A stretch of DNA of 37,868 bases from Acidimicrobiales bacterium. Its GTDB lineage: Bacteria; Actinomycetota; Acidimicrobiia; Acidimicrobiales; RAAP-2. Positions 1-37,868 of the stretch are shown here, piece after piece (positions within the stretch are counted from its first letter, which is position 1; each line of letters starts with the position of its first letter). A program made the position numbers and the translations under genes. The notes beneath the pieces are model-generated. The model did not search any database. It saw only the letters and a program-made list of their open reading frames with translations, and was not told the origin of the DNA. The DNA lies in NCBI GenBank assembly GCA_025362585.1, contig JANYFR010000032.1, positions 1 through 37,868 of the forward strand. Direction: 5' to 3'.

Positions 1-2
1 GG

Positions 3-407
3 CCGACCGAGTGCGCCGCCCAACACGAGGCGCTTAGTGGCGCCGAGGGTGCCCTGCACTACTGGCACGCGGCCGTGGCGCATCTCGAGCACGTCGGCGC
101 CGACGCCACCAACCAGTCGCTCAACGAGTTCCCGGTGCCAACCGACGGCGCTCGCACGGCGCTCGCCGCGCCGCAGGCCGATCACGAGACCGTGAACGTG
201 AACGCCAGTGACCTCGCGGCGATGCTCGAAAAGTCCGTCGCGGGGCGCGACGCCGCACTGCGGTTTCGTGATCAGTGCCAACTCGACCTGATCAACTGCA
301 TGGCGGCGAACGGGCGCGCCATGCCGTTGCCGGTGGAACCCCTCGTGCCAGTGGTGCGACCGTCCGCCTCGGACGTCGCTCAGCGGTCTCGCCCCGACGC
401 TGACTGA
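3..407 (+). CDS. Hypothetical protein, 3' end only
   Basis: The reading frame is open from the left edge of the window to a TGA at 405-407, so this is probably the C-terminal part of a gene that begins outside. A GTG at 75 could be an internal start, but the codons before it (reading ...ALHYWHAAVAHLEH) look equally coding. The visible 134 residues are alanine-rich and probably helical, with a proline-rich, charged tail. I recognise no domain. It converges on the oxidoreductase operon with only 18 bp between the stop codons. Function unknown. Confidence 0.5.
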   Translation, partial: PTECAAQHEALSGAEGALHYWHAAVAHLEHVGADATNQSLNEFPVPTDGARTALAAPQADHETVNVNASDLAAMLEKSVAGRDAALRFRDQCQLDLINCMAANGRAMPLPVEPLVPVVRPSASDVAQRSRPDAD

Positions 408-425
408 CTCGTTCGCGCCGTGGCG

Positions 426-2060
426 CTAGTGGTGCTCGGGCACCATGTCAATCGCGCCGCAGGGACACTCGGTGGCGCAGATGCCACAGCCCTTGCAGTA
501 GTCGAGGTTGAACTCGTAGCGCTGGCCCGGCCCGAGCTTGATGACCGCGTTGTCGGGACAGACGCCATAACAGTTGTCGCACTCGAAGCAGTTGCCGCAC
601 GACATGCAGCGCCGTGCCTCGAAGAGGGCGTCCTCAGCCGTGAGGCCGCCCACGACCTCGTCGAAGTTCGAACGGCGCCGAGCGGCTTCGAGGCGTGGTC
701 GCAGGGTGCGCGACGCGTCGGCGTAGTACCAGGGGTTCAGGCGATCGGCGCTCGCGAGGGGAGGAATCACCGTTGGCGCCAGCGTCACGCCGGCGAGCCA
801 GGCGTCGATCGCGGCCGCGGCGCGCGCGCCGTCGCCGACGGCGGCGGTCACCGTGCGTTCCGCGGACGGGCCGGCCGCGGCGTCGCCTCCGCAGAAGAGC
901 CCGGCGTGCCCCGTCATCTGGTGGTCGTCCACGTGCACGACGCCTCGCGTGGTGTCGACCGCGACGTCCCCGTCGAACAGGGTCAGATCGGTGTCTTGAC
1001 CGAGGGCCAGCACCAGTGAATCGGCCTCGAGCTCTTCGAAGTGCCCGGTCCCCTCGGCGAGGCCCTGGTCGTTCAGGACCATGGTCTCGATCAAGAGCCG
1101 GCCGCCGTCGGCGCGGCTCACGGTGGAGAGCCAGCGCATCTGGACGCCCTCGAGCGCGGCGTCGCAGACCTCCTCGTCGTGGGCGGGCATCTGGTCGCGC
1201 GTGCGCCGGTAGACGAGAATCGTCTCGGCGGCGCCCAGTCGTTGCGCCGTACGCGCGGCGTCCATGGCGGTGTCGCCGCCGCCGTAGATGACGACGCGGC
1301 GTCCGAGCGCCGGGAGCGCGCCCTCTTCGACGCCGTGCAGCATCGAGACCGCGTCGAGGACCTTCGCGGCGTCGCCCGAGGGAATGTCGGGGTGCTTGCC
1401 CCGTTGGGCCCCGATGCCGACGAAGGCGGCGTCGAAGGCCCCTCGCTGCATCGCGTCAGCGACGTTCTCGACGCGGCGCTCGACCTCGAAGCGCACGCCC
1501 ATCGCCGCGATGCGGTCGATCTCGGCGTCAACTACGGCGCGCGGCAGGCGGTACTGCGGGATACCGTAGCGGAGCATGCCACCGCACTGGGGGGCGGCCT
1601 CGTAGACCACGACCTCGTGGCCGAGCAGCACGAGATGGTACGCGGCCGCCAGACCGGCCGGCCCCGAGCCGACGACCAGGACCCGTTTGCCGCTCGGTGG
1701 TGCGCTCACCGGCACCGTCCATCCCTCGTCGATCGCCCGGTCCCCGAGGAACCGCTCCACCGCGTTGATGCCCACGGCCTCGTCAATCTGGACGCGGTTG
1801 CACGCGCTCTCACAGGGGTGGAAGCAGGCGCGACCCATGATCGCCGGCAGCGGGTTCGACGCCATGATCAGTCGCCACGCGGCCTCGTAGTTCCCCTCCT
1901 CGGCCTGGTAGAGCCAGCCCTGGGTCGCTTCGCCGGCCGGACAGGCGTTATTGCACGGCGGGTGACGGTCCACGTAGACCGGTCGCTCAACGCGCCACGA
2001 GCCGGTCTTGTTGGCGAGCGACGAACCAACGCCCAGCGTGATCGCGAAGGGTGTCGTCAC
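426..2060 (-). CDS. GltD-like FAD/NAD(P) oxidoreductase fused to a polyferredoxin (PorD-type) domain
   Basis: A 544-residue flavoprotein. Residues 36-88 carry a cysteine-rich region (CNNACPAGEA, then CFHPCESACNR) like the Fe-S domain of the glutamate synthase small subunit. A first Rossmann motif, GSGPAGLAAA (131-140), should bind FAD, and a second, GGGDTAMDAAR (260-270), NAD(P)H. The C-terminus holds cysteines 485, 488, 491, 494, 497 and 501 and a second set at 522, 525, 528 and 532, a two-[4Fe-4S] ferredoxin module like the delta subunit of 2-oxoacid oxidoreductases. The GTG start overlaps the beta-subunit stop (GTGA) and has GAGGA just upstream. A longer frame reaches 2345 but lies wholly inside porB. 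It probably passes electrons between the oxidoreductase ferredoxin site and NAD(P)H. That direction is inferred. Confidence 0.88.
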   Translation of the reverse strand: MTTPFAITLGVGSSLANKTGSWRVERPVYVDRHPPCNNACPAGEATQGWLYQAEEGNYEAAWRLIMASNPLPAIMGRACFHPCESACNRVQIDEAVGINAVERFLGDRAIDEGWTVPVSAPPSGKRVLVVGSGPAGLAAAYHLVLLGHEVVVYEAAPQCGGMLRYGIPQYRLPRAVVDAEIDRIAAMGVRFEVERRVENVADAMQRGAFDAAFVGIGAQRGKHPDIPSGDAAKVLDAVSMLHGVEEGALPALGRRVVIYGGGDTAMDAARTAQRLGAAETILVYRRTRDQMPAHDEEVCDAALEGVQMRWLSTVSRADGGRLLIETMVLNDQGLAEGTGHFEELEADSLVLALGQDTDLTLFDGDVAVDTTRGVVHVDDHQMTGHAGLFCGGDAAAGPSAERTVTAAVGDGARAAAAIDAWLAGVTLAPTVIPPLASADRLNPWYYADASRTLRPRLEAARRRSNFDEVVGGLTAEDALFEARRCMSCGNCFECDNCYGVCPDNAVIKLGPGQRYEFNLDYCKGCGICATECPCGAIDMVPEHH

Positions 2061-3073
2061 TGGTCCTCGTCGGGCACGAGCGAATAGCGCCGGATGTTGC
2101 GGTCGGCGAGCGCCTGAATGCGCGCGACCACGTCGGGCGAGGTGACCGCGCCCGACTTGTCGAACAGGTGGGCGAAGCGCTTCTGGGGACGCAAGTACTC
2201 TTCGACGGCCGTGCGGTGGCGAAGTGGCACCGACGAGGTCACCTCGCCGTATTCGGCCTCGAAGACCGGGAAGATGCCGGTCTCGTGGGCGAGACGGGCG
2301 AGCGCGATGGTGTCCTTGGAGAGCGTGCCCCAGCCGAGCGGGCACGGTACCAGGACGTGCAGGTAGCGCGCCCCGTGTAACGACATCGCCCGTTCGACCT
2401 TGGACTCGAGATCGAACAGATCCGCGACCGTCGCGGTCGCGACGTAGGGAATCTCGTGGGCCATCGCGAGACGGGCGACGTCCTTGCCCTGACCGAAGGC
2501 GTTACCCGGTTGGGGCCCGACGGCCTGGGTGGTGGCGGTGCGCGCGGCGCCCGGCGTCGTGCTCGATCGCTGCACGCCGGTGTTCATGTAACCCTGATTG
2601 TCGTAGCAGATAAAGAGGACGTCGTCGTTGCGCTCGAACATCCCCGACAGCGCGCCAAAGCCAATGTCCGCGGTGCCGCCGTCGCCGCCCTGGGCGACGA
2701 CGCGCACCACGTCGCGGCCGGTCGCACGCAGCCCCGCGGCGACGCCGGTCGCCACCGACGCGGCGTTGGCGAAGAGCGAGTGGAGCCACGCGACGCGCCA
2801 CGACGTCTCGGGGTAGGGCGTGGAGAAGACTTCGAGACAGCCCGTCGAGTTGACGCAGATCAACTGGCCCCTCGTCGCTCGCATCGCCGCGTCCAGGGCG
2901 TAGCGCGCGCCGAGAGCCTCACCACAGCCGGCGCAGGCCCGGTGGCCCGACGACAGGGAGTTGGCGCGCCGTGGATCGGACTGGGCACTGCGGCGTTCCA
3001 GCTCTACGAGACGGTTCCCAACGGCGAAGCTGCCGACTTGGTAGAAGCGTACCGGAGTCCGTTCACTCAGCAT
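2057..3073 (-). CDS. porB: 2-oxoacid:ferredoxin oxidoreductase, beta subunit
   Basis: 338 residues, the usual size of the thiamine-diphosphate-binding beta chain. The TPP signature begins GDGGTADIG (about 130-138) and ends in YDNQGYMN (157-164). Cysteines 47 and 50 (CAGCGE), 79 and 244 (PCPLGWG) match the positions that hold the proximal [4Fe-4S] cluster in this family. It decarboxylates a 2-oxoacid such as pyruvate and, with the alpha and gamma chains, makes acyl-CoA while reducing ferredoxin. ATG start, 27 bp after the alpha-subunit stop. The reading direction of the operon is gamma, alpha, beta, flavoprotein. Pyruvate is the likeliest substrate, but 2-oxoisovalerate or 2-oxoglutarate enzymes share these motifs. 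Confidence 0.93.
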   Translation of the reverse strand: MLSERTPVRFYQVGSFAVGNRLVELERRSAQSDPRRANSLSSGHRACAGCGEALGARYALDAAMRATRGQLICVNSTGCLEVFSTPYPETSWRVAWLHSLFANAASVATGVAAGLRATGRDVVRVVAQGGDGGTADIGFGALSGMFERNDDVLFICYDNQGYMNTGVQRSSTTPGAARTATTQAVGPQPGNAFGQGKDVARLAMAHEIPYVATATVADLFDLESKVERAMSLHGARYLHVLVPCPLGWGTLSKDTIALARLAHETGIFPVFEAEYGEVTSSVPLRHRTAVEEYLRPQKRFAHLFDKSGAVTSPDVVARIQALADRNIRRYSLVPDEDQ

Positions 3074-3100
3074 CAGCCACCAACCTTCGGCGACGCGAGG

Positions 3101-4327
3101 TCACTCCGCTCGATCTCGACGGGCGAGCGAGCGAGACGATCGGTCGTGGGTCATGCGCTCGAGTTCGCGTTCGACGAGCTCCTCGTTGAGATCGCAGAAG
3201 ACGGTCGCGGGGAGGGTCCCTTCGGCAGCGTTGACGAAGAGCGCGCGCAGTGACGCCGCCCAGATCGGGCGCCCGCCGAGTCCCGCCACGACGGTGTGCA
3301 CCGTCACGCGCCGGTCCCTCAGCGCCATTGCGATGTCGGTCGAGAGGACGCCGCCGTTACCGATACTGAACGCCTTCTCCACAACGACCACGCGCGTGGC
3401 GCTGCGCAACTGCTCCCGTACTTCGTTCACGGGAAAGGGCCGGAAGCAGGAGATGCCGAGCGCCCCAATGTTCACGCCCGTGGCCCGCAGATCGTCGACG
3501 ACGTCCTTGATCGTGCCGAGCACTGAACCCATGGCGACAACGATGAGCGTGGCGTCGATGCTGCGGTAGGGATGAATCAGGCCGGTCGGTGGCCGGTGCC
3601 ACGCGTCGGCGTTCCGTTCGGCCAGTTCGGGGATGACCTCGAGGGCGCGGCGCATGCGGAGCTGGGCGAGGTAGCGGACTTCGGTGAAGGCTTCGGGTCC
3701 GACCATTGCGCCAATGGAAACAGGGTCGTTCGGGTCGAGTACCTGACGCGGTGCGAACGGCGGGACCAACCGGTCGACCACGTCCTGGTCCGGTAGGTCG
3801 ACGCGCTCGATGGAGTGGGTGAGAATGAAGCCGTCGACGCAGACCATCACCGGCACCGAGAGCTCTTCGGCGAGGGCGAACGCCAGAACGTGCAGGTCGA
3901 CCGCCTCTTGATTGGTCTCGGCGAAGAGTTGAATCCAGCCCGCGTCGCGCACGGCCATGGCGTCGGTGTGGTCGTTCCAGATGTTGATCGGCGCACCGAT
4001 CGCGCGATTGGCCAAGGTCATGACGACCGGCAGCCCGAGTCCGGCGGCGTTGTAGACGGCTTCGATCATGTAGAGCAGACCCTGGCTGGCGGTCGCGGTG
4101 TAGGACCGCGCGCCGACGGCCGAAGCGCCAATGGCGACCGACATCGCCGCCATCTCCGAGTCAACGTTGACGAACTCGCAGTTGTCGAGCGCACCCTCTT
4201 TCACCATGGCGCCGAGCGCCTCGATGATGTGGGTCTGGGGGGAGATCGGGTAGGCGCAGACGACCTGGGGACGACAGAGCGCGACCGCCTCGGCAATAGC
4301 GAGCGAGCCCTCAATTTGGCGTTGCAC
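3101..4327 (-). CDS. porA: 2-oxoacid:ferredoxin oxidoreductase, alpha subunit
   Basis: 408 residues. The N-terminal motif YPISPQTHI (26-34) is the family hallmark, and the segments TATASQGLLYM and NIWNDHTDAMAVRD match the pyrimidine-binding half and domain II of 2-oxoacid oxidoreductases. The start is GTG at 4327, preceded by GAGGAG about seven bases upstream. That site lies inside the last codons of the gamma gene, with a 17-bp overlap, so translation is probably coupled. The alpha chain supplies the second half of the thiamine site and the CoA-binding surface. The C-terminal 20 residues are highly charged (MTHDRSSRSLARRDRAE) and probably a disordered tail. Confidence 0.93.
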   Translation of the reverse strand: MQRQIEGSLAIAEAVALCRPQVVCAYPISPQTHIIEALGAMVKEGALDNCEFVNVDSEMAAMSVAIGASAVGARSYTATASQGLLYMIEAVYNAAGLGLPVVMTLANRAIGAPINIWNDHTDAMAVRDAGWIQLFAETNQEAVDLHVLAFALAEELSVPVMVCVDGFILTHSIERVDLPDQDVVDRLVPPFAPRQVLDPNDPVSIGAMVGPEAFTEVRYLAQLRMRRALEVIPELAERNADAWHRPPTGLIHPYRSIDATLIVVAMGSVLGTIKDVVDDLRATGVNIGALGISCFRPFPVNEVREQLRSATRVVVVEKAFSIGNGGVLSTDIAMALRDRRVTVHTVVAGLGGRPIWAASLRALFVNAAEGTLPATVFCDLNEELVERELERMTHDRSSRSLARRDRAE

Positions 4328-4973
4328 GGTGCAGCTCCTCGGTCTCGTGTAGCACGTACTCGAAGGCCGCGCTCGCCGCCGCGACGTTCGCGTCGCCGAG
4401 GGCGTCGGTGAAACGGTGGCGAATCGCCCGACAGACGCCCTCGAACGAGACGATGCCGGTCATCGCCGCGAATCCACCGAGTAGCGCCGAGTTGGGTGTC
4501 GTGCGGTTGAGGTGCTCGCGCGCAATGTCGGTCGCCGGCACCGTGAGGAGGTGGTCACGACGAAACATCGCTCGCAGCTCCCCGAGGCCCAACTCGTCGA
4601 AGCTCGCGACGCTATTGAGCAGCACGTAGCCATCAGCCTGCAGCCCGCCAAAGAGGTCGACCTGACCGAGCAGGGTGGGGTCCTGGATGATCACGACGTC
4701 CGGCGAGCGGACCGGTTCACGGGTCCGTATGACGCGATGACCGATGCGGCAGTACGCCTCGACGGGCGCGCCCATGCGTTCGGATCCGAAGCTCGGAAAG
4801 GCCTGCGCGTAGAGGCCGTCCTCGAAGGCCGCGACCGAGAGCAACTCTGCGCCCGTGACGGTTCCCTGTCCCCCGCGACCGTGCAGCCGCACTTGCGAGA
4901 CAGTGGCTGCGGTAAGCGCCGAGCGTGGCGGCGCGGTTCCCCCTCCAGGTGTCCGCGCGACAACCTCGCTCAT
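4311..4973 (-). CDS. porG: 2-oxoacid:ferredoxin oxidoreductase, gamma subunit
   Basis: 220 residues, first gene of the leftward operon. RLHGRGGQGTVTGAELL (about 29-45) and SFGSERMGAPVEAY are diagnostic of the gamma domain, which helps to form the CoA-binding region. About 28 extra residues, rich in Ala, Pro and Thr, precede the domain. ATG start with AAGGGGG immediately upstream on the minus strand. It is divergent from the PadR gene, and the 194 bp between them must hold both promoters. As the subunits are separate genes, this is the ancestral multi-subunit form rather than the single-chain enzyme. Confidence 0.92.
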   Translation of the reverse strand: MSEVVARTPGGGTAPPRSALTAATVSQVRLHGRGGQGTVTGAELLSVAAFEDGLYAQAFPSFGSERMGAPVEAYCRIGHRVIRTREPVRSPDVVIIQDPTLLGQVDLFGGLQADGYVLLNSVASFDELGLGELRAMFRRDHLLTVPATDIAREHLNRTTPNSALLGGFAAMTGIVSFEGVCRAIRHRFTDALGDANVAAASAAFEYVLHETEELHRATPN

Positions 4974-5136
4974 GGAGCCCCCTTTGCGACCGGAACTGGC
5001 CCACCCGCTCGACTATTCGTACCCAACTTAGATTCGACGTCGCGCGCCTTATCAGGGCCGAAGGTCACAGCAACGCGTTCGTTGCAGGGCTTTCGCATCA
5101 CGAACTCCTCGACGAGTGACTTGTCTCCACCAGCGC

Positions 5137-5159
5137 ACTACTACGCACTACGTAGTAGT
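5137..5159. promoter_or_regulatory. Perfect inverted repeat, likely PadR operator
   Basis: ACTACTACG at 5137-5145 and its exact reverse complement CGTAGTAGT at 5151-5159 flank a 5-bp spacer, ending 8 bp before the PadR start codon. A further palindrome, ACTACGTAGT (5147-5156), is nested in it, and GCACTAC occurs twice 10 bp apart. The position suits autoregulation of the padR gene. Whether it also controls the divergent oxidoreductase operon is an inference. Confidence 0.55.
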
Positions 5160-5167
5160 CTCAGTCC

Positions 5168-5506
5168 ATGACCACTTCCAAAATCCCCGAAGGTCTTCGC
5201 CGGACCAACGACCCGCCGCTGCTCATTTTGACGAGTCTCGCCGAGGGCCCCAAGCACGGGCACGCGCTCGCGAAAGACGTGGCGACCTTCGCCGGCGTCC
5301 GGCTGAGTCCGGGCGCACTCTACGGAGCAATCACGCGACTCGAAGAGCGGGGCCTGATTACGCCCCTCGACAGCGACGACCGGCGGCGACCCTACCGGAT
5401 CACTGGTGCCGGCGAGACGGCTCTTCGCGACGCGCTCACCGAGATGCGTCACCTCGCCGACGTCGGCGCGTCGCGCCTGAAGCTCGCGACCACGGCCCTC
5501 GCATGA
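5168..5506 (+). CDS. PadR-family transcriptional regulator
   Basis: 112 residues, the size of a short PadR protein. The winged helix-turn-helix covers about residues 15-95, with ILTSLAEGPKHGHALAKDV and the signature LSPGALYGAITRLEERGLI, followed by the wing (DDRRRPYRITGAG). The C-terminal dimerisation helix is short. The gene overlaps the next by four bases (ATGA), so the two are made together. No ribosome-binding site is obvious and the start lies eight bases after a perfect palindrome, which suggests a very short leader. In Actinomycetota this kind of PadR usually controls the membrane protein encoded next to it. Confidence 0.9.
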   Translation: MTTSKIPEGLRRTNDPPLLILTSLAEGPKHGHALAKDVATFAGVRLSPGALYGAITRLEERGLITPLDSDDRRRPYRITGAGETALRDALTEMRHLADVGASRLKLATTALA

Positions 5507-6450
5507 CGCGCTACGGGAAGGACCTTTCGAGGATGCTCCGCTGGTACCCCGCGACGTGGCGCGAGCGTTACGGCGACGAGATGGTCGCGCTGATGGAGGA
5601 CGAACTCGCGGGACGTCGCCCCGACCTGCGACTACGTCTCTCGACCGCCTGGAGCGGAGTGCGCGAACGAGCCCACGAGACCGGCCTCGTCGCCAGTGGC
5701 GCTCCGCTCGAGCGACTGCGCGCCGGTTCGGTCCTCGTCCTATTCTCCTGGGCCGTTTTCGTGCTGGCCGGGATCAGCTTTTCCAAGATCGCCGAGCACT
5801 TTGCCCAGGCTCTGCCGTCCAGTGCGCGTCCCGTTGCCCAGCACGCCTTCGACGTCGTCGCCGTCCTCGGGGTGGCGGGGGTGGCGATCGTGATCGTCGG
5901 CACCGTGGTCGCACTGGGGCCGCTCACCAGATACGTGCGTGGCGGCGGTTGGGTGCGGGTCCGGCGAAGCGTCCAGGGGGCCGTGGCGACGAGCGTGGTG
6001 CTGCTCGGCGCCACCGTTGGCCTCGTGGTTTGGGCGCACCACCTCAACTCCCTTCAGCGCAATGGCCACAACGTGGCCTACGTCAGTGCGTTTCTGCTCT
6101 GTGGTCTCCTGTTCGCCGCCGTCCTCGCCCAGTGGACGCAGGTCGCGGCGCGCTGGGTGCGACTGGTGCCGTGGCGCAGTGCGACCCTTCGCGTGGAGGC
6201 GGCGCTCGCCGTAGCGCTCGGTGTCGTCATGGCAACCATCACGATCGCCGCCGCGGTGTGGTGGTCGTCGATTGGCCTCCACGCACCGTGGTTCTTGCGG
6301 GGTTCGAGAGTCGGCGTTGCGGTCTCGGCCTTCACGCCCAGCATCGTCGCCACGATGACGCTGATGGCTGGCGCCGGCGCGCTCGGCGTCGTAGGCGTGA
6401 CTCGTATCGCGCGCACCTGGGTGACGGCCCGCGACGAAGGGCCACAGTAA
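5503..6450 (+). CDS. Integral membrane protein, PadR partner
   Basis: 315 residues. The N-terminal 60 or so residues are soluble and begin with MTRYGKDLSRMLRWYPATWRE, followed by an acidic helix. This is the typical start of actinobacterial membrane proteins paired with PadR. About six hydrophobic segments follow near residues 70-90, 115-140, 155-178, 190-212, 230-252 and 275-300. The ATG overlaps the PadR stop, so a longer frame reaching 5116 is a shadow of padR. It carries no catalytic motif that I recognise. A role in membrane stress or as a regulated efflux or permease-like partner is possible but not shown. Confidence 0.82.
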   Translation: MTRYGKDLSRMLRWYPATWRERYGDEMVALMEDELAGRRPDLRLRLSTAWSGVRERAHETGLVASGAPLERLRAGSVLVLFSWAVFVLAGISFSKIAEHFAQALPSSARPVAQHAFDVVAVLGVAGVAIVIVGTVVALGPLTRYVRGGGWVRVRRSVQGAVATSVVLLGATVGLVVWAHHLNSLQRNGHNVAYVSAFLLCGLLFAAVLAQWTQVAARWVRLVPWRSATLRVEAALAVALGVVMATITIAAAVWWSSIGLHAPWFLRGSRVGVAVSAFTPSIVATMTLMAGAGALGVVGVTRIARTWVTARDEGPQ

Positions 6451-6637
6451 CGTCGTCAAGGTGCTCATGTCGACGTGATCTTGATGCTCTCGGGCGCCGT
6501 CCATCCTCACTGAGTGACGACACCGCACCGCCCTCGAAGCCCACGATGGTGGAAGTCGGTACATCGACGATCGGGGTTGCTCAACGTCGAGGACGGTTAC
6601 TCGCCACGGCCGGGTGACGCTGTGGCGCGGGCGTCGG

Positions 6638-7918
6638 TTATTGACCGCCCGGCGGATGGATGACGAGACCACCCTTGCCCATTCGTTTCGCCTCGTACAG
6701 GGCGAGGTCGGCGTCACGAACGAGGTCGACGCTGGCATCACTCTCTCTGCCCCACACGACCACGCCAACGCTGGCCCGCTGCTCGATGGTGAGCGCGCCC
6801 ACGATGAGCGGACTCGCCAGGGTGGCGAGCAGTCGCGCAGCAATGTGTCGGGCCTCCTCCACGTCGCGGACGTCCTCAGCAAGGTAGAGGAACTCGTCAC
6901 CGCCGAAGCGACAGAGGGTGTCGGACGAGCGGGTCACCGAGTCGAGTCGCCGGGCGACTTCGATGAGAACGTCGTCGCCCGTGAGATGTCCGTGCGTATC
7001 GTTCACCCTCTTGAAGTCGTCGAGGTCAATCAACAGCAGCGCGCTGCGTCCGCCCTGACGCTGCACCCTCGACCGCGCCTGGCTCAGCCGGTCTTCGAAC
7101 AGCGCCCGGTTCGCGAGGCCGGTCATTGAGTCGTGGAGGGCCTGGTGCGAGAGCTGATCGGTGAGCAGGCGCTCTTCGGTGATGTCGCGTTCGGAGATGA
7201 TGAAGTAGAGGGTGTTCCCGACTTCGTCGCGGGCCGACGATTTGGACACTTCGGCGTAGATCATTCGGCCGTCCTTGTGCAGGTATCGCTTCACGTACCG
7301 CACCGTGCCGACTTCGCCTCGAAGAATGCGTTCGTGGGACCCTTCGGTAATGCCGACGTCGTCGGGATGGGTGAAGAGTTTCGAGTCGAACCCGATGATC
7401 TCCTCTTCAGTGCGTCCGACCATCTCGTAGAAGGCATCGTTGGCGGCAAAGATCCTGTCCTCGAGGTCGGTGAAGACCATCGGCGCCATATTGTCCTCGA
7501 AGGCCAATCGAAAGTGTTGTTCGGCGGCTTGGCGCGCCTGTTCGGCCTGACGCTGGGCTGAGTTGTCACGAATTGAACCGATCGTCCAGAACTTGCCGTC
7601 GACGGTGAGGGGCGAGAGCGCGAAGTCCACTGGCAGTTCGGTGCCGTCCTTACGCAGCACCGTCAGCTCCCGGTCGTTCCACATGATCCGGGTCCTCGGG
7701 TCGCGCGCGTAGACGTTGCGGGCCTCGCCCTCGAGTTGGCGCAGCCGCGACGGGACCAGCATCTGCACGTTCTGGCCCACGAGCTCCCCGCGGGCGTACC
7801 CCGTGAGTTGCGAGAGTTCGTCGTTCACGAAGTGCATGATGCCGAGGTTGTCAATCAGTGCGGTCCCGTCGGGCATGGCCTCCATGAGGTGGTGCCACGA
7901 AAGACTGATTTCCTCCAA
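6638..7918 (-). CDS. PAS-PAS-GGDEF diguanylate cyclase
   Basis: 426 residues with no membrane segment. Two PAS domains lie at about 8-120 and 130-250, each ending in a typical PAC motif, and a GGDEF domain at about 258-420. The active site GGDEF (339-343) is intact and the inhibitory site RSSD (330-333) lies exactly five residues before it, so the protein should make c-di-GMP from two GTP and be feedback inhibited. Start TTG at 7918 with AGGGG about nine bases upstream. The later ATG codons at residues 12 and 15 are alternatives. It is a monocistronic gene convergent with the PadR pair. The PAS ligands cannot be predicted. Confidence 0.9.
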   Translation of the reverse strand: MEEISLSWHHLMEAMPDGTALIDNLGIMHFVNDELSQLTGYARGELVGQNVQMLVPSRLRQLEGEARNVYARDPRTRIMWNDRELTVLRKDGTELPVDFALSPLTVDGKFWTIGSIRDNSAQRQAEQARQAAEQHFRLAFEDNMAPMVFTDLEDRIFAANDAFYEMVGRTEEEIIGFDSKLFTHPDDVGITEGSHERILRGEVGTVRYVKRYLHKDGRMIYAEVSKSSARDEVGNTLYFIISERDITEERLLTDQLSHQALHDSMTGLANRALFEDRLSQARSRVQRQGGRSALLLIDLDDFKRVNDTHGHLTGDDVLIEVARRLDSVTRSSDTLCRFGGDEFLYLAEDVRDVEEARHIAARLLATLASPLIVGALTIEQRASVGVVVWGRESDASVDLVRDADLALYEAKRMGKGGLVIHPPGGQ

Positions 7919-8451
7919 GAGATCGCCCCTGCCCTCGCCGCGACGAACCGAAGAAACGAACGTGACTCCGATGGCCCACCGCTATTTCTCCCAGTGTAAG
8001 TAGTGGCGCGCGCTGATGCCTTGATGCCCTTACTTAAAGCAGTACGACTGGCACTAACCACGTCAACGCGTGGCATCGGTGCTGTGCCGATTCGCCGGGA
8101 CGTCGCCGATTCGTCGAGCGACGCGAGGGCCGCACACGCCTACTCCCATTCGGACACGTGGCTTCGGTGCTGTGCCGATTCGCCGCGACGTCGCCGATTC
8201 GTCGAGCGACGCGAGGGCCGCACACGCTTACGCCCATGCGGCCACGTGGCATCGAAGCACTGTCGACTACGACGTGAAAACGGGTCGCTGCGAAAATTGT
8301 TTTGACGTTGTGACGATGGTATCTGATTCACTATCTGATTTTTGATGAAGTTGTCTTTCGGAGCGGTTTGTAACTCGGTCGTCAACATTGCTCTCACAGG
8401 TGTGCAATACCATCGTGTGACAACTGGAATGACAGTGTGAAGGAGGCAACG
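7919..8451. other. 533-bp non-coding interval
   Basis: This interval separates two divergent genes and holds no convincing coding sequence; the short frames in it come from the 88-bp repeat. From left to right: the 5' region of the GGDEF gene, the tandem repeat (8070-8255), then a more AT-rich leader. The leader contains a pair TATCTGATT (8320-8345) and a 10-bp inverted repeat, ACGATGGTAT (8313-8322) with ATACCATCGT (8407-8416), 84 bp apart. These may be regulatory elements of the Thr-rich protein gene. Confidence 0.6.
8070..8255. repeat. 88-bp tandem repeat, two copies and the start of a third
   Basis: Units start at 8070 (GTGGCATCGG) and 8158 (GTGGCTTCGG), and a third copy begins at 8246 (GTGGCATCG) before diverging. 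The two full units are both 88 bp and differ at only a handful of positions. Each contains GCCGATTCG twice. 88 is not a multiple of three, so the repeat is unlikely to be selected as protein. Both units are very GC-rich compared with the AT-richer leader that follows. Confidence 0.85.
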
Positions 8452-8973
8452 ATGCGTAAGCCAAGTTACAGCGGAGGTTCACTGATGCCAACGACTGGAC
8501 TCGCCAAATTTATCGTCTCGAGCGTCCTCGTAATCGGCGGGAGCACCGGCTTCGTGATGGTCAGCGGCGCCGTGGGTTCTGGACCGTCACCCCATGACGT
8601 GACGACCACGATCCCGCCCACGACCACTACGACGACCACGACGACGACCACGACGACGGTTCCGCCCACGACCACGACGACGATGTCGGTCGCACCCACG
8701 ACCACGACGACGTTGTCGGTCACCGGTGAGGACGAAGACGAAAACGATGACGGTGACGCAACGACCACGACCACGACCACGACCACGACAGCAGTGAGTG
8801 ACGACGACGGAGGCCAATCCAAGGGTGACCACGGCGACGGTGACGGCCAGGGCTCCAGCAACGGGAACGGCTCCGACAACGGGGGCGGCAGCAACGGCAA
8901 CGGCTCCGACAACGGGGGCGGCGGCAACGGCAACGGCTCCGACAACGGGGGCAGCAACGGCGGCGGTGACTGA
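8452..8973 (+). CDS. Thr-rich, low-complexity secreted or surface protein
   Basis: 173 residues. ATG at 8452 is preceded by AAGGAGG five bases upstream; a GTG at 8437 would place that site inside the gene and is rejected. Residues about 17-44 (GLAKFIVSSVLVIGGSTGFVM) form a signal peptide or membrane anchor. The rest is low complexity: runs of Thr broken by PP, an acidic patch (EDEDENDDGD), another Thr run, and a Gly/Asn/Ser tail of three 11-residue repeats (NGNGSDNGGGS type). This resembles a mucin-like, possibly O-glycosylated, extracellular stalk. There is no sortase motif. Such repeats change length readily. Confidence 0.75.
   Translation: MRKPSYSGGSLMPTTGLAKFIVSSVLVIGGSTGFVMVSGAVGSGPSPHDVTTTIPPTTTTTTTTTTTTTVPPTTTTTMSVAPTTTTTLSVTGEDEDENDDGDATTTTTTTTTTAVSDDDGGQSKGDHGDGDGQGSSNGNGSDNGGGSNGNGSDNGGGGNGNGSDNGGSNGGGD
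8598..8790. repeat. ACC/ACG trinucleotide microsatellite tract
   Basis: Codons ACC and ACG alternate through most of this stretch, interrupted by proline codons and one acidic segment, and they encode the Thr runs of the surface protein. The tract is a likely slippage hotspot. Confidence 0.75.
8857..8955. repeat. Three 33-bp in-frame repeats
   Basis: Units at 8857-8889, 8890-8922 and 8923-8955 are nearly identical and encode S/G-NGNGSDNGGG(G/S). They sit at the 3' end of the Thr-rich gene. Confidence 0.85.
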
Positions 8974-9000
8974 CCATCACTCAACTGCGCTGATGATTGC

Positions 9001-9034
9001 TCGAATGCCACGCCTCGGCGTGGCATTCGACTTT
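9001..9034 (+). terminator. Strong intrinsic terminator
   Basis: TCGAATGCCACGCC (9001-9014) pairs perfectly with GGCGTGGCATTCGA (9017-9030) and is followed by CTTTT. It lies 27 bp after the Thr-rich gene and separates it from the convergent GH4-like gene. Confidence 0.9.
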
Positions 9035-9041
9035 TCAGACC

Positions 9042-10250
9042 TTAACTGAGGCGCACACCGAATGGGGAGTTGGCGATCGCGTCCACCAGGGCGTCCACCT
9101 TCGAAGAACCCTTCGTCATCGGGTTCGCCTCGAGCGCCGATCGCACCGACGAGCGCGTTGGTCGACGACACGCCTCGAGCGCCCGCTCCTCGTAGTGCGC
9201 GTGCGCTTCGAGCAGTTCTAACGCCGGCGCCGGCAGCAGAGGGAGGTTTCGGGTAGCAATGCGGCCGCTCCGTTCCACCACCGCCGGTCCTTCAACTGTC
9301 GCCGCGTTGGGGAGCGTCGCCACTCTTGCGTCGTTGGCACAGCCCGCCAGCACTGTCGCTCCGGAAGAACGCACAATTCCGTCGATGATCGGCAGTACCG
9401 CGAGGGCGTACCAGGGTGACGGTCGCGCTTGGGGATCGGGGACCTCCACTGCCGATAGCAGCACTCGCGCCTCGTGCTCAATCACCATGAGTTGTTCAGC
9501 CCTCGTGGGTCGCCCCAACTGTGATCGCCACGCCGCACCGGGATCGAGGTAGTAGCGCAGGTACCCGAGTGGCAGGACTCCGAGCCGTTCAATCTCCTCA
9601 CCGGCAATCGGCACCAGTCCGTGCAGTCGAGCCAGCTCGTCCCCGTCGTGCGGCACGTAGAACCCCACGTGATTCATCCCCACGTAACGATCGAGCAGCT
9701 CCTCCACTGGACAATCCAGCACATCCGCGACGAGACCGAGTAGCACGTGCGGGGCCTCGCAGACCTCAATGGCGCGCAGCCCGTAGGACGCCGCGGCCTG
9801 GCGAACGATGCCCGCAGGATTCGTGAGGACCAGGACGAGCGCGCTCGGGGCACATCGCGCGATCGCCTCGAAGGTCGGCGCGAGCTCGCGCACCGTGCGC
9901 AGGGCGTTGGCCAGTCCTCCGGGTCCCAATGTCTCCTCGCCGGGCAGGTCCGCGAGTTGGGGGAAGGTCTCGTCGAACTGCCTCGCCGGGAGACCTCCAA
10001 CGCGGGCCTGGACCATCACGAGGTCGGCGTCGTGCAACGACGTCTCGAGGTGCGTCGTCGCCATCACCGCCGCGCGCTCGTGGAGGATTCGCGTGACGAC
10101 GTTCGTCACGACCCCGAGACGGTACCCGTCGCGGCCGAAGAGACGGAGCTGCACGGTGCCGCGCGTGTCCTGTTCGTCGGTCCAGTGCGCCAGTGCCGCG
10201 GCGAACTGAACAGTGGCGGTGCTGCTCGCGCCAACGACGGCAATCCGCAC
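9042..10250 (-). CDS. Glycoside hydrolase family 4-like NAD-dependent protein
   Basis: 402 residues from GTG at 10250. The start VRIAVVGASSTATVQF is the GH4 nucleotide-binding strand (family form: GGGSSYTP). VGGLPARQFDE followed by GEETLGPGG (84-113) is the conserved GH4 block. TNPAG (143-147), Cys164 in CEAPH and His194 in GMNHVGF are the family's metal and substrate positions. GH4 enzymes cleave glycosides through an NAD-dependent oxidation and elimination and need Mn2+. The sugar is not predictable, because the Cys motif differs from those of known phospho-glucosidases. A frame that continues upstream to 10370 overlaps the GerW gene and is not used. No PTS transporter is nearby. Confidence 0.82.
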   Translation of the reverse strand: MRIAVVGASSTATVQFAAALAHWTDEQDTRGTVQLRLFGRDGYRLGVVTNVVTRILHERAAVMATTHLETSLHDADLVMVQARVGGLPARQFDETFPQLADLPGEETLGPGGLANALRTVRELAPTFEAIARCAPSALVLVLTNPAGIVRQAAASYGLRAIEVCEAPHVLLGLVADVLDCPVEELLDRYVGMNHVGFYVPHDGDELARLHGLVPIAGEEIERLGVLPLGYLRYYLDPGAAWRSQLGRPTRAEQLMVIEHEARVLLSAVEVPDPQARPSPWYALAVLPIIDGIVRSSGATVLAGCANDARVATLPNAATVEGPAVVERSGRIATRNLPLLPAPALELLEAHAHYEERALEACRRPTRSSVRSALEANPMTKGSSKVDALVDAIANSPFGVRLS

Positions 10251-10270
10251 GTCAGCGGCGACGATCGACT

Positions 10271-10645
10271 CTACGCGCGACGACGTCGGCGACCCAGCGA
10301 CCGGATGAGCAGGCGCACGGTCGCCAGTACCGCAATTATGAGCAGGTTGGCGTTGAAGGCCGGAATCCAACGAACGTTGTCGTCCTTCACGACGTAGGCC
10401 CCGACCGGCAGCACGATGCCGCCAAAGCCCGCTCCTGAGCCGCTCGGCGTCTCGGTTACCTGCTCCTCGAAGTTGCCGTTCTCGTCAAAGGCGGCCTGCG
10501 GACTGGTGCCTTCACCACCCCCGCCACCACCGGCGACCATCGCCACCGGAATGATCATGGCGCCGTTCTTTTCGTACGCCGCGCCGAAGGCGCGCGTCAC
10601 CGACAGATTCGTCCCCATCTTGGCCATGAGCTCCTGTACGTCCAT
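10271..10645 (-). CDS. GerW (YtfJ)-family protein
   Basis: 124 residues. MDVQELMAKMGTNLSVTRAF, then AYEKNGAMIIPVAMVAGGGGGGEG and a glycine-rich segment ending in GAYVVKDDNVRWIPAFN are typical of the GerW/YtfJ family, first described as a spore germination factor but common in non-sporulating Actinomycetota. A hydrophobic C-terminal segment (NLLIIAVLATVRLLI) followed by GRRRRRA could anchor it to the membrane. ATG at 10645 has GGAGAGGGG upstream. The longer frame to 10792 would overlap the next gene and lacks support. It is the middle gene of a leftward trio. The molecular role of the family is not well understood. Confidence 0.85.
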   Translation of the reverse strand: MDVQELMAKMGTNLSVTRAFGAAYEKNGAMIIPVAMVAGGGGGGEGTSPQAAFDENGNFEEQVTETPSGSGAGFGGIVLPVGAYVVKDDNVRWIPAFNANLLIIAVLATVRLLIRSLGRRRRRA

Positions 10646-10715
10646 CTTGCGAACCCCTCTCCTACCCACTGTTGGCGACCGATTGGCCGAAGGACCTCGC
10701 GCGACGAAACCTCCG

Positions 10716-10928
10716 TCAGTCGCGGTGGTGGCTCCGTCGCGACGAACGCGCCAGCGCTTCGACCGCCGGAGCGATGACGAGCCACAACCCAATGGTCACG
10801 ATCATTGACGTCTCGTAGCCGAACGGGTGGATACCCACGTCGTGGTGCACGATGCCGGCGAAGAGCATCAGGATCCACGAACTCACGAAGAACATAGGAC
10901 CGGCGGACATCAGTCTGAGTGCGTGCAC
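10716..10928 (-). CDS. Small two-segment membrane protein
   Basis: 70 residues. The GTG at 10928 is chosen because an excellent GGAGGTGA sits five bases before it; the TTG 15 bases upstream would bury this site. Two hydrophobic stretches (MFFVSSWILMLFAGIVHH and SMIVTIGLWLVIAPAVEAL) imply two membrane spans, and the C-terminus is basic (ARSSRRSHHRD). First gene of a trio with the GerW-like and GH4-like genes, 70 bp upstream of gerW. No known family was recognised. Confidence 0.7.
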   Translation of the reverse strand: MHALRLMSAGPMFFVSSWILMLFAGIVHHDVGIHPFGYETSMIVTIGLWLVIAPAVEALARSSRRSHHRD

Positions 10929-11074
10929 GAATGTCACCTCCAACCAGCATCGTAACGAGTGTCGCGCCGAGCCACCCGTTCATCAGTACGACGGTCCCGT
11001 CGCCACCGGTCCGTACTACGGTTAGTTGATCAACTGCCCGGGCGCCACGACGTCCCGACCCCAGACTGAGCACC

Positions 11075-12007
11075 GTGACCATCACCACCTCGATCATCAT
11101 TCCCGCCTTCAACGAGGCGACGCGACTCGCCGCGGGCTACGAACGGCTCCGCCCGGTGCTCGACGAGTTGGGTCCGGACCAGACCGAGGTGGTGGTCGTT
11201 GACGACGGCTCCCTCGATGACACCCTGCACGTGGCCCACGACGTCTTTGGGCACCTCCCCCACACCCTGTTCGTCCAGGAGCCGATCAACAAGGGCAAGG
11301 GCGCCGCCGTGAAGTTGGGCGTCGCGGTGGCGCGTGGACCCCTCGTGATCGCGAGCGACGCCGACATGTCCATTCGCCCACAGCACTTCGCCGCAATCCT
11401 CGCGGCGCTCGAGACGAGTCCGCTGGCCCCGGGTTCGCGGGTCAACGAGGGCCAGGTTGCCTACGACACGGTGCTGCGCACGATCGCCGGCAAGGTCTTC
11501 AACCGACTGGTGCGCCACTACACCGGCACGACGCTGCGCGACACGCAGTGCGGCTGCAAGGGCTTCCAGCTCGGCCCGGCGAGACTCTTGGCGCTCCTCA
11601 GCTTCTACGACCGTTTCATCTACGACGCCGAGATGCTCTACCTGGCCGATCAGCTCGGGCTCGCGGTGACGCCGGTCAACGTGACCTGGGACGACATCAA
11701 CGGCTCGACGGTGAAGATCGGACGCGACTCACTGCAGATGATTCGAGATCTGCGATCGTTTCGCAGCACCCACTACGTCAACCCGGTGGTGCGTTTGGCG
11801 CGAACGACCGACGCCGCCGAGGTGGCGCGCTGGGCGCGCGAGACCCGTACCCAGGGACTGGTCCTGGCGCGCGGCGCCCTCGACGTCCTGCTGGTGCTAC
11901 CACGCGACGGCGCGCTCGCGGGGGCCGGCATCGCGGCGGCTCTGTCGGGCACGCTCGCCACGGCCGGCATCGACGAGTTGCGTGAACGCACCTACGAGGC
12001 GGTCTAG
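11075..12007 (+). CDS. Glycosyltransferase family 2, ALG5-like
   Basis: 310 residues. A GT-A fold starts with SIIIPAFNEATRL; VVVVDDGSLDDT, NKGKGAAVKLGVAVARG and the metal-binding DADMS (about 95-99) follow in order. DTQCGCKGFQ is the hallmark of dolichyl-phosphate beta-glucosyltransferase (ALG5)-like enzymes, which load a sugar from a nucleotide donor onto a polyprenyl phosphate. The last 60 or so residues are an Ala-rich extension without a clear membrane helix. The start is GTG with no strong ribosome-binding site. The gene stands alone and is divergent from the small membrane protein. The acceptor is inferred from the family. Confidence 0.88.
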   Translation: MTITTSIIIPAFNEATRLAAGYERLRPVLDELGPDQTEVVVVDDGSLDDTLHVAHDVFGHLPHTLFVQEPINKGKGAAVKLGVAVARGPLVIASDADMSIRPQHFAAILAALETSPLAPGSRVNEGQVAYDTVLRTIAGKVFNRLVRHYTGTTLRDTQCGCKGFQLGPARLLALLSFYDRFIYDAEMLYLADQLGLAVTPVNVTWDDINGSTVKIGRDSLQMIRDLRSFRSTHYVNPVVRLARTTDAAEVARWARETRTQGLVLARGALDVLLVLPRDGALAGAGIAAALSGTLATAGIDELRERTYEAV

Positions 12008-12034
12008 GAGCCATTGAGGCTCGGTCAACCGGTC

Positions 12035-12619
12035 TTAGAGGGTCGAGAGAAACCGATTGAGCGAATCGAGCGTTGCCTTCACTGCGGAGATGAGGTCGTC
12101 CTCGGAGCGGGCAATCCCGAATCGGTCGGCGTCGTTCGAGAGCGACCGGAGGGTCACGATGACCGGCCAGTCACGACCGTTGGTGACGTTGGTGACCGTC
12201 ATGAGCGAGAAGGGGACGTCGTAGCCGAGGTCGCGCAGGGCCGCCAGCGTCGCCTCGGCACCACCGATGAGCGGACCGCTCCCGGCCCGGCCGATGCCCG
12301 TGCGGCCACCAATGGCCAGCTGCACTTCGCAGAATCCGTCGGTGGTGTCGTAGTCGGCGCGCACCAGCGCCACGCGCGCACCCTCGGCGCGCGACGACGC
12401 GAGTCCGTGATTGGCGTCTTCGACGACCACGACGGCCTCGGGGTAGTAGAGGCTGGCGATCTGAATCGCCGCGTTGCGAATCGCCGTCGGGTCTTTCGTG
12501 TTTACCACGAGCGTCACGACGTCCACGTCCCCGTTGTCGAGGTGGCTCTTACCGACCCCGAGCACCCCGGGCAGGGAGCGCAGTTCGAGTTCGAAGTCCT
12601 CTTCGGTTCGCGACATCAT
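12035..12619 (-). CDS. Conserved hypothetical protein, c-di-GMP operon
   Basis: 194 residues, last gene of a leftward group. Its start codon shares one base with the stop of the GGDEF gene (TGATG), so translation is coupled. The N-terminus (about 8-70: LELRSLPGVLGVGKSHL, VVTLVVNTKD) has the alternating pattern of a small alpha/beta sensor-like domain. The C-terminal half (ARVALVRADYDTT, GRTGIGRAGSG, ATLAALRDLGYDVPF) is a second alpha/beta region. I recognise no known family or catalytic motif. Its place suggests a role near the cyclases. Confidence 0.75.
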   Translation of the reverse strand: MMSRTEEDFELELRSLPGVLGVGKSHLDNGDVDVVTLVVNTKDPTAIRNAAIQIASLYYPEAVVVVEDANHGLASSRAEGARVALVRADYDTTDGFCEVQLAIGGRTGIGRAGSGPLIGGAEATLAALRDLGYDVPFSLMTVTNVTNGRDWPVIVTLRSLSNDADRFGIARSEDDLISAVKATLDSLNRFLSTL

Positions 12620-13521
12620 CAGCGGCGGCTCTCCTTCTTCTGGTAGAGGCGGCCGTCGGCGATTCGCATCAACTCGGCCGGATCGGTCGAGTCGCGCGGT
12701 GAGGTCGACGTGCCGATTGTGAAGTCCACGAGATTGCCGACCGAGGTGAGGTGACCGCGCAGTCGCTCGGTGAAGCCCGTGGACTCGTGACCCTCCGCGT
12801 TACTGAGGATCACCGCGAACTCGTCGCCGCCGACGCGTGCGGCGGTGTCGCCCTGACGCACGGCCTGGCGCAACGCGAAGCCGAACTGGCGCAGCGTGTT
12901 GTCGCCGAACTCGTGGCCCGAGCGGTCGTTAACGTCCTTGAAGTTGTTGAGGTCGATGAGCACCAGGGTGAAGGCCCAGCCGTAGCGTGCGCTACGGGCG
13001 GCGGCGACCTCGAGGGCCTCGTCGAAACTGCGGCGATTCGCGATATTGGTGAGCGGATCGTGGGCGGCGCTGAAGCGCGCGAGGTGCAGCGAGAACGCCA
13101 GCATGCAGGCCGTGCGGATCGCGTCGCACTCGACCGAGGGCACGATGTCGGGCGCGCAGTACACCCCGGGATCGGTGCCGACGCGCGCCGCCATCTCGGG
13201 CGTGACCGCCCCGCCGTGCAAGCGAAACATCTGGGTGCCGAACGAGTCGTGCGCGAGCACGACGACCACGTCATTGAGGCCGTGTCGCTTGGCGAACATG
13301 TCGAGCACCGAGTAGATGAAGCCGACGCCGAGCTCCTTTTCGGAAAGGACGCTCAGCATGGTCTCGAAGAGCCAGGGTTCGTAGGCCCGGTCGGTGAATT
13401 CGTCGCTGTCGTCCGAGCCAGTGTTGAGCAATGGATCCAACACCGCCTCCAACTCTCTCTCGTCGTCCTGCTCGCTCGGCTGGCGAACCGAGTCGGCGGC
13501 TAGTCCACGCTTGGAGCTCAC
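12619..13521 (-). CDS. GGDEF diguanylate cyclase
   Basis: 300 residues. The first 45 residues are acidic and probably disordered, then a GAF-like or unclassified sensory region to about 145, then the GGDEF domain (about 150-298). GGDEF at 231-235 is intact and the feedback site RQGD (222-225) stands five residues before it, so this should be an active, inhibitable cyclase. The start overlaps the stop of the upstream GGDEF-EAL gene by four bases, and the stop shares a base with the next start. No membrane segment. Confidence 0.9.
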   Translation of the reverse strand: MSSKRGLAADSVRQPSEQDDERELEAVLDPLLNTGSDDSDEFTDRAYEPWLFETMLSVLSEKELGVGFIYSVLDMFAKRHGLNDVVVVLAHDSFGTQMFRLHGGAVTPEMAARVGTDPGVYCAPDIVPSVECDAIRTACMLAFSLHLARFSAAHDPLTNIANRRSFDEALEVAAARSARYGWAFTLVLIDLNNFKDVNDRSGHEFGDNTLRQFGFALRQAVRQGDTAARVGGDEFAVILSNAEGHESTGFTERLRGHLTSVGNLVDFTIGTSTSPRDSTDPAELMRIADGRLYQKKESRR

Positions 13522-15821
13522 AACGGTAAGTCTGCCAGTTCCAGCGAGGTGCCCTTGCTCGGACGCAACACTGACTCTGACACGGAACCGCGACTCAGCA
13601 TTTCAGCGAGCTGTTCGGCCGGCACGGGCCGCGAGATCAGGTAGCCCTGCCCGCGGTGACAGCCCAATTCGAGGAGCTTTTCGATGATGACGCTCGACTC
13701 GATACCCTCGGCGATGACCCCCAGGTTGAGCGCCGCGCCGAGTCGTATGATTGATTCGACAATGGCCCGGTCGTAGTTGTCGGTCGTGATGCCGCGCACG
13801 AAACTCATGTCGAGCTTCAAGAGGTTGACGGGTAGATCCTTCAACTGGGTCATCGAGGCGAAACCCGTCCCGAAGTCGTCGAGGGCGACCTCGAGACCGA
13901 GCGCCTGGAACCCGCGCAGAATCTGCGCGATGCGCTCGGGCTCGTCGGCGACCGCGTACTCGGTGATCTCGATGCACAGGCGGTTCCCGGGCACGTTGTT
14001 GTCCTTTAGGCACTGCTCGACGAACTCGACAAGGTCACCCATCCTGAAGTCGGCCGGGGACATGTTGATGCGCACAATCAGCGGCAGGTCGCGGAACTGT
14101 TCTTGCCAGACGCCCAATTGGCGACAGGCCTCGGCGAAGACCCAGCGACCGATCTCGGTGACGAGGCCGGTCTCCTCGGCGACCGTAATGAACTCCGACG
14201 CGGCGAGCAGTCCCCTCGTCGGGTGCTCCCAGCGCACCAGCGCCTCGGCGGCGATAACCCGTCCGGTGCGCAGGTCGACCTCGGGCTGGAAGTGCAGGCG
14301 CAGTCCCCCGAGGTCAATCGCCTCGCGCAGCATCAACTCGGTGAGCGAGCGCTCGTTGACCTCTTCACGGAGCTGGCCGTCGAAGACGACCGCCTGGTTT
14401 CCACCACGCGACTTCGCCGCGTACATTGCCACGTCGGCCCAGCCCAGTAGGTCGAGGCCGCTCGACTCACCCTGCCCGGCGAGCACGATACCAATACTGG
14501 CGGTGTGGCTGACCTCCTGCCCGAAGATCGCGACGGGCCGAGAGATGATCTCGAGGATCCGGTAGGCGGTCGCGAGAACCTCTAACTCACTCTTCGCCTT
14601 GTCGATAATGAAGACGAACTCGTCGCCGCCCAAGCGCGCCGCGAAGTCGTTGCTGCGAATACTGGTGCGGATGCGGTCGGCAATCGTGATGAGGAGACGG
14701 TCGCCACTGCCGTGGCCGAGGAAGTCGTTCATGACTTTGAATCGGTCGAGGTCGATCACCATGACGGCGGTCTCGCGGCGGGCGTCGAGGCGGTTCTTCA
14801 GCTCTTGGATCAGGGCGCGGCGGTTGGGCAGACCGGTCATTTCGTCGTGGTCGGCGTTGTAGCGCGTGCGCTCTTCCGCGTCGATGCGCGCCTGCAGCTG
14901 GACGAGCATTGACGCCACGGCCTGAAGCGCGTTGACCTCGGCCGGGACCCAGTCGTGCATGTTGAAGTGAATGAAGCCGAGGACGCCCCACGTCGAGTCA
15001 CCCAGCAGCAACGGCACGGCGGCGCCGGCGGCCGGCGTCGGCTGTTCAGCCGACTTCGTACGGTCCTTGTACTCGTCGGTGACGTCCTCAAGGCCCGTGA
15101 GATAGGGCGCACGAAGATCGCGCGTGGCCATGAAGATCGGGTCCGAGTCGAAGGCCACTTCGCCGAGCGGGTCGGGGTTGGGCTTATCGAGTCGAATTGG
15201 ATACTCGGCAACGAGGATGCTGAGCTCGCGCGGCAGATCGTTTCGTCGAATGAGGGCAACGTCGGCCACCAAGAATTCGGCGAGCACCTGACAGACCCAG
15301 TCGAGCACCTCCTGGCGAGTCTCGGCCGAGGCCGACATCAGTCGTTCGGCGACTTGGGCGACCAGCTCGTCGAGTCGGCGCTGGTGCAACAAGAGCCCTT
15401 CGCGCGTCGCGAGGGTGGCGACGTGGCTCAGCAGACTTCCAAAGGCCTTCGACAGTGAGCGCTCGCGCGCCGACCACGTGCGCCCGTGACGCGAGACGAC
15501 GAGCGCGCCGACGATATCGCCATTTTGGAGCCTGATGGGATCGACGAGGACACCCCACTCGACGCCCTGGACGACGGTGGAGAACGCCCCGAGGGGAGCC
15601 TCGCCGAGTAACTGACCGCGCACTCGCTCGCCAATGCGTTCGAACGCGGTCTCTGATCCCTCGTTCACGAGTGGTTGGAGCTCGAATCCGGGAATTGCCT
15701 TGGCCCGACTCGTCACCACCGCGACGATCTGGGTACCCGGCACGACCTGGAGGAGAGTCTCGACGACGAGGCGGGTCTCTTCGCCGGCCCTCGCGAGATT
15801 CGAGTTTTCGAGACTTTCCAT
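13518..15821 (-). CDS. GAF-GGDEF-EAL dual c-di-GMP protein
   Basis: 767 residues. A GAF-like region at about 10-140 and a second at about 150-310 precede GGDEF (about 320-490) and EAL (about 500-745). GGDEF 398-402 and the I-site RSND 389-392 are intact. In the EAL domain the key residues are present: E526 (EAL), N596, E618, D648-D649 (DDFGTGF), K669, E705 and Q725. Both activities are therefore possible, with the GAF pair deciding which dominates. ATG at 15821 with AAAGG ten bases upstream. First of three coupled genes; 146 bp separate it from the Rv1355c-like gene. Confidence 0.93.
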   Translation of the reverse strand: MESLENSNLARAGEETRLVVETLLQVVPGTQIVAVVTSRAKAIPGFELQPLVNEGSETAFERIGERVRGQLLGEAPLGAFSTVVQGVEWGVLVDPIRLQNGDIVGALVVSRHGRTWSARERSLSKAFGSLLSHVATLATREGLLLHQRRLDELVAQVAERLMSASAETRQEVLDWVCQVLAEFLVADVALIRRNDLPRELSILVAEYPIRLDKPNPDPLGEVAFDSDPIFMATRDLRAPYLTGLEDVTDEYKDRTKSAEQPTPAAGAAVPLLLGDSTWGVLGFIHFNMHDWVPAEVNALQAVASMLVQLQARIDAEERTRYNADHDEMTGLPNRRALIQELKNRLDARRETAVMVIDLDRFKVMNDFLGHGSGDRLLITIADRIRTSIRSNDFAARLGGDEFVFIIDKAKSELEVLATAYRILEIISRPVAIFGQEVSHTASIGIVLAGQGESSGLDLLGWADVAMYAAKSRGGNQAVVFDGQLREEVNERSLTELMLREAIDLGGLRLHFQPEVDLRTGRVIAAEALVRWEHPTRGLLAASEFITVAEETGLVTEIGRWVFAEACRQLGVWQEQFRDLPLIVRINMSPADFRMGDLVEFVEQCLKDNNVPGNRLCIEITEYAVADEPERIAQILRGFQALGLEVALDDFGTGFASMTQLKDLPVNLLKLDMSFVRGITTDNYDRAIVESIIRLGAALNLGVIAEGIESSVIIEKLLELGCHRGQGYLISRPVPAEQLAEMLSRGSVSESVLRPSKGTSLELADLPL

Positions 15822-15967
15822 TGGAATTCAACCTTTGCCGACAAAAGCCCAGCACCGAGGGTCGGGTCGTCCGGACCGTTCCCTGGATGTTTTGTGTATC
15901 AATTTCCAATTATTACACAAAGGTAGTTCCGAGTAAACCCCAAATTATTGGACGCTCTCCGCAGAAA
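15822..15967 (-). promoter_or_regulatory. AT-rich intergenic region, probable promoter of the GGDEF-EAL operon
   Basis: This 146-bp gap is much richer in A and T than its surroundings. On the minus strand TTTACT and TAATAA are about 16 bp apart and could be -35 and -10 elements, and the partial palindrome CCAAATTATTGG overlaps them. The match to consensus is weak, so transcription may also continue from the upstream gene. Confidence 0.35.
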
Positions 15968-18925
15968 TCACCAATTTTCCAATGAAATCGGCACCGTCGG
16001 TTCACCCTGCGCCACGTCGCGACTCAGCACGTGGGCGAGGGGCAGACGAACGCTGTGCACCGAGGGCGGCGGCGCTTGGAAGACGCGAAAGACCATAATC
16101 GCCGTTTCGCCGTCGCCAATCCCCCAGAACTCGTTGAACTGCTCGAAGAGCTGGAACATCTCGTCGCGGTAGCGCTCCCCGGCCAGTTGCTGAATGTCGG
16201 TCTCGTTGACGGCGTAGAGAAAGACCGGTGACGCGGGTTGCACGGCCAGTCCGAACATGTCACAGCTCAGCCAGAATCGCTCCATGGCGGCACCGCCGCG
16301 AACGTACCAGAGTGGTTCGGCCCTGGGCACGGTCACGACCGCCAACGCCGAACTGGTCATGATCGACGCCTTCATCCGCATCCCGAGCGCCTGACCGGCC
16401 CGCCAGTCAGCGAGGTGGCCCATCACGTCGGGACGACTCACGATGTCGAGGGCCGCGTAGCCGCCGGGATCCATCTCGAGAGTGCGCACGTCCAGACCGT
16501 CTTCGAGCGAGTCGCGTCCCGGCCAGCGGATCTCGCCCAGCATCTCTTGATGCACGGTCGGCAACAGGAACCGTAAGCGGTCCGAGGCGGCGAGGAGGTC
16601 CGCGCCCGAGTTGATGCGGGCGCGATCAGTCACGAAGTGCAGCCGCGCGCCCTCGCGCTCAACGCCGCGCATGAGAGCCGCGACAGTCTCGGTGGGCACG
16701 GCGGCCGGCTCGCCGATTCGACGGTTGGACGAGCGCGTGTGGAGAAACGCGCTCAGGGGGGAGATGGCGACGTCACCCTGGACACCGAGTTGCATGGTCG
16801 CGACGTGGTGCGAGGGTTTGCCTTCGGGGAAGAGTTTGATCGGACCGAGGACTTTCAGCGACGCCGCCTGAACGCGGGCGTTGAAGATCGCGGCCCCGAC
16901 GCCGACGTAGGTGGCGCGAAAGGCAACGTCCATGGTCGAAGTGCGCTCGGGGTTCATGAAGAATCGCACTTCTTTGTTATCGGCCTCGAAACGCCACGGC
17001 TGCACGTTGCCGCCCGACGGGGCGCGCCTCGCCGCGTCGACAATGAGTTCGATCGAGTCGTCGCTTTGCAACGGCGGGTCTTCGGGCGGAGGAGTGAAGA
17101 GATCGGCCTCGGCCTCGAGATTGACTTCGACCGGCCCGAGCGCCGACAGGATCTCCTCGACGTCAAAGCGCACGCGACCGGACGGCAGCTCTCCGGCCAG
17201 TCCAATCCGTCGCACGGCGGCGGCGATGGTGGCGGCCCCGAGGGTGACCTCGCTGCCGAGCTGGGGCCACCCGGTGATGGTCTGGCCGACTTCGAGGAGT
17301 GACGCGGCCCCGCGCGACGACGCGTCCTTCGCGCCCACCAGGCGGATCACGAACGGTGCCTTTTGGGCCTGGGAGAGGCCGGCCAACTTCGAGGAGTCCA
17401 TATCGCCGAGAAGCCCGTGGAAGATCGGACGGTCCGGCTCGAGGTCGAAGCGCTCCACGTCGAGGACACCACGGTCGCTCGTCTCCATTAGCACGGGGAT
17501 CCGGCGCTCGCGCGCGGCTTCGCGAACGAGAAACTTCATGTCCAGAGAGTCGCACTCTTCGATCACGACGTCAAGGCCGTCGAGGAACTGGCCGAGGTTA
17601 TCGGGGCGCAGGCCCTCGGGTTCGACGACGACCCGCAGGTACGGATCGATCTCGGCAATGCGCCGGGCCGCCACGACGGCCTTGTTGATGCCGAGGTCGA
17701 GGACGCTCGCGGGGATCCGGTTCAGGTTGGAGAGTTCGATGGTGTCGAAGTCGGCGAGGCGCAGCTCGCCCGCGAGACCCTCCATGGCAATCACGTGCGC
17801 GATCGAGTGCCCGGCGCTGAGCCCGACGATGCCAATACGCAGCGACCGCTGGCGCGCCTGCTCGGCACGGGTAATCTTGTTGCGGTTGCGGTCTAGTCGC
17901 AGCGTCGAGAACGAACGCGGGGCGAGGAGGCGCACGACGGCGCGGCGCCACGGGTAGTAGACCCAGCGCGATCCCTCGTCCGTGAGATTGGCGCCCACGG
18001 CGGGAATGATGGCATCGAGTTGTTCACGTTGTTCGTTGAAGCGGTCAATCACCTGGAGCGCCGCGTCCTCGCGCAGGACTCGCAGGACCTCGCGGTGCGA
18101 TCGACCGGCCACGTTCAAGACGAGGGGGCGCCGCGCGTGAGTGCGCGTCGAGGCCGATTCGACGGCACCGGCGCCGAGTCGCGCCGGACCACGACCTAAC
18201 TCCTCGGCCTCTCGACGAAGTGCCTGCTGATTCGCTGGACTGCATAATTCGTAACTCCGACTGCGATCCCACGAGACGCAGACGGTCTGGTAGCGCTCGT
18301 CGGGGTACGGCACCGACGCGGTGCCGACCATCCGGCCACCGGCGGGCGTGCCCACCGACACCAGCGTGTCCGAGACCGCCGCAATCGCGAACTCGGCGCC
18401 CAGCCAGTTCATGGCGTGCGTCACCGATCGGGTGATCGCCGCGATCAGGCGTACACCGGTCACCGCGGCGCCCTTGGACCAAGCACCCTTCACCTCGAGC
18501 GCGCCGAGGCGGATCTCCTGGTCGATCATCGAGCGAATGTCCTCGATCTCTGGTGAATCGGCCATCTCTTCGATTAAATACGCCTGATCGCTGCCTTCGA
18601 GGGGACCGTGGAATCGCACGCCCGCCACCGGTTCGCCCCCGGGGTTGAAACCGAGGAAGAAGAGGGCCACGCCCTCGCCGTCCTCCAGCTCCTGGCGCCG
18701 CAGGGTTCCTTCGAACCCACGGCTGCGGTACTTGCCCTCCGCCTCGTTGAGGTACATCGTCCAGAGGTCGGGCCGCTCGAGCGGATGGTGACCTTCGAAC
18801 CGGACGCCGGACTCCTGGTCAACGAAACTCGAGCCGTACCGGTAGCGACGACCAATTGAGTTGCTCACTGCCCACCTATTCTGCTGACGAATGACTTCGA
18901 AAGGACCGCAAATTGCGGACAACAT
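15968..18925 (-). CDS. Rv1355c/MoeY-like fusion: acyltransferase-like, ThiF/E1 and nitroreductase domains
   Basis: 985 residues. Residues 1-240 look like a GNAT or N-acyl-amino-acid-synthase-type fold (GVALFFLGFNPGGEPVAGVRF). A basic linker follows. At 363-520 lies a ThiF/E1 domain: GIVGLSAGHS replaces the usual GxGxxG, then ADFDTIELSNLNR (391-403) and K415 for ATP. No CxxC zinc pairs and no obvious catalytic Cys are seen. Residues 620-960 form a nitroreductase-like FMN domain starting RRAPSGGNVQPWRF. Mycobacterial Rv1355c is about 715 residues, with E1 and nitroreductase only (recalled); the N-terminal part here is extra. Its name refers to molybdopterin, but that role is doubtful. ATG at 18925 is used; GTG at 18868 is an alternative with better codon use downstream. 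Confidence 0.85.
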   Translation of the reverse strand: MLSAICGPFEVIRQQNRWAVSNSIGRRYRYGSSFVDQESGVRFEGHHPLERPDLWTMYLNEAEGKYRSRGFEGTLRRQELEDGEGVALFFLGFNPGGEPVAGVRFHGPLEGSDQAYLIEEMADSPEIEDIRSMIDQEIRLGALEVKGAWSKGAAVTGVRLIAAITRSVTHAMNWLGAEFAIAAVSDTLVSVGTPAGGRMVGTASVPYPDERYQTVCVSWDRSRSYELCSPANQQALRREAEELGRGPARLGAGAVESASTRTHARRPLVLNVAGRSHREVLRVLREDAALQVIDRFNEQREQLDAIIPAVGANLTDEGSRWVYYPWRRAVVRLLAPRSFSTLRLDRNRNKITRAEQARQRSLRIGIVGLSAGHSIAHVIAMEGLAGELRLADFDTIELSNLNRIPASVLDLGINKAVVAARRIAEIDPYLRVVVEPEGLRPDNLGQFLDGLDVVIEECDSLDMKFLVREAARERRIPVLMETSDRGVLDVERFDLEPDRPIFHGLLGDMDSSKLAGLSQAQKAPFVIRLVGAKDASSRGAASLLEVGQTITGWPQLGSEVTLGAATIAAAVRRIGLAGELPSGRVRFDVEEILSALGPVEVNLEAEADLFTPPPEDPPLQSDDSIELIVDAARRAPSGGNVQPWRFEADNKEVRFFMNPERTSTMDVAFRATYVGVGAAIFNARVQAASLKVLGPIKLFPEGKPSHHVATMQLGVQGDVAISPLSAFLHTRSSNRRIGEPAAVPTETVAALMRGVEREGARLHFVTDRARINSGADLLAASDRLRFLLPTVHQEMLGEIRWPGRDSLEDGLDVRTLEMDPGGYAALDIVSRPDVMGHLADWRAGQALGMRMKASIMTSSALAVVTVPRAEPLWYVRGGAAMERFWLSCDMFGLAVQPASPVFLYAVNETDIQQLAGERYRDEMFQLFEQFNEFWGIGDGETAIMVFRVFQAPPPSVHSVRLPLAHVLSRDVAQGEPTVPISLENW
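18906..18918. promoter_or_regulatory. Inverted repeat CCGCAAATTGCGG
   Basis: CCGCAA and TTGCGG flank one A. It sits within the first codons of the longest Rv1355c-like frame, which argues that it is an operator and that the true start may be the GTG at 18868. Confidence 0.4.
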
Positions 18926-18955
18926 CTAAAAAAGCATAGTTAAGGACCCTTCGAC

Positions 18956-18990
18956 GGTGGGGGAACCCCCACCTAACTTCTCGTGAAGTT
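18956..18990. promoter_or_regulatory. Two adjacent hairpins between divergent genes
   Basis: GGTGGGGG (18956-18963) pairs perfectly with CCCCCACC (18966-18973). Directly next to it, AACTTC (18975-18980) pairs with GAAGTT (18985-18990). No gene runs into them from the left on the plus strand, so they are not simple terminators; on the minus strand a T6 follows about 22 bases later, just before the start of the Rv1355c-like gene. They could be attenuator structures or operator sites. The rest of the gap to 19219 shows no gene. Confidence 0.45.
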
Positions 18991-19219
18991 TTCACCGCTC
19001 CCGATTCGCCAGCCAGAGCCCCACGCGGCGTCGTCGTTCCAAGCACGTTTGGAGAAATCCGTGGTGACAACCGAGATTCGCCGGCGTTTTCCGTAGAATG
19101 GACGTTATGCCGGTCGCCGTGATGTCAATGACAGTTGCTACGGGGCGCTCGGAGAGTGATTTGGGACGACGTGGTTCGTCATTTGTGACGAGATTCGTCG
19201 ACTGCCAGGAAAGGCCCTC

Positions 19220-19927
19220 GTGACCAAGATCCTCGTCGTCGAAGACGACGCCGCGAACGCCGCGCTGCTGAACAAATTCCTCGTAAGCGAAGGATTCGAG
19301 GTCACCGTGGTGTCCGACGGCCCGTCAGCGGTGACGGCGACGTCGTCCATAGAGCCCGACCTGATCCTGCTCGACATTGGACTGGGCAAGGAAGACGGTC
19401 GCGACGTAATGAAGGAGATTCGCCTCTTAAGTGACGTGCCGGTGATCTTCCTCACGGGCCGGGGACTCGAGTCCGAAAGGATCGCGGGACTGAAGATGGG
19501 CGCCGACGACTACGTCGTCAAACCGTTCTCACTGGCCGAAGTCTCGGCGCGGATCGAGTCGGTACTGCGTCGGGCGGGCGCCAACATCGCCCAGCGCCGG
19601 ATTGACGCCCCGACGTTACGTTTCGGCGAACTGCTCATCAATGAGAACACCCACGAAGTCCACCTCGGTGGCCAGTTGCTCGAGTTGACCTCGAAGGAGT
19701 TCTCCCTGCTGGCCTTCCTGGCGCGCTCGCCGCGCCAGGTCTTCTCACGAGAACAGCTCCTCGAGCACGTGTGGGAGTCGTCGGGCGAATGGCAGAACGA
19801 GGCCACGGTCACCGAGCACATCCGTCGACTGCGCTCCAAACTCGAGACCGACCCCGATCACCCGCGTTGGATTACCACGGTGCGCGGCGTGGGCTATCGG
19901 TTCGAACTCGACGCCAACGGATCCTGA
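19220..19927 (+). CDS. OmpR/PhoB-family response regulator
   Basis: 235 residues. The receiver domain (1-115) has the acidic pair E8-D9-D10, the phosphorylation site D52 (LLDIG), T79 (FLTG) and K101 (VVKPF). A winged-helix output domain covers about 130-230 and ends with the usual TTVRGVGYRFE. The GTG start has AGGAAAGG upstream. It converges on a hybrid histidine kinase with only six bases between the stops. No kinase lies in the same direction, so the partner is not fixed; the convergent kinase, which has its own receiver, is one candidate. Target genes cannot be read from the sequence. Confidence 0.94.
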   Translation: MTKILVVEDDAANAALLNKFLVSEGFEVTVVSDGPSAVTATSSIEPDLILLDIGLGKEDGRDVMKEIRLLSDVPVIFLTGRGLESERIAGLKMGADDYVVKPFSLAEVSARIESVLRRAGANIAQRRIDAPTLRFGELLINENTHEVHLGGQLLELTSKEFSLLAFLARSPRQVFSREQLLEHVWESSGEWQNEATVTEHIRRLRSKLETDPDHPRWITTVRGVGYRFELDANGS

Positions 19928-19933
19928 GTCGAT

Positions 19934-22000
19934 CTACTCGCGCCGCGCGAGCAGGTCGTGCACCTTGTCGATGAGCTGACTGGGCCGGAAGGGTTTGCGC
20001 AGGAACTCCGCACTCCCGGGCAGCAGGTCGGACAGTACCGACTCGTCCTCGGTACCCGAGACGAGCAGCACGCGCAACGACGGTTGGTCGGTCTGCAGGC
20101 TTCGGGCGAGCGCCCCACCGTCCAACTCGGCCATCACGACGTCACTGAGGAGCAGATCGATCGCTCCCTCGAAAGATCCGGCGACGATGAGCGCCTGTTC
20201 GCCCGAGTCGGCTTCGAGGACCCGATAGCCGTTTCGTTGGAGGACCTGACTCATCAGTCGACGCAGATCCTCATCGTCCTCAGAGAGCAGCACCGTCGCC
20301 GATCCCCGTGGTCGCACGTATTCGTCGCCGGCGCGCGTGACGTCTTGGGCATCACCAGTCGCGACCGGCAGCGCAATCTCGAAGGTGGTGCCCTCGCCGG
20401 GCGTCGAGGTGCACCAGATCGCGCCGCCACTCTCGTCGACGAATCGCCGGGCCGCCGCGAGGCCCAAGCCGGTGCCCTGAAAGGGACCCTTGGTCGTGAA
20501 GAGCGGCTCGAAGCAGGCCTCGCGCGTGGTCGCGTCCATTCCCACGCCGGTGTCGCTCACCGCGAGGCGCACGTACTGTCCACTTCGTAGTCCAAGGGCT
20601 GCGGCGGCCTCACCCTCGAGCGGCGACGCGGCGAGCGATATGCGCAGCGTTCCCCCGTCGGCCATGGCGTCGCGGGCGTTGATCGCCAGGTTGAGAATCA
20701 GCTGTTCGAACTGGTCGGCGTCGACGCGAACGTTGCCCACCTCGTCGTCACAGGACCACTGGAGGTCGATGGCGGGGCCGAGGATGCGTTCGAGGACTTC
20801 CGCGTTCGACTGGATCACGGCGACGGGAGCGAAGACCACCGGTTCGGGCACCTTCGTGCGACCAATGGTCTGCAGCTGGCTCGTCAACAGCGACGCCCTC
20901 GAGGCCGTGGTTTGGATGTCGCGCACCAACTGCAGGTCGCGATGTTCGTCACCGAGTTCCCTCGCCAGGATCTCGGCGTAGCCGGTGATCAGGGTCAGCA
21001 GATTATTGAAGTCGTGGGCGATTCGACTGGCGACCTGACCGCGCACTTCCATCGTGTGGGCGTGGCGTACCTCGGCCTTCAACTCCCGGCTTTCGGTGAC
21101 GTCGTCAATCAGCGTGAGGATCGATTCGGCGTTGTCGCCCGTCGACGGCAGCAATGCTGCCGACGCGGTGAGTTCACGACGTCGAGTACCGATTTCCACG
21201 TCATCAAGATCGCGACCACTCACCGAGTCCCTTGACATGACGTCGGTCCAGAGCGTCTGAAGTCCCTCGAGCGCTGAGTCGGGGAAGTCGGGATGGGCGC
21301 CGCCGCCCCCGGCCAGTTCGGGCCACGCGAAGATCCGGCTCGCTCGACGGTTCCACCAACGAACGCCACCGTCGAGTTCGACCTCGACGATCCCCACCGG
21401 CGCCGTCTCGACGAGAACACGCAGGCGCGCTTCACTGTTCTGCATCGTGCGACTGAGCTCGACGGCAACGATGGCGGTCGCCGCCATCTGGGCGAGCAGC
21501 GTCAACACCTCCTTATCCTCAGTGCCGAACTCCGAACCCGACTCCCGACAGAAGGCAATGACGCCCCTCGTGCGATCGCGTCGTTCGAGGATTGGCGCGA
21601 CCAGCCAGTCGTTTTCGACCCACGGGGTGGCCCCACCTCGGCGTGACGTCGGCAGGTCGGCTTGGCCGCCCGCGTCGCGAGGATCCTCCCAGGTCGCTGC
21701 CCCGCCCCGCAGCGCGACGCCACGCAACGGCGCGAGAGCCCCAACCTCGAGTGCGACAATTGCCCGCTCGGCGCCAAAGACGTCGCGGGTGCTGGCGGCG
21801 AGGCTCGCCAGCAGTTCGGGTTCGCTGCGCAGGCCACCGACGGTGATCGCCGCCGCAATCAGTTGGTGCAACTGGCTTGCCACGCGTTGGGTTCGGCGCA
21901 CCGCCGCGCGGGCTTCGTCGAGAACCCGGTTGCGCTCGGCCTTGTGGCTCACCTTCGTCGCCTCGGCGCGTCGACGCTCCTCGCGCTTCTTCTCCCCCAT
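19934..22000 (-). CDS. Cytoplasmic hybrid histidine kinase (GAF-PAS-HisKA-HATPase-REC)
   Basis: 688 residues without membrane segments. A basic coiled coil (1-40) is followed by GAF (about 45-185), PAS (about 190-305), dimerisation helix with His329 in RIAHDFNNLL, and an ATPase with the N-box NLAINARDAM (437-446), DTGVGM (483-488), F-box FEPLFTTKG and GLGLAAARRF. A C-terminal receiver (about 565-688) has D620 and K669, and SGT at 648-650. The HDFNNLL type of H-box is the family that often ends in a fused receiver. The start is two bases after the stop of the EAL gene, with no clear ribosome-binding site, so the two are coupled. The receiver has no output domain, so the phosphate must be passed to another protein. 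Confidence 0.93.
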   Translation of the reverse strand: MGEKKREERRRAEATKVSHKAERNRVLDEARAAVRRTQRVASQLHQLIAAAITVGGLRSEPELLASLAASTRDVFGAERAIVALEVGALAPLRGVALRGGAATWEDPRDAGGQADLPTSRRGGATPWVENDWLVAPILERRDRTRGVIAFCRESGSEFGTEDKEVLTLLAQMAATAIVAVELSRTMQNSEARLRVLVETAPVGIVEVELDGGVRWWNRRASRIFAWPELAGGGGAHPDFPDSALEGLQTLWTDVMSRDSVSGRDLDDVEIGTRRRELTASAALLPSTGDNAESILTLIDDVTESRELKAEVRHAHTMEVRGQVASRIAHDFNNLLTLITGYAEILARELGDEHRDLQLVRDIQTTASRASLLTSQLQTIGRTKVPEPVVFAPVAVIQSNAEVLERILGPAIDLQWSCDDEVGNVRVDADQFEQLILNLAINARDAMADGGTLRISLAASPLEGEAAAALGLRSGQYVRLAVSDTGVGMDATTREACFEPLFTTKGPFQGTGLGLAAARRFVDESGGAIWCTSTPGEGTTFEIALPVATGDAQDVTRAGDEYVRPRGSATVLLSEDDEDLRRLMSQVLQRNGYRVLEADSGEQALIVAGSFEGAIDLLLSDVVMAELDGGALARSLQTDQPSLRVLLVSGTEDESVLSDLLPGSAEFLRKPFRPSQLIDKVHDLLARRE

Positions 22001-22002
22001 CG

Positions 22003-22827
22003 CTAGAGCGGTTGGCCCGAGAAGAGTGCGAAGTCTTCGAGAAAACGGTCGATGTCGGCCGCTTCGTGGGGTCGAGAGAAGAGGAAGCCCTGGCCGACAC
22101 TGACCTGCTCGTCCTGTAATCGCTCGCGCTGTTCCACGTCCTCGATTCCAGAAGCGATGATCTGGACGCCGAGCGCCTTGGCGCGCACCACCAGCTCGTG
22201 GACGAGGGTCGCCACTTTGTTCGAACCCTTGATGCCCTCAATTGACAGACGATTCAGTTTCACGATCTGCACCGGGGAGTGCAGAAGATCGTCGAGGGAC
22301 GACTGGCCGAGGGCGAAGTCGTCGACGGCGACACGAACGCCGAGGGCCGCGAGGTGCTCCAGTCGTCGCGCCGTCTCGGGTCCGCCGTTCACGAGGGTCG
22401 ACTGTGAGAGCTCGAGCACCAGCAGCGACGGATCGAATCGACTGTCGTCGAGAGCCGACGAGACCTCGGCAACGAACTCGTCGCGATCGAATTGGCCGCG
22501 GGCAATGTTTACCGCGACGGTGAACCGGTAGCCCTTCGCGTGCCAGAGTGCTCCCTGGGCGCACGCGGTGTGGAGGGCCCATCGGCCCACGGGCACGATG
22601 TCACCGCTCGACTCGAGTTCGGCGATGAAGTGGTCCGGCGCCACGACGCCGCGCACCGGATGACGCCATCGGATGAGCGACTCAACACCGGCGAAGGCGC
22701 CGGTCTGAAGATCGATGGTTGGTTGGTACACGAGGAAGAACTGATGGGCCGCGAGCGCCCCCACGAGATCGGCCGCGACGGCGTCGTCCTCTTCGGGGAT
22801 ACTGCTCGAGGTGTTCTTCTTAACCAT
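22003..22827 (-). CDS. Degenerate EAL-domain protein
   Basis: 274 residues from ATG at 22827, with GGAGAAG nine bases upstream; a GTG at 22848 would put that site in the gene. The EAL fold spans nearly all of it. E49 (in ESLIRW, not EAL), N107, E139, D169-D170, K190 and Q246 are kept, but KLD has become KLN (N192) and the metal-site AEG motif has become ASG (S226); DDFG is DDFA. The loss of the glutamate in AEG should weaken or abolish phosphodiesterase activity, so c-di-GMP binding or a protein-contact role is likelier. First gene of a two-gene unit with the hybrid kinase. No sensory domain is attached. Confidence 0.88.
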   Translation of the reverse strand: MVKKNTSSSIPEEDDAVAADLVGALAAHQFFLVYQPTIDLQTGAFAGVESLIRWRHPVRGVVAPDHFIAELESSGDIVPVGRWALHTACAQGALWHAKGYRFTVAVNIARGQFDRDEFVAEVSSALDDSRFDPSLLVLELSQSTLVNGGPETARRLEHLAALGVRVAVDDFALGQSSLDDLLHSPVQIVKLNRLSIEGIKGSNKVATLVHELVVRAKALGVQIIASGIEDVEQRERLQDEQVSVGQGFLFSRPHEAADIDRFLEDFALFSGQPL

Positions 22828-23049
22828 GGCGCGTCGCTTCTCCGTCACCCTTGCACGTGGCTGGAATTTCCCCGCGTTCCAGAGGGCTTCTTCACCGCGA
22901 CGATATCAGTTGAGCCCGAGTCAACCCTTCGCCTGGTGGTGCGAGAACTGAAAGAGGCTGGTCCGCTATCAAGGCCTTGTGGGTCCCGCAATCCGCGAAG
23001 TGACCGCCGCCCGTCGCCGTTGCTCTTGGCGTTCAGTTGACGAATCAGG

Positions 23050-23180
23050 CGTGTGGCACACGAGCCTTCGGGAAGCAAGTGCATCATTCAGTCGAGCCGG
23101 CAAGTTGATCGGCGTGCCACACGAACAGCTCGCGCGGCGTTGACTGGTGACGGACTCCACCACTCGCCGTGGTGTTTTTT
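23050..23180 (+). ncRNA. Candidate small RNA with intrinsic terminator
   Basis: CGTGTGGCAC (23050-23059) and GTGCCACACG (23114-23123) are perfect reverse complements 54 bases apart. A terminator follows 35 bases later. No plus-strand gene ends here, so the terminator would serve a short transcript of its own. It is not a tRNA (no T-arm consensus) and does not look like an SRP, RNase P or tmRNA gene. TTGACG at 23037-23042 could be a -35, but no good -10 is seen. Sequence-only suggestion. Confidence 0.3.
23158..23180 (+). terminator. Intrinsic terminator without an obvious gene
   Basis: CACCAC (23158-23163) pairs with GTGGTG (23169-23174) around a 5-base loop and is followed by six T. The T-run is only on the plus strand. 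Confidence 0.65.
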
Positions 23181-23754
23181 AAGTGGCGATGGAACCTGCA
23201 ACGATTGGCGGGGAGATGAAGTCGTCGTTGCTACGAAGGCGGGAGAGTGCCTTTCTGCTCGCGTAATCAACGTGCGAACAAACCTTCGCCAAAACTCGAA
23301 CAAGTCGGCAGAAATTGGCAATCTCGATGGCACAATCAACCTGCCTCGCAACACGCGAGGGCGGTTCTCAGTTCCTTCTGAGGTGGACCACCAGCATGCC
23401 CTTGCGTGATGGTCCACGTCCCTGATCGAATCCGACGCACCGCGGGGTCCCACACGATATATGCGCTGACCAGCAATGTTGGGGCATTTTTGTACTTCGT
23501 TGCACCAGAGACGCGCAGCCGCTGTTGTCTATGGTGCGCCCCCACGACACGTGGCACTGCAACGATCCTCGCGCCGCATGATTCATCGACGATGAACACG
23601 AGCGACGCGCCACGGACTCAGACCGTCTCACGTCGGTCGCGTCGCCACGATGACCAACGTTGCGTCGCCACGATCACCATTCGCAATCATCGAAGTGTCC
23701 GAGTACTTATCGAGTGTCGAATTGGGCAGAAATTGGGAAGCTGCGGGGAGCGTC

Positions 23755-24066
23755 ATGAGATTCATTTCCGACAATATGTGTATGACCAGCATCACGCAAG
23801 GGCGACGTCTCGATACCGGCGGTCCGTCCGTGGAACAGGGCATTCACGGATGGACCCGCTGGTCGACAACCGATGAACCGATCGCCGTCGCAACGATCCG
23901 CGGCGTCAATGCCTACTCCGCTCTGGGTACCGTGGTGACGCCTCTTAGTGCCGAGGATGCACGCCACGGCTGGTCGATTGACCCCCTCAACGTACTCCTC
24001 GAATGCCCGGACGACCTACGTCCTGCCCTCAACGAACGGAGCGACGACCATGTTGACCACCTTTAA
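23755..24066 (+). CDS. Possible small hypothetical protein
   Basis: 103 residues. An ATG with GGGGAG four bases upstream opens a frame whose second half has GC-rich third codon positions like the real genes here. A longer version would begin at 23650 without a ribosome-binding site. The product has no hydrophobic segment and no recognised domain (GWTRWSTTDEPIAVATIRG, DARHGWSIDPLNVLLECP). It ends four bases before the stop of the convergent multi-PAS gene. It may be real or chance. Confidence 0.3.
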   Translation: MRFISDNMCMTSITQGRRLDTGGPSVEQGIHGWTRWSTTDEPIAVATIRGVNAYSALGTVVTPLSAEDARHGWSIDPLNVLLECPDDLRPALNERSDDHVDHL

Positions 24067-24070
24067 CGCG

Positions 24071-27000
24071 CTACCCCCGGCCCACCGAGTCGAGCGGGCC
24101 CGGCTTGGCGAAGTGGTAGCCCTGACCGAGGATGCCACCCTTGCCGAGAGTGACGCCGAGGTTGCGCAGGGCCTCCGCCTCAGCCTCTGACTCGATCCCT
24201 TCGGCGATGATGATCGTGCCCGCCTGTTCGGCGTAGTGACACATCCCCGCGGCCATCGCCTGACGTTCAGGACTGCTGTCGATGTTGCGCACGATCGAAA
24301 TATCGAGCTTTACGTACTCGGGTCGCAGCTCGAGAATATGTCGCAGACTGGTGTAGCCGGCGCCGGCGTCGTCGACCGCGAGCTTGCAGCCAATGTCGTC
24401 GACGGCGCTGCGAACGGCGGCGTAGTTGTCGATCTGGGCGTGCTCGGTGACCTCGATGACGGTCCGGCGACTCCGTCCACGCAGCGCCTTCGCGGCCGAG
24501 CCGTCGAGCAGCGCCGCCGGAGAGAAGTTGACACTAAGGAATTCCTCGGGACCCAACTCGTGCGCCACCTCGAACGCGGCGGTCACGCAGAGTGCTTCGA
24601 GCTCGGAGCCGAGGCCCACCGACTGGGCCTCGATGAATCGAAGTTCGGGACTTCGGCCGTCGTCGAAGCGCGTGAGGGCCTCGTAACCCACCACGTGACC
24701 GCTGAACAGGTCAACGAACGGTTGGAAGACCGAACGAAAGCGGTGATTGTCGATGACGTCGCGGATCTCGCGGCTCAGCGCGGTGCGATTGGCGTGCGCG
24801 TTCGCCTGCGCCCCGAAGAGGGAACCCGCGTAGGAACCGAGCTCTTCGAAGTAGGTCAGGCGCGTCGGGACCGCCTGCGCCGCGAGTGGGTCCCTGGTAC
24901 CCAGCGCGAGGACGCCGATGAGGCGGTCCTCCCAGCGCACCGGCGCCAGCACGAGCGCCACGATTCCCTCTGCGAGGGCCCGGTGCGCGATCTGGGGATT
25001 GGCCGGCCAGTCGTCGGGATCCAAGCTCAGAAGGACCGATCCCCTCTCGACGCGTTGGAGACTCTCGTCGTTGTCCGGGCGGAAGGACTCACCCAGCGTG
25101 ACGTCAAAGATCGCTGAACCGCTCATGGCAATGGGAAGGAGGCTGCCCGTCGCTTCGATCAGCAACACGCACGCGACGTCGACGTGGGGCAACTGCGTGG
25201 CCGCCTCGCAGAACAGCCCGGCCGTGGCGTGCACGTTGTCGGCCACTCGAACGTTACGCATGACGTTCACGATGGCGTGGCGATCGTCCTGCACTCGCGA
25301 GAGATCCTGCTCGAGTCCCTCGAGACGCCGTTGGGTCGCGAAATCGTGCTTCACGGCCACGTAGGCAATGGTCGTCCCGTCGGCGTCGTGGATGGGCGAG
25401 ATTGTGGCGTCCTCTTCGTAGAGATCGCCCTCTTTATTGCGATTGAGGAGGACACCGCGCCACGTCTGGCCCTCGAGCAACTGAGCCCACATGTCCTCGT
25501 AAAACGCGTGAGGTTGCAAGCCACTCTGGAAAATGCGCGGGTTCTCCCCCATCAGCTCATCGAGGGTGTAGCCACTCGTGCGCAACGCCGCGGGATTCGC
25601 ATAAATGATGTTCGATGACGGATCGCTGACGACGATCGCCTCACCGGCCTGGTCGATCGCCCTCGTCAACAGCGTCTGTGCGTTCAGCGATTTCATGAGC
25701 AGTTCGCGGTCGCGCAGTCGCTTGAGACCGAAACCGAGTTCGGCGGCGAGGTCCTCGAGCAGCGAGACGGCCGCGTCGTCGAAGGCCCCGGGCTCGGGGG
25801 CGTAGACCATGAAGGCGCCGTCGATCTCCTCGCCCACCCGCACCGGCAGGCCGATGGCCGAGCGGAGGCCCTCGTGGAGGGCCGCCTCGACCCACGGCGA
25901 CATGCGGACGTCCGATCGTAGATCCTGCGAGACCACGGTGTCGCCGTCGCGGATGGCCCGTCCCACGGGACCCTGGCCGAGCGTCCCCCCACCCCAGGTG
26001 ACCTGGATGCGACTCAGGTAGTTGCGATGGGCTTCGCTCGAGGTCACCTTCTCGACAGTGTGATCAACGTCGTCGACTTTTCGCCCGTACCAAGCAAATC
26101 GGTAGCCCCCCTCGTCGACCGCCACTTGACACATCTGGGTCAGCAGGTCCAACTCGTGTTCGGCCCGCACGAGGCTGCGACTGCCCGCCGAGAGCGTCGT
26201 CAGCGCCCGGCGCGTCTGCACTTCGCTCTGGCAGTTGCGCAGGGCCACGACGATCGCGGTCGTGACACCCCGTTCGTCGCGGATCGGGTGGGCCTGAACC
26301 GACATCCAAATCACCTCACCGTCGGCCGATCGGTAGCGAGTCTCGTGCTGTTGCACCTTGTCGCCCACTTGCGCCATGGCGCGCCAGACCTTCATCCGCT
26401 CCACGTCGTCGTCGAAGATCAGTGCGGTGCCGTCCATGCCGACGAGGTCGCTCGGCAACCAACCGAGCTCCTGGCGCACCGAGGGCGAGATCCACTTGAT
26501 GAAGCCTTCGGCGTCGGTCTCGTAAATGATGTCCGACGCGTTCTCCGCCAGCAGTCGGAAGCGGTCCTCGGACTCGGCGAGCAAGTGGCGAGCCTCGACT
26601 TCGTCTTGCACGTCGCGCCACGACGCAATACGCAGGTACCCGTCATCGCCATCCTGGCGAATCTCTCGCACGGCCGCCGAGACCCAGTGATAGGAGTTGT
26701 CGGTGCGACGATAACGGGCTTCGAAGGTCTCGGCGTGGGTCTCCTGTAGGGCTCGCCACGCCGCGCGGACGGTCGTGACGTCGTCGGCGTGCACGTAGTC
26801 CAGGATCGGACGACCAATCAACTGGTCGGGTCGCCAGCCGAGCAGGTCCTTCACCGACTCCGAGACCCACTCGAACTGCTCGTGGCCGTCGTGGACCACG
26901 ACCACGTCCGACGAGTTCTCCGCGAGGAGACGGTACCGTTCCTCGGACTCCACCAGCGCCTCTCGGTTCGCGTGATCCTGACGAGCGTCGCGCACACTGC

Positions 27001-28555
27001 CGATGTAGCCAATGGTGACGCCCAATTCGTCGGCCATGATCCGACCGAAGATGGAGACCCACTGGTAGTCGCCGCTGATGTTGAGGACCCGGGCTTCGGT
27101 GCTGTTGCGTTCGTTGGGCCCCGTCAGTTCAATAGTCGCCAGAATGGCGACGATGTCGTCGGGGTGCACGACGTCGGTCATTGACTGGCCGATGACCTCG
27201 CTCGGATCAAAGCCGAAGAGATGCGTGACCGACGGGGAGACCCACTTGATAACAAAGTCGACACCAACCTCGAAGACCACGTCCGCGGCGTTCTCCGCGA
27301 GTAAACGGTACTGATTGAGGGTTGCGTGCGATTGCGATACGTCGCGCCACGTGTTGCTTAAGAGGTCGCCAACTTTCACGGCGCGGACATCGAAGTGGCG
27401 ATCGGCGTCGTTAACTTCGTCGTGGTAGAAGAAACCGTCCAGCGCGAGCGGCTCGCCACTCTCCAGGGTTCGCACGAAATAGTCAAACAGACCCGAATCG
27501 ACGTGCCCCGGCGACAGATCCAAGAATCTCGCACCAGTCAACTGTTCGCGGGTCGTCTCGTTGAAGGCAATCGCTGCTTCGTTTACCTCCACGTACTCAA
27601 AGTCAACGATTCGCCCGCCGTCATCGAGAACCGCGCGCATGATGACGTGGGGATCGAGCTCGGCCCGCATGGTCGCTCGAAGGATGTCGCGCTCCACGCG
27701 CCACGCCTCGCGGGTGGCCACTTCTGAATCAATGCGGCGAAGGCTCGCCACGATTGTCTCTACGTCGCCGTCGGGTCCGAAGACGTGGTGGGCGTTCACT
27801 TCGTAGTAGCGGTAAGAATTGTCGCTCGCCCGAATCCGCGACTCCATCGTGCCGTAGCCATTTGACGTAAGTTCGGCAGTGGACTTGGCGATCAACTCTC
27901 GGTCATCGGGATGGGCCAGGTCGCGCGCCCGGGTGCCAATTAAATCGCCTGGTGTCCATCCGAGTTCACTCTCGACTGACGGCGAGATCCACATGAGGCG
28001 GCCGTCGGACTGGGCCCGCAGCACGATATCCGAAGCGTTCTCGGCGAGGAGGCGAAACTGGTCGAGCGTGTCGCTCTTCTCGGTGACGTCGCGCCACGAG
28101 AGGCCGACCGTGTCACCTACCTTCACCGCGCACAAGGAGTAGCGCCGTTGGACGCCGGCACTGGCGTCGCCATTGACGCAATCCTCGAGGACGAGGCGCT
28201 CGCCGGACTCGAAGGTACTGACGTACTTCTGAAAGAGGTCGAGACTGGCGGGTCCCGGCAGCAGATCAAGTAGTTTCGCTCCGATCAGACGCTCTCGAGT
28301 GGTGTTGACGTAATCAACTGCAGCTTCGTTCGCCTCGACGTATTGGAAGTTAGTGATGCGGCCGCGTCGATCGCGTATTGGACAAAGTATGACGTAGGGA
28401 TCGAGGAGCGAACTGAAGGTCGCGGCGAGTCGGGCCTGCTCGAGCTCCAGCCGCGCAGCGACGTCATCGAACGACGCGTCGATCGTTGACGACGGCAGGT
28501 CGGTGTCGCGTGGTGACGCCACCCTCCTGAGTCGCGTCCGACGATCGTTCGACAC
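24071..28555 (-). CDS. Seven-PAS, two-GAF, EAL c-di-GMP phosphodiesterase
   Basis: 1494 residues, cytoplasmic. PAS-like units lie near 45-160, 165-280, 295-410, 415-525, 540-655, 665-780 and 965-1080. GAF domains lie near 790-950 and 1095-1250. A complete EAL domain follows (1260-1490): E1292, N1343, E1368, D1395-D1396 (DDAGAG), K1416, E1452 and Q1478 are all present. There is no GGDEF domain, so it should only degrade c-di-GMP. PAS pair 1-2 closely resembles pair 3-4, showing an internal duplication. The GTG start has AGAGGAG five bases upstream. Single-gene unit, convergent on a weak small frame. Confidence 0.93.
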   Translation of the reverse strand: MSNDRRTRLRRVASPRDTDLPSSTIDASFDDVAARLELEQARLAATFSSLLDPYVILCPIRDRRGRITNFQYVEANEAAVDYVNTTRERLIGAKLLDLLPGPASLDLFQKYVSTFESGERLVLEDCVNGDASAGVQRRYSLCAVKVGDTVGLSWRDVTEKSDTLDQFRLLAENASDIVLRAQSDGRLMWISPSVESELGWTPGDLIGTRARDLAHPDDRELIAKSTAELTSNGYGTMESRIRASDNSYRYYEVNAHHVFGPDGDVETIVASLRRIDSEVATREAWRVERDILRATMRAELDPHVIMRAVLDDGGRIVDFEYVEVNEAAIAFNETTREQLTGARFLDLSPGHVDSGLFDYFVRTLESGEPLALDGFFYHDEVNDADRHFDVRAVKVGDLLSNTWRDVSQSHATLNQYRLLAENAADVVFEVGVDFVIKWVSPSVTHLFGFDPSEVIGQSMTDVVHPDDIVAILATIELTGPNERNSTEARVLNISGDYQWVSIFGRIMADELGVTIGYIGSVRDARQDHANREALVESEERYRLLAENSSDVVVVHDGHEQFEWVSESVKDLLGWRPDQLIGRPILDYVHADDVTTVRAAWRALQETHAETFEARYRRTDNSYHWVSAAVREIRQDGDDGYLRIASWRDVQDEVEARHLLAESEDRFRLLAENASDIIYETDAEGFIKWISPSVRQELGWLPSDLVGMDGTALIFDDDVERMKVWRAMAQVGDKVQQHETRYRSADGEVIWMSVQAHPIRDERGVTTAIVVALRNCQSEVQTRRALTTLSAGSRSLVRAEHELDLLTQMCQVAVDEGGYRFAWYGRKVDDVDHTVEKVTSSEAHRNYLSRIQVTWGGGTLGQGPVGRAIRDGDTVVSQDLRSDVRMSPWVEAALHEGLRSAIGLPVRVGEEIDGAFMVYAPEPGAFDDAAVSLLEDLAAELGFGLKRLRDRELLMKSLNAQTLLTRAIDQAGEAIVVSDPSSNIIYANPAALRTSGYTLDELMGENPRIFQSGLQPHAFYEDMWAQLLEGQTWRGVLLNRNKEGDLYEEDATISPIHDADGTTIAYVAVKHDFATQRRLEGLEQDLSRVQDDRHAIVNVMRNVRVADNVHATAGLFCEAATQLPHVDVACVLLIEATGSLLPIAMSGSAIFDVTLGESFRPDNDESLQRVERGSVLLSLDPDDWPANPQIAHRALAEGIVALVLAPVRWEDRLIGVLALGTRDPLAAQAVPTRLTYFEELGSYAGSLFGAQANAHANRTALSREIRDVIDNHRFRSVFQPFVDLFSGHVVGYEALTRFDDGRSPELRFIEAQSVGLGSELEALCVTAAFEVAHELGPEEFLSVNFSPAALLDGSAAKALRGRSRRTVIEVTEHAQIDNYAAVRSAVDDIGCKLAVDDAGAGYTSLRHILELRPEYVKLDISIVRNIDSSPERQAMAAGMCHYAEQAGTIIIAEGIESEAEAEALRNLGVTLGKGGILGQGYHFAKPGPLDSVGRG

Positions 28556-28998
28556 GGATCTCCTCTTGCGAACGAATTTCCCGACAGGTATCTAACACTC
28601 GTCCTCATCTGATAATAGACATGACCACCTGGTCAATCAATGGGACTTCGGTTACATTCGCTCGACAGACACTCCACGTACACAACTCGTTCTCAAATCG
28701 GCGTCGGGTCTTCATCTATTGCTCGACGTGTGGTGCTCTCTCGCCGAAGAGCCATCAATGGACGATTGGCCAATGCCGCCATGTGCCTGGAATGACACCA
28801 AGGCACTCCCACCGAATTGGCCTGTTGCGACCGAACTTACTTCCGTTCAACGGGCCACTATCGCCATGAAGAAGCTCTCGATGCCTAGTCGGAAACCGAG
28901 TTCGAGGAAATAGTTGCGAGATGTCGATTCGGGCAATGTATGTTCGTCGAGTATGCAGGGAGGTTCGAGAGTCGGCCCCCCAATCGGAGGTAGAGACC
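28556..28998. other. 443-bp interval with no clear gene
   Basis: A plus-strand frame is open from about 28596 to 28913 but lacks ATG and GTG at a useful place (TTG at 28719), has no ribosome-binding site, and matches nothing I know (MDDWPMPPCAWNDTKALPPN). It could be a decayed gene. The interval must hold promoters for the flanking divergent genes. No tRNA or long repeat is seen. Confidence 0.5.
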
Positions 28999-29343
28999 AT
29001 GGCTGAGTACCTGTTGTTGATTCACGGCGACGAATCGAAATTTTCGGACACTGACCCGAAGGCGATGGAAGCGATGATGGAGGGTCACAACAAGTTTGCA
29101 GAGAACAACGGTGGCGCCCTTCGCGGTGGTAACGCCCTTGCGCCGTCGAGCACGGCGACGTCGGTGCGCGAAAATGGATCAGGTGGTTACGCAATCACTG
29201 ACGGCCCCTTCGCCGAGACCAAGGAAGCACTCGGTGGTTATTACGTCGTCGAGGCGGCCGACCTCGACGAGGCCATCGCAATTGCGAAGCAGATCCCGAT
29301 GCCGTTTGGTGGCATCGAGGTTCGACCAATCCGGAACGTCTGA
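28999..29343 (+). CDS. DGPF-domain (YCII-related) protein
   Basis: 114 residues. MAEYLLLIHGDE and ITDGPFAETKEALGGYYVVEAADLDEA (the DGPF motif at about 69-72), ending in GGIEVRPI, are diagnostic of the DGPF/YCII family, which often accompanies ECF sigma factors. ATG at 28999 has GGAGG eight bases upstream; a longer frame reaching 28921 is not needed. The next gene overlaps or touches its stop codon. Known family association: DGPF proteins are encoded beside ECF42 sigma factors; their biochemical role is not settled. Confidence 0.9.
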   Translation: MAEYLLLIHGDESKFSDTDPKAMEAMMEGHNKFAENNGGALRGGNALAPSSTATSVRENGSGGYAITDGPFAETKEALGGYYVVEAADLDEAIAIAKQIPMPFGGIEVRPIRNV

Positions 29344-30593
29344 ACAACGATCGAACACCTGACGTCTCGGTAGAGACTGCGGTCGCCGATGCGCACCGTT
29401 GCGAGTGGGCCTACGTGCTCGCCGCGACGGTGCGCGTCGCGGGCGACATCGACCTCGCCGAAGAGTGCGTCCAGGACGCGTACGCGAGGGCATTGGCGAC
29501 GTGGCCCGTCAGTGGCATTCCGACCAAGCCCGGAGCATGGCTCACGACCGTCGCGCGTCGCCGCGCCATCGATCATCTCCGTCAACGCAACGTCCGCGAC
29601 CGTGTACTTCAGGGCTTGTACGTCGTCGAAAGTGAAGACGGCGTTGAGACCAACATTACGGCGATGTCCGACGACCGACTACGCCTTATCTTCACGTGTT
29701 GTCACCCGGCGCTTTCCTCCGAAGCTCAGATTGCGTTGACCTTACGACTGCTTTGTGGTCTCACGACGAGTGAGGTGGCCCGAATGTTTCTCGTGCCCGA
29801 ATCAACGATGGCCGCGCGCATCACTCGCGCCAAGAAGAAGATTGTCGCGGCGAGAGTTCCCTACCGCGTACCCTCGTCCGACGAATTGCCCGAACGGATC
29901 GACGCGGTTCTCACGGTCGTGCATCTGCTATTCACGACCGGCCACACGGCGCCCGGTGGCTCCGAGCTCGTTCGTCGCGACCTCGTGGAGCGCTCGTTGG
30001 TCCTGGCGCGCATGCTCCGCTCGTTGCTGCCGGACAGTCCCGACGTTGCGGGACTGTTGGCGCTCATTCTTCTCGCCGATGCTCGAAGCAGGACCCGGGT
30101 CGCTACGGACGGCTCCCTCGCACTCCTCTCGGATCAGGATCGAAGCCAGTGGGACGCCGCGGAGATCGCCGAGGGACTGTCGCTCGTCCGCGAAGCGTTG
30201 CAACGACGTCCGCCAGGTCGCTTCGCATTGATGGCGGCGATTGCGGCGGTCCACGCCGAAGCTCCGAGTTGGTCGGCGACTGACTGGCGCGAACTCGTGG
30301 GGCTGTACGAACTGCTCGTACGCATCTGGCCCTCCCCCGTCGTCGCACTTAACCGCGCGGTCGCGATCGGTCTGGCCGAGGGTCCCGCCGCCGGACTCGT
30401 CGCCCTCGACGAATTAACCACTGAACCGCAACTCGCGTCGTATCGCTACCTCGCCGCCGCCAGGGCCGACTTTTTAAGCCGCCTGAATCGCCTCGACGAG
30501 GCCCGTGACGCCTATGAAGTAGCGATCGCTCTCACCGACAACGCGGTCGAGCACGAGTTCCTGGCGCTGCGACTGGCCGCCATTGTTTCGTAG
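29340..30593 (+). CDS. ECF42-like RNA polymerase sigma factor with C-terminal extension
   Basis: About 417 residues. Region 2 is DLAEECVQDAYARAL with PGAWLTTVARRRAIDHLR, and region 4 has LRLLCGLTTSEVARMFLVP and STMAARITRAKKKI. A long alpha-helical, TPR-like extension follows, ending LNRLDEARDAYEVAIAL. This form, next to a DGPF protein, is ECF42. The start is odd: the family-type N-terminus (VETAVADAHRCEWAYVLAATVRVAGD) lies before the first GTG at 29415, and no ATG, GTG or TTG exists in that frame upstream. CTG at 29340 overlaps the DGPF stop (CTGA) and would give a normal length. GTG 29415 would remove about 25 residues that look conserved. No anti-sigma gene is visible. Confidence 0.88.
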   Translation: MNNDRTPDVSVETAVADAHRCEWAYVLAATVRVAGDIDLAEECVQDAYARALATWPVSGIPTKPGAWLTTVARRRAIDHLRQRNVRDRVLQGLYVVESEDGVETNITAMSDDRLRLIFTCCHPALSSEAQIALTLRLLCGLTTSEVARMFLVPESTMAARITRAKKKIVAARVPYRVPSSDELPERIDAVLTVVHLLFTTGHTAPGGSELVRRDLVERSLVLARMLRSLLPDSPDVAGLLALILLADARSRTRVATDGSLALLSDQDRSQWDAAEIAEGLSLVREALQRRPPGRFALMAAIAAVHAEAPSWSATDWRELVGLYELLVRIWPSPVVALNRAVAIGLAEGPAAGLVALDELTTEPQLASYRYLAAARADFLSRLNRLDEARDAYEVAIALTDNAVEHEFLALRLAAIVS

Positions 30594-30742
30594 AGGTCGT
30601 CTTCTTGCCAAGTGGTCCGAGGGACGATGTATGAGGATGAACTCTTCGCGCCAGTCAGTCATCGCGTTGCGAAGTCAAAGTGGTGCTGTGTCCAGATGGC
30701 TTTCGACGAACGAAAGTTACGCGCAGCTACAGGGTCCACTCG

Positions 30743-32362
30743 TCACGGGGCGGCGAGTGCCGCGACCTTGACCTCGTGCGTTGGCGACCGGTAGGAATGT
30801 CCGTAACCGACGTAGGTCACGTACAAAGGAACTGCGCCGGGCGGCGCGTGATCGACGGCAATCACGCACTCGCCAAAGGGACTGGGTTGACAGGCGACGA
30901 GGCGCGCCCCGAGGTGGACAGAGACAGTGGTGACCGGGTAGAACCCGAGCGAGTTCGCCTGGATTCCGGTGATCTGCACCACTGTCGACGTCGAGGTCGA
31001 CACATGAGGCGCCGTTTCGGCATCGAGACTCCAGACGGCGACCGGGATCACGAACTCCGGGTCGGTCGGCGCCGAGTAGCCGAAGCGGTTGTAGGCCTGC
31101 GTCGTGACCCAGTAGACCTTGTGGTTCTGGAGGCCGCGAATGATGCAGTTCGGCTCGTAGTAGACGGGCGCTCCGCAGTACGTGGTCGAGTCCCCGTCGG
31201 TGATGGCGACGCGGTAGCCGAGCACCGGTGCCGCACCGGGACTCTGCGGTGGGTGCATGTAGGTCCACACCTCACCGCTGTGGACATTGCCCGACACTTG
31301 CTCGGGAGGCGAGGGAACGGAGGCCGCGCAGTTCGCGTTGGTGGGCGACGAAGCGATGTCGCCCGCGGCGTCCACGGCGACGTACCGTCCGGTTCCGTAG
31401 GCGAGCGCGGTCCAGGGCGAGGCGGTCGTCGTCGCCACAGAGTGCGGCACCCACGACGTTCCGGTCGGCGAGACGATGACGGAGTTGAGCGCTCCCTTCG
31501 ACTGGCCGGCGGCGACGAAGGAACCGCAGCCAAATGTGGCGCCGTTGACACCTTGCGCGGGCGCGTACTGGTGCAGTGCCCAGACGTAGCCGTAGACCGA
31601 CGTCGCGACGTAGCCCGAGCCCGCGCCCGCGCCGAAGGCGACGAAGTTGCCGTTGCCGTAGGCGACGGCGCTGAGGTGCAGTCCACCGGGCGGCGCCGCG
31701 ACGACGCCCGTCAGGGGATGCTGAATGAGGCTCCAGTGGAGTCCGTCGAGCGACATGAGGACGTCGCCCTGGGTAGCGTCGACGGCGATGAACCGACCGT
31801 CGCCGTAGGTGATCGACGAGAAGCTGTCCTGGGGCCGCCAGAATCGCCGCGACCACGTGACGCCGTCGACCGAGGTGGCGAGCGTGCCGACCGAACTCAC
31901 GGCGGCGAAAAGGCCGTGGCCGAAGGTGATCCCCGTCCACTGACCGTGCAGGACCGGATGGCCGGCCTGGTAGGGCGTTCCCGGGGGGCCGGGCAGTGGC
32001 GACCACTGCACGCCGTCAGTGGAGACCATCTCATTGGGCACGGCGTCGGCCGACGACAGGGCGACGAAGCGACCGGTGCCGTACGCCGCGGTCTGCCACG
32101 ATCCGACCGGGACCGGTTGCTCAGTCCACGTGGCGCCGTTACTCGAAGTGGCAATTAGCCCGGCGTGGCTGAACGCAATCCAGTGGCCGTGAAGAAAGTT
32201 GACGGTGGACCAGCCGCCCGTAGGAGACGTAACCTGCGCCACTGTCCAGGGCGTGGTCGCCGTCGCCCGCGAGACCGTCATCTGAAAGGCCACGTTGCTG
32301 GCCGCGATCAGCGCGACGAGGGTCAACGCTTTCCGTAGACTCTGCGTCGAGAGTCGAACCAT
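30743..32362 (-). CDS. Secreted beta-propeller-like protein with fibronectin III-like domain
   Basis: 539 residues. ATG at 32362 has GGAGGG four bases upstream; a longer frame to 32386 is rejected. Signal peptide about 1-35 (LTLVALIAASNVAFQM, cleavage near SRATA). Residues 45-345 contain at least six repeats with the core Y/F-G-x-G-x-F-V/A-A-V (YGTGRFVAL, FGHGLFAAV, YGDGRFIAV, YGNGNFVAF, FGCGSFVAA, YGTGRYVAV) spaced 35-50 residues apart, as in sialidase- or YCF48-like propellers. A fibronectin III-like domain follows (about 350-440: VWTYMHPPQSPG, YRVAITDGD, TTQAYNRFGYS), then an unknown tail. It is probably extracellular. No catalytic residues were identified. Convergent with the sigma-factor gene. 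Confidence 0.8.
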   Translation of the reverse strand: MVRLSTQSLRKALTLVALIAASNVAFQMTVSRATATTPWTVAQVTSPTGGWSTVNFLHGHWIAFSHAGLIATSSNGATWTEQPVPVGSWQTAAYGTGRFVALSSADAVPNEMVSTDGVQWSPLPGPPGTPYQAGHPVLHGQWTGITFGHGLFAAVSSVGTLATSVDGVTWSRRFWRPQDSFSSITYGDGRFIAVDATQGDVLMSLDGLHWSLIQHPLTGVVAAPPGGLHLSAVAYGNGNFVAFGAGAGSGYVATSVYGYVWALHQYAPAQGVNGATFGCGSFVAAGQSKGALNSVIVSPTGTSWVPHSVATTTASPWTALAYGTGRYVAVDAAGDIASSPTNANCAASVPSPPEQVSGNVHSGEVWTYMHPPQSPGAAPVLGYRVAITDGDSTTYCGAPVYYEPNCIIRGLQNHKVYWVTTQAYNRFGYSAPTDPEFVIPVAVWSLDAETAPHVSTSTSTVVQITGIQANSLGFYPVTTVSVHLGARLVACQPSPFGECVIAVDHAPPGAVPLYVTYVGYGHSYRSPTHEVKVAALAAP

Positions 32363-32754
32363 GTGCCCTCCAGTTTCGAAGGACAATTCTCCCAGTCACA
32401 GTGCAAATATCGCCCTACGCGCGCTCAAGCCTTGCCCAATTCGCTCACCATTCGCCTCACCACTGCGCATCCACCAGCGAAGGGCGAGCAGCCACAATCC
32501 CGGCGCGGCGTTCCAGCGCGCAACGTCGTGAACGATTCGTCCGAGAGACTTGAACTGCCGGCGTCGACTGATTGTTGGACCTTCGACGCGCTCAGAGTTA
32601 ACCAACGGAAAGCGTCGCGATCGCAGCCGAGCGCAAGCACCCTGTTGGTCACATTGTGGCCACCGACCCAGAGTTCACTTAAGGGACCGTGCCCTTCACA
32701 CGTGGGCAAAGCTACTGGATTGACGCAGTCTGCAATCGTCAGGTTCTCCGCACT
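32363..32754. other. 392-bp interval without a recognised gene
   Basis: Frames in this stretch have poor codon use and no ribosome-binding sites. A tRNA-like patch on the minus strand near 32535-32600 fails to form a T-arm. The left end holds the start region of the propeller gene. Otherwise nothing is seen. Confidence 0.55.
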
Positions 32755-32777
32755 ATGCGCAACTAATAGTTGCGCAT
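32755..32777. promoter_or_regulatory. Perfect 11-1-11 palindrome, operator of the SRPBCC-ArsR operon
   Basis: ATGCGCAACTA and TAGTTGCGCAT flank one A. A second half-site, GAGTTGCGC, lies at 32799-32807. TTGCGC (32770-32775), in the right arm, and AATGAT (32793-32798) are 17 bp apart and could be -35 and -10. Binding would block the promoter. The ArsR-type protein at the end of the operon is the likely binder. Confidence 0.7.
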
Positions 32778-32845
32778 CTCCGGAAAACGTGCAATGATGA
32801 GTTGCGCGTTTCGGGAAAGGCCCGAGGACGACACGAGGAGCAGTG

Positions 32846-33331
32846 ATGACCACACCTTCACCCACCACCCCGCCGGTCACGGCATCGTCGGACGACTACA
32901 CTTACGACCTGCACGTCGATGTTCCACTGGCGCAAAGCCTCTCGGCCCTGACCGACGACACTGCCATCACCCAGTGGTGGACCTCGGCGACACGCTCCGA
33001 GCGACACGGCGACGACGTGCGGCTCTTCATGGGCAATGGCGACACTCTCGTTGATTTCACCGTTGAGCACCCAGTGGGAACCGACGACGTCGCCTGGAAC
33101 GTCACCGCGTGCGTACTGTCGGACTGGATCGGTACGAAGCCCACCTTCTCGGTACGGCGCAACGATGAGGGATCGTGCGACATCGAGTTCCGCCACGTCG
33201 GACTCGGACCGGCGCTCGAGTGCTACGACCAGTGCCGCGCCGGTTGGGACCACTTCATGCCCAGCCTGAACCAGTTCCTGGAAACTGGCGAGGGCCGCTC
33301 GAACGAGCCGCGTGACCGGTCGGCGTCGTGA
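32846..33331 (+). CDS. SRPBCC (AHSA1-like) protein 1
   Basis: 161 residues. ATG has GAGGAG six bases upstream; a GTG just before it is less likely. After a Pro/Thr-rich lead (1-15) comes a helix-grip fold: YDLHVDVPLAQSLSALTD, AITQWWTSATRSE, then beta strands and a final helix (YDQCRAGWDHFMPSLNQFLETG), the pattern of Aha1-type START-like proteins that bind hydrophobic ligands. First gene of an apparent operon of two SRPBCC proteins and an ArsR regulator, behind a strong palindrome. Ligand unknown. Confidence 0.87.
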   Translation: MTTPSPTTPPVTASSDDYTYDLHVDVPLAQSLSALTDDTAITQWWTSATRSERHGDDVRLFMGNGDTLVDFTVEHPVGTDDVAWNVTACVLSDWIGTKPTFSVRRNDEGSCDIEFRHVGLGPALECYDQCRAGWDHFMPSLNQFLETGEGRSNEPRDRSAS

Positions 33332-33428
33332 CCACGCCTCGTACCAAACTCGGGTCGGTTGCAAAGACGCCGGGCGAACTCGTCACGCAATGCGGCGACG
33401 CGCGCGACCGTTGTACGAGACTGTGACG

Positions 33429-33875
33429 ATGAAGAACTACACGATCGAACGCGACATCGAAATCGACGCTCCGGTGGAGGTCGTCTGGCGCACCATCACC
33501 GAACCGAACTTGATTCGTACGTGGTTCAGCGACGTGGCCGATGTCGCAGCGCGACCGGGCGCCGTCGGTTCGCTCACGTTCCGTGCCGACTCGGACAGCC
33601 CCATGGTCGTCGGCATCACGGTCCTCGAAGCTGATCGTCCCCACCGCTTCTCGTACCGTTGGGTCTACCCGCCCGGCGAGCGCGCGACGGAGGTCAACTC
33701 GACGCTCGTCACGTTCACGTTGGTCGCAGACGGCGACGAACGGACCCGACTGCGCGTCGTGGAAAGTGGTCTCGATGCCATGGACATGCCCGACGACGAG
33801 AAGCAGAAATTCTTCGATGAACACAGTCACGGTTGGCGGGTCCAGGGCGACCGCTTGCGCGATCTCTTCACTTAG
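33429..33875 (+). CDS. SRPBCC (AHSA1-like) protein 2
   Basis: 148 residues. MKNYTIERDIEIDAPVEVVWRTITEPNLIRTWF is the classic AHSA1 start (the first 20 are shown by MKNYTIERDIEIDAPVEVVW), and EHSHGWRVQGDRLRDLF its C-terminal helix. A frame reaching 33312 adds Arg-rich residues that are a shadow. No clear ribosome-binding site; GTG at 33423 is an alternative. 97 bp after the first SRPBCC gene and 10 bp before the ArsR gene. The two SRPBCC proteins are similar in fold but clearly diverged. Confidence 0.9.
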   Translation: MKNYTIERDIEIDAPVEVVWRTITEPNLIRTWFSDVADVAARPGAVGSLTFRADSDSPMVVGITVLEADRPHRFSYRWVYPPGERATEVNSTLVTFTLVADGDERTRLRVVESGLDAMDMPDDEKQKFFDEHSHGWRVQGDRLRDLFT

Positions 33876-33885
33876 AGACATCGTG

Positions 33886-34266
33886 ATGCTCCCACCACCT
33901 GACGACGACGAACTCTGGGAGGCAGTGGCGGATCCCACCCGCCGCAAGCTGCTCGATCTGCTCGTTGCTCGCGGTCGCGCCACGGCGACCACGCTTAGCG
34001 CGGACATGCCCGTCAGTCGTCAAGCAATTTCCAAACACCTCATGCTCTTGCAGCGAGTGGGACTGATTGACGGGCACCGCCAGGGCCGCGAGGTCCACTA
34101 CGAGGTACGCGCCCAACGGCTCACCGAAGCAACCAGCGCGTTGTCCGAAGTGGCCACACGTTGGGACCGCCGACTGTTGACGATACAGCAACTGGCCGAG
34201 CGGGCGCACGCCGAAAGCCGTTCCCCGAGCGCCCGTGGCCCCTTCCTCGAATCCCCAACGACGTGA
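33886..34266 (+). CDS. ArsR-family winged-helix regulator
   Basis: 126 residues. LWEAVADPTRRKLLDLLVARG and SADMPVSRQAISKHLMLLQRVGLI form the ArsR helix-turn-helix, and GREVHYEVRAQRL the wing. There are no cysteine or histidine clusters of a metal sensor, so it is probably of the SRPBCC-linked, non-metal type, which senses another signal. ATG at 33886; a GTG three bases earlier is possible. It lies 10 bp after the second SRPBCC gene. The palindrome at 32755-32777 is the natural operator. Family pairs of this kind usually autoregulate. Confidence 0.9.
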   Translation: MLPPPDDDELWEAVADPTRRKLLDLLVARGRATATTLSADMPVSRQAISKHLMLLQRVGLIDGHRQGREVHYEVRAQRLTEATSALSEVATRWDRRLLTIQQLAERAHAESRSPSARGPFLESPTT

Positions 34267-34339
34267 GCCGGGCAACGCGTAATCGGGCGTCTCATCGAAG
34301 GCCGTTCGTTCGCTATCTGCGCAGCGCCGGGAGGTCCCG

Positions 34340-34603
34340 TTGCTAGTGCCCATCATCATCCTGGTCCTCATCGCGCTCGCGATCTTTGGGCTGTCACGGC
34401 TCTCCGACGTGAAGCGTTCGGGCGGCACGTCGCTGCGTCGTACCTCATCGAGCCACGTCAACGCCCACGGCTCTGCGAAACGCGGGTATGGCTCAATGGA
34501 CGTGGCCCAGGACGCCGCCAAAAAGCGGGCCGCCGCGACCAAACAGTCCATGAGCGCCTACAAGTGTGGAACGTGCAAGCAGTACCACATTGGCCACTCG
34601 TAG
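34340..34603 (+). CDS. Small membrane protein with C-terminal zinc-ribbon-like motif
   Basis: 87 residues. TTG at 34340 has GGAGG five bases upstream; GTG at 34346 is second choice. A single N-terminal membrane span (IIILVLIALAIFGLSRL) is followed by a basic, Ser/Ala-rich linker and a C-terminal MSAYKCGTCKQYHIGHS. The C-x2-C then Y-H-I-G-H pattern resembles half a zinc ribbon and is common in small actinobacterial proteins. No neighbour gives it a function. It stands between the ArsR operon and a convergent dehydrogenase. Confidence 0.65.
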   Translation: MLVPIIILVLIALAIFGLSRLSDVKRSGGTSLRRTSSSHVNAHGSAKRGYGSMDVAQDAAKKRAAATKQSMSAYKCGTCKQYHIGHS

Positions 34604-34822
34604 CCTGACGATTCCTTACTCCGCGCAGACAACTGGGGTCCAGCCGCAGCGTCAGACCTGATTCATCAACGGTGGCCCGACGGGACACGACGTGAACGAC
34701 AGCACTGCGGCGACAGCACACTCACTTCGACGACGACTCGTCGGCCGACGCCACGAGGGTCGGAGGCGAGAGTGGAACTCGTCCCCTCTTAGTGGAGACC
34801 GCTCGGGCCACCACGCCACTAA

Positions 34823-35995
34823 TCAGGAACCGGCGCCTGGCCCAGTGGCGGTGCTCCGTGGATCGATCACGATCTTGGCGTGCCGACCGGGTTCACGAAG
34901 TACGTCGAACGCGGCGGCCACGCCGGGTAGTCCTACAGTCCCGGTCACGATGGGCGCCGCCACGACCTTCCCTTCGGCGAGAAGTTGCAGCGTGTCGTAG
35001 AACTCGGGCGGCGTGTAACCAACGACGAATCGAAGGTCGATCTCCTTGTTGATGGCCATCACCGGACGGAACCGGTCGGGCTCCATGCAGACCCCGACCA
35101 CGACGACGCGCGAGAAGAGCGGTGCGCCGGTGATGATGCCGTCGATGATGCCAGGCAGTCCGACGCACTCGAAGATCACCGGACGCTTCGGTCCAGCTCC
35201 CATCTTCTCGGCGGCGCGCCACACGGCGTGCCAGGGCAACACGGGCAACCGCTGAAGCTTCTCGATGGTGCCCACCGCCAGCGCGACGGCGTCGGGCACC
35301 GTCCTCAAAACGCCCTTGTCGTCGAATGAGTCGTAAGGCGAGTCTTTCGTGGGATCGACGACCACGTCGGCCCCGCAAGCAGTGGCGAGCGCCCGGCGCC
35401 CGGCGCAGAAGTCGCTGGCGACAATGGTGCGGACACCTCGGACCTTGAGCATGCAGATCACGGCGAGTCCTACCGGCCCGCACCCGATCACGATGGCCAC
35501 GTCCTTGCGGCCAATCTCGGAACGGCGCACGGCGTGGTAGCCAATGGCCATCGGCTCGGTCAACACCGCCAGTGCCGGCGAGAGTCCCTCGGGCAGTTCG
35601 AACATCAGCGACTCTTCGACGACGACCTGTTCGGCGTAGGCTCCCGGGGCTGAGGCCGAGAGTCCAATGGCGTGCATCTCCTTGCCACTGCGCACCAGCG
35701 GGAGCGCCACGACGGGAGTTCCCGGCTCGAGCTTCCTCTTCGCCTTCGGCCCGTAGCTGGCGACCGTGCCGACGAATTCGTGACCCATGACGACCCGCTG
35801 ATTTGACCGCATGAACCCGTCGTAGCCGGCCTCGGCGAGAACGTCGGCCTGCTCGTCGGCATGGTGGCGCGCGTGCAGGTCAGATCCGCAGATCCCGCAG
35901 CCGGTGACGTCCAAGAGCACCTGACGCTGTCCCGGCACCGGGGAATCCAGTTCGGCGACCGTTAGCTGGCCCTCCTCGCAGACGACGGCCTTCAC
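34823..35995 (-). CDS. Zinc-binding alcohol dehydrogenase, medium-chain family
   Basis: 390 residues. Catalytic zinc ligands are C36 (CGICGSD), H72 (GHEFVG) and E147. The nucleotide-binding motif is GCGPVG (171-176), and an aspartate at the end of the second strand (VASDF) points to NAD rather than NADP. The four-cysteine structural zinc loop is missing: RSGKEMHAIG stands there. A region of about 25 residues between GSDLH and GHE is longer than in classic enzymes. Its start overlaps the stop of the NTF2-like gene by four bases, so the two form one unit, expected to be under the divergent TetR regulator. Substrate unknown. Confidence 0.9.
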   Translation of the reverse strand: MKAVVCEEGQLTVAELDSPVPGQRQVLLDVTGCGICGSDLHARHHADEQADVLAEAGYDGFMRSNQRVVMGHEFVGTVASYGPKAKRKLEPGTPVVALPLVRSGKEMHAIGLSASAPGAYAEQVVVEESLMFELPEGLSPALAVLTEPMAIGYHAVRRSEIGRKDVAIVIGCGPVGLAVICMLKVRGVRTIVASDFCAGRRALATACGADVVVDPTKDSPYDSFDDKGVLRTVPDAVALAVGTIEKLQRLPVLPWHAVWRAAEKMGAGPKRPVIFECVGLPGIIDGIITGAPLFSRVVVVGVCMEPDRFRPVMAINKEIDLRFVVGYTPPEFYDTLQLLAEGKVVAAPIVTGTVGLPGVAAAFDVLREPGRHAKIVIDPRSTATGPGAGS

Positions 35996-36615
35996 TGAGG
36001 GAGCAGGCTGTCGTCAAAGGGCGGGAGCGGCTTGATGAACGGCGCCAACAGTACTCCGGCCTGCTCGGCGGTCAGCACGTCGGCGGGGTCGAGCTTGTAG
36101 TGGGCCTTCTCCGCGTCGTCATACTCCCAGACGTCCTCGCCGATGAGTCGGCACTGGTCGTCGTAGGGCCACAACATCATGATCTGGGACTTCGTGAGAT
36201 ACATGGCCTCGGGGTCAGCGTCGATTCCCATAGCGGCGAGTTCGGAGCCCAGGGTCTGCTGGTAGCCAATGCCCCGACTGACGATCATGTGGTCGCCGAC
36301 CGCGACGGTCTCGTCCTCCACGTAGAACACGGATTGATTCGTCGCCGTCCAGTGCCCGTACACCGCGGATACCTCGTCACGGCCGTTGAGCACGAACTTG
36401 CCCTGCGTGATCATGTTGAAGCGGTAGTACGGGTGTTCCACGGTGAGCGCGGGGTCGAGGATCTCCTCCCAACGTCCGGCCGACTCGAGGTAGCGGTGGC
36501 GAAGGTAGGCCTGCAGCATGTAGCGGTGCCGCGGGTTCACGGTGGCGGCGAGGGTCTTCTCGACGGCCACGTTCTGCTTGGTGATATCCAGTTTCTTGAA
36601 GTCGAATTCGGCCAT
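35992..36615 (-). CDS. NTF2/SnoaL-like protein partnered with the dehydrogenase
   Basis: 207 residues, ATG with GAGGAG about ten bases upstream. The order of a long helix (RHRYMLQAYLRHRYLESAGRWEEILDPALTVEHP) and a curved sheet (GRDEVSAVYGHW, SVFYVEDETVAVGDHMIVSRG, IMMLWPYDDQCRLIGEDVWEY) suits the NTF2/SnoaL fold, here seen only by pattern. A C-terminal segment of about 50 residues ends in PLPPFDDSLLPQ. It overlaps the dehydrogenase start by four bases. It may bind or isomerise the same substrate. Function inferred only. Confidence 0.7.
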   Translation of the reverse strand: MAEFDFKKLDITKQNVAVEKTLAATVNPRHRYMLQAYLRHRYLESAGRWEEILDPALTVEHPYYRFNMITQGKFVLNGRDEVSAVYGHWTATNQSVFYVEDETVAVGDHMIVSRGIGYQQTLGSELAAMGIDADPEAMYLTKSQIMMLWPYDDQCRLIGEDVWEYDDAEKAHYKLDPADVLTAEQAGVLLAPFIKPLPPFDDSLLPQ

Positions 36616-36731
36616 CGTGCTCGTGCTCCTCGGTCGTTCGTCTGGCGGTGCCCCCGGTTGTCAGTCCGTCTCGCGAGTGCAAAACACGCGCTCACGGACT
36701 GAGCGGTCAGGTCCCACAGGCGCAGTGGGTG

Positions 36732-36755
36732 ACAACTAACAGTGCTGTTAGTTGT
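36732..36755. promoter_or_regulatory. Perfect 11-2-11 palindrome, TetR operator
   Basis: ACAACTAACAG (36732-36742) and its reverse complement CTGTTAGTTGT (36745-36755) flank TG. It lies between the divergent tetR and NTF2-like/dehydrogenase genes, 23 bp before the TetR start, and probably controls both. Confidence 0.75.
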
Positions 36756-36777
36756 ATCACCGTAACATGGGCGCGTC

Positions 36778-37389
36778 ATGCCCACCACTCCCCGGCCCGC
36801 CCGACGAATGCAGGCGGCCGATCGCCGCAGCCAGTTACTCGACGTCACCACGGCACTCGTCGTCGACGAGGGATTTCACGCGGTAACGGTCGGGGCAGTC
36901 GCCCGGCGAGCCGGCATCACTCGGGCGGTCGTCTACCAACAGTTCGGCGACTTAGCGACCCTCCTCGAGGAGGTCATTCGCCGCGAGACGAGTCGGGCAG
37001 TGGCACAGATAACGGCGACCGCCCTGTCGACCCTCGCTGGCGGCAACGCTCAGCAGCGCATGCTCGAGAGTTTGGGGGGCTACCTCTGCGCAGTACGTGA
37101 CCACCCGGCGACGTGGCGACTCGTGCTCATGCCACCGGCCGGCGCCCCGGAGTCGCTTCGCGAGACGGTCGCCGACGGTCGCCGCGCCGTACTCGAACAG
37201 TTGACGCGCACCGTAGAACCGTCGCTGCAGCACGTTGCCGTCTTCGAAGCCGAGTTGACTGCTCGGGTCATGTCGGCGATCGCCGACCAGTACGCGCTCC
37301 TAGTCCTGAGCGACCCCGTGCGCTACTCCCCCGAGCGCCTGTTGCGCCACGCGGCGTGGTGGTTGGACAGACCGGCCTTCGGTCTCTGA
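36778..37389 (+). CDS. TetR-family transcriptional regulator
   Basis: 203 residues. The N-terminal helix-turn-helix (about 16-62) reads SQLLDVTTALVVDEGFHAVTV, GAVARRAGITRAVVYQQFGD (the usual YxxFxxKxxLL is YQQFGDLATLL here). The remaining all-helical domain should bind a small ligand and form the dimer. ATG at 36778; no ribosome-binding site, so a short or absent leader is possible. Divergent from the dehydrogenase unit across a perfect palindrome, a standard layout for local repression. Confidence 0.92.
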   Translation: MPTTPRPARRMQAADRRSQLLDVTTALVVDEGFHAVTVGAVARRAGITRAVVYQQFGDLATLLEEVIRRETSRAVAQITATALSTLAGGNAQQRMLESLGGYLCAVRDHPATWRLVLMPPAGAPESLRETVADGRRAVLEQLTRTVEPSLQHVAVFEAELTARVMSAIADQYALLVLSDPVRYSPERLLRHAAWWLDRPAFGL

Positions 37390-37411
37390 TCGCCGACGCC
37401 AGAAATCACCT

Positions 37412-37624
37412 TTACCCAAAGCAAACAAGGGACCGATCCTCGCAAGCCGACCCTTTACTGGACTTTCGTTGGTGGGGTGTGTACCGAACTCCAGTGGGCT
37501 TGCCGAGGGAGGCGAGATTGAGTCCAGCCACCATCAGTGCCGCGCTTTCCGGTCGGCCGGCGGCAGCTTCCTCCGTCGCTCTGATTGCCAGGGCCTGGGC
37601 GAAGTCGCCGCCAGACGAGATCAT
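37412..37624 (-). CDS. Possible small or remnant protein
   Basis: 70 residues, ATG start at 37624. The first 45 codons have GC-rich third positions (SGGDFAQALAIRATEEAA, SAALMVAGLNLASLGKP), as real genes here do, but the last 25 are poor and may be a frame run-on. No ribosome-binding site is clear. No family recognised. Might be a decayed gene between the TetR gene and the HipB-like gene. Confidence 0.25.
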   Translation of the reverse strand: MISSGGDFAQALAIRATEEAAAGRPESAALMVAGLNLASLGKPTGVRYTPHQRKSSKGSACEDRSLVCFG

Positions 37625-37681
37625 CGACAGGCTGCTCTTTGGAGTAGGGGGGCCGAGCTACGGTCCTCCCATATCTGCCAG

Positions 37682-37762
37682 GTCGCAATATCCGCGCTTG
37701 GCAGACGTGTCGAGATATCCCAACATTGAGTACTTGTCGGGATATCCTATCTTTGCTACAAT
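37682..37762 (+). promoter_or_regulatory. Three 27-bp-spaced repeats overlapping a promoter
   Basis: GTCGCAATATCC (37682-37693), GTCGAGATATCC (37709-37720) and GTCGGGATATCC (37736-37747) stand at exact 27-bp intervals. TTGTCG (37734-37739) and TACAAT (37757-37762), 17 bp apart, form a good -35/-10 pair, so the third repeat covers the -35. Transcription would start at about 37769-37771, at the ATG. Confidence 0.7.
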
Positions 37763-37770
37763 GTCGGATT

Positions 37771-37868
37771 ATGCCGACAGACCACGAGCCCAATCCGACC
37801 CGAGGTCCCTTCCGGATCTATACGCCTGCATCACTGGGCGATGCCGTCCGCCACTATCGGACGGAGGC
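37771..37868 (+). CDS. HipB/XRE-like helix-turn-helix protein, 5' end only
   Basis: The first 32 complete codons are in the window: MPTDHEPNPTRGPFRIYTPA then SLGDAVRHYRTEA. The second part is the first helix of an XRE/HipB-type DNA-binding domain (compare LGxAIRxxRxxxGLTQ). ATG at 37771 would be almost leaderless. Three repeated operator-like sites stand just before it. A partner toxin (HipA-like) would lie outside the window. The family call rests on little sequence. Confidence 0.55.
   Translation, partial: MPTDHEPNPTRGPFRIYTPASLGDAVRHYRTE

Follow-up and report, generated by a model that had tools for sequence, protein, structure and literature searches.

The minus strand of the 37,868-nucleotide window (the whole stretch of DNA that we analyzed, from an uncultured actinobacterium) contains a gene that very likely encodes a single-chain acyl-oxazolone synthase, probably an acyl-tryptazolone synthase, formed by fusion of TrzA and TrzS (Table 1). 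Apparently, three enzymes of the acyl-oxazolone route of its relatives are combined in one protein. TrzS, which consists of a ThiF-type cyclase and a linked flavin oxidase, converts N-acyl-tryptophan to acyl-tryptazolones, and the family was demonstrated to act as cyclase and desaturase in Mycobacterium and Rhodococcus (PMC12856293).

Judging from the published experiments on TrzAS, the N-terminal TrzA-like domain would carry out the N-acylation step, in which an amino acid and a fatty acid give an N-acyl amino acid. The ThiF-like domain would then use ATP to activate the carboxylate, and the amide oxygen would close the oxazolone ring. After ring closure, the FMN-dependent oxidase domain would introduce a double bond into the amino acid part, using O2. 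The end product would be an acyl-oxazolone, which is a small ring-shaped lipid. Tryptophan is the presumed amino acid substrate; the specificity is not readable from the sequence here.

Table 1. Coordinates of the synthase gene, its domains, and the surrounding regulatory genes in the window.
Feature	Position	Strand	Basis or remarks
Three-domain synthase gene	15968..18925	minus	985 aa from the called ATG; probably 966 aa
N-acyl-amino-acid-synthase-like domain, residues 20-255	18161..18868	minus	FeeM/LuxI fold (predicted), TrzA-like
ThiF/E1-like domain, residues 344-600, predicted ATP-dependent oxazolone cyclase	17126..17896	minus	PF00899, conserved residues
Nitroreductase-type flavin-dependent oxidase, residues ~621-967, predicted desaturase	16025..17065	minus	PF00881, NF047509 (below cut-off), NF005901
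GAF-GGDEF-EAL protein, 767 aa	13518..15821	minus	GGDEF, EALVR, DDFGTG motifs; Rv1354c layout
GGDEF protein, 300 aa	12619..13521	minus	4 bp overlap with preceding GAF-GGDEF-EAL gene
EAL-only protein, 281 aa	22003..22848	minus	ESLIR in place of expected EALxR
GAF-PAS hybrid histidine kinase with receiver domain	19934..22000	minus	
OmpR-type response regulator	19220..19927	plus	divergent, faces away from synthase gene
PAS/GAF-EAL protein	24071-28555		
PAS-GGDEF protein	6638-7918		

The open reading frame and its three domains

A chance open reading frame is ruled out, as 28 of 36 genomes from the same genus have a strong match to the synthase. Most of these matches (26/28) are nearly full length, with 61-83% identity; the exceptions are G015, where the match lies in two frames, and G024, where it ends at the contig end. 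(A broader tally of 59/61 genomes includes short matches to the ThiF domain, so we set it aside.) The codon for V20 is GTG (at 18868), and a start there would give a protein of 966 amino acids. In six of 29 loci (counting the window's own), namely L006, L008, L016, L017, L018, and L021, an in-frame stop lies just a few residues ahead of the V20 position, so this is probably the true start. We also rejected the idea of a pseudogene: six of the seven in-frame stops in these 29 loci precede the probable start, and the seventh (in L015) is at the C-terminal end.

The region from residue 259 to residue 967 falls in the Rv1355c/TrzS family (NF005901), with a score of 905.6 bits against a cut-off of 476 and a match to model positions 5-718 of 722. 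Within this region, PF00899 matches residues 345-480 (E = 3.3e-22) and PF00881 matches residues 621-646 (33.4 bits, cut-off 23.5). The model for Acg-type flavin oxidases, NF047509, spans residues 628-917 but scores below its cut-off (137 vs. 199 bits), and the best Foldseek match to the full-length model was Acg (2ymv). The nucleotide loop of the E1-like domain is GLSAGHS, and a GLSxGH loop is also present in the TrzS homolog from Rhodococcus spelaei; the use of ATP by a domain with this altered loop is a prediction. There is just one cysteine (C458) in residues 344-600, and the zinc cysteines are absent.

Matched by spacing alone, the candidates for the experimentally tested residues D217, R540, and Q651 of M. 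smegmatis TrzS are D459 or D462, R785, and Q896. An alignment of 41 rows shows no variation at D459, D462, or R785, and Q896 is conserved in 90% of the rows or more.

The N-terminal domain is predicted to have a FeeM/LuxI fold. Its AlphaFold2 model (pLDDT 85.3) had FeeM (2g0b) as the best Foldseek match, with E = 2.0e-6. Structural alignments gave similar scores for LasI (Z = 14.6, rmsd 3.5, 186 aligned) and FeeM (Z = 14.5, rmsd 3.3, 179 aligned), and also for the plain GNAT protein SACOL1063 (Z = 14.2), which ties with FeeM in this second structural comparison. Two N-terminal residues, E125 and K127 in the numbering of the 966-aa protein, show no variation across 45 aligned rows. At the sequence level, no Pfam or NCBIfam family matched the N-terminus of the window protein above its cut-off. 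Across the N-termini of 45 members, the weak matches were to the eukaryotic repeat family PF20844 (22 members, best E = 0.0027) and to Acetyltransf_1 (one member, E = 0.014); FeeM (PF21926) was absent from the families listed to E = 1. A profile of the N-terminus had no matches among PDB sequences to E = 10. Nor did it match the N-terminus of PRK14852, another three-domain protein, by profile comparison (probability 0.2%), so the kinship to FeeM is one of fold alone.

The N-terminus does resemble separate TrzA-like proteins, with just 25-35% identity in general. The TrzA-like protein from R. spelaei is 31% identical over 192 amino acids (104 bits), and its only good match in the window's genome is this domain (E = 1.0e-27; the next match has E = 0.02). 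In these comparisons, TrzA was identified by gene position, as the separate protein encoded beside trzS.

These results agree with a preliminary description of the DNA, which had placed the open reading frame at the same position and divided it into a GNAT- or acyl-amino-acid-synthase-like N-terminus, an E1-like domain with an altered loop and no zinc cysteines, and a nitroreductase domain.

Substrate, product, and other roles considered

Could the protein have another role? The ThiF fold, and the presence of MoeB and ThiF among the Foldseek matches to the full model, might point to a molybdopterin or sulfur-carrier E1, as the MoeY annotation implies. But the MoeB model TIGR02355 gives just 41.2 bits (cut-off 376.55), the zinc cysteines are missing, and a separate ThiF-domain protein is encoded elsewhere in the genome (C7). 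Also, we found no molybdopterin-locus genes among the 28 open reading frames of the window that were scanned (including the synthase). We consider this role to be scarcely credible and rejected it. The preliminary description had called the molybdopterin annotation of Rv1355c/MoeY weak, and the C-terminal part indeed falls in the family of TrzS, which makes acyl-tryptazolones.

E1-like and nitroreductase domains also occur in peptide pathways, and the Foldseek matches include two ThiF-fold proteins, AclA and PaaA. (A literature search on AclA found nothing for that protein.) The acyltransferase-like domain and the membership in the TrzS family point instead to free amino acids, so we rejected a peptide-modifying (RiPP-like) role as very improbable. 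The preliminary description had suggested a small-molecule or peptide-modifying pathway that combines acylation, adenylation, and flavin-dependent oxidation in one chain. The TrzS family and the predicted N-terminal fold support this combination and the small-molecule alternative, while the peptide-modifying alternative found no support.

If the protein is an acyl-oxazolone synthase, its amino acid substrate might not be tryptophan. The same three-step chemistry on tyrosine, phenylalanine, or a non-aromatic amino acid would give a tyrazolone-like or new oxazolone. With just 31% identity to the TrzA-like protein of R. spelaei, the N-terminus would leave room for this, and TyzACB and OxzAB act on tyrosine and phenylalanine (PMC10404671). 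On the other hand, the cyclase-oxidase part falls within the TrzS equivalog NF005901, and all three TrzAS pairs that were tested gave only tryptophan-derived oxazolones in vivo (PMC12856293). We view another amino acid as possible, with the balance tilting against it.

It is less likely, and in our view improbable, that the oxazolone is transient and an open N-acyl-dehydroamino acid is what persists, as for the producers of stieleriacine or thalassotalic acid. Clusters with NasY, ThiF, and nitroreductase proteins yield open dehydrotyrosines, with no oxazolone seen (PMC12479983), and oxazolones are readily hydrolyzed (PMC12856293). However, TrzS cyclizes first, desaturation depends on cyclization, and the closed ring was detected in cells (PMC12856293). 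An acyl-oxazolone, probably an acyl-tryptazolone, remains our preferred product.

Distribution of the fusion and the neighboring c-di-GMP genes

Among 79 related loci from metagenome-assembled genomes, the fusion of TrzA and TrzS is complete in one open reading frame in 72; the other seven are cut or split, with the fusion partly visible in four and cut off in three. The fused form is also present in three genomes of another class. In contrast, the fused form is absent from all 43 Mycobacteriaceae-type loci in which both TrzS domains are present. Instead, in 41 of these the N-terminus matches a separate open reading frame (67-120 bits), which is usually within 400 bp of trzS (37/41). In R. spelaei, the TrzA-like protein and the TrzS homolog are encoded by adjacent separate genes. 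A single fusion event suffices on the tree, which was built from 22 of the 79 loci.

Some loci were set aside. We treated L198 and L166, which are equal in length, as one contig and left L198 out of the tree and the counts of Mycobacteriaceae-type loci. L229 lacks the oxidase domain before its contig ends, so it was left out of those counts too. We also left out four genomes of family f57 (G430, G442, G447, and G463) in which the ThiF part alone was above the threshold. Loci with the ThiF part only (L055, from another family of the window's order, and L056 and L057, from f57) or the oxidase part only (L058, from f72) were not counted.

In the genomes, the synthase is strongly linked to c-di-GMP genes. 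After a gap of 146 bp, the synthase gene of the window is followed by the GAF-GGDEF-EAL gene, and a GAF-bearing c-di-GMP open reading frame follows the synthase in all 79 related loci. A GGDEF open reading frame like the 300-aa one follows in 63 of the 79, and an OmpR-type regulator is in the same place in eight (not all of the loci include the upstream DNA). The pairing recurs in distant relatives, although in three loci of f57 (L049, L051, and L195), a stretch of 2.6 to 5.7 kb separates trzS from the nearest c-di-GMP gene. Every synthase-bearing genome that we tested has a GGDEF gene, and in 11 genomes the sole GGDEF domain adjoins the synthase. As for genomes without the synthase, 31 of the 72 f57 genomes that lack a strong match to NF005901 carry GGDEF genes (8 of the 31 have exactly one), as do two genomes from the window's genus (G002 and G021). 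Because the genomes are related, Fisher values overstate their independence.

It is plausible that the synthase product is a signal for c-di-GMP; the preliminary description had suggested that it is perhaps sensed by the c-di-GMP operon that follows. More speculatively, acyl-oxazolones might be a family of signals in Actinomycetota that is coupled to c-di-GMP. Whether fused or split, the synthase would form one module with the neighboring diguanylate cyclase/phosphodiesterase, and the oxazolone or the open acyl amino acid would be sensed through GAF or PAS domains in the adjacent c-di-GMP enzymes. We hold this broader proposal tentatively. The M. smegmatis protein DcpA is presumably the counterpart of Rv1354c. 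GDP is the listed ligand of DcpA's GAF domain in a review (PMC8846402), and this, along with the GGDEF genes in genomes without the synthase and the three f57 loci with longer gaps, counts against the proposal. The group that reported the tryptazolones describes the physiological role of acyl-oxazolones as a major unresolved question (PMC12856293).

Because a one-protein version occurs naturally, a single clone should carry the whole acyl-oxazolone pathway. The adjacency to c-di-GMP genes, previously noted in a single species, now emerges as a recurrent pattern that is open to direct tests. Our results also argue for re-annotating a family that is still labelled MoeY or "Rv1355c family".

Comparison with known systems

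Literature searches for an account of the three-domain protein or of the c-di-GMP link led to papers on oxazolones or N-acyl amino acids (PMC12856293, PMC10404671, and PMC12479983); the fusion may already have been reported. The closest known system is TrzA with TrzS (Rv1356c/Rv1355c, and the pairs from M. smegmatis and R. jostii). It has the same NF005901 cyclase-oxidase, an acyltransferase-like partner, and adjoining c-di-GMP genes, which are next to the TrzAS genes in M. tuberculosis (PMC12856293). The mycobacterial neighbor Rv1354c has the GAF-GGDEF-EAL layout (PMC2994820). The window protein differs in that the acyltransferase, which is described as a separate protein in the characterized TrzA-like cases, is fused to TrzS. 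It is also from other lineages of Actinomycetota.

The N-terminal domain shares its fold with FeeM and the LuxI-type synthases (LasI, TofI, EsaI, BjaI, RpaI, and MesI), but the structural alignments show just 7-18% sequence identity and a sequence family match is not detectable.

A three-domain protein of this layout has been catalogued before, in the unrelated chain PRK14852 (NF011425), to which no function is assigned. For instance, WP_011787321.1 from plasmid pDVUL01 of Nitratidesulfovibrio vulgaris combines FeeM (PF21926), ThiF, and nitroreductase domains in 989 amino acids. The window protein scores far below the cut-off for NF011425 (88.4 vs. 1337 bits). PRK14852 has an acyltransferase of another sequence family, in which a FeeM domain is recognizable (E = 5e-44), and a GLGGVGG loop; it adjoins PEP-CTERM genes and is named a hypothetical protein.

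Finally, TyzACB and OxzAB, which make tyrazolones, share the three activities with the window protein. The structure of TyzA is close to those of FeeM and BjaI, according to PMC10404671. These systems differ in that the acyltransferase is described as separate and the substrates are tyrosine and phenylalanine, and TyzB and OxzB belong to another subcluster of ThiF proteins (PMC12856293).

A TrzA-like domain joined to TrzS

The C-terminal two thirds of the synthase belong to the TrzS family: residues 259-967 score 905.6 bits with NCBIfam's "Rv1355c family" (NF005901; cut-off 476), and the 17 other NCBIfam families listed for this protein were all under their own cut-offs. Rv1355c is reported to be TrzS (PMC12856293). 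Pfam places a ThiF domain at residues 345-480, with the loop GLSAGHS and only one cysteine, and a nitroreductase domain at residues 621-646, which bears out both the nitroreductase and the E1-like domain without zinc cysteines of the preliminary description.

The D217A, R540A, and Q651A variants of TrzS from M. smegmatis are reported to be impaired in steps of its reaction (PMC12856293). We assigned the window's counterparts by spacing, not by alignment to that sequence. The R540-Q651 spacing of 111 recurs in 11 of 12 rows (110 in the twelfth), from the second Arg of a D/E-R-x-R motif (R785 in the window) to the Gln of a QP motif (Q896), and either D459 or D462 fits D217. Across the 41 rows of alignment A3, D459, D462, and R785 never vary, and conservation of Q896 is 90% or more. 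The model of the full-length protein (pLDDT 86.0, pTM 0.74) was most similar in Foldseek to Acg (2ymv), which is reported to be the structure nearest to the TrzS oxidase (PMC12856293), and next to the ThiF-fold protein AclA.

In the N-terminus, no Pfam or NCBIfam family was recognized above cut-off, and a profile search of PDB sequences gave no match. For a model built from 45 aligned sequences (pLDDT 85.3, pTM 0.83), the best Foldseek match was the N-acyl amino acid synthase FeeM (E = 2.0e-6, TM 0.70 by target). In a second structural comparison, LasI (Z 14.6, rmsd 3.5 over 186 aligned residues) and FeeM (Z 14.5, rmsd 3.3 over 179) shared first place, level with the plain GNAT SACOL1063 (Z 14.2) and close to TofI, RpaI, and BjaI. 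The predicted fold is thus acyltransferase-like, as had been proposed.

Because the FeeM/LuxI/GNAT fold is widely shared, sequence evidence was needed as well. The N-terminal domain shares 31% identity over 192 residues (104 bits) with a separate ORF directly preceding TrzS in Rhodococcus spelaei. Among 43 loci with both TrzS domains from a family that we take to be Mycobacteriaceae, 41 contain a separate ORF that it matches; these ORFs are candidate TrzA proteins by their position near trzS. The distance to trzS is no more than 400 bp for 37 of these 41 ORFs, and 26 are on its strand; TrzA is reported to lie upstream of TrzS in the same operon (PMC12856293). Within the window's genome, the R. 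spelaei protein has a single good match, the synthase's N-terminus (E = 1.0e-27), and the runner-up has E = 0.02. From these similarities and the predicted structure, we conclude that the gene is a putative fusion of trzA and trzS.

The reading frame in the preliminary description is indeed open over its full length. In-frame stops lie a few residues ahead of the V20 position in 6 of the 29 loci read, and the V20 codon is GTG (at 18868), so the true protein is probably 966 aa, not 985. Residue numbers here follow the longer frame; alignments A1-A3 use the shorter one (minus 19).

Features of the window
Feature	Coordinates	Strand	Remarks
2-oxoacid:ferredoxin oxidoreductase set (apparent)	429-4973		POR_N, POR, TPP enzyme, pyridine nucleotide oxidoreductase with Fe-S domains
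GGDEF gene	12619-13521	-	
GAF-GGDEF-EAL gene	13518-15821	-	
Three-domain synthase ORF	15968-18925	-	open for 985 aa
PAS + GAF + EAL protein	24071-28555		1494 aa
Sigma-70-type factor with DUF6596	29415-30590		adjoins c-di-GMP cluster

Distribution and origin of the fused gene

A contig scan found 423 relatives, and we analyzed the best 80: 79 loci from MAGs and one from Rhodococcus. As named, these 79 of the best 80 are from Acidimicrobiaceae or Acidimicrobiales (49), other actinobacteria (24), Acidobacteria (5), and Saccharibacteria (1); the last two may be mislabelled. In the neighborhood survey that the preliminary description proposed, the three domains were whole in a single ORF in 72 of the 79 (best 80 of 423). 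Four loci (L135, L147, L148, L162) have a partial N-terminal domain in frame with ThiF and the remainder split or cut, and three (L145, L150, L161) start at a contig edge past the N-terminal/ThiF junction. In the class of genome G177, 3 of 66 genomes have the gene, fused in all 3. None of the 43 Mycobacteriaceae-type loci has the fused form. In R. spelaei, the two ORFs (L166:9908-12829) share one frame with a single TGA stop between them; such frame sharing occurs in 3 of 23 same-strand separate pairs, which is not above chance.

In a quick tree of 71 rows, a single branch (SH-aLRT 94, not starred) sets all 27 fused rows apart, so a single event, either fusion or fission, would account for them. 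We take the fused form as derived because other described pathways use a separate acyltransferase. The members from the class of G177 cluster with L159, named Acidimicrobiales (support 95, starred), which suggests that the gene was transferred between classes.

Linkage to c-di-GMP genes

In all 79 MAG loci, the same survey found a same-strand downstream ORF that carries the GAF domain seen in the GAF-GGDEF-EAL protein of the window; among these (best 80 of 423), it is within 300 bp of the synthase in 78, is a complete GAF-GGDEF-EAL ORF in 72 (others are cut or split), and is followed by a GGDEF ORF resembling the window's in 63. R. spelaei has the same GAF-GGDEF-EAL gene downstream of TrzS. 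In the 43 Mycobacteriaceae-type loci, the nearest c-di-GMP gene is never more than 6 kb from the synthase, and in 40 it is no more than 1.5 kb away, as measured between stop-to-stop ORFs. It encodes GAF-GGDEF-EAL in 27, GGDEF-EAL in 1, and GGDEF alone in 15 (L214-L223, L225-L228, L231), so the linkage is seen again with another type of c-di-GMP gene. This adjacency was pointed out for M. tuberculosis (PMC12856293), and our literature search found no account of it wider than that species.

The window's genome has 5 GGDEF and 5 EAL domains, 3 of each on the 38-kb window contig. As a control for abundance, we searched 48 synthase-bearing genomes (45 from the Mycobacteriaceae-type family, 3 from another). 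All contain GGDEF, and the domain occurs only once in 11 of them (G403, G416, G429, G435, G133, G450, G462, G466, G483, G493, G495); in all 11, its ORF adjoins the synthase. In a sample of 121 genomes from the Mycobacteriaceae-type family, GGDEF is present in 49/49 that match NF005901 strongly (E up to 1e-150; ThiF part only in 4) versus 31/72 that do not (Fisher p = 1e-12). Within the window's genus, all 31 synthase genomes have GGDEF (28 of 36, the window's own, G300, and G011, where just the C-terminal end is seen, at a contig end), and 7 of 9 without the synthase lack it (p = 2e-6): neither was found in G006, G013, G016, G019, G022, G269, or G289. Because the genomes are related, both p values are too small. 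Overall, the genomic coupling of the synthase to c-di-GMP genes is strong.

The neighboring c-di-GMP protein may sense the synthase's product, but against direct sensing by GAF, GDP is listed in a review as the ligand of the GAF domain of M. smegmatis DcpA (PMC8846402). Or, c-di-GMP may govern product formation, or both may merely serve one state (biofilm, stress). As for the PAS + GAF + EAL protein, a pattern search for EALxR and DDFGTG gave no match, and it may be a c-di-GMP receptor instead of an enzyme.

Proposed reactions and another three-domain family

We infer that the N-terminal domain would form N-acyl-Trp from acyl-CoA and L-tryptophan, that the ThiF domain would close it to an oxazolone (ATP-dependent), and that the flavin oxidase domain would carry out an O2-dependent desaturation, with intermediates perhaps handed from domain to domain within one chain. 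We read the synthase as a single-chain version of a known kind of pathway.

The same kinds of domains are found in one chain in PRK14852 (NF011425), so the three-domain plan was already catalogued, without a function. For instance, WP_011787321.1 from Nitratidesulfovibrio vulgaris (989 aa, annotated "hypothetical protein") belongs to this family and comprises FeeM (PF21926, E = 5e-44), ThiF, and nitroreductase domains; it is possibly another one-protein acyl-oxazolone-type synthase. It is encoded on plasmid pDVUL01 (L232:2216-5185), adjoining genes for PEP-CTERM proteins. The window's synthase is far under the cut-off for PRK14852 (88.4 bits against 1337), and a profile comparison of the two N-termini found no similarity. 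The three-domain plan may have arisen twice, and the unrelated second chain supports a common reaction order.
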